Assembly (NCBI GenBank): GCA_015486055.1
Contig: WFSJ01000037.1
Location: forward strand, 1-47,243
DNA: 47,243 nt
Reading direction: 5' to 3'
Origin: Acidobacteriota bacterium
Lineage (GTDB): Bacteria > Acidobacteriota > Aminicenantia > S016-38
Shown here: one piece after another, positions 1 through 47,243 of the stretch
How positions within the stretch are numbered: position 1 is the stretch's first letter
Layout: each line of letters begins with the position of its first letter
Notes under the pieces: model-generated
What the model was told of the DNA's origin: nothing
The model's input: only the letters and a program-made list of their open reading frames with translations
Database searches by the model: none
Made by a program: the position numbers and the translations under genes

Positions 1-420
1 CTGATATTCACAGGGTTAGCTTTCCCTGTAGATATTGGTGGGTTTTTCGGGGAGGGTTCCAACTCAAAGGGGATTACCTATGGCGTATTTGCTTCACTAT
101 CATTTTTTCCTTTTACAAGGTTTGAAATTGAAGGCTCAAAGCTTGTTTCTTCAGATAAAAAAATGTTCTCCCTCACAGGGGAGGTAGGGATGAGTTTTTC
201 AGGGGTCCACCCTTATTTCCTGATTGGATATGGAAACATAAGTGATGAGAAGGGTAAATTTCATCCTCTTCGTACATCTTATTATTTCCCGACCATGGGT
301 GGAGGGGTAAAAATGAAATTTTTCTCAGAAGTACTGCAGCTCAGGCTGGATTTCAGGAAGATTTCTATGAGGGAAAACCCATATTACAGGGCCTATGTAG
401 GTTTTTTCTTCTCAATATAA
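1..420 (+). CDS. C-terminal part of an outer-membrane beta-barrel-like protein (5' partial)
   Basis: The reading frame is open from the first base of the window, so the gene starts upstream; 139 residues are visible. The sequence alternates short stretches of alternating polar and hydrophobic or aromatic residues (for example FEIEGSKLVSS, LQLRLDFRKI, YYRAYVGFFFSI) with Gly/Asn-rich turns. This is the pattern of an outer-membrane beta barrel, and it ends in a strand rich in aromatics. No family-specific motif is recognised. The stop codon lies about 50 bases before the tRNA gene. A periplasmic beta-sandwich protein is an alternative. The function is unknown. Confidence 0.55.
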   Translation: MIFTGLAFPVDIGGFFGEGSNSKGITYGVFASLSFFPFTRFEIEGSKLVSSDKKMFSLTGEVGMSFSGVHPYFLIGYGNISDEKGKFHPLRTSYYFPTMGGGVKMKFFSEVLQLRLDFRKISMRENPYYRAYVGFFFSI

Positions 421-453
421 GAGAAGACAAGAGAAAAACCTTGACAGAAAGCG

Positions 454-459
454 TATAAT
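454..459 (+). promoter_or_regulatory. Probable -10 box for tRNA-fMet
   Basis: A perfect TATAAT begins 16 bases before the first tRNA base, a good distance for initiation just upstream of the mature 5' end. A perfect TTGACA lies at 441-446, but only 7 bases separate the two boxes instead of about 17, so it cannot serve as the ordinary -35 of this -10. No good -35 is visible near 431-436. The promoter assignment rests on the -10 alone. Confidence 0.4.
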
Positions 460-469
460 AAAATTGGAT

Positions 470-546
<77 letters not shown>

Positions 547-549
547 TTT

Positions 550-1239
550 TTAACTTATTCTCAGCTCTACATTCCCCACAAAATTTTTAGCAATTTCCTT
601 CATTTCCTCCATTCTCTTTCTGGAATAGGATTTTGGAACAAAGTCAGGGTGAAGAGTTCGTCCTGGCCTGTACATTTGAAGAGCATACTTTTTAGCTCTT
701 TTTATCATCGAAACTATCTTTCTTACATCCTTTTCGTCCACAATTCCGGGAACCAGCGTGGTTCTGAACTCATAGTTAACATCTGAATTCAATAGAAGCT
801 CCATGCTCTTTTTAACCCTCGCGAAATTGCATCTTCCACCGGTTGCCAGGGAATATTTTTCAGGAGAAGTTTTTACATCCATTGCCACATAATCTGTAAA
901 TGGAAGAATTCTTTTTAGCCTTTTAGGAAATGCCCCATTTGTGTCAACCTTTGTTTCCAATCCCAGATTTTTTATCTCCTTTAATAAATCGCCCAGTGCA
1001 GGAAAGAGGAGAGGCTCCCCTCCAGTTATTGCAACCCCGTCTATTAGCTTCTTCCTTTCCTTAATTTCCTCCAGAGCATCACATAAAGAAAGGTCTGGAG
1101 CCTTCTTCACCTCAGAGGGCAACACCAGCTCCGGATTGTGACAAAATGGACATCGAAAATTACACCCCCCTATAAAAATTACAGAAGAGATTTTCCCCGG
1201 GAAATCAAGAAGACTTACGCCCTGAATTGCCTTTATCAT
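550..1239 (-). CDS. nrdG: Anaerobic ribonucleotide reductase-activating protein (radical SAM)
   Basis: A 229-residue radical-SAM enzyme of the activase type. It uses S-adenosylmethionine and a [4Fe-4S] cluster to place the glycyl radical on the anaerobic ribonucleotide reductase. The cluster motif CNFRCPFC (C26, C30, C33; CxxxCxxC) and the SAM-binding TGGEP near residues 90-95 are visible. Its start overlaps the end of the 55-residue radical-peptide ORF by 35 bases, so translation is probably coupled, and nrdD lies just upstream in the same operon. The length and organisation match the larger NrdG2-like or PflA-like activases rather than the roughly 155-residue E. coli NrdG. The context makes the NrdD role likely. 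Confidence 0.88.
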   Translation of the reverse strand: MIKAIQGVSLLDFPGKISSVIFIGGCNFRCPFCHNPELVLPSEVKKAPDLSLCDALEEIKERKKLIDGVAITGGEPLLFPALGDLLKEIKNLGLETKVDTNGAFPKRLKRILPFTDYVAMDVKTSPEKYSLATGGRCNFARVKKSMELLLNSDVNYEFRTTLVPGIVDEKDVRKIVSMIKRAKKYALQMYRPGRTLHPDFVPKSYSRKRMEEMKEIAKNFVGNVELRIS

Positions 1240-1372
1240 CTTTCAATTTATATCCCTTAAGATATTTCCTTTGTTTGAACTCCTCCTGCTTTCCTCTGTT
1301 CCAGTTTTGAACAGGACGATAATATCCAACAACCCTGGAGTAAACTTCTGCCGGTATTACCTTAACTTTCAT
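1205..1372 (-). CDS. Stand-alone glycyl-radical peptide of anaerobic ribonucleotide reductase (split NrdD C-terminus)
   Basis: A 55-residue ORF between nrdD and nrdG. Its residues 9-32 match the extreme C-terminus of ordinary NrdD proteins: EVYSRVVGYYRPVQNWN followed by GKQEEF. Gly16 in RVVGY corresponds to the glycine that carries the radical (Gly681 in E. coli NrdD). A strong ribosome binding site, AGGAGG, lies 6 bases before the ATG. The NrdD body upstream ends without this motif. Its own frame has a TAA at 1385-1387 just upstream of the ATG, and nrdD ends with TGA at 1404-1406, so one sequencing frameshift cannot explain the separation. The tail (residues 38-55) is Lys/Gly/Ser-rich. By analogy with YfiD, the separate radical domain of pyruvate formate-lyase, I infer that it docks into NrdD and is activated by NrdG. 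Confidence 0.85.
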   Translation of the reverse strand: MKVKVIPAEVYSRVVGYYRPVQNWNRGKQEEFKQRKYLKGYKLKDDKGNSGRKSS

Positions 1373-1387
1373 AATAAACCTCCTTTA
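1368..1387 (-). promoter_or_regulatory. Strong ribosome binding site and start of the radical peptide, identical to that of atpE
   Basis: On the minus strand this reads TAAAGGAGGTTTATTATGAA: a full AGGAGG Shine-Dalgarno, a 6-base A/T spacer and the ATG. The same 20 bases start atpE at 6619-6638. Confidence 0.75.
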
Positions 1388-1403
1388 TTCGCCTAAGGCG
1401 AAT
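1387..1403. repeat. Perfect 7-bp inverted repeat between nrdD and the radical-peptide ORF
   Basis: The sequence ATTCGCC-TAA-GGCGAAT forms a stem of 7 bp with a 3-base loop. It begins directly after the nrdD stop codon and ends just before the AGGAGG of the next ORF. No T run follows it, so it is not a standard intrinsic terminator. It could be an mRNA processing or stability hairpin. Confidence 0.6.
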
Positions 1404-3533
1404 TCATATTCTTTTAATAAAAACGGTTATTTTCTTCCCCTGAGCCTCGGGGGACTTCTTTCCCTCTTCTTCTATAATCCTGTAAGCTCCTTCTTGCATC
1501 TGCTGGAGTTCTTCCTCGCCGAGGTCTTCCTCCACACCGTATTTTTTAATTTCCTCATCGCTATGGGGGTAGGGGCAGTAATAATGTTCTCCGGTAATGT
1601 ACCCATGGACCGGACATACGGAGAAGGTAGGGGTTATACTGAAATATGGAAGGCGGTAGTTGTTTACAATCTTCTTGACCAATGCCCTTACCATTCTCCA
1701 ATCGTAAATGGCTTCCCCTATATAAAGATGAACAACCGTACCCCCTGTGAACATAATCTGGAGATCATCCTGGTGCTCGAGGACCTGGAAGATATCTTCA
1801 GCCTCATAAACAGGGACATGAACTGAATTAGTATAATAAGGGGCTTCTACTGAACCCGATGTAATTATGTTAGGAAAACGTTCTTTATCCTTCATGGCCA
1901 GTCTATATGAGGCACTTTCGGCAGGTGTGGCTTCTAAATTGTACATATTCCCAGTTTCCTCTTGGAAATCAGCCAACTTTTTTCTCATAAAATCAAGAAT
2001 TTCTATGGCCAGTTGTCTTGCCTTTGGGTCAAAAATGCTCACCCCGAGGAGGTTGAGTGCTGCCTCGTTCATTCCAATAAGTCCAATGGTGGAAAAGTGA
2101 TTGGCCCAATATTTTCCCTCGAGTTTCTTTATTTTCTCAAGATATATTTTTGAATAAGGAAAAAGGCTTTTTTCTGTAAGGTCTTCCACCACTTTTCTCT
2201 TTATCTCAAGGCTATCTCTCGCAATTTCCATAAGGTGCTCCAGCCTTTTGAGGAATTCCCCTTTATCCCTGGAAAGATATGCGATTCTTGGCATGTTTAT
2301 GGTGACAACTCCAATGGAACCAGTGAGGGGATTAGCGCCGAAAAGTCCTCCTCCTCTTTTTTTGAGCTCCCTTGTATCAAGCCTCAGACGACAGCACATG
2401 GACCTTGCGTCCTCTGGCTTCATATCCGAGTTTACGAAATTGGAAAAATAAGGGATTCCGTACTTTCCAGTCATTTCCCAAATAGGGTGAAGCTCTTTAT
2501 TTTCCCAGTCAAAATCCTTGGTGATATTGTAGGTAGGAATGGGGAAGGTAAATATTCTTCCTTTTGCGTCCCCTGTCATCATAAGTTCAGCATAAGCCCT
2601 GTTTATTATGTTAACTTCGGGCTGGAACTTGCCATAGGTGGCATTTGTCTCTTTCCCTCCAATAATAACCTTTTCATGTTCCATAAATTCAGGGACATTC
2701 AGATCAAAGGTAAGATTTGTGAAAGGGGTCTGAAATCCAACTCTTGTGGGGATATTAAGATTAAAAAGAAATTCCTGCATGGCCTGCTTTACCTGTTCGT
2801 AGGATAGTTTGTCAGCCCTTACAAATGGAGCAAGGTAAGTGTCAAAATTGGAGAAGGCCTGGGCTCCCGCAGCTTCTCCTTGAAGGGTGTAAAAAAAGTT
2901 CACTATCTGTCCAAGGGCAGTTCTAAAATGTTTTGCAGGGGATGCCTCAACCTTACCAGGGACCCCTCCAAAACCCCTTAAAAACAAATCCTTAAGGTCC
3001 CAACCCACGCAGTAGGGTCCGAGTATCCCTAAATCGTGGATATGAAAGTCTCCTTCAGTATGAGCCATCCGTATAGGGGCAGTATAAATCCTGTTGAGCC
3101 AGTACCTTGCAGTAATGGAAGAAGATATGTGAAAGTTGAGACCTTGAAGAGAATAGCTCATATTGGAATTTTCTCTTACCCTCCAGTCATCTCGATTGAG
3201 ATATTTTTCAACCATTTCCTCTCCCGCAAAAAAGGCAGCAGAAAAGTCTCTGGCCTCGGCTCTTTTCTGTCTGTAAAGAATATAGGCCTTGGCAACTTCC
3301 TCATATCCTTTTTTCATGAGAGCTCGCTCTACCTGGTCCTGGATCTCTTCCACATGAGGGATATTTCCTCTCAGAAAGAACTTTTCGTAGAGGTGTTTTT
3401 CTACATCCATAGCGACTTCCATATAAATTCCTTCAGTCCCTGTGGCTTTCATAGCCCGAAAGATAGCGAGCTCAATTCTTTTCCTTTCGTAATCAACAAT
3501 TTCTCCATTTCTCCTTCTAACAAGCCATTTCAT
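1404..3533 (-). CDS. nrdD: Anaerobic ribonucleoside-triphosphate reductase, main subunit lacking the glycyl-radical motif
   Basis: Reduces ribonucleotides to deoxyribonucleotides without oxygen. I chose the ATG at 3533 (709 residues) because GGGGAG lies 7 bases upstream and the ATP-cone (MKWLVRRRNGEIVDYERKR) starts at once; an in-frame start at 3596 would add 21 residues. Visible parts are the ATP-cone (about 1-90), the barrel with candidate active-site cysteines in GPYCVGWDL (Cys175) and SMCCRLRLD (Cys380/381), and a metal-site-like CPVHGYITGEHYYCPYPH near 640-657. That site offers Cys-His/Cys-His ligands where the usual family pattern is CxxC/CxxC. The C-terminus is an acidic and charged tail ending VFIKRI, with no RVxGY radical loop. 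That loop is encoded by the next ORF. The operon order is nrdD, radical peptide, nrdG. Confidence 0.93.
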   Translation of the reverse strand: MKWLVRRRNGEIVDYERKRIELAIFRAMKATGTEGIYMEVAMDVEKHLYEKFFLRGNIPHVEEIQDQVERALMKKGYEEVAKAYILYRQKRAEARDFSAAFFAGEEMVEKYLNRDDWRVRENSNMSYSLQGLNFHISSSITARYWLNRIYTAPIRMAHTEGDFHIHDLGILGPYCVGWDLKDLFLRGFGGVPGKVEASPAKHFRTALGQIVNFFYTLQGEAAGAQAFSNFDTYLAPFVRADKLSYEQVKQAMQEFLFNLNIPTRVGFQTPFTNLTFDLNVPEFMEHEKVIIGGKETNATYGKFQPEVNIINRAYAELMMTGDAKGRIFTFPIPTYNITKDFDWENKELHPIWEMTGKYGIPYFSNFVNSDMKPEDARSMCCRLRLDTRELKKRGGGLFGANPLTGSIGVVTINMPRIAYLSRDKGEFLKRLEHLMEIARDSLEIKRKVVEDLTEKSLFPYSKIYLEKIKKLEGKYWANHFSTIGLIGMNEAALNLLGVSIFDPKARQLAIEILDFMRKKLADFQEETGNMYNLEATPAESASYRLAMKDKERFPNIITSGSVEAPYYTNSVHVPVYEAEDIFQVLEHQDDLQIMFTGGTVVHLYIGEAIYDWRMVRALVKKIVNNYRLPYFSITPTFSVCPVHGYITGEHYYCPYPHSDEEIKKYGVEEDLGEEELQQMQEGAYRIIEEEGKKSPEAQGKKITVFIKRI

Positions 3534-3567
3534 TTTTGTTCTCCCCAACATTTTGTATTTATAGAAG

Positions 3568-3596
3568 TATATACCACAAAATATTGGAAATTTCAA
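3568..3596 (-). promoter_or_regulatory. Predicted sigma-70-type promoter of the nrdD operon
   Basis: On the minus strand TTGAAA (3596-3591), a 17-base spacer and TATATA (3573-3568). Transcription would begin about 28 bases before the chosen nrdD ATG, leaving room for the GGGGAG ribosome binding site. It lies in the gap after queG. No NrdR box pair was recognised. Confidence 0.5.
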
Positions 3597-3604
3597 GAAA
3601 AATT

Positions 3605-4516
3605 TCAGAATTTTTTATTTATGAAGGAGAGAAGCCGATTGAGCTTTTCGTGGCCAGCTCTCATAAGGGAGGTTCCCTTAAAGTTCTGGAAGAATTCTTC
3701 CTTAGAGAGGGAAAAGATATTTCCCAGAGGGAGAGAAACCCTGGGAAGGAAATCCTTTATTCCTGTCTTTATTGCCTTATTATTCCATGGGCAGACTTCC
3801 TGACAGATGTCGCATCCGAAGAGCCATCCGCTATTTTTTTCTCTGTAAATCTCGGGGATTTTTCCTTTGTGTTCAACTGTTATATATGAAAGGCATAGTT
3901 TTGAATTCAGGAAATATGGCGAAAGGGCATTTGTGGGGCAGGAATCTATGCAACGAGTACAGTTCCCGCAGAAATTCCCATGGAATTGCTCATCGGAAGG
4001 AAGCTCCACTGAGATAAAAATTTCGCCAAGGAAAACCCATGAGCCGTATTCTCTTGTAATTAACATCGTATTTTTTCCTATCCATCCAAGTCCTGCTTTT
4101 CTTGCAATTTCCCTTTCGAGGACTGGTGCGGAGTCAACAAAAAACCTTGCTTCTACATTAGGGAAAATACCTTTTATGTGGGCGAAAAGCCTTTTCATCA
4201 TCTTTTTAAGTACCCTGTGATAATCTCTTCCAATCGCATATCTTGAGATTTTTACCTTGGAATAATTTATTTCCCCGGGATAATAGTTGACAGCCAGGGA
4301 AATTATGGTTTTTACAGGTGGGAAGAGAGCGCTCGGATTGAGTCTGAGCTCCTTATTCCTTCTCATGTAGGCCATACCTGCCTCTGCTCCCTTTCCAAGC
4401 CACTGCAATAGAAAATCTCCCTTTATTTCTTCAGGGGTTGTAAATCCAATCTTGGAAAAGCCAAGCCTCAAGGCCTCAGCCCTTATTTCCTCCTTCTCCT
4501 CCACCTTTTCTCGCAA
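3605..4516 (-). CDS. queG: Epoxyqueuosine reductase
   Basis: Carries out the last step of queuosine biosynthesis, reducing epoxyqueuosine to queuosine in tRNA, with cobalamin and two [4Fe-4S] clusters. The ferredoxin-like cysteine sets [12 protein letters not shown] and [11 protein letters not shown] are visible, as are family segments [16 protein letters not shown] and [12 protein letters not shown]. The length of 303 residues suits the shorter members without the HEAT-like tail. The longest frame starts with TTG at 4516 inside lpxD (41-base overlap); a GTG at 4504 is a good alternative. It sits in the same run as lpxD with no obvious functional link. Confidence 0.92.
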
Positions 4517-5453
4517 GCCTATACAAATGAGCTATAGCCTTTCTCCATGTTTTTATGTCTGTGTGGGGAAATCCAGAAACTATCTGACCTGAAGGAACTG
4601 ATTTGGTTACCCCTGCCCTTGCGGCAATCATAGCTCTATCACCTATTTCAATGTTGTCCCTTATTCCTGCCATTCCCCCTATTATCACTCCCCTTCCTAT
4701 TTTTGTGCTTCCCCCTATCCCAGTCATACCTGCTATAAGGGTTCCCTCACCTATTTTAACCCCATGTCCTATCTGGCAGAGATTATCTATCTTCACCCCG
4801 TTTTTAATTTCTGTGGTTCCGAGGGCAGCTCTATCTATGCATGTGTTTGCCCCGATTTCAACATCGTTTCCTATTATTACCACTCCAATTTGTGGTATCT
4901 TTTTCCCTTCCTCAAAACCGAAGCCATCTGCTCCAATCACAACTCCGGGGTGTATTATTACCTCATTTCCTATTCGGGTCCCTTCCCTTATAGAAACATT
5001 GGAATAGATCCTGCAGTTCTTTCCCACTGCCACATCTTCATAAATTATTGTTCCACTGTGAATTTCAGTGTTATCACCTATTTTTGAACCTTCCCCTATC
5101 ACAACGAACTCACCGATAAAAACATCCTTCCCGATTTCAACTCCGGGGGAAATCCTTGCCGTGCGGGAAATACCTTTTTTTTCCTTTTCCGAGTGAAACA
5201 ATCTTACAAGAGCTGCAAGTGAGGCTCTTGGGTTTTTAACCACTATGAAGTTTCTCCCTGGGAGTTCAAAGCCTTCTCCTGTAAGGAAGGCAAGGGCAGC
5301 TGACTTTTTGATAAGGGGGAGAAATTTTCTCCTGTACAATGGCGCGATTTCCCCTTCTTTTGCTTCCTCTATGGTAGAAATTCCTGTTATTTCAATTTCA
5401 CCGTTTCCTGTGAGCTTTCCGTTGAGTTTTTTCGCAATTTCCTTAAGCTTCAT
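4476..5453 (-). CDS. lpxD: UDP-3-O-acylglucosamine N-acyltransferase
   Basis: Third enzyme of lipid A synthesis. It transfers a 3-hydroxyacyl chain from acyl carrier protein to the 2-amino group of UDP-3-O-acylglucosamine in the cytoplasm. The 325 residues contain an N-terminal uridine-binding domain (about 1-95), then a long left-handed beta helix of hexapeptide repeats ([30 protein letters not shown]). The catalytic histidine is in [11 protein letters not shown]-terminal helix follows ([14 protein letters not shown]). The presence of lpxD is the clearest evidence for an outer membrane with lipid A. It overlaps the upstream YihY gene by 4 bases. No other lpx gene is present in the window. 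Confidence 0.96.
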
Positions 5454-6286
5454 TTTCCCCCGCTTAGGTAAGCCGAGATTTCTGCCCCAAAAAGTAGAAT
5501 AAGGGAGGAAATTTCAACCCAAAAAATAAATATTATTACTGTTGAGAGAGTCCCGAATAATTTACTCGCAAGCGAAATGTTGCTTATATACCACATAAAA
5601 ATATGGGTTCCTGCTATCCATAGGACTGCTGCGGTAACCGCAGCCCTAAAAGCTGCCCAGCCTTTAACCTTCTTTTCAGGGATCCATTTGTAAAGGGCAT
5701 AGAAGTAGAATGCTGCAAACAGGAATGGTAAAAAGAGTTTGGTTATGAAACTCCTTATTGCCCAGAGCACGGCAGGGTTAAGATAACGGGAAATTGTTTC
5801 ATTTGATGCTATAAACCTATTAATCCCGGCAATTCCGGCCATTATCCCGAAGGCCACGAAAAGTAGAGCCCCCGAACCAAGGAGAATAAGAAATTCTATC
5901 AGTCTCTTCCAAAAGAAGGATTTTTTGGTCTCTGCGCCGTAAACTATCTGGATTGCAGTGATTATCTTTGAGATTAGCATTATTCCAAAAACCAAGGCAA
6001 GATAGATTCCTATGATACCGAATTCCTTTATTTTATGAGCATAAATCTTCATATTCATAAAGAACCGTGGATTTATTGTAGAAAAGAACTCTTGAGAGAA
6101 GATATTGAGATCATTTATAACCTTTTCTGATGAGCTTATAATATAGGTGGATAAATAGAGCAAAAACCCAGCCAAGGGAACAGAGGCCCAGAGAGAATAA
6201 TAGGAAATTATTCCAGCAAGGTCGTCTATTTTATGAGCCCTGGCCCTTTTCCATATGTTAAAGATTCCCTTGAAAAATCCTCTCAA
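5450..6286 (-). CDS. YihY/BrkB-family inner-membrane protein
   Basis: A 278-residue polytopic membrane protein. It has the family layout: a short basic N-terminus, an early [18 protein letters not shown] segment and about six transmembrane helices. The loop [27 protein letters not shown] near the C-terminus is the best conserved part of the family (YihY/virulence factor BrkB). The biochemical role of the family is not settled. The start appears to be TTG at 6286 preceded by GGGGAAA. It overlaps lpxD by 4 bases and follows atpE, so it is probably cotranscribed with both. Confidence 0.85.
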
Positions 6287-6305
6287 TTTCCCCGGCCGAG
6301 CTGGT

Positions 6306-6623
6306 TTAGAATTTTATCTTTCCTACAAGTAGAATCTCTATTAAAAGGGTGTATATAACAAGGGATTCTATAAGAACGAGCCCAAGAATAAGGGCAAACC
6401 TTATGTGAGGCGCTGATCCGGGATTCCTTGAAATTGCCTCAGATGCGCGGTGAACAACCTTAGCCTGACCAAGGGCACCCACTGCGGATGCTATTGCTAT
6501 TCCAAACCCTGCAGTTATTGCTATCCAAGCATTGACTGGATTATATGCTGCAGCCGCTCCTCCCCCCGCTGCAAAAAGGGAAGAGGTAAGGAAAAGAAAT
6601 GCCATTCCTGCTAAATACTTCAT
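6306..6623 (-). CDS. atpE: ATP synthase F0 subunit c, sodium-binding type
   Basis: Forms the rotating c ring. The 105 residues are longer than usual because an N-terminal signal-like segment (MKYLAGMAFLFLTSSLFAAGG) precedes the two-helix hairpin. The polar loop is SRNPG. The ion site shows Gln53, Glu86, Ser87 and Tyr91, which line up with Gln32, Glu65, Ser66 and Tyr70 of the sodium-transporting Ilyobacter c subunit. The Thr67 equivalent is Leu, and the Pro of the PxxxQ motif is Gly. Sodium coupling is therefore likely but not certain. A very strong AGGAGG ribosome binding site fits the need for many copies. Confidence 0.95.
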   Translation of the reverse strand: MKYLAGMAFLFLTSSLFAAGGGAAAAYNPVNAWIAITAGFGIAIASAVGALGQAKVVHRASEAISRNPGSAPHIRFALILGLVLIESLVIYTLLIEILLVGKIKF

Positions 6624-6638
6624 AATAAACCTCCTTTA
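6619..6638 (-). promoter_or_regulatory. Strong ribosome binding site and start of atpE
   Basis: The minus strand carries AGGAGG, 6 bases and ATG, within 20 bases identical to those at 1368-1387. Subunit c is needed at about ten or more copies per complex, so an efficient translation start is expected. Confidence 0.75.
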
Positions 6639-7361
6639 ATGTTCTTCTGATACCGCCCCTGAAAGGTAGACGGAAGTTAACATAGCAAATATATAAGCCT
6701 GCAGGCCTCCTGTTATCAAAGCCAGTGCCATTATAGGGACCGGCAACAGGGGAGCAAAAAGGCCCACGAGCACCAAAATTAATGTTTCCTCAGCCGTTAT
6801 GTTTCCAAAAAGACGAATGGAAAGGGAAAGAGGTCTTGAGAGATGGCTTACGAATTCTATTGGAAACATTATTGGAGCTAAAGCGATGTATTCTCCTGTA
6901 AATTGTTTTATGTACCTTAACCCGAATTTCTTAATTCCTTGGATGTTGTAGTAGAAATAAACAAAAATCGCCATCCCTGCAGTGACATTTATGTTTGTTG
7001 TAGGCGAAGAAAGACCCGGGAAAAGCCCGAAATAGTTCATAGTCAGGATAAAAAGGCCCAGGGTCCCGACTATCGGGATGAATTTCCTTCCTTCCTTCCC
7101 TATTATTTCCTTGTTTAAACCGTCAAAGAAGAGAAAGATTTGCTCAAAAATGGATTGTCTCTTATCAGGCAAGAGTTGAGGTTTTCCAGAGAGTATCCCG
7201 AACACAATTATCACAGCTATTGAGGCTAAGACGGCCATTAAAACATGGGGAGGAATTGGTTCGTGGGGATTTAAGTGTATCCCAAAAGAGGAAAAGATTT
7301 TCAATACAAGAGGCCCCAAGAGCTTATTCGCCTGGTCAACTATCCAGAGTTTTTCTTCCAT
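6636..7361 (-). CDS. atpB: ATP synthase F0 subunit a
   Basis: The stator channel subunit of the F-type ATP synthase, conducting ions to and from the c ring. The 241 residues have five to six hydrophobic helices. The conserved motif SLSIRLFGNITAEE contains the essential arginine. The C-terminal helix GGLQAYIFAMLTSVYLSGAVSEEH is typical. AAGGT lies just before the ATG. atpE follows after 12 bases, and the atpI-like gene overlaps its start by 26 bases. Genes for subunits b, delta, alpha, gamma, beta and epsilon are not next to it, so the F1 part must be encoded elsewhere. Confidence 0.96.
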   Translation of the reverse strand: MEEKLWIVDQANKLLGPLVLKIFSSFGIHLNPHEPIPPHVLMAVLASIAVIIVFGILSGKPQLLPDKRQSIFEQIFLFFDGLNKEIIGKEGRKFIPIVGTLGLFILTMNYFGLFPGLSSPTTNINVTAGMAIFVYFYYNIQGIKKFGLRYIKQFTGEYIALAPIMFPIEFVSHLSRPLSLSIRLFGNITAEETLILVLVGLFAPLLPVPIMALALITGGLQAYIFAMLTSVYLSGAVSEEH

Positions 7362-7728
7362 CTTTACCTTTTACCAGAATGATAATTATAACTATATTTG
7401 CAGAAAGAGCAAGGGTCAAAACCCCCGAAAGAAAGAATATTATCATATTGGATTTTGTCCTTACAAGGTAAAAAATGATACCCCCAAGGATAAGGAGAGT
7501 AAACAGAAATAGGATAAGGGAGAGAACGACTGTTTTTTTTCTCTTCTCAATCAGGGAAAATACCGAGACAATCCCCTTTATTCCATGATAATGAAAAAAC
7601 ATAAGGAGGGAACCAAGGAAAAAAAGAAGGGCTCCCTCCGTGGAAAATAAAAAGAGAACCACTGTCCCTATTATCCCTAAAAGGAGGGTTAATTTCCCTA
7701 TAAGCTCAATCTCCCTTTCCACCGTCAA
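7336..7728 (-). CDS. AtpI-like membrane protein of the ATP synthase operon
   Basis: A 130-residue protein with four predicted transmembrane helices in two hairpins and a basic loop between them (EKRKKTV). It sits directly before atpB and overlaps it by 26 bases. Position and topology match AtpI/UncI, a poorly conserved helper of c-ring assembly in ATP synthase operons. Sequence similarity alone is weak. The frame opens with TTG at 7728; a GTG at 7722 is an alternative start. Confidence 0.65.
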   Translation of the reverse strand: MTVEREIELIGKLTLLLGIIGTVVLFLFSTEGALLFFLGSLLMFFHYHGIKGIVSVFSLIEKRKKTVVLSLILFLFTLLILGGIIFYLVRTKSNMIIFFLSGVLTLALSANIVIIIILVKGKDGRKTLDS

Positions 7729-7978
7729 GTTCCCTGTTAAGCTTGAGAATTTCCCTTACAAGGTCATAAAATCCGGCAATTATGCCTATTATTATAAAGA
7801 GAATGGTGAAGAATTCCCTGTGAAAAATCCAGTTCAGAAGATAGCCAATTCCATATCCTACAACAATTGACGATGGAATTATAAAGGCAAGGCTTGTAAT
7901 TCTAACGAGTTTTCTGTCAAAAGGAGCTTTATTCAAAGGAGTCTTCAAAACTTTCCTCTGCCCTATCAAGAACCCCAT
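7706..7978 (-). CDS. AtpZ-like small membrane protein
   Basis: A 90-residue protein with two transmembrane helices. The first contains SIVVGYGIGYLLNWIF and the second FIIIGIIAGFYDLVREI. This Gly-rich pattern, ending in a short charged tail, is that of the AtpZ/AtpQ/AtpI family (F0F1 ATPase-associated protein), usually the first gene of F0 operons. The ATG at 7978 with GGAAG upstream is preferred; a TTG 21 bases earlier would add seven residues. It overlaps the 3' part of the acidic upstream ORF by 50 bases and the AtpI-like gene by 23 bases. Confidence 0.75.
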   Translation of the reverse strand: MGFLIGQRKVLKTPLNKAPFDRKLVRITSLAFIIPSSIVVGYGIGYLLNWIFHREFFTILFIIIGIIAGFYDLVREILKLNRELDGGKGD

Positions 7979-8213
7979 ATTCTTCCTTCCTTTTCTCAAT
8001 TTCGCTGAAGAAAACCTCCTCCAAGGGGTAATATCTTATGTAATTCCCCTCTGTATCGCTGTATACAAGCTCAAAATAATCAGAGCCGAGTGCGCAGAAC
8101 ACAGACATAGAGGGGAAAAGGTCCAGATTCCCTATTTCCTCAACTATTTTTGCCCTATCTTTCAGGGCATCAAGGGTGTCCCATTCATAAACTTCTATTT
8201 CTGCTATCCTCAT
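7929..8213 (-). CDS. Uncharacterised small acidic protein upstream of the F0 genes
   Basis: A 94-residue soluble protein that I do not recognise. It is rich in Glu/Asp, with a predicted alpha/beta mix: IAEIEVYEWDTLDALKDRAKIVEEIG, then a strand-rich centre with FELVYSDTEGNYIRYYPLEEVFF, then a charged helix. It has no membrane segment or signal peptide and no cysteine cluster (one Cys). It is the first gene after a predicted promoter and overlaps the AtpZ-like gene by 50 bases, so it is probably translated with the ATP synthase genes. A role in F0 assembly or regulation is only a guess from position. Confidence 0.7.
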   Translation of the reverse strand: MRIAEIEVYEWDTLDALKDRAKIVEEIGNLDLFPSMSVFCALGSDYFELVYSDTEGNYIRYYPLEEVFFSEIEKRKEEYGVLDRAEESFEDSFE

Positions 8214-8222
8214 TCTGAAAAG

Positions 8223-8251
8223 AAATTAGAGCAAAAGTTTTTCAATGTCAA
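8223..8251 (-). promoter_or_regulatory. Predicted promoter of the F0 operon
   Basis: On the minus strand a perfect TTGACA (8251-8246), 17 bases and TAATTT (8228-8223). The -10 ends only 9 bases before the ATG at 8213, and no Shine-Dalgarno is visible, so the mRNA would be leaderless or have only a few leader bases. It lies in the gap after mutS. Confidence 0.45.
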
Positions 8252-8256
8252 TACCA

Positions 8257-10737
8257 TTATCGTATTTTTTTTCTCAATTCGTATATTAATTTTAGAGCTT
8301 CAAACGGGGTAATTTTATCCGGATCAAGGGATCTCAGGGCTTCCTCTACAGGATTCACAGATTCAAAAAGAGTTGGCTGATAATTTCTGGGTCTCTTTGG
8401 ACCCCCCCGTTCTAAGGATGAAAGAATCTCCCATGCCCTTTCCACAACTTTTGAGGGCAGACCTGCAAGTCTTGAAACATGGATACCGTAAGAACGCTCT
8501 GATGCTCCTTCCTCAAGTTCATATAGGAATATAACTTCCCCTTGCCATTCAGTAACTTTTATGTGGTAGTTGAATGTCCCCGGCAGCCGCTCCGCCAGCT
8601 CGGTAAGCTCATAATAATGGGTTGCAAAGAGCGTTTTCGCTCCTATCTTATTATGTATGTATTCAACAACTGCCCAAGCTATGCTCATGCCGTCATAGGT
8701 TGAAGTCCCCCTTCCAATTTCATCAAGGATTATGAGGCTCCTTTTGGTAGCTTGTGAGAGTATCTCAGCGGTTTCCTTCATTTCAACCATAAATGTTGAT
8801 TCCCCTTCTGCCAGAAAATCCGATGCGCCTATCCTTGTAAATATTCTATCCATTATCGGTATTTCAGCCTTCTCTGCAGGAACGAAGCTGCCACAATGGG
8901 CAAGAAGGGAGATCAAAGCAACCTGCCTCAGATATGTTGATTTTCCACCCATGTTAGGCCCTGTAATTATCAGAACCCTTTTACTTTCGTCAAGGAATGT
9001 ATCATTTGGGATAAAAACATTTCCCTTCTTCAATACTTCCACCACTGGATGCCTTCCTCCTTTTATGGAAAGCCTGTATCCAGTATGGACATCGGGTCTT
9101 GAATAACCTCTTAAAGAGGCAAGCTCGGCAAAGGAAAGGATGAGGTCAAGCTTTCCAAGAAGTTCCCCATTTCTTTTTATCCTTCCAGAAGCCTTTGCCA
9201 CTTTCTCCTTTATTTCCTGGAAAATCCACTCTTCAAGGTCTTTTATTCTTTCCTCAGCGTGCATTATCTTCTCCTCAAGTTCCTTGATTTGGGGGGTTAT
9301 GAATCTTTCGGTATTGACCAATGTCTGCTTCCTTATGTATTCTACAGGGATGGAACTGGAATAAGACCTCGGAATCTCTATGAAGTATCCAAATACCTTG
9401 TTGTATCCGATTCTGAGTTTTTTTATCCCTGTTTTTCCCCTTTCCTCTCTTTCTATACCAGCAATGATAGTCTTTGCATCCCTGGAAATTTTTCTCAATT
9501 CGTCGAGTTCCTTGTTGTAACCATCCTTTATCACTCCTCCCTGAGATACAAGAAAGGGAGGATTTTCGCAAATGGCCTTGCTGAGGAGCTCCTGTAAATT
9601 CTTGAGGGGGTCAAGGCTTTTCTCTATTTCCTTCAGCGCCCCAGACTCAAATGGTGAAAGTTCCTCTTTTATAAGAGGTAAAATCTTTAGATTCTCTCTT
9701 AGAAAAGCAAGATCCCTTGGACTTACTACCCCAAATGAAGCCCTTGTTGCTATTCTTTCCAAGTCTCCTATTCCCCTGAGCCTATTTCTTAGCTCTTTGC
9801 TCTCCATTATATTTTTTGAAGTTTCCTCAACTGCGTTCAGCCTTTTTTCTATTTCTTCTATAGAAGAAGGGGGAAATTTAAGGGTTTCCCTTAGTTTCCT
9901 TGCCCCCATAGGTGTAAGGGTGAAATCTATAACTTGAAGAAGGGTTGCCTTCCTTGTTCCATCCCTGAGGTTTCTGAATATCTCAAGATTCCTCAAAGTC
10001 GTATCATCTATAAACACTCCAGCCTTGAGTCTTTTTAATGGTCTCAGCTCAGGAAATTTTCCCCTCAATGACTTAATATAATCTTTCCCCTGGGAAATAG
10101 CCTTCTCAAGGAGGTTTTCACCCATTGCCTCTGTCTTTACGATCTGGGCATTTAAGTTTTCAATTTCCTGATTGGCAATTATTTCCTTGGGTCCCATAAG
10201 GGCGATAAATTTTAAGGTTTCCTCCTTATTCAATATGTCCCCGAGGATCTCCCCTGTGGCCAGATCAATGAAGACTGTGCCGAACTTTTCTCCCTTGCCC
10301 CAGAGGGAAGATAGATAATTTCCTTCCCCCTTTTCTCCATCTATCTCTATTGCAGTTGAAGGGGTAATCACCCTCACAATATCCCTTTTAACCAGACCAT
10401 TGGCCTTTCTTGGATCCTCAACCTGTTCCGCAATGGCAACTTTATAATTTGCCTTTAACAGCTTTTCTATGTATGAATCAACGGAATGATACGGAACACC
10501 GCACATGGGAATCGGATCTTGCTTTCCTCTTTCCCTCGTTGTAAGGGCTATTTCAAGAACATTAGAAGCAATCTTTGCATCCTCAAAGAAGAGCTCATAG
10601 AAGTCGCCAAGCCTGAAGAGAAGAAGGGAATCGGGATGGGAAGCCTTGAGCTTCACATATTGTTTCATGGCAGGAGTAAGCTCCCTATCTATTCTCCAAG
10701 AACCAGGTTTTTCCGCTTTTCCAGTTCCTTCAAGCAT
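8257..10737 (-). CDS. mutS: DNA mismatch repair protein MutS
   Basis: Recognises mismatches and small loops and starts repair with MutL. The 826 residues show the full MutS1 architecture. The N-terminal mismatch domain includes LTPAMKQYVKLKASHPD and FRLGDFYELFFEDA; the mismatch-reading Phe-x-Glu motif is in this type as FYELF. The connector, core and clamp domains follow, then an ATPase with Walker A GPNMGGKSTYLRQ near residue 595 and DEIGRGTSTYDG. The C-terminal helix-turn-helix includes HVSRLAGLPSKVVERA. The ATG at 10737 lies inside the previous gene (49-base overlap). No mutL is present. Confidence 0.97.
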   Translation of the reverse strand: MLEGTGKAEKPGSWRIDRELTPAMKQYVKLKASHPDSLLLFRLGDFYELFFEDAKIASNVLEIALTTRERGKQDPIPMCGVPYHSVDSYIEKLLKANYKVAIAEQVEDPRKANGLVKRDIVRVITPSTAIEIDGEKGEGNYLSSLWGKGEKFGTVFIDLATGEILGDILNKEETLKFIALMGPKEIIANQEIENLNAQIVKTEAMGENLLEKAISQGKDYIKSLRGKFPELRPLKRLKAGVFIDDTTLRNLEIFRNLRDGTRKATLLQVIDFTLTPMGARKLRETLKFPPSSIEEIEKRLNAVEETSKNIMESKELRNRLRGIGDLERIATRASFGVVSPRDLAFLRENLKILPLIKEELSPFESGALKEIEKSLDPLKNLQELLSKAICENPPFLVSQGGVIKDGYNKELDELRKISRDAKTIIAGIEREERGKTGIKKLRIGYNKVFGYFIEIPRSYSSSIPVEYIRKQTLVNTERFITPQIKELEEKIMHAEERIKDLEEWIFQEIKEKVAKASGRIKRNGELLGKLDLILSFAELASLRGYSRPDVHTGYRLSIKGGRHPVVEVLKKGNVFIPNDTFLDESKRVLIITGPNMGGKSTYLRQVALISLLAHCGSFVPAEKAEIPIMDRIFTRIGASDFLAEGESTFMVEMKETAEILSQATKRSLIILDEIGRGTSTYDGMSIAWAVVEYIHNKIGAKTLFATHYYELTELAERLPGTFNYHIKVTEWQGEVIFLYELEEGASERSYGIHVSRLAGLPSKVVERAWEILSSLERGGPKRPRNYQPTLFESVNPVEEALRSLDPDKITPFEALKLIYELRKKIR

Positions 10738-12443
10738 TTTTCCCTATCCTCTTTCAGAGAATAACACGCTTTCCTCGCTTTCTTAAACTGATTTCTTAAG
10801 ATTGAAAGTTTAGCTTTGGAAAATGGGTCCCCTTTCTCCCAGAGATCGCAGACTTTCTCCACTTGTTCCTTGAGGTTTATTGCCAATTCCCTTGCCCTCT
10901 TGCAATTCCCATTGAGGCTCGATATTACAGCAAAAGTATCCTTATATTTTGGAACCATCCCATATTTTGGATAACCTTTCAGCAGAATTCTCTCTGCCTC
11001 TTGAGTTTTCCCCTCTTTCTCAAGAACCCTTGCCAAGGAAAGGTAGACAGAGTGGTAATCCAGAACATAATTTCCCAGTTTTTTCCTCGTCATTTCATCC
11101 TGTTTATTCCAATGATGAAGGGCTCTACTGAAATAAACCTCTGCCATTTTTAGATTTTTCCTTCTTTCCATTACAAGGCCAGCAAGCTGAAGAAATGCAG
11201 GAGTGTATTTAGTGTTAGAGCTTAAATATGGTTTTATCAACCTCATGGTTTCGTCAAATTTCCCATCTGAAAATTTCAGAAGGGAATATTTCAGGATGAA
11301 GAATTTCTCTTCCGGTGCGTCCCTGTGTGCTTTCATCCAGTAACTTGATTTTGAAGTCCAGTAGAGGTTTATTATGTTCGCATTTGCGAGAGAAGCTATT
11401 AAAACTGTGGGTAGCAGGATTTTTTTTATGTTTTTGTTTAAGGAGAGGAAAATTAAAAGCAGGGGAAAAAGGAAAACAGAAGGGATGTATCCGTATCTGA
11501 AAGCGACCCTGTGCGGATAATATCCCCAAACAACGGCCAACGAAGGGAGAAGAAGCAAGAGAGAAGAGGCGGAAAGGAAAAATATCTTGTCCCTCTTGAA
11601 TAGAAGGGCTAAGGACAATCCTATAAATATAAGCCCAGGAATAATATAAATGGGATTCCTCAGAACAGAGGAAGGAGAAAGAAATACCCTCCCTGTAAAG
11701 GGAAATATCCCCTGAAGGAAATAAAAACCAGAAGCCTCAATACTTTCTAAGGAAAGGGAAATTAAATTGCGGCCGGAAAATAGAAGCCCAGCAGATGTTA
11801 TAAAGCTCCTTATGATTATGTAAGCAACATCCATTATAAAAAAGGGCAGGGTTCTTTTTAGTTTTCCCTTCCTGAAGTAAAGGAACAGGAAAAGAAGAAA
11901 TGGAAAACTCACTGCCATTTCCTTTGAAAAAAGGGCAAAGGGGTAAATCAACAATGAGAGCCTGTCTTTTCCCTTCAAGAAAAAATAAAGAGATAAAAGC
12001 AGAAAAAACAGTGCAAGAATATCTCCCCTTGAGCTAATCCATGCTACGGGTTCCCTTAAGGTTGCCGCAGATGAAAAAAGGGCTGCCGAATAAAAGCTCA
12101 CTTCTTTTTTCAGCCCAACGGAAATTAGAACAAGAAAAAGGAGCAGGGAAGATGCCGTGTGGAAAATTATATTCGTTAGACGATAACCCCAAGGGCTGAG
12201 TTTGTATATCTTATATTCAAGGGAAAAGCTCAAAAGAACAAGAGGACGATAAAAACTTCTGTATCCATATACCCCTTCGGTTAAGCGCCAGTAAGGTTTA
12301 GTGAAATATTCCTTTACCTCAATATTTCTTATATGAGGATTATTTACTATAAAAAGCTGGTCGTCCCATATAAAAATCCCTTTGAGAAGCAATCCATTTG
12401 CCAATCCCCCCAGAATAACCAGGGAAATTAGCCATTTCTTCAT
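10689..12443 (-). CDS. TMTC/ArnT-like membrane glycosyltransferase with C-terminal TPR repeats
   Basis: A 584-residue protein. About eleven transmembrane helices occupy residues 1-360, then a soluble TPR-like part covers about 370-584. After the first helix comes FIWDDQLFIVNNPHIRN. This acidic DD followed by NP resembles the GT-C fold glycosyltransferases of the TMTC/protein O-mannosyltransferase type, where the acidic pair binds metal and the lipid-linked sugar. The next loop, GYRSFYRPLVLLSFSLEY, is also typical. The likely role is transfer of a sugar from a polyprenyl-phosphate donor outside the membrane; the acceptor is unknown. Its ATG overlaps the stop of the peptidase gene by 4 bases. 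Confidence 0.75.
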   Translation of the reverse strand: MKKWLISLVILGGLANGLLLKGIFIWDDQLFIVNNPHIRNIEVKEYFTKPYWRLTEGVYGYRSFYRPLVLLSFSLEYKIYKLSPWGYRLTNIIFHTASSLLLFLVLISVGLKKEVSFYSAALFSSAATLREPVAWISSRGDILALFFLLLSLYFFLKGKDRLSLLIYPFALFSKEMAVSFPFLLFLFLYFRKGKLKRTLPFFIMDVAYIIIRSFITSAGLLFSGRNLISLSLESIEASGFYFLQGIFPFTGRVFLSPSSVLRNPIYIIPGLIFIGLSLALLFKRDKIFFLSASSLLLLLPSLAVVWGYYPHRVAFRYGYIPSVFLFPLLLIFLSLNKNIKKILLPTVLIASLANANIINLYWTSKSSYWMKAHRDAPEEKFFILKYSLLKFSDGKFDETMRLIKPYLSSNTKYTPAFLQLAGLVMERRKNLKMAEVYFSRALHHWNKQDEMTRKKLGNYVLDYHSVYLSLARVLEKEGKTQEAERILLKGYPKYGMVPKYKDTFAVISSLNGNCKRARELAINLKEQVEKVCDLWEKGDPFSKAKLSILRNQFKKARKACYSLKEDREKCLKELEKRKNLVLGE

Positions 12444-14494
12444 AGGTTGTTCTGGAAGAACTCCGCTATTCTTCTGAAGACATCCGACCTGTAGGCAGCA
12501 ATTCCATGGCTCTGAAGTGGATAAATCATTACATTAAAGATTTTTCCCGCATCAAGAAGATTCTTTACCATTGCAACAGTATTCTGAAAATGGACATTAT
12601 CATCTGACGTCCCCTGCATAATTAGGAGTTTTCCCTTCAAATCCAAAGCGAAATTAACAGGGGAACTTTCCTTATAACCCTCAGGATTTTCCTCTGGCCT
12701 CTTCATGTATCTTTCTGTATAGATTGTGTCATAATATTTCCAATCTGTTACAGGAGCCACAGCAACACCTGCCTTAAAGACATTCCCTGCCTTTAACATA
12801 GCTGTCAATGTCATAAACCCCCCATAGCTCCATCCCCATATACCTATTCTATTTTCATCAATATAGGGAAGGGAACTTAAGTATTTAACCCCTGCAAGCT
12901 GGTCTTTAAGTTCGTATTTCCCAAAGTTTTTGTAGATCCAGTCTTCCCATGCTTTTCCCCTTCCATAGCTTCCCCTGTTGTCAAGACTGAAAACTATGAA
13001 GCCCTTCTGAGCAAGGTATTCATTGGTCAGGAATGTAGAACCTCTCCATCCACGCTGGACCACCTGAGCATGGGGACCTCCGTAAACATAAACAATAACC
13101 GGATATTTTTTTGATGGGGCAAAATCAGGAGGCCTTATCATCATGGTGTAATATAGCCTTCCATTGAGCTCAATCGCTTCTATCTTTGGCTTTACAAGCC
13201 CAAGTTTGTCAATGGGTTTTCCTTTAACTACTGCTATAGACTTTCCCCCTGTGGTGAAAAGAAGAAGTTCGTGAGGTAGGAGCAGGTCAGAGTGATAATC
13301 AAGGAAATAGCGAAAATCCGGGGAAAATATCGCCATGTGGCTTCCCGACTGAGGGGTTAGCTTCCTTATTCTGCCTTTCAAATCTACTGAATATATTTGC
13401 CTTTCAACGATGGAGTTTTTATTTGCCTGGAAGAAAACCCTTTTCCCATCCGTTCCATAAACCCTTGTTACCTCCCAGGGACCTCTTGTGAGCTGCCTCT
13501 TAAGCTTGAGCCACATTCCCTTAAGCTTATACAGGTAAAGATGAGAATGACCGTCCCTTTCGCTCCCCCATACGAGCTTATTCTTAAGAAATACAAAATT
13601 ACTGGTAAGATTGAGCCATGTCCTCCAGTCTTCTCCCAAAAGAAGTCTTTTCTGACCAGTTGGTATGCTGTATGCCCACAATCTGAGGTGGTTCTGAGCC
13701 CTGTTGAGAGTTATAAAGTAAACTCTATCAGGACTTATCCATCCTGCTCTTGCGAGATATTCATCCTTAAACGGTAGCCATTTTGTCCTTCCGAAAATGT
13801 CGCTTATCCCTACTTCCACCTTTGGATTTTTCTCCCCTGCCTTTGGGTATTTTTCGTTGTATATATCTCCATAGAGGGGGATAAAGTTCAAAACAGGATA
13901 GGCTTTAACATTTCTTTCGTCAAACTTCAGAAAGAGTAAATTCTTTGAGTCTGGAGACCACCAGAATCCTTTATACAGGTCAAGCTCTTCACCGTAAACC
14001 CAATCAGTCTTTCCGTAAAAGACTTCCTTATCCTTATTTGGGGTAAGGGTCCTTATCTCCCCTGTTTTTCTTATGAGAATTTTGAGCTTTCCATCCTCCA
14101 CAAACCCTATTTTCTTCCCATCAGGGGAAAAACTATATTCTTTCCCCTTTATTTTGTGATATTCCCAATTTCCAGAGCCAAGTTCATAGATATAAATTCC
14201 ATCCTTGTCGGGAAAGAGAAGCTCCTTACCCTGTTTTAAAGGGATATAAAATGGCCTCAGCTTTTTCCCGAACCTTTTCCTGTAGCTTCTTCCAATATCA
14301 GTGAGCTCTGCATAAGAAGAGGAACTGATATCATATCTGAATATCTTCCCTTCTCTTGAAAACACAAAAGATTTGTTGTCTATCCACTGGATGCCTCTTA
14401 TACCGCATGAATATGACTTTACAACATCCTCTATTTTCATAGGGAATAGAGGAAGTATGAGCAGGAAATAGAGGAGGATGGAAAGCTTCTTCAC
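12440..14494 (-). CDS. Dipeptidyl-peptidase IV-type serine peptidase (S9 family)
   Basis: A 684-residue exopeptidase that removes N-terminal dipeptides, probably exported by the hydrophobic N-terminus (MKKLSILLYFLLILPLF). A beta-propeller (about 20-430) is followed by an alpha/beta-hydrolase domain. The catalytic serine is in GWSYGGFM, aspartate in TSDDNVHF and histidine in QSHGI. The propeller has DWVYGEELDL; the Glu-Glu pair anchors the substrate N-terminus in DPP4 enzymes. TIYTERYM is also typical of DPP4. The start is GTG at 14494, directly after the TAA of the YIP1 gene, with AAGG upstream. It suggests the organism feeds on peptides. Confidence 0.93.
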   Translation of the reverse strand: MKKLSILLYFLLILPLFPMKIEDVVKSYSCGIRGIQWIDNKSFVFSREGKIFRYDISSSSYAELTDIGRSYRKRFGKKLRPFYIPLKQGKELLFPDKDGIYIYELGSGNWEYHKIKGKEYSFSPDGKKIGFVEDGKLKILIRKTGEIRTLTPNKDKEVFYGKTDWVYGEELDLYKGFWWSPDSKNLLFLKFDERNVKAYPVLNFIPLYGDIYNEKYPKAGEKNPKVEVGISDIFGRTKWLPFKDEYLARAGWISPDRVYFITLNRAQNHLRLWAYSIPTGQKRLLLGEDWRTWLNLTSNFVFLKNKLVWGSERDGHSHLYLYKLKGMWLKLKRQLTRGPWEVTRVYGTDGKRVFFQANKNSIVERQIYSVDLKGRIRKLTPQSGSHMAIFSPDFRYFLDYHSDLLLPHELLLFTTGGKSIAVVKGKPIDKLGLVKPKIEAIELNGRLYYTMMIRPPDFAPSKKYPVIVYVYGGPHAQVVQRGWRGSTFLTNEYLAQKGFIVFSLDNRGSYGRGKAWEDWIYKNFGKYELKDQLAGVKYLSSLPYIDENRIGIWGWSYGGFMTLTAMLKAGNVFKAGVAVAPVTDWKYYDTIYTERYMKRPEENPEGYKESSPVNFALDLKGKLLIMQGTSDDNVHFQNTVAMVKNLLDAGKIFNVMIYPLQSHGIAAYRSDVFRRIAEFFQNNL

Positions 14495-15085
14495 TTAGAA
14501 CCTTACAGTGGCCCTTGATGCAACCATGAGACTGCCCACTATTGCTGCAATGACCACATAGATCACAATATCAACTATAACAACCACAAGGGTGTAAACA
14601 ACTGCTTTCTCCTTTGGAACCTTCTTTGTGGGAGTTACTCCGAGGTAAAGAACATAAATTCCATACAGAGCAAATAGGAAACCTATTACAGCCAGAGATG
14701 GAATTATGTTGAATATTCCACCTACCCATGCAGGTGTCATAGAATAAACAGCGAGTTTGTGGGAGCCATCCATGTTCTTTTCCCCATTGAAGCTTGGGGC
14801 AAGAGCATCAATTACATATGCCAGAACAAATACACCTGCAAGAGCTAAAGCTACCCCAACGATAGCTCCTATTAGAGCCCTTACTACAGGGGTCCTTATT
14901 GTAACACCGAGAAAAGAATACCCGATTAATGCCCTTCCAATGAAGGAACTCACATAGGGAATCAGAGCCAGAATAAGAGCATAAGAAAAGTAAAGCTCCT
15001 GAACAGAAGGGGTTTCCCCTCCTATAACTTCCCATTCATTCTTTGGTGAAATTATAATGTTTTTTGCCCTTCCAAAAATGTCCAT
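14495..15085 (-). CDS. YIP1-family membrane protein
   Basis: A 196-residue protein with about five transmembrane helices. It begins MDIFGRAKNIIISPKNEWEVI. This opening, with a short amphipathic segment and PxxEW followed by the first helix, is characteristic of bacterial YIP1-domain proteins, whose role is not known. The ATG at 15085 has AGGAGG 5 bases upstream, so I prefer it to the in-frame start 54 bases earlier. It lies between the methyltransferase and the peptidase genes and is probably cotranscribed. Confidence 0.82.
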   Translation of the reverse strand: MDIFGRAKNIIISPKNEWEVIGGETPSVQELYFSYALILALIPYVSSFIGRALIGYSFLGVTIRTPVVRALIGAIVGVALALAGVFVLAYVIDALAPSFNGEKNMDGSHKLAVYSMTPAWVGGIFNIIPSLAVIGFLFALYGIYVLYLGVTPTKKVPKEKAVVYTLVVVIVDIVIYVVIAAIVGSLMVASRATVRF

Positions 15086-15113
15086 ATTATCCTCCTTATT
15101 TTTCTTTATTTTA

Positions 15114-16253
15114 TCATGGTTTTCTTCCAACAACTGCATAATCCTGATGTGAGAAGAGGAAACCGTTTATTTTTCTCAAGCTTTCCCTTATGGCAGCTTC
15201 CCTTTCATTGTGAGCAGGAAATTCCATAAGCTGCTCAGGAAGGTTTTTCCTAAGAATTTCCTCAACCTTCCAACCATTGGTCTGAAGAATGAATGAAAGG
15301 GTCTGGGGATGAAGGGGGGTAATATGCGTGGGATCAAGGAGGAAGGCTCCATGAAAAGCAGAAGGAGAGGCAACATTGACTGTCTCTGCAATGAAAATTC
15401 CCCCTGGCTTTACTTTCTTCCAGGAAATGTTCACTATTTTTTCAACATCATTAACTGGAAAATGTTCAAGTACCTGCGCAGAAAAAACGGCACCAAGAGA
15501 GGAATCCTCAAGGGAATTGAGGAATTTGATCCCATCCTCCCGGAAGCATTTAAGCTCTTTTGATTTGCACTCATCTATGAACTCTCTGTTTATATCCACT
15601 CCAAAGGCTTCTACTTCGTCGTCTCTAAGGAGCTCGAGCATCTCTCCACTTCCGCATCCAAAATCAAGGACGGGTTGATTTCCCTTTAAATAGGGAAGGT
15701 AAACTCTGAAGCCTTCCTTAATTTCACCTGTCCTGAATCTCCTTTCAAACCAGCTGTAAAAAGAAGATTTTAAATTATCCTCTCCCTGACCTTTCGCCAA
15801 AGAAATCTCTTTGGCTGCATTTACGAGGGAGGAAAGGGCATCAACATATTCCTGAAATTTTTCTTCTTTGCTTTCAAGTTCTTTAGTTGCATTTGAAAAC
15901 CACTCTCTGTCCTTTGCATCAATTAAAGGAACAAGGTTCATATATAGCTTTCTGTGGAGTTCTGAGATTCTTGAAAGTTTTGAAGAAAGATCCACTAAAT
16001 ACGGAATAAGTAAATTAAAAATCTGAGTAATAAGGGAATTTATAAAATGTTGCTCCCCTGAAATCCGTAGCTTCTTTAAAATACTTCCTCTTCTTCCTTC
16101 TCCTTCTACACTGACATTGAGTTTCTCTCTCAATTCCTCAATTTTTCCCTTTAAAGGTTCTATAAACTCCTCTTTATCCAGCTCATAATGAATTTTTTCG
16201 TATTTTGAGCTTGTCTCAGCCCTTTCTCTCTTTATATCTTCAGGTTTTTTCAT
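15114..16253 (-). CDS. SAM-dependent methyltransferase with long N-terminal coiled coil
   Basis: A 379-residue protein. Residues 1-185 are highly charged and helical, probably coiled coil. Residues 190-340 form a class I methyltransferase domain. Motif I is VLDFGCGSGEMLELL, the acidic loop is FGVDINREF, and post-motifs AQVLEHFP and PGGIFIAETVN follow. The C-terminal half, with LDPTHITPLHPQTLSFIL, resembles methyltransferases that act on surface sugars, such as the O-antigen chain terminator WbdD. The substrate is not known. The start overlaps the symporter stop by 14 bases. Confidence 0.8.
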   Translation of the reverse strand: MKKPEDIKRERAETSSKYEKIHYELDKEEFIEPLKGKIEELREKLNVSVEGEGRRGSILKKLRISGEQHFINSLITQIFNLLIPYLVDLSSKLSRISELHRKLYMNLVPLIDAKDREWFSNATKELESKEEKFQEYVDALSSLVNAAKEISLAKGQGEDNLKSSFYSWFERRFRTGEIKEGFRVYLPYLKGNQPVLDFGCGSGEMLELLRDDEVEAFGVDINREFIDECKSKELKCFREDGIKFLNSLEDSSLGAVFSAQVLEHFPVNDVEKIVNISWKKVKPGGIFIAETVNVASPSAFHGAFLLDPTHITPLHPQTLSFILQTNGWKVEEILRKNLPEQLMEFPAHNEREAAIRESLRKINGFLFSHQDYAVVGRKP

Positions 16254-17727
16254 CTGGGAAAAGTAGTGCTAATGTTTCCTTTGAAGGCGGCCTATCAAGA
16301 TAACTTATGAGGATAAGGGCTAATAGGGAAACAGCTATTGATGGATAAATAATGGGAATTCCGAAGGGATCGCCCTGAGAAACCATAGATGAAGGAAGCA
16401 CATAGGTAACAATCTTGAGAAGAACAGCAGTGGAACTGCCGAGAATTATTGACCAGAGTCCTCCTTTCCTTGTAGCTCTTTTCCAGGCAAGAGCAGCTAT
16501 TAGGGCGGGCGTTATTGATACTCCGTAAATAGTATATGCAAAATATGCAGTATTGAGAACAGACTTCATCTTGACAACCAGGAACCAGGCGAAAACTCCA
16601 AGAATCAGGACCATTATTCTCTGAAGAACTACCATTTCCCTCTGGGAAGTATCACCTTTTTTGAACCTTTGATAAATATCCCTCATTATACTGGTTGTGG
16701 GAGATAACAGGTAATTCATCCCAGTGGAAAGAACAACTACAGAGGCAGCCCCCAAGAGGAGAAGACCTATTACAGGGGGAACCATTTTCCTTGCAGCCAC
16801 AAGCACAATAGAGGCCGGGTCTATTCCCTTTTTGCTATTCAGAAACCAGTTGTTTATCTGCGGCCAGAACTTTGCCGCTGCAAAAACAGCAATTACCACC
16901 ACAACTGTCTCCACTATTATAGTTCCAATTACCCACAAGGCCACTGCCTCCCTCGCATCCTTGGGAGTTTTTGCTGAGTAAAACTTTTGATACATGGTTT
17001 GAACGCCGAGCAGAAGAAACATGGTGGCGAGAAAATAACTTCCTGCCTTGAGATATGGGTGGGCTCCAAAAGTCTGATTTACAACGGCAAAATGCTGGGG
17101 AGGAAGGGAAATCATTGCTCCACTCAATCCTCCTGCTGAATGTATGACAAAGGGGACTGCTGCAATTGTGGCTATCACTATTATTATCCCGTTTGGAAGA
17201 TCCGTGTATGCAACCGCTATCATCCCACCAAGTGCTGTAAAAATAATAACGAATCCCGCTGTTAAAAGTTGCCCGCTGGAAACCGAAACTTTCCCATTTG
17301 TGACTATGTTGAGTATATAACCACCAGCTCTGAACTGATAGGATACTATGACTGTAAAACTTATTATTAGTGCGAAAGCACCGAAAAGCCTTGCGAATTT
17401 TCCATATCTTACTTCTAATATGTCCCCGACAGTGTACTGGCCAAAGGTTCTGATCTTGGCGGCCAAGAAGAAAATTACTACTATTCCAACCCATGCTCCT
17501 GCAGGAAACCAGAGGGATGAGAATCCTGCCTTAGCTGCATATTCCGCCCCGGCAATAAAAGTTCCAGAACCAATCCATGTGCATATAAGGGTGAAAACCA
17601 TAACTCTTACATTCAAGCTTCTTCCAGCAATCATAAAATCTTCCTGGGTCTTTACCTTTTTTGCTCTTAGGAAATTTAAACCTGTAAGGAGCAAAAAATA
17701 TACAAATATTACATATAAATACCACAT
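16240..17727 (-). CDS. Sodium:solute symporter (SSS family)
   Basis: A 495-residue carrier with about thirteen transmembrane helices. Family landmarks are the N-terminal DFMIAGRSLN, then WIGSGTFIAGAEYAAKAG in the second helix, and the stretch TALGGMIAVAYTDLPNGIIIV, which matches the sodium-solute symporter signature region. It takes up an organic solute with sodium. The substrate cannot be read from the sequence; proline, pantothenate, sugar and carboxylate members exist. AGAGGT precedes the ATG. It is the first gene of the run towards mutS. Confidence 0.9.
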   Translation of the reverse strand: MWYLYVIFVYFLLLTGLNFLRAKKVKTQEDFMIAGRSLNVRVMVFTLICTWIGSGTFIAGAEYAAKAGFSSLWFPAGAWVGIVVIFFLAAKIRTFGQYTVGDILEVRYGKFARLFGAFALIISFTVIVSYQFRAGGYILNIVTNGKVSVSSGQLLTAGFVIIFTALGGMIAVAYTDLPNGIIIVIATIAAVPFVIHSAGGLSGAMISLPPQHFAVVNQTFGAHPYLKAGSYFLATMFLLLGVQTMYQKFYSAKTPKDAREAVALWVIGTIIVETVVVVIAVFAAAKFWPQINNWFLNSKKGIDPASIVLVAARKMVPPVIGLLLLGAASVVVLSTGMNYLLSPTTSIMRDIYQRFKKGDTSQREMVVLQRIMVLILGVFAWFLVVKMKSVLNTAYFAYTIYGVSITPALIAALAWKRATRKGGLWSIILGSSTAVLLKIVTYVLPSSMVSQGDPFGIPIIYPSIAVSLLALILISYLDRPPSKETLALLFPDEKT

Positions 17728-17751
17728 TGAAACCTCTTATAACTTCTTATA

Positions 17752-17781
17752 ATTTTGCATCCCTGCTTTTCAGACTGTCAA
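17752..17781 (-). promoter_or_regulatory. Possible promoter upstream of the SSS symporter
   Basis: On the minus strand a perfect TTGACA (17781-17776), an 18-base spacer and CAAAAT (17757-17752). The -10 is weak. It lies in the 66-base gap between the unknown basic protein and the symporter. Confidence 0.35.
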
Positions 17782-17793
17782 TTTTGAACTTTC

Positions 17794-18315
17794 TTATTTA
17801 AAAACAGAGAGTCCCTTGTTAGAAAGGGCCCATTCCCCTCTCTTTACCTTTTTCAAAAGAGCTTCTTTGTTTTTTTCCTCCTTTTTTAACAGAAAATAGA
17901 TATTATTTACTTTTGCCCCTATTTTTGAAAGTCCGCTCTTTAATTCTCTCGTCTTGAGGGATGGCCTCCCCATTTTTGTTGAGAAATAATGTATGAGAGC
18001 AGCCGCTTTCTGAATGGGTGTTTTGAGTTTGAAGCTCTTTACAATTTCCTTAACCTTAGAGGGTTCAAATTCCAGTTCTTTTGTTCTCCTCTTTCTTCTT
18101 ACCTTTGGAACTGCCTTTCCAGCTTTAACAGCTTCTTTCTTCTTTGAAACCTCCATTTGTTTCACAAATGTAACCTCCGGTTTCTCAAGTTTTTCCTTTA
18201 GCATAGACTTCATATCATCAAATCTTTCCTTCACAAACTCCCTATCTCCTTCAATTTCCAGCTCAATTTCGCCTACCCTCAGTTTAATTTTGTAAAAATT
18301 TGTCTTTTGAATCAT
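17794..18315 (-). CDS. Uncharacterised basic two-part protein
   Basis: A 173-residue protein that I do not recognise. Residues 5-40 (YKIKLRVGEIELEIEGDREFVKERF) look like a small beta-beta-alpha module. Residues 50-80 are a Lys/Arg-rich linker with VPKVRRKRRTKE. Residues 88-173 are mainly helical and include TPIQKAAALIHYF and KTRELKSGLSKIGAKVNNIYFLL. The second part resembles a winged-helix or helix-turn-helix fold, so nucleic-acid binding is plausible but unproven. It has a strong AAGGAGGT before the ATG and its own clear promoter, so it is probably well expressed. Confidence 0.75.
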   Translation of the reverse strand: MIQKTNFYKIKLRVGEIELEIEGDREFVKERFDDMKSMLKEKLEKPEVTFVKQMEVSKKKEAVKAGKAVPKVRRKRRTKELEFEPSKVKEIVKSFKLKTPIQKAAALIHYFSTKMGRPSLKTRELKSGLSKIGAKVNNIYFLLKKEEKNKEALLKKVKRGEWALSNKGLSVFK

Positions 18316-18335
18316 CTTTTACCTCCTTGGCTTTT

Positions 18336-18364
18336 AATATATCAAATAAAAAAAAAGCAGTCAA
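18336..18364 (-). promoter_or_regulatory. Strong predicted promoter of the basic protein gene
   Basis: On the minus strand TTGACT (18364-18359), exactly 17 bases and TATATT (18341-18336), each matching five of six consensus bases. The predicted leader is about 14 bases, just enough for AAGGAGGT. The -35 starts directly after the stop codon of the phosphatase gene. Confidence 0.65.
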
Positions 18365-19000
18365 TTAATATTCTTCAACTATAAAATTTTTAAGATGGGC
18401 AGTTTGATTTAAAAGCTTAAGGGTGAAGCCTCTTGAGGGGTCATGGTCAAGAATTGAATAAGAGGCAGTATCCACATGAATTTTCCAGAAAAATGGTTCA
18501 GCTATTTCAAGGAGTCCGGCAATTAAAGGCTTTAAAACTGCCCTATGAGTAACTATTGCAAAGGTTTCGATCCCCTCCTGAGGAAATCTTTTTAGAAGTA
18601 TTTTTAAGGTTTTGACACTTCTCTCTTTTACTTCAAGAACATTCTCCGCCCCGTCTAACCTCAACTTTTCAGGATAACTAACCCAGGTCTGAAATTCCGT
18701 GGGGTATTCTCGCTTTATGTCCTCTTTCTTTCTTCCCTGCCAGGGTCCAAGGTTTATGTTGTTGAATCCATTTTCAATCACTACTTCTGCACCTATTTTT
18801 TTTGCTATTATCTCAGCCGTTTTAAGGGATCTTGAAAGGGGACTTGACAAAATGAGCTCTATCTTCTTGCCTTTCAATCCATTTCCGAGAGCTTTTGCCT
18901 GTGAGACACCGTTTTCATTGAGGGGAAAATCCGCTCTTCCTCTGAAATAACCTTCTCTATTTCCTCTTGTTTCCCCATGTCTTATCAGGTAAATTCTCAT
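18365..19000 (-). CDS. Histidine phosphatase-family protein
   Basis: A 211-residue phosphatase of the phosphoglycerate-mutase-like superfamily. The N-terminal LIRHGET contains the phospho-accepting histidine. GYFRGRADFPLNENG and LSSPLSRSLKTAE are typical of the cobC/gpmB branch. A second histidine in FAIVTHRAVLK completes the active site. Possible substrates are alpha-ribazole phosphate or other phosphometabolites; with no cobalamin genes nearby, I do not choose. GGAGG precedes the ATG. It is divergent from ribBA. Confidence 0.88.
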   Translation of the reverse strand: MRIYLIRHGETRGNREGYFRGRADFPLNENGVSQAKALGNGLKGKKIELILSSPLSRSLKTAEIIAKKIGAEVVIENGFNNINLGPWQGRKKEDIKREYPTEFQTWVSYPEKLRLDGAENVLEVKERSVKTLKILLKRFPQEGIETFAIVTHRAVLKPLIAGLLEIAEPFFWKIHVDTASYSILDHDPSRGFTLKLLNQTAHLKNFIVEEY

Positions 19001-19018
19001 CTTTTCCTCCAGAATGGT

Positions 19019-19027
19019 ATTATAGCA
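19019..19027 (-). promoter_or_regulatory. Extended -10 promoter of the histidine phosphatase gene
   Basis: On the minus strand TGCTATAAT, a perfect extended -10. No good -35 is seen, as is usual for this class. Transcription would start about 12 bases before the ATG at 19000. The whole divergent gap to ribBA is only 77 bases and holds no FMN riboswitch. Confidence 0.6.
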
Positions 19028-19077
19028 CTTTAAATTTTCATCTCACTGGTTGTAAAATATCATCTTGGGAGGTAAAT

Positions 19078-20280
19078 ATGTTTGCGAGCATAGAAGAAGC
19101 AATAGAGGACGTAAAAAACGGGAAGATGGTGATAGTAGTTGACAACGAAGATAGAGAAAACGAAGGGGATCTTGTAATGGCCGGCAGCAAAATTAGCCCA
19201 GAAGCTATAAATTTCATGGCAGGCAAGGCAAGGGGACTTATTTGCACTTCCATTACAAGGAAAAGAGCAGAAGAACTTGAGCTTTCGCCAATGGTTGTAG
19301 AAAATACTGCTCCATACAAAACGGCCTTTACAATTTCCGTTGATGCCGTGGAGGGAACTACCACGGGAATTTCTGCTTACGATAGGGCAACGACAATAAG
19401 AAAATTGATAGCGCCAGATGCCAAACCATCGGACTTTGGAAGACCGGGCCATGTTTTTCCAATAGTTTCGAGGGATGGAGGAGTGCTTGAAAGAACAGGG
19501 CATACGGAAGCATCCCTTGACCTTGCAAGACTGGCTGGGCTATATCCTGCAGGTGTTATGTGCGAGATAATGAACGAGGATGGGACAATGGCCCGACTCC
19601 CTCAGCTTAAAAAATTCGCAGAAAAATACAGGCTTAAGATAGTAAAAATAGAGGACCTTATAAAATACAGAGTTGGGAAAGAAACGCTTATAAGGGAAAT
19701 ATCAACCGCAAGTCTTCCCACTAAGTATGGTTCCTTTGTCCTTCATCTCTTTGAGGACATAATTCACCACAACCCGTATATAGCATTGGTAAAGGGAAAA
19801 GTAAATGAGGACAAGCCAGTTCTTGTAAGGGCTCATTCTCAGTGTCTTACAGGGGATACCTTCGGTTCCCTAAGATGTGATTGTGGAGAACAGCTACATC
19901 GTTCCATGGAAATGATAGAAAGGGAAGGTGAGGGAATCGTGCTTTATATCCTTACCCATGAGGGAAGGGGAATAGGCCTTGTGAATAAAATAAAGGCATA
20001 CGAACTTCAGGAACACGGTTATGATACAGTTGAGGCAAACGAAAAGCTCGGGTTTAAGGCAGATGAGAGAGATTTCGGCATGGGAGCTCAGGTTTTAAGG
20101 GCGCTTGGGGTGAGAAAAATGAGGCTTTTAACCAACAATCCAAGGAAGTTTGTAGCCCTATCAGGATATGGCCTTGAAATAGTGGAAAGGGTTCCGATAG
20201 AGATCCCTCCAAATGAGGTAAACAGGGAGTATCTTAGAACAAAGAAGAAAAAAATGGGTCACGACCTTCACATGGTTTGA
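19078..20280 (+). CDS. ribBA: Bifunctional 3,4-dihydroxy-2-butanone-4-phosphate synthase / GTP cyclohydrolase II
   Basis: Makes both precursors of riboflavin. Residues 1-200 are the RibB domain, which converts ribulose 5-phosphate to dihydroxybutanone phosphate, with DNEDRENEGDLVMAG and the GHTEASLDLARLAG segment. Residues 205-400 are the RibA domain, GTP cyclohydrolase II, with zinc ligands in SQCLTGDTFGSLRCDCGEQL and the arginine motif THEGRGIGL. The 400-residue length is normal for the fusion. The ATG at 19078 follows GGGAGG; a longer in-frame start overlaps the divergent gene and is rejected. Other rib genes are not in the window. Confidence 0.97.
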   Translation: MFASIEEAIEDVKNGKMVIVVDNEDRENEGDLVMAGSKISPEAINFMAGKARGLICTSITRKRAEELELSPMVVENTAPYKTAFTISVDAVEGTTTGISAYDRATTIRKLIAPDAKPSDFGRPGHVFPIVSRDGGVLERTGHTEASLDLARLAGLYPAGVMCEIMNEDGTMARLPQLKKFAEKYRLKIVKIEDLIKYRVGKETLIREISTASLPTKYGSFVLHLFEDIIHHNPYIALVKGKVNEDKPVLVRAHSQCLTGDTFGSLRCDCGEQLHRSMEMIEREGEGIVLYILTHEGRGIGLVNKIKAYELQEHGYDTVEANEKLGFKADERDFGMGAQVLRALGVRKMRLLTNNPRKFVALSGYGLEIVERVPIEIPPNEVNREYLRTKKKKMGHDLHMV

Positions 20281-21107
20281 GAAGAGAAAAAGCTCTAATT
20301 TATCTCCTTATCTCATCTTTCCTGTGGGGAACTTCTTTTCCTGTTGTAAAATTAGCTGTTTCAAGAATTTCCCCCTTTGATCTGTTTTTCCTTAGGTTTA
20401 CTTTGTCAACTCTTATTCTCCTCCCTCTTTTTAAGAGAAAATTCATAAAGGCGGAGATAATACTTCTTGGCTTTCTTAATTCCTCTGCCTTTATCCTCCA
20501 ATTTGTGGGTCAGAAATTTACAACTGCCACAGAAGCGGCATTGATAACTGTTGTCATACTCCCAATGGTTGCCTTCCTTTCAATATTTATAGACGAGAGA
20601 GCTGATTTAAAAAAGATCCTTGCAGTGCTTCTTACAATAGTCGGCGCTGTAATAATAACCACAAAATTAAACTTTGCAGCTATAGAATTTACATCAATAA
20701 GGGGGAACCTTCTCGTTTTCCTGGCCGCCTTTCTCTGGTCAGGATTTACCGTGATCTCAAGGAAAATTCAGAAGGAAGGGATAAAGGACCCTACTTGGGG
20801 AATTATTCTTTGGACAGGATTTTTCTCTCTTCCTGTAATTTTCTTTAAAAGGATAGAGTTCTCTTCATTCTCCATCGGGATTTCCCTTTATCTCGCGGTG
20901 TTTGCAACAATCCTGTCCTTTTATTTATTCCTGGAAGCAATGAGGGTAGTAGATGCCACAACCTCTTCTATTTTTAGTTCCCTTGAGCTTGTCTTTGCTA
21001 TAATCTTATCCATGATTTTCCTTGGGGAGAGATTAACAACTTCCGTACTCATAGGAGGAGGACTTATATTAGCCTCAATTATTCTCGTAGCAAAGGAGGA
21101 ACGATGA
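20277..21107 (+). CDS. EamA/DMT-family transporter
   Basis: A 276-residue inner-membrane protein with ten hydrophobic helices in two EamA repeats. Each repeat opens with the typical motif (LLISSFLWGTSFPVVKLAV in the first, FLAAFLWSGFTVISRKI in the second). The C-terminal repeat end SLELVFAIILSMIFLGERLT is diagnostic. Substrates in this superfamily vary (amino acids, nucleotide sugars, vitamins). The start appears to be TTG overlapping the ribBA stop by 4 bases, so translation is coupled to ribBA. A riboflavin-related substrate is possible but not shown. Confidence 0.88.
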   Translation: MRREKALIYLLISSFLWGTSFPVVKLAVSRISPFDLFFLRFTLSTLILLPLFKRKFIKAEIILLGFLNSSAFILQFVGQKFTTATEAALITVVILPMVAFLSIFIDERADLKKILAVLLTIVGAVIITTKLNFAAIEFTSIRGNLLVFLAAFLWSGFTVISRKIQKEGIKDPTWGIILWTGFFSLPVIFFKRIEFSSFSIGISLYLAVFATILSFYLFLEAMRVVDATTSSIFSSLELVFAIILSMIFLGERLTTSVLIGGGLILASIILVAKEER

Positions 21108-22423
21108 AAACAATTGTAATTGGAGGAGGGCCAGCTGGACTTTTTGCCGCTTTCCTCCTTGTCGAAAGGGGCAATAAGGTGATCGTATTAGATAAAGGAA
21201 AGAGGGCTGAGGACAGGAGCGAAGGTGAAAGGCCAGATCTTCTCCATGGCATAGGAGGCGCAGGACTTTTCTCTGATGGGAAGCTCAATTACTCTCCTGA
21301 TATAGGAACAAACCTTGTGGAAATAATAGGAAGGGAAAAGACAATGTCCCTTATAGACGAGGTGGAAAAGAGGTTTACGAAGATGGGAGTTTCAGCAAAG
21401 GAGCCAGATCAGCAGAAGGTTGAAGAATGGATGATAAAGGCAGCAAGGGAAGGAATAAGATACATCCCTGCAAGACAGGCTCACATAGGATCTGATAAGC
21501 TCCCGAAAGTCATAAGGAAGCTTCAAAGGAAACTTGAAAATATGGGGACAGAGCTCAGAACTCAGGAAGAAGTTGTGGATATAAATGAGGGAAAAGTTAT
21601 TACAAAAAAAGGAGAGATCAGATACGATAAATTACTTATAGCACCTGGTAGGAGCGGTGCAAAATGGCTTGAGGAAATTGTGAGAAGGCTAAAAATAAAT
21701 TTTATATATAATCCTATTGACATCGGGGTAAGAGTGGAAGTCCCAGCTATGGTTATGGAGGAAGTAACAAGGGTTAATTGGGACCCGAAGGTTTACATAA
21801 GAACTCCAACCTATGATGATGTTATAAGAACATTCTGTGTTTCCCCCCACGGTTATATTGTGAGGGAAGGGTATAAGAACTTTTCCCTTGTGAACGGTCA
21901 CTCAAGAGGGGATAAAAGGAGCGATAATACCAACTTCGCCTTTCTTATAAAAGTTGCTCTCACGCAACCTCTTGAAAATACGAACCAGTATGGAGAAGCA
22001 ATAGCCTTTGAAGCTACAACTATTGGAGGAGGAAGGCCCATAATCCAGAGGCTTGAGGATCTTCTGATTGGAAGGAGAAGCACTTGGGAGAGAATAGGAA
22101 AGAGTTTTGTAAAACCAACCTTAAAGGATGTAACCCCAGGAGATATAGCAATGGCACTTCCATACAGATTTGTAAAAGACATAACAGAGGGTCTCGAAAA
22201 GCTCAATCATCTAATAAGGGGGGTATATTCTGTCCAGACCTTGGTTTATGCTCCAGAGATAAAGTTCCATGGCCTGAGGATAATGACAGACAAATTCCTA
22301 CAGACAAATATAAAGGATATTTTTGTTGCAGGAGATGGAGCGGGACTTAGCAGAGGCATTGTAGGAGCTGCAGCTTCCGGGATACTGGCTGCAAAGGGAA
22401 TCCTCGGAGAAAAATGGGAATAG
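21104..22423 (+). CDS. FAD-dependent dehydrogenase, COG2509 type
   Basis: A 439-residue flavoprotein. The N-terminal dinucleotide fold VIGGGPAGLFAAFLLVERG binds FAD, followed by VLDKGKRAEDRS. The segment LLHGIGGAGLFSDGKLNYSP is a hallmark of this uncharacterised family. The C-terminal FVAGDGAGLSRGIVGAAASG completes the FAD site. The reaction is unknown. GGAGG lies 4 bases before the ATG, which overlaps the EamA stop (ATGA). Its position after ribBA may reflect a flavin-related expression unit. Confidence 0.88.
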   Translation: MKTIVIGGGPAGLFAAFLLVERGNKVIVLDKGKRAEDRSEGERPDLLHGIGGAGLFSDGKLNYSPDIGTNLVEIIGREKTMSLIDEVEKRFTKMGVSAKEPDQQKVEEWMIKAAREGIRYIPARQAHIGSDKLPKVIRKLQRKLENMGTELRTQEEVVDINEGKVITKKGEIRYDKLLIAPGRSGAKWLEEIVRRLKINFIYNPIDIGVRVEVPAMVMEEVTRVNWDPKVYIRTPTYDDVIRTFCVSPHGYIVREGYKNFSLVNGHSRGDKRSDNTNFAFLIKVALTQPLENTNQYGEAIAFEATTIGGGRPIIQRLEDLLIGRRSTWERIGKSFVKPTLKDVTPGDIAMALPYRFVKDITEGLEKLNHLIRGVYSVQTLVYAPEIKFHGLRIMTDKFLQTNIKDIFVAGDGAGLSRGIVGAAASGILAAKGILGEKWE

Positions 22424-22606
22424 AAGAGGAGGCCAGATCTTGCAACGCAGCATTTTTTTTAGTTAGTAGTCACTTGTCAATAATTAATGGAAATAGTTAA
22501 GTATATTAATCCTGCTGACAGTCAATTGCAGACAACTAATGACAGTTCCCGCTCATGATCTCTTAAGGATTAATCCTTTCTTGCACCCCAGGTTATTAAG
22601 CCTTGG
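22424..22606. other. Convergent intergenic gap of 183 bases, no gene seen
   Basis: This is the longest gap in the window, between the convergent flavoprotein and sucD genes. It includes an 8-base T run at 22452-22459 and a perfect 14-base palindrome, AAGGATTAATCCTT, at 22565-22578. As RNA the palindrome would give a 5-bp stem with a 4-base loop, too weak for a confident terminator. No tRNA or long ORF is visible. Confidence 0.5.
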
Positions 22607-23512
22607 TTAAAATTTATGTTCTTTCCTGACCTCAGCAACAATCTTGGGAATTTCCATCAAGGACTCAGCAATATAGGCTCCTGCTTCTTTTAAAGTTCTT
22701 ACCTTGGAGGCGTAACTTCCTCTTCCTCCTTCGACTATTGCCCCTGCATGGGAAAACCTTGTCCCTTCCTTCGCAGCTTTTCCTCCTATAAAGGCAACAA
22801 GGGGTTTCGTAAGTTCCCCTTTCTTCATCATCTCGGCAACCCTTTCCTCCTGGGTTGTTCCTATTTCCCCGAACATGACAACCATCTTAGTATCTGCGTC
22901 CTTCTCAAAGAGTTTCATTATTTCAGGATGGGGAAGTCCAACAACAACATCTCCTCCAACATGAACTATTGTTGAAAGTCCAAATCCTGCCCTTGATATG
23001 TAATAAGAAATAGCAGAGGTTATTCCTCCTGAGCGAGACGAGACCCCGATGTCCCCGATATTAAACCATTTTTTTGCTGTCTCAGGCCTTCCGCCTATCA
23101 TCCCAAGGACTGCTTTTCCAGGGGAAAGAACCCCAAGCGTATTTGGACCCACGAACTTTGCCCTCTTTCTATCTGCATGGGATGCTATCTCAAGAGTATC
23201 ATGAATAGGAACCCTGTCAGGAACAAGAAGTAAAAGCTTGACCCCTGCGTCTATTGCCTCAAGAGCTGCTGCTTTGACAAAAGGTGCAGGGACAAATACA
23301 GCAGAGGCATCTATTTCCCCGACCGTCTCTATTGCCTCGTATACAGAGTCAAATACAGGTACACCTTCAACTTCCATCCCACCTTTCCCAGGAGTAACCC
23401 CTGCAACGACATTGGTTCCATATCCCTTCATTAACTTTGCTCTTGCTCTTCCTTCCCTTCCTGTAATCCCTTGAACAAGGACCCTTGTTTTTTTATCTAC
23501 GAGTATTGCCAT
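22607..23512 (-). CDS. sucD: Succinyl-CoA synthetase (or related acyl-CoA ligase) alpha subunit
   Basis: A 301-residue subunit that binds CoA and carries the phosphohistidine. The N-terminal QGITGREGRARAKLM and GVTPGKGG form the CoA-binding fold. The phospho-accepting histidine is His255 in RFSHAGAIVEGG. The ATG at 23512, one base after the sucC stop, starts directly at the domain; a longer frame reaching 23683 is rejected because it runs back into the ferredoxin part of sucC. It pairs with the adjacent beta subunit to convert acyl-CoA plus ADP or GDP to acid plus ATP or GTP. Succinate is the likely but unproven substrate. Confidence 0.92.
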   Translation of the reverse strand: MAILVDKKTRVLVQGITGREGRARAKLMKGYGTNVVAGVTPGKGGMEVEGVPVFDSVYEAIETVGEIDASAVFVPAPFVKAAALEAIDAGVKLLLLVPDRVPIHDTLEIASHADRKRAKFVGPNTLGVLSPGKAVLGMIGGRPETAKKWFNIGDIGVSSRSGGITSAISYYISRAGFGLSTIVHVGGDVVVGLPHPEIMKLFEKDADTKMVVMFGEIGTTQEERVAEMMKKGELTKPLVAFIGGKAAKEGTRFSHAGAIVEGGRGSYASKVRTLKEAGAYIAESLMEIPKIVAEVRKEHKF

Positions 23513-23513
23513 C

Positions 23514-25070
23514 CTATTCCTCCCTTGCAAGTTTTTCCCTGTATTCCTTAAGCCCTGGAATTGGGAGATAAATATGAATTGCCTTTTCCCCATGAAGGAA
23601 ACAGGCGAGCTCGCAGGCAAGACATTCTGTGCATTTTCCCTTTCCAGCATCCTCCTCTGAAATAGCAAGGACAGGCTTCCCATCCCTTATCTTAAGCACC
23701 TCGTATGTACAGGCAGGCACGCATGCCTGAGTGGTACAGTTTGCGCATGCTCTATGGTCTATAGAGACCTTTCCTGTTAAGGTCTTGAATGAATATTCCC
23801 CTTTAGGTGGTGTATAATCTTGTATCTTTCTAACTTTGTGGACCTTAGTTTTTCCTTCTTTGATTAGATTTGCAAGCCTTTCAGCACAGAACTCAGGCGG
23901 GTCATCCCTTCCGTATCCTTCTATTTTTGCCGGGATAAATTTTGAGAAGGCCTCAAGTATCTCAATTGCCTTTTCCTCATAGTTCCCGCCGAGCCTGAGA
24001 ACAGCGGGTATATCGAGTTTCTCCTCCATAAACGCTTTCACAAGCCCTCTTGCCGAGTTGAACTGTTCCTGAGAGGCTACCCCTGAACCTGAGGCGAAAT
24101 ATCCTATTATCCCTGGCTGGGAAAGAATTATTTTTGCTGCTCTGTATACCTTTGAAGCTGGAGGATTTCCACTTGTGTCCGTGAAATTAGCCGTTTTAAA
24201 ACCCCTGCTTAATACCGCATCCATTGACATCATTGAGCCTCCTCCTCCTGCTCCATGGAACCCTATGTATTTCTCTTTCGGAATAGGGCTTTTAACCATC
24301 TGGAAGAAATAGAATGTTCCCCTATAATCCTTTTCCTCAACCTTGTAAGCTATTTTCTCAAGCTCTGTTGGTGGCCTGTCAAACTCTCTTGCTATCTCAA
24401 TTCCGAACTCTGGATGACGGTAAACTGCATAATCATCTATTGTTATGTGACAATCAAGAGCGAACAAATCACCCTCCTTCGTTATTGCCAAAGGATTTAT
24501 CTCGGCTACCCTTGCATCACTTTTCCTGAAGGCTTTATAAAGCTTTGAAAGAGTTCCAGAAAGTTTTACAAGGGTTCTTCCTTTAAATTTAAGCTTTCCC
24601 AAAAGTTCCCTTGCTTTGTATTCGGGAAATCCCTCGAGAACATCTATACGGTGTGTCACAATTGCCTCTGGATGTTCTTTTGCTATTTCTTCTATGCCCA
24701 TTCCTCCAATGGATGAAAAAATAAGCATAGGCTTTTTAGCATAATCATCAATTATTATCCCGGCAAAGAGTTCCCTTTCGACATCTAATTTTTTCTCAAC
24801 AAGCAGCTTTTCAACCCTGAAATTCTTAACCTCCATCCCAAGTAGTTCAGATGCAGTTCGCTTTGCTTCCTCAGGCGTTTCTGCGAATTTAACTCCCCCT
24901 ATTTCTGCCCTTCCCTTTGCCCATACCTGAATCTTCAGGACAACAGGGCAGCCAATTTTTTTTGCCGCTTCCTTCGCTTCTTCAGGGCTAATTACTACCA
25001 TTCCTTCAGGAATTTTTATCCCCGATTTTCTAAGAATCTCCTTGCTCTGATACTCGTAAAGCCTGGCCAT
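23514..25070 (-). CDS. sucC: Succinyl-CoA synthetase beta subunit fused to a C-terminal 2[4Fe-4S] ferredoxin domain
   Basis: A 518-residue protein. Residues 1-235 are the ATP-grasp nucleotide-binding part (LYEYQSKEILRKSGI, VVLKIQVWAKGRAEIGGVKF, RVAEINPLAI). Residues 240-400 are the ligase domain with GAGGGGSMMSMDAVLSRG. Normal SucC ends near residue 390-400. Here a linker leads to eight cysteines: C442, C445, C450 and C454, then C480, C483, C486 and C490, in CxxCx4CxxxC and CxxCxxCxxxC spacing, as for two [4Fe-4S] clusters. The fusion may dock the enzyme on a ferredoxin-dependent 2-oxoacid oxidoreductase, or may be structural or regulatory. GGAGG precedes the ATG. Confidence 0.92.
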   Translation of the reverse strand: MARLYEYQSKEILRKSGIKIPEGMVVISPEEAKEAAKKIGCPVVLKIQVWAKGRAEIGGVKFAETPEEAKRTASELLGMEVKNFRVEKLLVEKKLDVERELFAGIIIDDYAKKPMLIFSSIGGMGIEEIAKEHPEAIVTHRIDVLEGFPEYKARELLGKLKFKGRTLVKLSGTLSKLYKAFRKSDARVAEINPLAITKEGDLFALDCHITIDDYAVYRHPEFGIEIAREFDRPPTELEKIAYKVEEKDYRGTFYFFQMVKSPIPKEKYIGFHGAGGGGSMMSMDAVLSRGFKTANFTDTSGNPPASKVYRAAKIILSQPGIIGYFASGSGVASQEQFNSARGLVKAFMEEKLDIPAVLRLGGNYEEKAIEILEAFSKFIPAKIEGYGRDDPPEFCAERLANLIKEGKTKVHKVRKIQDYTPPKGEYSFKTLTGKVSIDHRACANCTTQACVPACTYEVLKIRDGKPVLAISEEDAGKGKCTECLACELACFLHGEKAIHIYLPIPGLKEYREKLAREE

Positions 25071-25102
25071 TTTTTACCTCCAAATTTAAGGAAAATATAA
25101 TA

Positions 25103-25741
25103 TCAAATAATTCCTTTGTTTTTTAACTCCCTGAGAATAAGGGTCAAAACCTCCTCTATATCCATTCCTGTTGTATCAATTATCGTAGCATTATCTGCGG
25201 GTTTGAGCGGGGAGTCTTCCCTTGTGGAATCCTGTCTGTCCCTTATTTCTATTTCTTTCTTTATTTTTTCAATGGGCCTTGGGTCCGAAAACTGGAGTTT
25301 TCTTCTCATTGCCCTTTCTTCAAGGGAAGCTGTAAGGAAAAACTTTGCCTCGGCATCGGGGAAAACTACTGTTCCTATGTCCCTGCCTTCCATTACGATA
25401 GGGAAAGAAAAGGCAAGCTCTTTCTGCTTTTGAACAAGGGCTTTCCTTACCCCAGTTATTGCCGAGAGATCCGAGGAGAGTTTTGAGACCAAAGGGGTAT
25501 AAATCTTATCTGTTATTTCCTCATCTCCGAGGAAAATCTTTTCGCCTTTAAACATTATGTTCAGTTCCTTGGCTATTTTTACAGGGTTTCCTTTCTTCCT
25601 TTTATGAACGAGTGCAACTGCTCTGTACATTGCCCCTGTATTAATATAAATGAAGCCAATTCTTTGGGCCAGGAGCTTGGCTATTGTGCTTTTTCCTGAG
25701 CCTGCTGGCCCATCAATCGCTATTACTTGATATCTCTTCAA
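25103..25741 (-). CDS. cmk: Cytidylate kinase
   Basis: Phosphorylates CMP and dCMP with ATP. The 212 residues start with the P-loop IDGPAGSGKSTIAKLLA, followed by INTGAMYRAVA. The substrate and lid segments MEGRDIGTVVFPDA and RDRQDSTREDSPLKPA are typical of bacterial Cmk. The start is TTG at 25741, 29 bases inside hisC, consistent with coupled translation. The usual neighbour in many bacteria is aroA or rpsA; neither is present here. Confidence 0.96.
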   Translation of the reverse strand: MKRYQVIAIDGPAGSGKSTIAKLLAQRIGFIYINTGAMYRAVALVHKRKKGNPVKIAKELNIMFKGEKIFLGDEEITDKIYTPLVSKLSSDLSAITGVRKALVQKQKELAFSFPIVMEGRDIGTVVFPDAEAKFFLTASLEERAMRRKLQFSDPRPIEKIKKEIEIRDRQDSTREDSPLKPADNATIIDTTGMDIEEVLTLILRELKNKGII

Positions 25742-26822
25742 GGATTTCCTCTAATTCTTTTATAAATTCCCGATTTTCCTCCATTGTTCCAACGGTTACC
25801 CTGAAACCTTCAGGGGCTCCAAAAGCTCTTGTATGTCTTATTATTATTCCTTTGTTAAAAAGCTTTCTTACGATATTCCTCGCGTCACTTTCTGGAAGGG
25901 CAAATATGAAATTAGTATTGCTCTCCAAGTACTTTAGCCCTAACCTCTTAAATTGAGAATAAAGATATTTCTTTCCCTCAAGGTTTTTCTCATAACTCAT
26001 CCTAACGAATTCGTGATCATCCAGAGCAGCGATGGCAGCAAGCTGTGCAAGATAAGTAACGGGAAAAGGAGGAACAACCTTCCACACAGCCTCCTTTATT
26101 TTTACATCGCCGAAAAGGGCATATCCAACCCTCATTCCAGCAAGTCCATAGGCCTTGGAGAATGTTCTGAGCACCACAAGGTTTTTGTATTTAAGAAGAT
26201 ATTCTTCACCTTTTGGGTGCTGTCTGTCCTCAACATATTCCCTGTAAGCCTCATCGTAAACAACAAGTATACTATCAGGAACCCTTTCCATGAACTCTTC
26301 AAATTCCTCTCTTTTTATAAGAGTTCCAGTTGGATTGTTCGGGTTTGCCATGAAAATTATCCTGGTTTTTTCTGTTATTTTATTGAGCATTCCTTCAAGG
26401 TCATAGCTGTAGTTTCTTAGAGGAACCTTTATCAAATTTCCAGGCGTTTCCTGCATTGCTATTTTGTAAATGAGGAAAGTCTTATCCGCCGTTAAAGCTT
26501 CATCCCCTTCTTCTATCAGAGCAGAAGCTATCCACTTGGCAATTACCGCACTTCCCGGTCCTACCAGTATGTTTTCGTGGGGGATGCTGAAAATTCCAGA
26601 GAGCTTCTTCGTAAGATAATAGGAAGAACTGTCGGGATATAAGTTGACATTTTTTAGTTCGTTTTTAATTGCTTCAATTGCCATAGGGGAAACGCCAAAA
26701 GGATTTTCATTGGATGCAAGCTTTATTATCCTTTCAAAACCGAGCTCCCTCTTTGCCTCTTCTATAGGTTTTCCAGGAACATACACTTCAAACTTATCAA
26801 GTTTTTCAGGGATTTTTATCAT
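25713..26822 (-). CDS. hisC: Histidinol-phosphate aminotransferase-family enzyme
   Basis: A 369-residue PLP enzyme of aminotransferase class I/II, HisC subfamily. The N-terminal IIKLASNENPFGVSPMAIEA is diagnostic, NPNNPTGT binds the cofactor ring, the PLP lysine is in TFSKAYGLAGMRVGY, and FRVTVGTMEEN ends the active site. HisC proteins also act as aromatic aminotransferases. No other histidine gene is nearby and cmk follows directly. In many genomes a hisC paralogue lies with tyrA/aroA/cmk, so a role in tyrosine or phenylalanine synthesis is possible. It overlaps the O-antigen ligase gene by 17 bases. Confidence 0.9.
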   Translation of the reverse strand: MIKIPEKLDKFEVYVPGKPIEEAKRELGFERIIKLASNENPFGVSPMAIEAIKNELKNVNLYPDSSSYYLTKKLSGIFSIPHENILVGPGSAVIAKWIASALIEEGDEALTADKTFLIYKIAMQETPGNLIKVPLRNYSYDLEGMLNKITEKTRIIFMANPNNPTGTLIKREEFEEFMERVPDSILVVYDEAYREYVEDRQHPKGEEYLLKYKNLVVLRTFSKAYGLAGMRVGYALFGDVKIKEAVWKVVPPFPVTYLAQLAAIAALDDHEFVRMSYEKNLEGKKYLYSQFKRLGLKYLESNTNFIFALPESDARNIVRKLFNKGIIIRHTRAFGAPEGFRVTVGTMEENREFIKELEEILEEISSNSD

Positions 26823-27909
26823 TGATAACCTCCTTATAATCTTTTACAAAGGGAATTGTTAAAACCGTTAGGAGAAGTAATTTAACCTCAGAGTCCCCGA
26901 AATTATATTCAAAAAATCCTGCTATTATAAATCCTAAAAGGACCGCCACTGCTCCCATAGCTTCAGGGCTCAAGATACCACCCTCCTTTATTCCAAAAAG
27001 ACCAATGAACGCCATTGTTAGGAAACCCAAAAAGAAAATTAACCCCAATATACCTCTTTCCACCCCTATCTGGAAAAAATTGTTATGGAGATGTGGCACT
27101 TCTGCAGGAGAAAGGTGTTCCTTGTTGTAGGAGGGGTAAAGCACTGATACCATATTCTGCCCGCAGCCAAGGATGGGATAATCCTTGAACATTTTTGCCC
27201 CTATCCTCCACATGTGAAGCCTCTCAACATTTGTAACATTTGTAAGGGAAAAAATAGAGAAAGCCCTTTCCCTCACTCTGTCGGGAGAAACATACAGAAA
27301 AACGGCAACAAGAGGGATAAGCAATAAAGGAAGCCATTTCCTCTTCCAGTAGAGAAGGAGAACAACCCCGAAGAAGGTTCCCACCCAGGAGCTCCTTGTC
27401 AATGTAAGAACAAGGGCTACAAATATTAAAACAAGGGCTATTGTGTTTAGGGCAGAGGCCTTTTCGAAAAGAAAAAGGGCGAGAACGAAGAGGAAGGAAA
27501 TCATCATAATTCCCCCTTCTGTCATGTAATGACCCACGAAACCTGTGAGCCTTTCTTGCCTTATGACAACCTCCCTTATCACTCCGAGGAAAGCAGCCAA
27601 GGAAACTCCGAGAATTAAGCCATTTTTAAGCCATTTTCTTTCTCCTAAGATAGCAATCGGGGGAATGAAGAAAATAAAAAGCTCCTTGGTGTCTATCAGG
27701 CTTACAGTGGGATTTGCGGAGAAGACAGCGGATAAAAGGGAAACAAAAGAATACCCGACGAGGGGAAGAAAGAATTTTGGATAATAGAACTCCTTCCCCT
27801 TTAAAATTCTCAACATCAAGATTCCTATGCCAATTGCAAGGATGAGGTCCGCAAAGGTTATTGAAAAAGCAGGAGAAGAGGATAGAAGAAAGCTGAAGAA
27901 TGCTCTCAT
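26806..27909 (-). CDS. O-antigen ligase/polymerase-like membrane protein
   Basis: A 367-residue protein with ten or more transmembrane helices. It has the large periplasmic loop of the Wzy/WaaL family, here with RLHMWRIGAKMFKDYPILGCG, and the histidine motif HLHNNFFQIGVERGILGL. Such proteins join or polymerise lipid-linked O-antigen chains on the outer face of the inner membrane. Ligase and polymerase cannot be told apart by eye. Together with lpxD it suggests a decorated lipopolysaccharide. The start has no strong Shine-Dalgarno and lies 16 bases after the NSS gene. Confidence 0.82.
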   Translation of the reverse strand: MRAFFSFLLSSSPAFSITFADLILAIGIGILMLRILKGKEFYYPKFFLPLVGYSFVSLLSAVFSANPTVSLIDTKELFIFFIPPIAILGERKWLKNGLILGVSLAAFLGVIREVVIRQERLTGFVGHYMTEGGIMMISFLFVLALFLFEKASALNTIALVLIFVALVLTLTRSSWVGTFFGVVLLLYWKRKWLPLLLIPLVAVFLYVSPDRVRERAFSIFSLTNVTNVERLHMWRIGAKMFKDYPILGCGQNMVSVLYPSYNKEHLSPAEVPHLHNNFFQIGVERGILGLIFFLGFLTMAFIGLFGIKEGGILSPEAMGAVAVLLGFIIAGFFEYNFGDSEVKLLLLTVLTIPFVKDYKEVINDKNP

Positions 27910-27925
27910 AGAGAGGTTCCTTTTC

Positions 27926-29266
27926 TCAAAGCACTGTGCTTATAAAGATAGCAAGAAGCACAAGGGGAATAATGTACTTTATAAAGAAAATCCATATATT
28001 TTCTCCTGGAAATTTTTTACTCTTGTGAAATCTTATTTCCTCAGCTGCATTTTTTGCTTTCCATATAAAGCCCACAAAAGTTGAAATAAGTAAAGCGCCA
28101 AGAGGGAGTGAAACATTCGCCCAGGTAAAGTCCATAATTGAAAGAAAATCCTTACCTGCAATAAAGGAAGTAAAAGGCTTAATTGAAGAGGAAAGGGCTG
28201 ATGGAATCCCAAGGATAAAAGCTATTAATCCAACAAGAAAGGCAGCCTTTGTCCTTGGCATGTTCCTCTCGTCCACAAGATAGGCAACAGCAACCTCCAC
28301 AAGGCTTATTGTTGAGGTGAGGGCAGCTATTGAAAGGAGCACAAAAAACAGGGTGGCAAAGAGCCTTCCAAGAGGAAGCTTCGAAAAAATGAATGGGAGG
28401 GTTTTAAATATAAGGGTCGGCCCCTGGGAAGGGGAAAGATTGAAGGTAAAAACCGTCGGAAAGATCACGATTCCCGCAAGGAAGGCAACCAACGTGTCAA
28501 ATATCACGACTTCAAGACCTGAGGAAAAAAGATTATCCTTATCGGGAAGATAACTCCCGTAGGTTATCATTGCCCCCATACCGAGGCTCAGGGAGAAGAA
28601 AGCCTGACCTACAGCTGTGAGGACCAAATGAAAATTCAGCTTGGAAAGATCAGGGCTCAGGTAGAACTTTAACCCTTCAGATGCTCCTGGAAGGGTAAGG
28701 GCATAGACGGAGAGAAATATCAGGATAACGAACAGGAGAGGCATCAGTATACCTGTCCATCTCTCTATTCCCGATGAGACTCCCCTTGAGACTATATAAA
28801 CAGTTATGAGCATAAAAAGGAAAAGAAGGGAAACCGTGAGCAGAGGAGAAGAAACCAATGAGGAAAAAATTCCGTTTACATCTGTTTGGGAAAGACCTTG
28901 TTTGAACTTTCCTGCAGCGGAAATGTAAGTATAAAAAAGTGTCCATCCTGCAATCACTGCATAATAGGAAAGGATAGAAATCCCCGTAACTATACCGAGA
29001 AAACCAACGCCTTTCCACAGGCTCCTTGGCTTTATTTTTTCAAATGCCCCAACTGGGTTCTTATGAGTGTGTCTGCCGAGGGAGAGCTCCGCATACATTA
29101 CAGAAAGCCCAAGGAAAATTACTGCTATTAAATACGCAATGAGGAAGAGTGCTCCCCCATTTTGGCCTGTTACATAGGGAAATCTCCATATATTTCCGAG
29201 GCCCACTGCGGAACCCGCAGCAGCGAGGACAAAGCCAAAGGAAGAAGCCCATTTCCCTCTTTTCAT
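27926..29266 (-). CDS. Neurotransmitter:sodium symporter (NSS) family transporter
   Basis: A 446-residue carrier with about eleven to twelve transmembrane helices. The first helix, with AAAGSAVGLGNIWRFPYVTG followed by QNGGALFLI, contains the unwound sodium and substrate site found in LeuT. SLGMGAMITYGSYL in helix 6 to 7 is also characteristic. It takes up an amino acid or similar compound with sodium. The substrate is unknown. It is a second sodium-driven uptake system in this window, consistent with a sodium-based membrane energy economy. Confidence 0.93.
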   Translation of the reverse strand: MKRGKWASSFGFVLAAAGSAVGLGNIWRFPYVTGQNGGALFLIAYLIAVIFLGLSVMYAELSLGRHTHKNPVGAFEKIKPRSLWKGVGFLGIVTGISILSYYAVIAGWTLFYTYISAAGKFKQGLSQTDVNGIFSSLVSSPLLTVSLLFLFMLITVYIVSRGVSSGIERWTGILMPLLFVILIFLSVYALTLPGASEGLKFYLSPDLSKLNFHLVLTAVGQAFFSLSLGMGAMITYGSYLPDKDNLFSSGLEVVIFDTLVAFLAGIVIFPTVFTFNLSPSQGPTLIFKTLPFIFSKLPLGRLFATLFFVLLSIAALTSTISLVEVAVAYLVDERNMPRTKAAFLVGLIAFILGIPSALSSSIKPFTSFIAGKDFLSIMDFTWANVSLPLGALLISTFVGFIWKAKNAAEEIRFHKSKKFPGENIWIFFIKYIIPLVLLAIFISTVL

Positions 29267-29281
29267 GAGGGAATTATATTT

Positions 29282-30043
29282 TTACCCCTGTTTCTTGTCA
29301 ACTTTCCCCTTTTTTTGGGCCAGATAGCTTACGATAATCCCTATGGCGTAAAGCATGACAAGAGGACCTGCAACTATTGTCTGAGTTATGGCATCCGGAG
29401 TTGGGGTTATTATGCCGGCAGCTACAAAGGCCAGAAGAACAGCATATTTGAAGTTTTTTATCATAAATTTTGCGGTTATTATTCCGAGTTTTGAAAGTAT
29501 GAAAATCACGACAGGGAGCTCAAATACGATAGCTATTCCAAGAAGAATTTCAACGGCGAGGTTGAAATATGAATTTATTGTTACTATTGGCTGGAAGTCC
29601 TTTCCAAGGTATAGAAAGAACCTGCATGTCCATGGGAAAACTATGAAATATCCAAAGGCGCCTCCGAGAAGGAAGAAAAAAGTCGTTGACATAATGAAGG
29701 GAGTCACCCATTTTTTCTCGTGGGGATAAAGGGCAGGGGATAGGAATTTCCATCCTTGGTAAGCAATGAAAGGAAATGCGAAGAATATCGCAGCGAGAAA
29801 AGCCACTTTTAGATAAAGCATAAAAGGAGTTGTAAGAGAAGTAAATGTAAGCTTCTGGCCAGCTGGGAGATATTTCGTTATAGGTCGGGCTATTATTTCA
29901 AATAGTTTCTTTGCAATGAACCAATTGGCAACGAATATGACTACTACGGCTATAAAAGAATAAAGAACTCTCTTTCTGAGCTCTTCAAGGTGCTCAAGAA
30001 AACTTAAATCCTTATTTCCCCTCTTTCTTTCCTTCTTCTGCAT
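29282..30043 (-). CDS. tatC: Sec-independent protein translocase TatC
   Basis: The substrate-receptor subunit of the twin-arginine translocation system, which exports folded proteins. The 253 residues have six transmembrane helices. The conserved N-terminal [16 protein letters not shown] is diagnostic, as are [22 protein letters not shown] and the [16 protein letters not shown] segment. [12 protein letters not shown] in the last third is also typical. It overlaps the tatA 3' end by 32 bases, so both are in one transcript. No twin-arginine signal peptide was seen on the proteins in this window. Confidence 0.97.
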
Positions 30044-30284
30044 CCAATTTTCCGGAGTCTTCTACCTTTCCTTCCTCAGTGGATTTTTCCTCTTTTTCTT
30101 TATCAGTTTTTTCCTCTTCTTCAGCCGCTTTTTCTAACTGGTCCTTGAAATCCTCTGAAGTTTTTTTAAATTCAGCTATGGCTCGTCCTATAGATCTTCC
30201 TATTTCGGGCAACTTTTTCGGACCAAATATCAGAAGGGCTATAAAAAGAATTACGAGAAGTTCCTGCCATCCAAGTCCAAACAT
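30012..30284 (-). CDS. tatA: Twin-arginine translocase subunit TatA
   Basis: The pore-forming Tat subunit, 90 residues. It has the short N-terminal transmembrane helix ([16 protein letters not shown]), the hinge motif [14 protein letters not shown] and an amphipathic helix ([16 protein letters not shown]). A long, very acidic and Lys-rich tail follows from residue 52. The tail composition is typical of TatA/TatE rather than TatB. No separate tatB is next to it, so TatA may serve both roles. It starts 3 bases after the lipoprotein stop. Confidence 0.95.
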
Positions 30285-30287
30285 TTT

Positions 30288-30977
30288 CTAATACCCCGGG
30301 TTGGTTTCCTGCTTTATAACACAGCTACCCGACAGAGCTCCATTGGTGGCGGTTACAATTATTTCCCTTTCCTCTCCGTTGTTTTGTCCAACATTAAGAG
30401 TATCTATTACCTGTCCGTTAGAATTGGTGGTTTTCAGGTTCCCCCTTGAAGCAAGGCTACCATAATTTGTCGTAAGAGTCAGAGGGACCCCACCCACAGG
30501 ATATCCATCTTCATTGAAAACAGTAACTGTGATTTTCACTGACCCGCCCTGCCAGCTAATGTTTGCAGGGGAAGCAGTAAGAACAATTTTTGAAGGGAGA
30601 TAATAAGAGGAAATTTCCACTTCTATTGTAACTTCATTTCCTCCTCGGGCCATTGCTTTTATCACCGCCACCCCAGGTATGGTCCCAGCATAAAATGTGG
30701 CTTTTGCTTCTCCATCTTTGATTAATGCGTTCTGAGGTTCTATTTTGCCCATGGTTGCCCCGAAGAATATTTCAACACCGTCTCTAAGTGGAGTCCCATT
30801 CTTTTCTGTGCCGAAGACTGTTATTTCGGAAACGCCGGATGGAGGCACAACGGCGGGATTCGCTCTTATAATCAAGGTGGAACCTTCAGGGACAGGAAGA
30901 GGTGATTTCTCGCATCCGAAGAACAAGAAAATAAGTATTAAGAGGAGAGCAAGGACAAAGAGAACATATTTTCTCAT
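30288..30977 (-). CDS. Lipoprotein with two Ig-like (invasin/Big_1-type) domains
   Basis: A 229-residue exported protein. The signal peptide ends in the lipobox LFFGC, with Cys22 the likely lipidated residue. Two beta-sandwich repeats follow: residues about 35-125 (with NPAVVPPSGVSEITVFGT) and about 130-225 (with ASPANISWQGGSVKITVTVF and TLTTNYGSL). Both have the pattern of bacterial Ig-like group 1 domains, usually found in surface or periplasmic structural proteins. Exact function is unknown. It is first in the operon with tatA and tatC. There is no Shine-Dalgarno, and the -10 box lies 6 bases before the ATG, pointing to a leaderless mRNA. Confidence 0.85.
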   Translation of the reverse strand: MRKYVLFVLALLLILIFLFFGCEKSPLPVPEGSTLIIRANPAVVPPSGVSEITVFGTEKNGTPLRDGVEIFFGATMGKIEPQNALIKDGEAKATFYAGTIPGVAVIKAMARGGNEVTIEVEISSYYLPSKIVLTASPANISWQGGSVKITVTVFNEDGYPVGGVPLTLTTNYGSLASRGNLKTTNSNGQVIDTLNVGQNNGEEREIIVTATNGALSGSCVIKQETNPGY

Positions 30978-30983
30978 AATAAA

Positions 30984-31012
30984 TTTATATCACAAACTGT
31001 TTAATTTTTAAA
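30984..31012 (-). promoter_or_regulatory. Predicted leaderless promoter of the lipoprotein-tat operon
   Basis: On the minus strand TTTAAA (31012-31007), 17 bases and the extended -10 TGATATAAA (hexamer 30989-30984). Only 6 bases separate the -10 from the ATG at 30977, which would place the transcription start at or next to the A of ATG. Confidence 0.55.
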
Positions 31013-31022
31013 GGCGAGGAGT

Positions 31023-31028
31023 TAGAAT
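31023..31028 (+). promoter_or_regulatory. Predicted -10 of a leaderless def promoter
   Basis: TAGAAT (five of six consensus bases) lies exactly 6 bases before the def ATG at 31035, mirroring the divergent lipoprotein promoter. The only Shine-Dalgarno-like bases (GAGGAG) are about 13 bases from the ATG, too far for normal use. No strong -35 is visible. Confidence 0.45.
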
Positions 31029-31034
31029 ATTGAT

Positions 31035-31532
31035 ATGGTAAAGATAAGAAAATACGGTGATGACGTCCTTAAAAGAACTGCCGACGAGATTAGGGACATA
31101 AATGGAGAGATAATAGAACTTTCAGACGAAATGGTAGATACTATGCATGCTGCCCCTGGGATAGGATTAGCAGCCCCTCAAATCGGGAAATCAATAAGAC
31201 TCATAACAGTTGACCTCAGCGTTGGAGAAAATCCAAAAGAACTTATAGTAATGGTTAACCCCGAAATTATGGAGGAAGAAGGGGAGGAGATAGACGAGGA
31301 AGGTTGTCTTAGTATACCGGGGATAATGGAAAAAGTTAAAAGACCTCACAGAGTTCTCGTAAAGGGTTATGACCTTAATGGAAAGGAAATTCAAATGGAA
31401 ACAGAAGGGCTTCTTGCAAGGGTTTTCTGCCATGAAATTGATCACCTTAACGGAATTCTTTTCATAGAAAGGCTTTCTCCTCTTAAGAAAAGATTGACAA
31501 TTAGAAAGCTAAAAAGGATTATGGCCAAATAA
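31035..31532 (+). CDS. def: Peptide deformylase
   Basis: Removes the formyl group from new proteins. The 165 residues contain all three active-site motifs: GIGLAAPQIG, EGCLSIPG (metal-binding Cys) and CHEIDHLNGILF (HExxH with metal-binding His and catalytic Glu). In many genomes fmt follows def; here mraZ follows after 62 bases with its own promoter, so def seems to be a single-gene unit. Confidence 0.97.
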   Translation: MVKIRKYGDDVLKRTADEIRDINGEIIELSDEMVDTMHAAPGIGLAAPQIGKSIRLITVDLSVGENPKELIVMVNPEIMEEEGEEIDEEGCLSIPGIMEKVKRPHRVLVKGYDLNGKEIQMETEGLLARVFCHEIDHLNGILFIERLSPLKKRLTIRKLKRIMAK

Positions 31533-31547
31533 AAATTTTCTTTTTTC

Positions 31548-31576
31548 TTGACTTTTCCTGTTTTTGTTACTATTAT
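31548..31576 (+). promoter_or_regulatory. Promoter of the mraZ-led division and cell-wall cluster
   Basis: TTGACT (31548-31553), exactly 17 bases and TATTAT (31571-31576), each with five of six consensus matches. Transcription is expected near 31583, about 12 bases before the mraZ ATG, so the leader is very short and lies within the MraZ boxes. Confidence 0.75.
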
Positions 31577-31610
31577 GGGAATAAACGGGAAAAAATGGAA
31601 AAATTTGGGA
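31576..31610 (+). promoter_or_regulatory. MraZ operator: four TGGGA-type boxes with 10-bp period
   Basis: The GG of each box begins at 31577, 31587, 31597 and 31607: TGGGA, CGGGA, TGGAA, TGGGA. The exact 10-bp period equals the TGGGN-N5 repeats bound by E. coli MraZ. The boxes begin directly at the end of the -10, cover the predicted transcription start and ribosome binding region, and run into the first codons of mraZ. This suggests tight autorepression by MraZ. Confidence 0.7.
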
Positions 31611-32050
31611 TTTTAAGAGGTCACTCTCGGATTAAAACAGACGGAAGTGGGAGAATAAAATTGCCTTCTTCCTTTGCAAGGATAGTAAAGGAACACTACG
31701 GAAGGGAGATTTTTTTTACATCTGTTGAGGGAGAATCCGGGCTAATTTTCCCCATGAAAATCTGGTTAGAAAAGGAGAGGAGACTTCTTCAGGCACCGTC
31801 AATGGAACCTTCCGTCAAGAAATACCTCTCATTGACCAGTTATTATGGAAAAGTCCTATCCCTTGACAGCAAGGAAAGAATCCTCATTCCGCAGATTCTG
31901 AGGGAATCTGCCTCCCTTGAAGGAGATCTCGTTCTTCTTGGAAAGTTAAATTATATAGAGGTTTGGAATGATCAGAAGCTCAGGGAGAAATTCAATACCA
32001 ATCCATTTACTGACGAAGACTCAGCTGAGCTCGCAAAATGGGGGATTTAA
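31595..32050 (+). CDS. mraZ: Transcriptional regulator MraZ
   Basis: DNA-binding regulator and usual first gene of the dcw cluster. The 151 residues have two SpoVT/AbrB-like repeats, with the DNA-contact motifs SRIKTDGSGRIKLPSSF (about 9-25) and LSLDSKERILIPQILRE (about 88-104). The second repeat matches the usual DxxGR(I/V)xIP pattern less strictly (DSKERILIP). The start codon is inside the putative operator and has only a weak GGGA upstream. Stop overlaps the rsmH start as TAATG. Confidence 0.92.
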   Translation: MEKFGILRGHSRIKTDGSGRIKLPSSFARIVKEHYGREIFFTSVEGESGLIFPMKIWLEKERRLLQAPSMEPSVKKYLSLTSYYGKVLSLDSKERILIPQILRESASLEGDLVLLGKLNYIEVWNDQKLREKFNTNPFTDEDSAELAKWGI

Positions 32051-32889
32051 TGGAACATGTCCCTGTAATGAAGGAAGAGATTGCCTCCTTCATAAAGCAA
32101 GAAGGGATCTTCATAGATGCCACAACGGGAACAGGAGGACACTCTTTTTTCCTCCTGGATGAGTTTCCCAAACTCAGGGCTATCTGTATAGACAAGGATA
32201 GAGATTCTCTTGAGCAGGCGAGGAAAAAACTCGCAAGATTTGGGGAAAGGGCCAGACTCATACACTTAGATTACCGAAACCTTCCAGAAATAGAGTTTCA
32301 ATGGAAAAAAGTAATAGCCATACTCTTTGACATGGGGCTTTCCTCATATCAGCTGTCTTCTGATAAAGGATTTTCCCATATGAGGGATTCACCTCTTGAT
32401 ATGAGGTTTAACAACGAAGAAGGGAAACCAGCATATGTTTTCCTCAGGGAAATTTCCTACAGCCAACTTGTGAGGATTTTCAGAGATTATGCGGACTTGA
32501 AAAGAGCTGAAGAGCTTGCGAGAAATATCAAAGCGAGAAACATTAGAAGCACAGGGGACCTTGTTGATACTGTGAGAGAAGTTTATGGAATGAAGAAGAA
32601 AGAACTTCTATCAAGGATTTTTCAGGCGGTAAGAATAGGAGTAAATAGGGAGCTTGAGGGAATAGAAGAAATGATTTCCTCCCTTGCAGAGATAGTTTCC
32701 GAAGGCACCAGGCTTATATTCGTAACCTATCATTCAGGAGAGGACAGAATAGTGAAGAATTCCCTGAGAGATATGGAACGGAATGGGAAATTGAGGATTC
32801 TAACAAGGAAAGTGATAAGACCTGGAAGAAAGGAGATACTGCAAAATCCAAGAGCAAGATCGGCTAAGATGAGGGTTGCGGAAAAATGA
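32050..32889 (+). CDS. rsmH: 16S rRNA (cytosine-1402-N4) methyltransferase
   Basis: Methylates N4 of C1402 in the decoding centre of 16S rRNA. I chose the ATG at 32050 (279 residues) because it follows GGGGGA by 5 bases and gives the family N-terminus MEHVPVMKEE; an ATG 12 bases earlier is possible. SAM-binding DATTGTGGHSFFLLD, the DMGLSSYQLSSDKGFS segment with DMRF, and VTYHSGEDRIVKN near the C-terminus are diagnostic. Confidence 0.97.
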   Translation: MEHVPVMKEEIASFIKQEGIFIDATTGTGGHSFFLLDEFPKLRAICIDKDRDSLEQARKKLARFGERARLIHLDYRNLPEIEFQWKKVIAILFDMGLSSYQLSSDKGFSHMRDSPLDMRFNNEEGKPAYVFLREISYSQLVRIFRDYADLKRAEELARNIKARNIRSTGDLVDTVREVYGMKKKELLSRIFQAVRIGVNRELEGIEEMISSLAEIVSEGTRLIFVTYHSGEDRIVKNSLRDMERNGKLRILTRKVIRPGRKEILQNPRARSAKMRVAEK

Positions 32890-33200
32890 AAAGAAGGAGA
32901 AACCTGGGAAAGATTTTTTTTATCATATTTGTTTTTGAGATGCTTGTTCTTGTGTTCGTCTATGTAATAAACATAGCAAGAGCAAGTGAAAGACAGCTGA
33001 ATCTTCTCCTCGAGAAAAAAAATAAAATTCAGGATGAGATAGCAATCCTGCATATGAAGAAAGAAATTCTTTTATCCATAGATAGGCTGGAGAGATACAG
33101 CAAAAAGAAAGGACTTGTTAGGATATCACCAAAGGAAGTTTATGTTCTGAGAAAGGATAAAAAGGGATGGAGGATTCTCAAATATGAGAAAAATAAATAA
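32886..33200 (+). CDS. ftsL: FtsL-like cell-division protein
   Basis: A 104-residue bitopic membrane protein. A basic cytoplasmic start (MKRRRNLGK), one transmembrane helix (about 9-30) and a periplasmic coiled-coil (about 33-80) rich in Leu, Glu and Lys match FtsL. The sequence is too variable for a motif call, but its position between rsmH and ftsI is canonical. In the divisome it forms a complex with FtsB and FtsQ and activates FtsW/FtsI. It overlaps rsmH by 4 bases and ftsI by 17. Confidence 0.82.
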   Translation: MKRRRNLGKIFFIIFVFEMLVLVFVYVINIARASERQLNLLLEKKNKIQDEIAILHMKKEILLSIDRLERYSKKKGLVRISPKEVYVLRKDKKGWRILKYEKNK

Positions 33201-34821
33201 TAAAGACTCTCTCATCCTTTCTGTAATCTTTCTTTGGGGTATCATTATAACAGTGAGGCTTGTAGAGCTTCAGCTTTTCCAGCACGACTTCTTCTCTAAG
33301 CTAAAAAGAATTCAGACAAGGGCAGTGGAAGAGATAATCCCAAGAAGAGGGACAATTTACGACAGAGAAGGCGAAATCCTCGCTATAAGCATACCGTCTT
33401 TCTCGGCATATGTGAGAAAGGAACTGACTCCAGAGGAACTGGAAGAATTAAAAAGTGCTCTTAACCTCTCTATCTATCAAATAAGATCCATGGTGAAAAG
33501 ATGGAAAAAAGGGAAGAAATTCACATGGATAAAGAGAAAATTGACCGAGAAAGAATATAAAAAAGTAAAGGCATTAAAAATTGGAAAAATCGAATTTATT
33601 GAGGAGAGCAGAAGAGTCTATCCAAACGGAAGGCTCGCTTCCCACATACTCGGTGGTGTTGGAATAGATGGAAGGGGGCTTGCGGGGATTGAATATTCTA
33701 TGGAAAAAACCATAGGAGGAACTCATGGTAAGGAAGAAATTCTCCTTGATGGGCTTGGATATCCCATAGATATAAAAAATATATCCCCAGTGAAACCAGG
33801 GCAGGACCTTAAACTTACTATTGATGCATCCCTCCAGCATATGGTTGAGAAATATGTAAGGAAAAGAGTAAAGGAAGTCAGGGCAAAGAGGGGGACTGCC
33901 ATGATCCTCAACTTAAAAGGGGAAGTCCTTGCTATGGCTTCCTACCCTGATTTCGACCCGAATTTTTACACTTCAACTTTCAACAAAAACAACGAGGCTT
34001 TCATAAATTTCGGGGTCTCCTTGAACTATGAACCTGGATCAACAATAAAGTTCGTTGATATGGCTTCTGCACTTGAGGAAGGAGTAGCAAAACCGGATGA
34101 AAAAATTTTCTGTGGGAATGGAAAAATAGAAATTTCAGGGGTAACGATCAAGGATCATCTTCCCTTTGGCCTTCTCAGCATAAAGGAAATTCTCATATAT
34201 TCGAGCAATGTTGGAACTATAAAAATGGTAGCAAGATTGAAAAACGAAGTCTTTTACGAATATCTGAAGAAATTTGGTCTTGGAGAAAGAACCGGTATAG
34301 AACTCCCGGGAGAAGCAGAGGGATGGATACCTTCGCCGAAAAAATGGGGAAGGGTGACAAAAGCTTATTATTCTATTGGACAGGGCTTTGCCATCTCCCC
34401 GATTCAGATGGCGTCAGCTGTTCTTTCAATAGCCGATGGAGGGGTATGGCGTCAACCCCACATAACTTTCAGAAGTAATATAAGGGAAAGGAAAGTAATC
34501 TCTGCTAAGGTTGCAAGAGAAGTAAGAGATATGATGAAGGGGGTTGTTGAATTTGGAACGGGAAAGAAGGCAAGCGTAGGATGGATTCCAGTTGGGGGAA
34601 AAACAGGAACACCTGAAAAGATTATCGGAAAGTCAAAGAAGTTTACCCCTACCTTCGTTGGTTTCCTCCCGTATAGGAACCCGAAATATGTAATAGTAGT
34701 CGTGATTGATGAGCCTAAGAGAGGGCACTACGGCGGCGATGTTGCTGCACCTGTTTTCAGGGAAATATCAGAATACCTTCTTATGAAGGAAAATCTTTAC
34801 CCGGCGATGGTGATGGAATGA
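33184..34821 (+). CDS. ftsI: Division-specific peptidoglycan transpeptidase (PBP3 type)
   Basis: Cross-links septal peptidoglycan together with FtsW. The 545 residues have an N-terminal transmembrane anchor (about 10-28), a pedestal domain with RRGTIYDREGEILA and a transpeptidase domain. Active-site motifs are Ser286-Thr-Ile-Lys289 (PGSTIKF), Ser340-Ser-Asn342 (YSSNVGT) and Lys473-Thr-Gly475 (GGKTGTPEK). There are no PASTA repeats. The length is typical of diderm FtsI. Confidence 0.96.
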   Translation: MRKINNKDSLILSVIFLWGIIITVRLVELQLFQHDFFSKLKRIQTRAVEEIIPRRGTIYDREGEILAISIPSFSAYVRKELTPEELEELKSALNLSIYQIRSMVKRWKKGKKFTWIKRKLTEKEYKKVKALKIGKIEFIEESRRVYPNGRLASHILGGVGIDGRGLAGIEYSMEKTIGGTHGKEEILLDGLGYPIDIKNISPVKPGQDLKLTIDASLQHMVEKYVRKRVKEVRAKRGTAMILNLKGEVLAMASYPDFDPNFYTSTFNKNNEAFINFGVSLNYEPGSTIKFVDMASALEEGVAKPDEKIFCGNGKIEISGVTIKDHLPFGLLSIKEILIYSSNVGTIKMVARLKNEVFYEYLKKFGLGERTGIELPGEAEGWIPSPKKWGRVTKAYYSIGQGFAISPIQMASAVLSIADGGVWRQPHITFRSNIRERKVISAKVAREVRDMMKGVVEFGTGKKASVGWIPVGGKTGTPEKIIGKSKKFTPTFVGFLPYRNPKYVIVVVIDEPKRGHYGGDVAAPVFREISEYLLMKENLYPAMVME

Positions 34822-36266
34822 AACTTAAGGAAATTATAAGAGGAATAAATCCCATAAAGTTGCAGGGAGAAGATAAAGAAATATCATCTCTTAGTTACGA
34901 CTCAAGAAAAACAGGGTTAGGAAGTTTGTTTTTTGCAATAAAAGGGAACAAATACAACGGGAATGATTTTGTTGAAGATGCAATTTCAAAAGGAGCTGTT
35001 GGCGTTGTTTCGTCGCTTCCGCCTTTAAAGGAAGGAATAACCTGGCTTCAGGTTGTGGATGTAAGGGAAGCTATGGCAATAGCTGCGGATAATTTCTTTT
35101 CCCATCCCTCAAGGGAACTAAAAATCGCTGGCGTGACTGGAACGAACGGGAAGACTACTGTTGTTCAACTTATTGCATACATAACCAAAGGAGGATTTAT
35201 ATCAACGGTAGAAAACTGGTATGGGAGAAGGGAAAAGGCAAGACTTACCACCCCAGAGAGTCCTGATATAAACTGGATGCTCAGAGAAATGGTAAATTCC
35301 AAGTTGAAATATGCAGCTATTGAGGCATCCTCTCATGGTCTTTATTTCCAGAGGCTGAACAGGATAGATTTTGACATTTGTATATTTACAAATCTTTCTG
35401 GAGACCACCTTGATTTTCACCTTACAATGGAAAGATATTTTGAGGCAAAGTCCCTGCTTTTTAAAAGAATAGAAGGACCTGAAAAATGGGCGATTATAAA
35501 TACAGATGATCCCTATGGGAAAAGACTTCTTAGCATGGTAAATTGCGGAATACTGACCTATGGAATGGAAAGGGAAAATTCAATTCACCCCGAGGATTTC
35601 AAGATGGGAATTGAGGGAATAGAAGCAGTGATAAGAACCCCTGTTGGGGAATTTGAAATCAAATCTAAACTTACAGGGAAATTCAACCTTTACAATATAA
35701 TGGCAGCAATGGGTGCATCAATTGTGCTGGAAGTAAAAAAGGAAAGAATACAGAAAGGAATAGAGAACTTCTCAGGTGTAAAAGGCAGGATGGAAAGGTT
35801 TACCTATTCCGGAATAAATGTGATAGTGGATTATGCTCACAGCGATGATTCCCTCAGGAACCTTCTTGAATCAGTAAGGGAATTTACAGAGGGGAGGGTT
35901 ATAACTGTGTTTGGCGCAGGGGGAGACAGGGATAGGAGCAAAAGACCAAGGATGGGAAGGACTGCTGGTTACCTTTCAGACCTTGTGATAATAACAAACG
36001 ACAATCCAAGAAGCGAAAATCCATTTAGAATAATAGAAGAAATAGAAACAGGGGTTAAGGAGAAAACCAGCTTATATATGAAAATTCCCGACAGAAAGAG
36101 AGCAATCACGAAAGCCATTGAACTAGCAAAACCAGGGGACACAGTTGTTATAGCAGGCAAAGGTCACGAGGATTATCAAATAATCGGTGATAAGGTAGTC
36201 CATTTCTCAGACCAAGAAATAGTGGAAGAATTTTTCGGGAGGAGGGATGAAACTAAAGGAAGATGA
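34818..36266 (+). CDS. murE: UDP-MurNAc-L-Ala-D-Glu:meso-diaminopimelate ligase
   Basis: Adds the third residue of the peptidoglycan stem peptide. The 482 residues comprise the three Mur-ligase domains. The P-loop is GVTGTNGKTTV near residue 110. The carbamylated-lysine region follows the EASSHGL segment. The C-terminal NDNPRSENPFRI contains the DNPR signature that recognises meso-diaminopimelate rather than lysine. It overlaps ftsI by 4 bases and murF by 20 bases. Confidence 0.96.
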   Translation: MKLKEIIRGINPIKLQGEDKEISSLSYDSRKTGLGSLFFAIKGNKYNGNDFVEDAISKGAVGVVSSLPPLKEGITWLQVVDVREAMAIAADNFFSHPSRELKIAGVTGTNGKTTVVQLIAYITKGGFISTVENWYGRREKARLTTPESPDINWMLREMVNSKLKYAAIEASSHGLYFQRLNRIDFDICIFTNLSGDHLDFHLTMERYFEAKSLLFKRIEGPEKWAIINTDDPYGKRLLSMVNCGILTYGMERENSIHPEDFKMGIEGIEAVIRTPVGEFEIKSKLTGKFNLYNIMAAMGASIVLEVKKERIQKGIENFSGVKGRMERFTYSGINVIVDYAHSDDSLRNLLESVREFTEGRVITVFGAGGDRDRSKRPRMGRTAGYLSDLVIITNDNPRSENPFRIIEEIETGVKEKTSLYMKIPDRKRAITKAIELAKPGDTVVIAGKGHEDYQIIGDKVVHFSDQEIVEEFFGRRDETKGR

Positions 36267-37563
36267 GGTGATAAAGGGGATTAAACCGAAAGAAGTTTTG
36301 AACCCAAGGAGAACTGTATTTTCCTATTTCGGATTTGACTCGAGGAAAATAAAGGATTCTTCCCTTTTCTTCGCGATCAAAGGGGAAAGGGATGGCCATG
36401 ATTTTATTCGGGATGCATTTTCGAAAGGAGCGAAAGGAGCTGTCGTTGAGAGGAAAATTGGCGGGATTCCCTTATTTATTGTTGGAAACACATTAAAGGC
36501 ACTTGGAGATCTTGCCTCCTTCTCCCTGAGCCTAAATTCGACGGAAAGGATAGGAATCACGGGAAGTGCTGGAAAAACAACAACGAAGGAATTTATAAAT
36601 TATTTCCTCTCGCAGAGGTTCTCAGCAGAAAGGACCCCGGGAAATTGGAATAACCTCATAGGAGTGCCTACATTCCTGCTCAACAGAAGTAAAGGCAGTA
36701 AATACCTGATTATAGAGATGGGAATAAGCGAGAAGGGAGAGATGGGAAGACTTGTTGAAATAACCTCTCCTACAACAGCGATGATAACAAGAATATACGA
36801 AGCCCATACAGAATTTCTGAATTCAATTGAGGAAGTAAGAAAGGAAAAGAACAGGATATTTTTAAGGGCGAGAAGAGCTGCATTTAATCTTGATGACAAA
36901 ATGCAGGAGAAATTATGGAGGGATTTCCAGGGAGAAAAAAGGTTCTACTCAGCATTTAAAAAAGCCGATGTAAGACTTTTGAGGTGGAACAGAATATCCC
37001 CTCTTGAGCTTTCGGTTGAAATTTCATATTTAGGTAAAAAATTGAACGGAAGGTTCCATTTCTGGAGCTCAGTTTTCTTGGAAAATCTTCTTGGTTCCTT
37101 GGCGCTTTCCTCTTTCTTCCTCAAGGAACCTCCGGAATTTGATAATTTAAGGCCACTGGAAGGAAGAGGAAAAGCATGGGAAAAGGGTAGAATAACATTT
37201 ATAGATGAAAGCTATAACTCTAACCCTTCTTCTCTTCTCCGTTCTCTTACCTGTCTGAGTTCACTTGAGGGGAAGAAAATAGCTGTAATTTCTGACATGC
37301 TTGAGCTAAAGGAGCCCGAGAAGGAACATAAACAGATTGGGAAGGCAGTAAGCGGGCTTGAGATAGACCTTATAATTTTTGCAGGAGAATTGATGAAATT
37401 TGCTGCCGCAGAGGCAGGAAGAAAAAGAGAAGGGATACTCTGGGCCGAATCTCCTGAAAGTGCAGGAAAAATCCTTGAGAAAAAAATAATCTCCAACTCA
37501 ATTGTCTTTTTTAAAGGTTCCCATGCCACCGAGCTGTGGAAGGAGGTAGAAAGGTGGAAATAG
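36247..37563 (+). CDS. murF: UDP-MurNAc-tripeptide:D-Ala-D-Ala ligase
   Basis: Adds D-Ala-D-Ala to complete the pentapeptide precursor. The 438 residues have the Mur-ligase layout with P-loop GITGSAGKTTTKEF (note Ser-Ala where Asn-Gly is usual: SAGKTT), the ATP-site EMGISEKGEMGRL and the C-terminal DESYNSNPSSLLRSL, which is diagnostic of MurF. The ATG follows GGAGGAGG closely. In most dcw clusters mraY comes next, but here murD follows directly. Confidence 0.95.
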   Translation: MKLKEDEVIKGIKPKEVLNPRRTVFSYFGFDSRKIKDSSLFFAIKGERDGHDFIRDAFSKGAKGAVVERKIGGIPLFIVGNTLKALGDLASFSLSLNSTERIGITGSAGKTTTKEFINYFLSQRFSAERTPGNWNNLIGVPTFLLNRSKGSKYLIIEMGISEKGEMGRLVEITSPTTAMITRIYEAHTEFLNSIEEVRKEKNRIFLRARRAAFNLDDKMQEKLWRDFQGEKRFYSAFKKADVRLLRWNRISPLELSVEISYLGKKLNGRFHFWSSVFLENLLGSLALSSFFLKEPPEFDNLRPLEGRGKAWEKGRITFIDESYNSNPSSLLRSLTCLSSLEGKKIAVISDMLELKEPEKEHKQIGKAVSGLEIDLIIFAGELMKFAAAEAGRKREGILWAESPESAGKILEKKIISNSIVFFKGSHATELWKEVERWK

Positions 37564-38873
37564 GAGGAAGAACCTTTGCAGTTGTTGGCTTCGGAAGGAG
37601 TGGAAGGGCAATACTGGATTTTGTGTCCTCAAGGGGAGGAAAGGTTATTGTCTCAGAGAAAGATGGTGAAAAGGAAAATGAACTTAAGGAGTTAGGGGTT
37701 AAATATGAAATAGGAAACTCTCCTGATTTTCTCAGCAAAGCAGATTATATTATCGTTTCCCCTGGCGTTCCATGGGATTCTCAGTTCTTAGTAGAGCTCA
37801 GGGAAAAGGGGAAGCCTGTGTTAGGAGAGATAGCGCTGGCCCTTCCTTTTATAAGGGCAAAAATGATAGGAATAACAGGAAGCAACGGGAAATCAACAAC
37901 TGTTGCCCTTGTGGCGCATATTCTAAAGGGGGCAGGACTGAAGGCAGAGGCTTGCGGAAACATAGGAAACCCCCTTATAAAATTTACAGACAAAAAATAC
38001 GATTTTCTTGCTGTTGAGTTAAGCTCCTTTCAGCTTGAGGCAACTTCCATAGAAGTATTTATTTCCTCAATATTGAATTGTTCCCCTGATCACCTTGACA
38101 GGCATGGAGGTTTTGATACCTATTGTCAGGCAAAAGAAACTCTCCTTGAAAACCAGAGGGAGGGCTTTACTATTCTTAACAAAGATGATGCAAGAGCTGG
38201 AATATGGGTCAAAAAGTCAAGGGTCGAAAAGTTTTTTTTCTCCTCAAGGGAAAAGGTTGAGAAGGGAATACAAATTAAGAATGGAAAAGGATACCTCCAT
38301 GATGGAGAATTAACCTTTGATTCTTCTAAGATGAAGCTTTTCGGACTTCATAATCTGGAAAACGCAGCAGCTTCCTTTCTTGTAGCTTTAGGAGTGGGTT
38401 TAGACCACGGCATAATTAGAAAGAGCATATACAGCTTCAAACCATTGGAACACAGAATGGAGCTTTTTGCCCTGTGCAAAGGTAAATCATTTATAAATGA
38501 CTCAAAAGCAACTAATGTGGATGCTGTAAGAAGAGCACTTGAATCCCTTAAGGGCAAGTACATATTGATAATGGGGGGAAGAGGAAAGGGGGAAAGTTAT
38601 TCTTCCCTTTCCAAGCTTGTAAAAGAGAAGGTCAGGCTGATTGTCTGTATTGGAGAGGAAAAGAAAATCATAAGAGATGACTTGGGAGAATATGCTGAGG
38701 TTTTCCTTGCCTCATCCCTTGAAGAGGCAGTGGAGCTTTCATTTTCAAAGTTGGATGAGGCAGATGGAGTAATACTTTCACCTGCCTGTGCAAGTTATGA
38801 CATGTTTGAGAATTTTGAGGAAAGAGGGAAGAAATTTAAGGAGGAAGTAATGAGGAGATGCTATGAAGATTAA
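37554..38873 (+). CDS. murD: UDP-MurNAc-L-alanine:D-glutamate ligase
   Basis: Adds D-glutamate to UDP-MurNAc-L-Ala. I chose the GTG at 37554 (439 residues) because AAGGAGGT lies 6 bases before it; the frame could also open with GTG at 37536. The N-terminal VVGFGRSGRAILDF binds UDP, the P-loop is GITGSNGKSTTVALVAH, and LNCSPDHLDRHG and FINDSKATNVDAVRRAL are diagnostic. It overlaps murF by 10 bases and ftsW by 11. Confidence 0.96.
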   Translation: MEIGGRTFAVVGFGRSGRAILDFVSSRGGKVIVSEKDGEKENELKELGVKYEIGNSPDFLSKADYIIVSPGVPWDSQFLVELREKGKPVLGEIALALPFIRAKMIGITGSNGKSTTVALVAHILKGAGLKAEACGNIGNPLIKFTDKKYDFLAVELSSFQLEATSIEVFISSILNCSPDHLDRHGGFDTYCQAKETLLENQREGFTILNKDDARAGIWVKKSRVEKFFFSSREKVEKGIQIKNGKGYLHDGELTFDSSKMKLFGLHNLENAAASFLVALGVGLDHGIIRKSIYSFKPLEHRMELFALCKGKSFINDSKATNVDAVRRALESLKGKYILIMGGRGKGESYSSLSKLVKEKVRLIVCIGEEKKIIRDDLGEYAEVFLASSLEEAVELSFSKLDEADGVILSPACASYDMFENFEERGKKFKEEVMRRCYED

Positions 38874-39963
38874 TCTTTATTCCTCAGAGTTCTGGAAAAT
38901 GGAAAAGTTCCTTCTATTTTCAGTAATAATTCTCATTTTACTTGGGACTATAGCAGTGGATAGTGCCTCAATGTTGCCTTATCTAAGGTTCAGAGGTGGG
39001 GGGTTCAGATTTTTCTTCAAGCATCTCCTTTCTATTTTTGCAGGACTTTTCCTTGCAACATCTGTCCTGCTAACAAGAAAAAAGTTCTACAGGGAAAACT
39101 CCTTTGTTGTGTCTCTTAGTATTTTGACCTTCATTCTCCTTTCCCTTGTGTTTTTCTTTCCTGCAAGAAACAATGTCCATCGCTGGGTTAATTTCCTTTC
39201 CATATCATTTCAGCCCTCAGAACTTGCTAAACTCACTCTCATATTAGGTTTAAGCTTAATCTTAGGAAGGGCTGGAACCACAAAGAAAGAGGAAAATGAG
39301 GCTATTATATATTCCCTTGCGATAACGATTCTCATTGCAGCAGAGACCGACTTCGGTACTGCCCTGTTTATAGCTCTAATTTCAGGGATTATCTTTTATA
39401 TTTCGGGAATGAGGCTAAAGAAAATACTGGGGATATCTCTGATTTTTGCAGCAGGGATATTAATTACGGCTTTACTGCCCCAGGCTTCTTATCTCAGGAA
39501 TAGATTCTTTTCATTTATGAAGGATCCAAGGGCAATCTACCAGAGAAAACAGGCACTTATAGCCCTTGGCTCAGGGGGAATCACGGGAAGAAGCCCAGGG
39601 GAAAGCCTTCAGAAATTTCTATATCTTCCTGAGGCTCACTCTGACTTTATATTCTCAATTCTTGGTGAGGAAATGGGACTCATAGCCACCCTTACTGTTC
39701 TTCTGGGGTTTTTAGCAATAGCATATTCCGGATTTAAAATTGCCCGTAGAGCGAGGGACTCAAAGAGTAAACTCATAGCATATGGAATTTCCTCTGCCCT
39801 CTCAATTCAAGCACTTATGAATATATCGATAAATATTGGAATTTTTCCACCAAAAGGAATACCCCTCCCATTCATAAGTTTCGGAGGAAGTTCTATGGTA
39901 ATCTCAATTCTCATGGCTTCAATCCTCATGCATATATGGATACGGAGAAGGGATGAGACCTGA
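38863..39963 (+). CDS. ftsW: Septal peptidoglycan glycosyltransferase FtsW (SEDS family)
   Basis: Polymerises septal glycan strands from lipid II. The 366 residues form about ten transmembrane helices. SEDS motifs are visible: SFQPSELAKLTLILGL, ETDFGTALFIAL with the conserved acidic residue, LPEAHSDFIFSILGEEMG and KGIPLPFISFGGSSM. The position after murD is canonical, but murG, which usually follows, is missing. Confidence 0.96.
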   Translation: MKINLYSSEFWKMEKFLLFSVIILILLGTIAVDSASMLPYLRFRGGGFRFFFKHLLSIFAGLFLATSVLLTRKKFYRENSFVVSLSILTFILLSLVFFFPARNNVHRWVNFLSISFQPSELAKLTLILGLSLILGRAGTTKKEENEAIIYSLAITILIAAETDFGTALFIALISGIIFYISGMRLKKILGISLIFAAGILITALLPQASYLRNRFFSFMKDPRAIYQRKQALIALGSGGITGRSPGESLQKFLYLPEAHSDFIFSILGEEMGLIATLTVLLGFLAIAYSGFKIARRARDSKSKLIAYGISSALSIQALMNISINIGIFPPKGIPLPFISFGGSSMVISILMASILMHIWIRRRDET

Positions 39964-41320
39964 ACTAGTAATGGTAAAGAATATCCATATGGTAGGGATA
40001 GGGGGTAGTGGAATGAGTGGGATAGCAGAGATACTCTGGAACATAGGCTTTTCTATAACAGGAAGCGATATATCTGAAAGTTCAAATGTAAAAAGACTAA
40101 GGAAACTGGGGATTCCAGTAACAATAGGACACAGCCCGAAAAACCTCAGGGATGCTCAGCTCCTTGTGATTTCCTCTGCCATAAAGAAGAACAATGTTGA
40201 AATACTTGAGGCAAAAAAAAGAAGAATTCCAGTTATAGCCAGAGCAAATGCACTCGCCCAGATAATGAGGATGAAATACTCTGTTGCTGTTGCCGGAACC
40301 CATGGGAAAACAACAACAACATCAATGATAGGAATAATATTAAAGGAAGCAGGGCTTGACCCGACAATAATCGTGGGCGGAGTTCCGCTTCAGCTTGGCG
40401 CAAGCGCAAAGCTCGGCAAGGGAGAATATCTCGTTGCTGAGGCTGACGAATCTGACGGCTCGTTTCTGAAGCTTTACCCATTTGCAGAGGTCATAACAAA
40501 TATAGAAGAGGACCACCTTGACTATTATTCTGGAATAGAGGAAATAATTGAGGCTTTTCATTCTTTCATCCTCAATGTTCCCTTCTTTGGATTTGTAGTT
40601 CTGAACAGGGATGACCCTCACCTTAGGAAGCTTGAAAATAGATTGGAGAGATTTTATATAACCTATTCCCTGAAGGAAGATTCGGATTTTAGAGCAGAAT
40701 TAATGGGGAAGGAGGGAGAATTCAGTGTCTTCTCAATAAACGAAAAAGAATACAGGATAAAGATTCCAGGCATCCATAATGTTTACAATGCCACTGCTTC
40801 CATAGCCTTATGCAGGAGGCTTGGTATAGATGAGCTTACCATAAAGAAGGCGCTTGAGAGCTTTTCTGGCGTTAAAAGAAGGTTGGAATACAGAGGAAAA
40901 GCTGGAGGCGGAATTTTCTATGAGGACTATGCCCATCATCCAACCGAGGTAAGCACAGTTATATCCTCACTCAGAGAGATTTATCCTGAAAGAAGAATCG
41001 TTATTATTTTCCAGCCTCACAGATACACAAGGCTTTCAAAGATGATGGAGAAATTCGCCATATCTTTGGCAGAAGCTGATTTTGTAGTAATAACCGAGGT
41101 ATATCCTGCTGGAGAATCTCCCATTGAGGGTGTAAGCGGGGAAAAGCTCTACAGAATCTTGAAGCCTTTAAAGGAAGAAGTTGAATATTCCAAGGAACTT
41201 GATGAGCTTCCTGAAATTCTGAGTTCAATTTTCAGGAAAGGAGACGTTGTGGCTGTGGTAGGGGCAGGAAATGTCAATAAATATCTTGAAAAGATGAAGG
41301 AGTCTGTAAATGAAAACTAA
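39953..41320 (+). CDS. murC: UDP-MurNAc:L-alanine ligase
   Basis: Adds the first residue, L-Ala, to UDP-MurNAc. The 455 residues include HMVGIGGSGMSGIAEIL (UDP-binding, diagnostic of MurC), P-loop VAGTHGKTTTTSM, VAEADESDGSFL and the C-terminal EDYAHHPTEVS. The ATG at 39953 overlaps ftsW by 11 bases; an internal ATG at 39971 is an alternative. murB, which often follows murC, is not present. Confidence 0.97.
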   Translation: MRPELVMVKNIHMVGIGGSGMSGIAEILWNIGFSITGSDISESSNVKRLRKLGIPVTIGHSPKNLRDAQLLVISSAIKKNNVEILEAKKRRIPVIARANALAQIMRMKYSVAVAGTHGKTTTTSMIGIILKEAGLDPTIIVGGVPLQLGASAKLGKGEYLVAEADESDGSFLKLYPFAEVITNIEEDHLDYYSGIEEIIEAFHSFILNVPFFGFVVLNRDDPHLRKLENRLERFYITYSLKEDSDFRAELMGKEGEFSVFSINEKEYRIKIPGIHNVYNATASIALCRRLGIDELTIKKALESFSGVKRRLEYRGKAGGGIFYEDYAHHPTEVSTVISSLREIYPERRIVIIFQPHRYTRLSKMMEKFAISLAEADFVVITEVYPAGESPIEGVSGEKLYRILKPLKEEVEYSKELDELPEILSSIFRKGDVVAVVGAGNVNKYLEKMKESVNEN

Positions 41321-41978
41321 CAGAAAAAAGGCGCCTGTCTTTCTTTACCTCCTTCTTCCCATGGCTCTTTTGTTCTACCCTGCATTCAAAAAAGCTGAAA
41401 CCGAAAAATGCTTCCTGTTAAAAAATATAAAGATAGAAGGCGAACAGGGTATTAAATTACATTTTGAAAGACTTATAGGAAGAGACCTCAGAAAAATCAA
41501 CGAAAGAAAACTGGAAAATGAAATAATAAAGGACAAATTTGTAAAAGAAGTAAGGATAAGAAAAATATTTCCCCATACTTTAATAGTATCTATTAAGAAG
41601 AGAAGAGCGATTGCCTGCTATGAAACATCCAATGGTTTATATACTCTGGGCGAGGAAGGAGAAAAAATTCAGGGGGGCTGTTCATCTTCTCTTCCTGTTC
41701 TTCTCCAATCTCCCCTTGACTTAAAATTTCAGGTGAAATTCCTCAGGGAAAGGAAAGTGCTGGCTGCGGAGACAGACTGGATAAAATTTCTCTCGCCCTT
41801 TTCTATTGAGATAAAACCGAAAAGAATTGATATGGTAGTTCTGTTTCCAGTTGAGAATTTTCCCAAAAGATATGCAAGATTCAAAAGTATTTTGCCTGAA
41901 ATTTTAGATCTTGGCTTCAAACCTGCTTACCTTGATTTTAGGGTAAAGGGTAAAATCTTCATTGGGAGAAAAAGATGA
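41310..41978 (+). CDS. ftsQ: FtsQ-like cell-division protein
   Basis: A 222-residue bitopic membrane protein. A basic N-terminus is followed by one transmembrane segment (FLYLLLPMALLFYPAF), then a POTRA-like domain (about 30-105). That domain carries IKIEGEQGIKLHFERLIGRDLRKI and the conserved strand VRIRKIFPHTLIVSIKKRRAIA. It recruits FtsL/FtsB to the division site. FtsQ is variable and is called by topology, POTRA pattern and gene order. It overlaps murC by 11 bases and ftsA by 4. Confidence 0.85.
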   Translation: MKTNRKKAPVFLYLLLPMALLFYPAFKKAETEKCFLLKNIKIEGEQGIKLHFERLIGRDLRKINERKLENEIIKDKFVKEVRIRKIFPHTLIVSIKKRRAIACYETSNGLYTLGEEGEKIQGGCSSSLPVLLQSPLDLKFQVKFLRERKVLAAETDWIKFLSPFSIEIKPKRIDMVVLFPVENFPKRYARFKSILPEILDLGFKPAYLDFRVKGKIFIGRKR

Positions 41979-43174
41979 GAAATTTTGCGGCAGTGGATCT
42001 TGGATCGAAGAAACTGGTGGTTGCTATTGCAAGGGCGAGCAGAGATTATCTGGAGGTTCTGGCAACTCAAAGAGAAAATTCGAGGGGGATAGGAAGGGGG
42101 ATTATAAGAAACCTTAGGGAAGCAAAGGAGGTTCTTAAAGCCTCAATTGAACTTGCGGAAAGAGATTCCGATGTTCAGGTTGAGGAAGTTTATTTGAATC
42201 TCAGCGGGGTAAATTCTGAAGTCGTCTCAGCACTGGGGAAAACGGTAATAACAGGGGAAAGAATAACAAAAAGGGAAATTCTCAGAGCAATGGAGACAGC
42301 AAAGAGGATAACAATACCCCAGAATAGATACACTATCCATGTTTTCCCTACTGAGTTTACCGTTGACGACCAGGAAGTTGATGAGCCCGAAGGAATGTTT
42401 GGAACAGTTCTTCAGGTAAAGGTTCAAATAATAACTCATCTTCTAACTGTTGTAAGAAATATGGAAAACTGTGTAAATGGAGCCGGTTTCTACATAAAAG
42501 AACTTGTCCTGAATCAGGTGGGTAATATATACTCGTTGCTCACTAAAGAAGACAGAAATCTCGGAGTTGCAATAATTGATATAGGGGCAGAAACAACCGA
42601 TGTGGTTCTCGTTTTAAAAAACGAGATTCACAGGGTTTTTTCCTACGAAGTGGGTGGAAAGGATTTCACAAGTGACATAGCTATAGGGCTTAATACTCCT
42701 GTGAAGGAGGCCGAAAGGATAAAGGTCAAATTTGCGAGATTATTCACAGGAGAGGAAGAAGAGATAATAGAAGTTCCATTGATGGATGGAAGCGAAAAGA
42801 ACATAAGCTCTAACGAACTTTACGGAATAATATTCCCAAGGGCCGAACAGCTTTTCACCTGGATAAAAGAAGATATTGTAAGGGCAGGATGGGAACTCAG
42901 GGCAACATCTGGCATAATACTTACAGGGGGAGGAGCTCTTCTTTCCGGATTGAAGAATTTCGCCTCATCATTTTTCAACACAATGGTCAGAGTTTCGGGA
43001 CCTCAAAAGCTCGAAAACATAAAAAATCTCAGCGAGGAATTTCTCTCTCCTGAATACTCTGTCCTTGTGGGAATATTAAAATACGCCCAGGAAAGGGAGG
43101 GGAAAGAGGAGGAAAGCGCAGAAGGGCCTTTCTCCTTTATAAAAAGAATATTAGGGGGTAAAAAATGGAAATAA
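41975..43174 (+). CDS. ftsA: Cell-division protein FtsA
   Basis: Actin-like protein that tethers FtsZ to the membrane. The 399 residues show AAVDLGSKKLVVAIA (phosphate 1), SHS2-domain strands (about 80-160), VAIIDIGAETTDVVLV (phosphate 2) and GIILTGGGALLSGLKNFA (adenosine motif). The C-terminal FSFIKRILGGKKWK is the membrane-binding amphipathic helix. It overlaps ftsZ by 10 bases. Confidence 0.95.
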   Translation: MRNFAAVDLGSKKLVVAIARASRDYLEVLATQRENSRGIGRGIIRNLREAKEVLKASIELAERDSDVQVEEVYLNLSGVNSEVVSALGKTVITGERITKREILRAMETAKRITIPQNRYTIHVFPTEFTVDDQEVDEPEGMFGTVLQVKVQIITHLLTVVRNMENCVNGAGFYIKELVLNQVGNIYSLLTKEDRNLGVAIIDIGAETTDVVLVLKNEIHRVFSYEVGGKDFTSDIAIGLNTPVKEAERIKVKFARLFTGEEEEIIEVPLMDGSEKNISSNELYGIIFPRAEQLFTWIKEDIVRAGWELRATSGIILTGGGALLSGLKNFASSFFNTMVRVSGPQKLENIKNLSEEFLSPEYSVLVGILKYAQEREGKEEESAEGPFSFIKRILGGKKWK

Positions 43175-44367
43175 GCTTTGAAAATGAGACGAAACACGCA
43201 CCAATGGTAAAGGTTTTAGGAATTGGTGGAGGAGGAGGAAATTCCATTGATATGCTCATTGAGGAGGGTGTAAATGGGGTGGAATTAATAGTAGTGGATA
43301 CGGATAAATATTCTCTTGAGAGATCAAATGCAGAGGTTAAGATACAAATAGGTGGGTCTGTCACAAGGGGGATGGGAACCGGTGGAGACCCATTAAAAGG
43401 GAGAGAATCCGCACAAAAAGACTCCGATAGGATAATGAAAGCCATAGAAGGCGCGGATATCCTATTTATATCTTCAGCTTTTGGGGGAGGAACAGGCACA
43501 GGAGCGACACCTGTTATCGCTGAACTTGCTAAGAAAAATGGTATACTTACTATTTCTTTTATCATGATGCCATTTGAGTTTCAGGGGCCAGATGCTATTA
43601 AGAAAGCAGAGATGGGTCTTTCTGGACTCAGGGATTCTGTAGACAGTCTCATAGTTGTTCTCAATTCTAATGCTCTGAATCTCGAATTGACCAAGTCCCC
43701 ATCAAATGTTCTCAAGGATATAAACAGGGTATTTCTTAACGCAGTTGTTGGGATAAGAGATATAATTCTCAAGCCAGCCTATATGAAGCTTGATCTGCCG
43801 GATGTGAAAAATTCCCTTTATGGTAAGGGAAGAACGATAATAGGTGTTGGAGACGGAGAAGGGGACCAGAAAGGCGAGGAGGCAGTAAAAAAAGCCCTTT
43901 CTTCCCCTCTTCTTGAGAAGGATTCAATAAAAGGAGCTCGTTCAATTATTCTACATGTGATTCACGGGGAAGATACAACTATGGAAGAAATACTGAGAAT
44001 CGCAGAAATAATAAGGGACGAGGCAAAAACTGAGGTTCCATTAATGGATGTAAACTTAAAACCAGGGTTTTCCTTTGACAAATCCTTCAAAGGAAAAATA
44101 AGAACAACGGTCATAGCGACGGATTTTGTAGAGGAAGAAACAGATGATACTCTAAGCGAGACTAAAGACACTAAAGATAAAGAACCCGGGAAGGAGAATT
44201 TTCCCCTTGACGCCGAGCCCTTCCAGACGAAGTTCGGAGGTGAAAAACCCAATTCTTTCCCTACACCCACAAAAGTTACCCCTATTGAAAAAGAGGAGAA
44301 AACTCCTAAGAGAAGAAAGACCTCCATCCCCCCCTTTCTTGATAAATTTATGAACGATAAGGAATGA
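43165..44367 (+). CDS. ftsZ: Divergent cell-division GTPase FtsZ
   Basis: The tubulin-like ring protein, 400 residues. KVLGIGGGGGNSIDMLI and the tubulin signature GGGTGTGA (107-114) are intact. Several normally stable positions differ. The usual AGMGGG is SAFGGG, the PNDRLL-type loop is LNSNAL, and the catalytic T7 loop NxDxxD is KLDLPD (Lys208; Asp210 and Asp213 retained). The C-terminal linker (about 315-385) is charged. The last residues SIPPFLDKF resemble the conserved FtsA/ZipA-binding peptide. The gene order leaves no doubt about identity. Confidence 0.93.
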   Translation: MEISFENETKHAPMVKVLGIGGGGGNSIDMLIEEGVNGVELIVVDTDKYSLERSNAEVKIQIGGSVTRGMGTGGDPLKGRESAQKDSDRIMKAIEGADILFISSAFGGGTGTGATPVIAELAKKNGILTISFIMMPFEFQGPDAIKKAEMGLSGLRDSVDSLIVVLNSNALNLELTKSPSNVLKDINRVFLNAVVGIRDIILKPAYMKLDLPDVKNSLYGKGRTIIGVGDGEGDQKGEEAVKKALSSPLLEKDSIKGARSIILHVIHGEDTTMEEILRIAEIIRDEAKTEVPLMDVNLKPGFSFDKSFKGKIRTTVIATDFVEEETDDTLSETKDTKDKEPGKENFPLDAEPFQTKFGGEKPNSFPTPTKVTPIEKEEKTPKRRKTSIPPFLDKFMNDKE

Positions 44368-45617
44368 TGAGGAAAAAATTCATATTCTCGCAATTAGTTA
44401 CCCCTTGTGGGAAAAAAGGAAAAAGAGGTAAGGAAATGGGGGAACTTGATGTGTTTGAGCCTGGAGAAATTCTCACTGAAAATGGAAGAATATTGGAAGT
44501 AGGAACAAGGACTGGCGAGGCCGATTTTACCGAGGAGAATTTTGGAAAGCTTGCCATCCCCGGGCTCGTTGATGCTCACAACCACCTCGTATATGACGGA
44601 GAGAGAATAGATGAATTTGAGATGAAGCTGAAGGGTGCTACCTATCTTGAGATAGCGGAGAGGGGAGGGGGCATACGATCTACAGTAAATGCCACAAGGA
44701 AAGCGTCTAAGGAAGACCTTTTTTTGCAAGCAGGCGAAAGAGTATTCTACATGCTCAAGAATGGAACAACTGCCTCTGAAGCAAAGTCTGGATATGGACT
44801 CAATCTAAAGGATGAAATAAAACAGCTTGAGGTTGCAAGGGAATTAGGAGAGAAATTTCCAATTGACATAGTTCCGGTTTTTCTCGGGGGTCATGATATT
44901 CCCCCTGATTTAGAGAAGAAGGATTACCTTTCCCTTCTTGAAAGGGAAATCATTCCTGAAGTTGCAGAAAAAGGACTTTCTAAGTATTTTGATGCTTTTT
45001 GCGAGAAAGGTGTATATGATGTGAAGGACGTTGAGAAGATGTTCAGGGCAGCAAAAGAAAACGGGCTCAAACTGAGACTTCACACAGAGGAATTTTCCCA
45101 CATGGGTGGAATAAATTTGGGTGTGGAATACAAAGCTGTCTCTGTTGACCATCTACTCTTTGCAGATAAAGGGGACATAGAGCTTTTGGCTTCCTCTGAC
45201 ACTGCAGCTGTAGTCATGCCCTCTGTGAGTTTTTTCCTCAGGCTTGATAAATATGCTCCTGCAAAGGAGATCATTGATGCGGGAGGAATCGTTGCCCTTG
45301 GCACTGACCTCAATCCTGGAAGTTCCCCCGTTGAGTCCATGTTTTTTGTCCTATGGCTTGCCGTCTTTAAGCTTAATCTAACAATGGAAGAGGCCATAAC
45401 AGCAGCAACATTAAACTCGGCTTATGTGCTTGGGATATCAGATCTGAATGGAAGCCTTGAGAAAGGCAAAAAGGCTGATTTTATAGTGCTTAATCTTTCG
45501 GATTACAGGGAAATATTTTACAGGCCTTCTGAAACTCATATAGATTCTGTGTACAAAGAGGGAAGAAAGGTTATAAATTCCCAAAATGTAGGCTATTTCC
45601 CGACAATTGGCATATAG
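44364..45617 (+). CDS. hutI: Imidazolonepropionase
   Basis: Third enzyme of histidine degradation; hydrolyses imidazolone-5-propionate to formiminoglutamate. The 417 residues have the amidohydrolase motif PGLVDAHNHLVYDG (the usual HxH), LKGATYLEIAERGGGI, TTASEAKSGYGLN, LHTEEFSHMGG and GTDLNPGSSP. The N-terminal part with QLVTPCGKKGKRGKEMGEL matches the family, which supports the ATG at 44364. That ATG overlaps the ftsZ stop by 4 bases. No hutH, hutU or hutG is in the window. The 3' end overlaps the convergent GGDEF gene by 25 bases. Confidence 0.94.
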   Translation: MMRKKFIFSQLVTPCGKKGKRGKEMGELDVFEPGEILTENGRILEVGTRTGEADFTEENFGKLAIPGLVDAHNHLVYDGERIDEFEMKLKGATYLEIAERGGGIRSTVNATRKASKEDLFLQAGERVFYMLKNGTTASEAKSGYGLNLKDEIKQLEVARELGEKFPIDIVPVFLGGHDIPPDLEKKDYLSLLEREIIPEVAEKGLSKYFDAFCEKGVYDVKDVEKMFRAAKENGLKLRLHTEEFSHMGGINLGVEYKAVSVDHLLFADKGDIELLASSDTAAVVMPSVSFFLRLDKYAPAKEIIDAGGIVALGTDLNPGSSPVESMFFVLWLAVFKLNLTMEEAITAATLNSAYVLGISDLNGSLEKGKKADFIVLNLSDYREIFYRPSETHIDSVYKEGRKVINSQNVGYFPTIGI

Positions 45618-46456
45618 GTTATTATTTTGTTTTTACCGCTTTTTTTTGCTTCATAAAGGGCATCATCTGCCTGCTCAATAAGTTCGTCAATTGAGGATGT
45701 TGTAAGAGGATAAGAAGAAATGCCGGCACTTATAGTAACTTTGACAGTTTCAAAAAAAGCTTTCACTTCTTTCTTTTCGACTTCCTTCCTTATCCTTTCG
45801 GCAAGGTTCGAAGCCCCCTTAATATCTGTTCCTGGAAGAATTATTGAGAATTCCTCCCCACCATATCTCCCTGCTATATCCTGAGTTCTCTTCTGGACAA
45901 GGATTATTTTGGCTATTTCCTTCAAAACTATGTCCCCAATCGGGTGTCCATACCTGTCGTTTACCCGCTTGAAATCATCTATGTCCATCATTATAAAGGA
46001 CAGAACGCTATTTTGTCTTCTTGCAACTTCAAATTGAATCTTCAACTCGTCCAAGAGAAATACTTTATTTAGAAGACCTGTGGCACCATCGTAAACGGCC
46101 ATCTTGTATAGCTTCTCAAAGAACATAGTGTCGTATTCGTCCTTGTAATGGAATTTTACGATTGTCTCACCGACTCTGATTTTATCCCCGGAGACGAGAA
46201 TTTTCTTTGAAATCCTTTCCTCGTTTACATAGGTCCCGTTGGAAGAACCAACGTCTTCAACCTCGTAATACTCATCCCTTGTGGGTTTTATTATACAATG
46301 TCTCCTTGAAATCATCCTATCCGTAAGGCGAAATGAAGCTTCTTTACTTCTTCCTATGAGAACAGGCTTCTTTCCTACTTGGAGCTCCTTTCCGAAATCA
46401 AAATTGGTTCCCCAGATAACAGTAAGAAAGGGATATTTTTTCTCTTCATTTTCCAT
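45593..46456 (-). CDS. FHA-GGDEF diguanylate cyclase
   Basis: A 287-residue cytoplasmic signalling protein. Residues about 10-105 form an FHA phosphothreonine-binding domain (VLIGRSKEASFRL, SRRHCIIK, GSSNGTYVNEERI). Residues about 120-285 are a GGDEF domain with the active motif RYGGEEF and, five residues before it, the RTQD inhibitory-site motif (RxxD). DIDDFKRVNDRYGHPIGD is also typical. It should make cyclic di-GMP with product inhibition, controlled by a phosphorylated partner. It lies 14 bases after efp and is probably cotranscribed. No Thr kinase is in the window. Confidence 0.93.
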   Translation of the reverse strand: MENEEKKYPFLTVIWGTNFDFGKELQVGKKPVLIGRSKEASFRLTDRMISRRHCIIKPTRDEYYEVEDVGSSNGTYVNEERISKKILVSGDKIRVGETIVKFHYKDEYDTMFFEKLYKMAVYDGATGLLNKVFLLDELKIQFEVARRQNSVLSFIMMDIDDFKRVNDRYGHPIGDIVLKEIAKIILVQKRTQDIAGRYGGEEFSIILPGTDIKGASNLAERIRKEVEKKEVKAFFETVKVTISAGISSYPLTTSSIDELIEQADDALYEAKKSGKNKIITYMPIVGK

Positions 46457-46470
46457 CCCATACTAATTTA

Positions 46471-47037
46471 TCATTTATGTTTTACTCTTTCAATATATTT
46501 AAGCTCTTCTGTATCTATTCGCACAATATCCCCCCTTTCCACAAAGAATGGGACCTGAACAGTAAGACCTGTCTCAAGCTTTGCAGGTTTATTGCTTGCA
46601 GCTGCAGTTGCACCCTTAATGTTTGGTTCTGTTGCTATTACCTCTAAGTCAACTGCCTTTGGAGGTATTATCCCCACTGGTTTTCCGTCGTGGAACTCTA
46701 CATCAACCTCAACATCAGGTTTAATAAAATAAATAGCATCTCCTATTAGCTCTGAGTGGACTGGTATTTGCTCATAGGTCTCATTGTTCATAAAATAGTA
46801 GAGGTCTCCTTCGTTGTATATGAAAGTCATTTTTAATCTTTCAAGGTAAGCTTGCTTCACCTTTTCCCCTGACTGCAATCTTAACTCGCTCTGTCTCCCA
46901 TCCTTAAGGTTTTTTAGCTTGAGCTTGACTATGGCATATCCTCTTCCCTGGGTGTGGTGGAATACTCCAATAACTTTGTAAAGGGTATCGTCAATTTTTA
47001 GCGTCATCCCTTTTTTTACCTGGGTAACTTGAATCAT
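46471..47037 (-). CDS. efp: Translation elongation factor P, Arg32 type
   Basis: Relieves ribosome stalling at polyproline. The 188 residues show the three beta-barrel domains. The loop that reaches the peptidyl-transferase centre reads TQGRGYA, so the tip residue is Arg32 instead of the Lys34 (PGKGQA) of E. coli. Thermus and Pseudomonas also have Arg; in Pseudomonas it is rhamnosylated by EarP. The domain III signature ASNKPAKLETGLTVQVPFFV is intact. GGAGGT precedes the ATG. Confidence 0.97.
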   Translation of the reverse strand: MIQVTQVKKGMTLKIDDTLYKVIGVFHHTQGRGYAIVKLKLKNLKDGRQSELRLQSGEKVKQAYLERLKMTFIYNEGDLYYFMNNETYEQIPVHSELIGDAIYFIKPDVEVDVEFHDGKPVGIIPPKAVDLEVIATEPNIKGATAAASNKPAKLETGLTVQVPFFVERGDIVRIDTEELKYIERVKHK

Positions 47038-47243
47038 TTTTTACCTCCGTTCTTATTTCTATTGTTTTATCCTTCTGAATTATTTTTAATTTATTGTGCA
47101 TTTTTTTATGAAGAATTGAATCTGCAGAATTTGCAGATTCCTCATCCGAAAAATCCAACTTAACCTGAAGGAATTTTCCATTCTGACAGAGACAATCCCC
47201 TACCATTTTTTTGGAAACCTTTCCTAAAGGGAAGGAATATATC
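46991..47243 (-). CDS. C-terminal part of an unrecognised gene (5' partial)
   Basis: An open minus-strand frame runs in from the window edge to a stop at 46991, giving about 83 visible residues. It includes YSFPLGKVSKKMVGDCLC and FLQVKLDFSDEESANSADS, then a Lys-rich stretch. It overlaps the start of efp by 47 bases and reads through the efp ribosome binding site. No other minus frame is open across this stretch. No family is recognised, and the overlap length makes the last residues doubtful. It may be an artefact of chance openness. Confidence 0.4.
   Translation of the reverse strand, partial: IYSFPLGKVSKKMVGDCLCQNGKFLQVKLDFSDEESANSADSILHKKMHNKLKIIQKDKTIEIRTEVKNDSSYPGKKRDDAKN

What the first reader, a model, noticed from the sequence alone, without database searches (positions are those of the whole stretch)
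31595..44367. Tightly packed dcw cluster lacking mraY, murG, murB and ddl
Order is mraZ-rsmH-ftsL-ftsI-murE-murF-murD-ftsW-murC-ftsQ-ftsA-ftsZ, with every junction overlapping. In the usual order mraY lies between murF and murD and murG between ftsW and murC. Both lipid-step enzymes are cleanly missing with no remnant, along with murB and ddl. Either they moved together elsewhere, or the lipid II route has its own regulation.
Basis: partly seen in the sequence, partly recalled or inferred. Interest (0 to 1): 0.5.

Follow-up and report, generated by a model that had tools for sequence, protein, structure and literature searches.

The report
Lipid II synthase fused to flippase
In these uncultured bacteria two cell-wall genes have left their usual gene cluster, and the enzyme that finishes the cell-wall building block has become one protein with the transporter that flips that block across the membrane, which suggests a direct hand-over between the two steps.

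Summary
In detail: the window's dcw cluster has 11 overlapping junctions and no room for mraY or murG. The nearest named relatives are 'Candidatus Aminicenantes' MAGs. In the same genome mraY and murG lie side by side on another contig, but murG is no longer a free gene. It is the first part of a 1189-residue protein, MurG - FHA-like linker - MurJ (lipid II flippase) - HEAT repeats, whose end overlaps mraY. It holds the only MurG and MurJ found in the genome. MurG and MurJ share one frame in 35 of 142 genomes of the class (MurG first in families f1 and f2, MurJ first in f6) and, MurJ first, in 5 of 93 genomes of another class, where a sister genus has them as adjacent separate genes. Of 33 dcw loci from cassette-type genomes none shows mraY or murG; all 13 loci with canonical MurG show both. 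MurG and MraY of the cassette each form one tree branch, the dcw genes do not, so the cassette has its own history. Most likely it couples lipid II synthesis to flipping; hand-over itself is inferred. murB and ddl lie elsewhere, unremarkably. No earlier report was found, in a library without most subscription papers.

The parts
31595..32050 (+). mraZ, first gene of the dcw cluster
   Evidence: TIGR00242 57.6 bits; PF02381 52.3 bits
32038..32889 (+). rsmH
   Evidence: TIGR00006, over cut-off
32886..33200 (+). ftsL, by position and weak PF04999 match
   Evidence: 14.6 bits, under the cut-off
33184..34821 (+). ftsI-type transpeptidase
   Evidence: spoVD/mrdA/FtsI family matches, none over its cut-off
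34818..36266 (+). murE
   Evidence: NF001126 539 bits, over cut-off
36247..37563 (+). murF
   Evidence: TIGR01143 287.5 against cut-off 288.6
37536..37563 (+). murF/murD junction, a 28-base overlap, where canonical relatives have mraY
37536..38873 (+). murD
   Evidence: TIGR01087, over cut-off
38863..39963 (+). ftsW
   Evidence: TIGR02614 277 bits, under its cut-off of 337.5, ahead of rodA
39953..39963 (+). ftsW/murC junction, an 11-base overlap, where canonical relatives have murG
39953..41320 (+). murC
   Evidence: TIGR01082, over cut-off
41310..41978 (+). ftsQ, by position and a POTRA_1 match just under cut-off
   Evidence: 21.9 against 23 bits
41975..43174 (+). ftsA
   Evidence: TIGR01174, over cut-off
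43165..44367 (+). ftsZ. The fused gene itself and mraY are outside the window, at G000:C15:24062-27631 and 27631-28722 (locus L009:6063-9632 and 9632-10723)
   Evidence: TIGR00065, over cut-off; fusion and mraY

Best explanation
mraY and murG left the dcw cluster and form a separate cassette for the membrane steps of peptidoglycan precursor synthesis. In it MurG (lipid II synthase) and MurJ (lipid II flippase) are one polypeptide: MurG (residues 1-350), an FHA-like linker (about 350-460), MurJ (462-960) and HEAT repeats (about 985-1189); the next gene, overlapping its end, is mraY. SHOWN: the anatomy, its conservation, that it holds the only MurG and MurJ matches in the genome, and that cassette genomes lack mraY and murG in the dcw. 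INFERRED: MraY makes lipid I; the MurG part, held on the cytoplasmic side at the flippase, adds GlcNAc; the lipid II formed is taken up on the spot by the MurJ part through its lateral portal (TM1/TM8), so that flipping is coupled in place and 1:1 in amount to synthesis; the HEAT part, and the FHA-like part where present, dock partners. Both fusion orders put MurG on the lipid I side if both ends of MurJ are cytoplasmic (recalled topology).
For: One 1190-codon frame holds MurG and MurJ; Pfam GT28 N and C domains, MurJ and HEAT_2 all over cut-off; TIGR01695 270 bits over cut-off. mraY overlaps it by one base and passes TIGR00445. One MurG and one MurJ match in the genome. One frame with both in 35 of 142 genomes of the class and 5 of 93 of another class, in two opposite orders. 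Of 36 annotated cassette loci, 24 have MurG and MurJ in one frame, 35 have HEAT, 34 have mraY next (the exceptions end at contig ends). Adjacent unfused state in f21 genus g89. Cassette MurG and MraY form single branches, support 100; MurJ of the fusions plus the adjacent ones form one clade, support 99. GT28 motif columns conserved. AlphaFold2 model of a relative's fusion, pLDDT 87.2, matches MurJ (7waw, TM 0.89 by target) and MurG (3s2u, 0.86).
Against: No expression, activity or complex was shown; hand-over is inferred. murG scores 237-242 bits, under the TIGR01133 cut-off of 250. The TM8 arginine column of MurJ lacks arginine in 14 of 15 f1/f2 rows (12 of the 15 have one three residues on), and genus g3 rows G020 and G357 lose the TM1 arginine, G020 also the TM2 one, so flippase activity is not certain in all. 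pTM 0.61 leaves the relative placement of MurG and MurJ open. Ten of 34 f2 genomes and one of 7 f1 genomes show no full fusion, five and one of them no match at all; six of nine g3 genomes tested have no convincing MurG. Seven families keep MurG-HEAT + mraY with MurJ not fused, so fusion is not needed for the cassette.
Confidence: 0.72

Rival explanations
1. Co-expression only: MurJ became a neighbour of MurG and mraY and the genes fused by loss of a stop. The fusion keeps equal amounts of both proteins but gives no hand-over of lipid II.
For: Tight operons and overlapping genes are the rule in this genome, and MurJ is adjacent but unfused in f21-g89; models do not fix the domain placement.
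Against: Two opposite fusion orders within one MurJ clade and long retention across genera are more than a single neutral accident would give, though one fusion followed by rearrangement is not excluded.
Confidence: 0.25
2. The MurJ part is a membrane anchor and scaffold for MurG and MraY more than an active flippase, the flipping being done by another protein.
For: The TM8 arginine column is changed in 14 of 15 f1/f2 rows, and TM1/TM2 arginines are lost in genus g3.
Against: No other MurJ match in the genome; TM1 second arginine and the Asp39-type residue kept in 22 of 22 fused rows, TM2 arginine in 21 of 22, first TM1 arginine in 20 of 22. Other flippase families were not searched for.
Confidence: 0.12
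3. Assembly or binning error in the window or the C15 contig.
For: Draft genome of 60 contigs.
Against: Same dcw order in the six other family genomes and the same fusion in five of these six, and in many other drafts of two classes.
Confidence: 0.01

Closest known systems
Fusions of peptidoglycan-precursor enzymes: MurE-MurF, MurB-MurC, MurG-MurC, MurC-Ddl, MraY-MurG (list in PMC6420597, passages seen)
   Same: Enzymes of one pathway joined in one chain; MurG is a partner in two of them.
   Different: Here the partner is the flippase, so that synthesis and transport are joined; no flippase is in that list.
Mycobacterial MurJ (MviN) with intracellular pseudokinase region, FhaA and CwlM (PMC6180346, passages seen)
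   Same: MurJ carries extra cytoplasmic parts and works with an FHA-domain protein.
   Different: There FHA is a separate protein and MurG is not attached; here an FHA-like linker lies between MurG and MurJ. A parallel, no homology claimed.
Canonical dcw cluster (E. coli type; nine other families of this class)
   Same: Same genes in the same order, tightly packed.
   Different: mraY (murF/murD) and murG (ftsW/murC) are gone and encoded in the cassette.

Membership tests
MurG (GT28, TIGR01133) | GT28 N and C domains, MurG profile over the whole domain | tested here: inconclusive
   Both Pfam domains over cut-off; TIGR01133 matched over positions 6-344 of 353 but 237 bits against a cut-off of 250; best PDB sequence matches are MurG; fold matches MurG
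MurG (GT28, TIGR01133) | Conserved motif residues of the active site (motif roles recalled) | tested here: met
   HEQN, GS-GAR, RAGAG-E, HQ-NA columns invariant in six fusions; the N-terminal GGGTGGH motif present in the five that are not cut
MurJ (TIGR01695 / PF03023) | Profile match over cut-off and MurJ fold | tested here: met
   270.2 bits over 235.55; Foldseek top match MurJ, TM 0.89 by target
MurJ (TIGR01695 / PF03023) | Cavity arginines and Asp39-type residue (roles recalled, in part from passages of PMC6465408) | tested here: inconclusive
   TM1 20 and 22 of 22, Asp 22 of 22, TM2 21 of 22 fused rows; TM8 column without Arg in 14 of 15 f1/f2 rows but with Arg in all 7 f6/f21 rows
MraY (TIGR00445) | Profile match over cut-off | tested here: met
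   261 bits over 192
FHA domain (linker) | FHA fold | tested here: inconclusive
   Model with mean pLDDT 60.8 matches mostly FHA domains, best E 3e-4; YscD_cpl in 2 of 8 linkers, best E 3e-6; the G000 linker itself was not modelled
Catalytic MurG-MurJ channelling complex | Lipid II passes from MurG to MurJ without release | not testable with these tools
   needs biochemistry

The most novel reading that the evidence does not exclude
A single-chain lipid II synthase-flippase that channels lipid II: MurG is tethered just ahead of TM1, the helix that lines the lipid entry portal of MurJ, so that lipid II enters the flippase as it is made. As fusion occurs in two opposite orders within one MurJ clade, MurG-MurJ contact may be a general, so far unseen step of peptidoglycan synthesis that these lineages have fixed covalently, with FHA-like and HEAT parts as control and docking sites.
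Probability: 0.4. Interest if true: 0.88.

Novelty: new variant of a known kind. Interest (0 to 1): 0.7.

Why it matters
How lipid II gets from its synthase to its flippase is, as far as I know (recalled), not settled, and none of the passages I saw describes a MurG-MurJ complex. Natural fusions in both orders are comparative evidence for a direct contact. They also offer a ready-made 1:1 construct for structure work and for reconstituting synthesis plus flipping. The gap in the window's dcw cluster is the visible trace of that event.

Tried and rejected
Considered and rejected: (1) Loss of lipid II synthesis: both genes exist. (2) The other Glycos_transf_4 gene (C49) as mraY: judged WecA-like by reading its neighbours (a glycosyltransferase and a UDP-galactopyranose-mutase-like protein; not searched), while the C15 gene passes TIGR00445. 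(3) FtsW-MurG or other MurG fusions suggested by long open frames in four dcw loci (L055, L056, L058, L059): FtsW and MurG lie in different frames there, the long frames being upstream extensions. (4) Plasmid origin: of 72 plasmid records with a match none covers 80% of the fusion. (5) RNA elements in L009: none at the gathering score. (6) Loss of peptidoglycan in genus g3: murC, murE or ftsZ matches are there, so left open. (7) Fusion in other phyla: 0 of 74 loci not titled Aminicenantes have MurG with MurJ or HEAT in one frame; these loci were chosen by similarity to MurG from a capped list, and a dedicated search of another phylum could not be run.

Literature: ten searches, listings only: (13 papers; 3; 0; 0; 25, 15 listed; 14; 0; 0; 2), 102 (34, 10 listed). 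No title or abstract start listed reports a natural MurG-MurJ fusion. Passages seen of PMC8871954, PMC6420597, PMC5039524, PMC8092295, PMC12283558, PMC6180346, PMC6465408; in PMC4790310 the terms gave no passage. A likely relevant survey of dcw evolution (10.1038/s41564-022-01257-y, recalled) is not held, so earlier mention cannot be excluded.
Full report
Observation. The dcw cluster at 31595-44367 is as described: mraZ, rsmH, ftsL, ftsI, murE, murF, murD, ftsW, murC, ftsQ, ftsA, ftsZ on the + strand, all 11 junctions overlapping by 4-28 bases; hutI follows and overlaps ftsZ by 4. FtsL and FtsQ rest mostly on position. There is no room for mraY at murF/murD or murG at ftsW/murC.

Where the genes went. 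The window is contig C37 of a 1.86-Mb draft genome in 60 contigs, 98.9% complete as listed. MurG has one match, at C15:24059-25111, inside an open frame of 1190 codons. That frame (P0001, 1189 aa) carries GT28 N and C domains at 3-134 and 182-346, MurJ at 462-960 and HEAT repeats from about 997 on. The next gene, sharing one base with it, is mraY (TIGR00445 over cut-off). PF03023 (MurJ) has no other match in the genome. murB (C18) and ddl (C35) are elsewhere and apart.

Who it is. The best named relatives are 'Candidatus Aminicenantes' MAGs (L060-L065). Contig length or coordinates tie several to G genomes: L062 = G120:C31, L063 = G020:C177, L061 = G336:C289, L060 = G330:C123.

Distribution. 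In 142 genomes of the class MurG and MurJ share one open frame in 35: family f1 6 of 7 (G331, 83% complete, has no match), f2 24 of 34, f6 5 of 5. Some f2 frames are cut by contig ends and show only part of one domain. Of the ten other f2 genomes five have no match (G072, G129, G350, G355, G356) and five only a short or weak one (G341, G345, G353, G354, G358). In f6 the order is MurJ, then MurG. In 93 genomes of the class of G013 five have MurJ, then MurG, in one frame: G013, G228, G428, G429 (all four of f21 genus g27) and G365 (f67). In genus g89 of f21, G124, G212 and G425 have the two in separate neighbouring frames; G426 has a separate MurJ frame beside a cut MurG, and G427 shows only a cut MurG. 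In 247 genomes sampled from the phylum ten have the fusion (G000, G004, G034, G232, G120, G020, G093, G240, G013, G228); three have no match; the list was cut, so ten is a lower bound.

Gene order. I annotated 82 loci with profiles built from the window genome's proteins (domain borders). Of 36 MurG loci outside a dcw cluster, 35 carry HEAT repeats in the same frame (L214 ends at the contig end), 24 also carry MurJ in that frame, and 34 have mraY directly downstream (L053 and L214 end first). In one search, 12 of 14 such pairs overlap by 4 or 8 bases; L050 and L052 have gaps of 34 and 3. Layouts: MurG=MurJ=HEAT (f1, f2), MurJ=MurG=HEAT (f6, f21-g27), and MurG=HEAT with MurJ separate (adjacent in f21-g89; one f34 genome, G085, also has a MurJ-family gene after mraY besides another elsewhere). 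Of 33 dcw loci from cassette-type genomes (32 with the cassette seen, plus G331 of the window's genus, where it was not found) none shows mraY or murG: both junctions are visible in 31, one each in L191 and L203. All 13 loci with canonical MurG have both in place. The layouts are mutually exclusive in this sample.

History. Cassette MurG (34 rows; L213 and L214 were not given to the tree) and canonical MurG (13) fall on two sides of one branch, support 100; so do MraY, 32 and 13 (L053 has none, L044 was too short). These are quick trees with SH-aLRT support only. A tree of seven dcw proteins (46 rows) needs three changes for the same label, at least two forced by starred branches; holding the 33 cassette-type genomes together costs 204.9 log units, p-AU 5e-05. 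So MurG-HEAT + mraY has its own history, by transfer or by an old split; the data do not choose. MurJ of the fusions (22) and of f21-g89 (2) is one clade, support 99, f1/f2 against f6/f21 inside it. MurJ thus seems to have joined the cassette once and then fused in two positions, or fused once and been rearranged. Some separate MurJs have very long branches (G030, G223, G056) and their places are unsure.

Activity. The glycosyltransferase motif columns are conserved. In 22 fused MurJ rows the first TM1 arginine is kept in 20, the second in 22, the Asp39-type residue in 22, the TM2 arginine in 21; but the TM8 arginine column lacks arginine in 14 of 15 f1/f2 rows (12 of 15 have one three residues on), while all seven f6/f21 rows keep it (which residues matter is recalled, in part from passages of PMC6465408). 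An AlphaFold2 model of a relative's 1071-residue fusion (L060) has pLDDT 87.2 and matches MurJ and MurG crystal structures; pTM 0.61 means that the placement of the parts is not fixed.

The linker. f2, G000 and G332 have about 110-150 residues between MurG and MurJ; G004, G034 and G232 about 35. A model of an f2 linker (mean pLDDT 60.8, better in the core) matches mostly FHA domains in the PDB, best E 3e-4, and YscD_cpl, an FHA-fold family (recalled), is hit in 2 of 8 linkers. In mycobacteria MurJ works with the FHA protein FhaA and with CwlM (PMC6180346, passages): a parallel, not a homology claim.

Mechanism. Lipid II is thought to enter MurJ through a lateral portal between TM1 and TM8 (PMC6465408, passages). 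In f1/f2 MurG is tied to the N terminus of MurJ, just ahead of TM1; in f6 and f21-g27 it follows the last helix. Both keep it on the cytoplasmic face (recalled topology). The simplest reading is proximity coupling of lipid II synthesis and flipping; true channelling is possible but unshown.

Known or new. Fusions among Mur enzymes are known, including MraY-MurG and MurG-MurC (PMC6420597, passages), but that list has no flippase. Ten full-text searches (named under Tried and rejected) listed no natural MurG-MurJ fusion. The library lacks most subscription papers, and one likely survey is not held, so this is 'not found', not 'not known'.

Noticed in passing
G072, G129, G350, G354, G355, G356 (family f2, genus g3): No convincing MurG by TIGR01133 in 6 of 9 g3 genomes tested (G355 has only a 27-bit match to what looks like another glycosyltransferase), although MurC, MurE and FtsZ matches are there in whole or part; drafts 73-93% complete. 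In two g3 genomes that have the fusion, MurJ arginines are lost. Binning gap or decay of the pathway: open.
   Followed up: partly
L192, L193 (G344, G343; family f2 genus g176): murF is missing from the dcw cluster too: murE is followed at once by murD. Where murF went was not looked up.
   Followed up: no
L049-L054, L220-L223: MurG with C-terminal HEAT repeats next to mraY, without fused MurJ, recurs in families f12, f24, f32, f34, f37, f41 and f62. The role of the HEAT part is unknown.
   Followed up: partly
window 44364-45617: hutI (imidazolonepropionase) overlaps ftsZ by 4 bases; ftsZ-hutI is also seen in many other loci of the class, canonical ones included. No reason known.
   Followed up: no
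window 45593-46456, minus strand: Diguanylate cyclase (GGDEF) with an N-terminal stretch like FHA proteins, next to the dcw end in this family.
   Followed up: no
L009:501-6027: Upstream of the fusion lie secD, secF, a TonB-like protein, exbB, exbD and a diacylglycerol-kinase-like gene on the other strand; the secD-exbD part is also seen before the fusion in G332 (L204).
   Followed up: no
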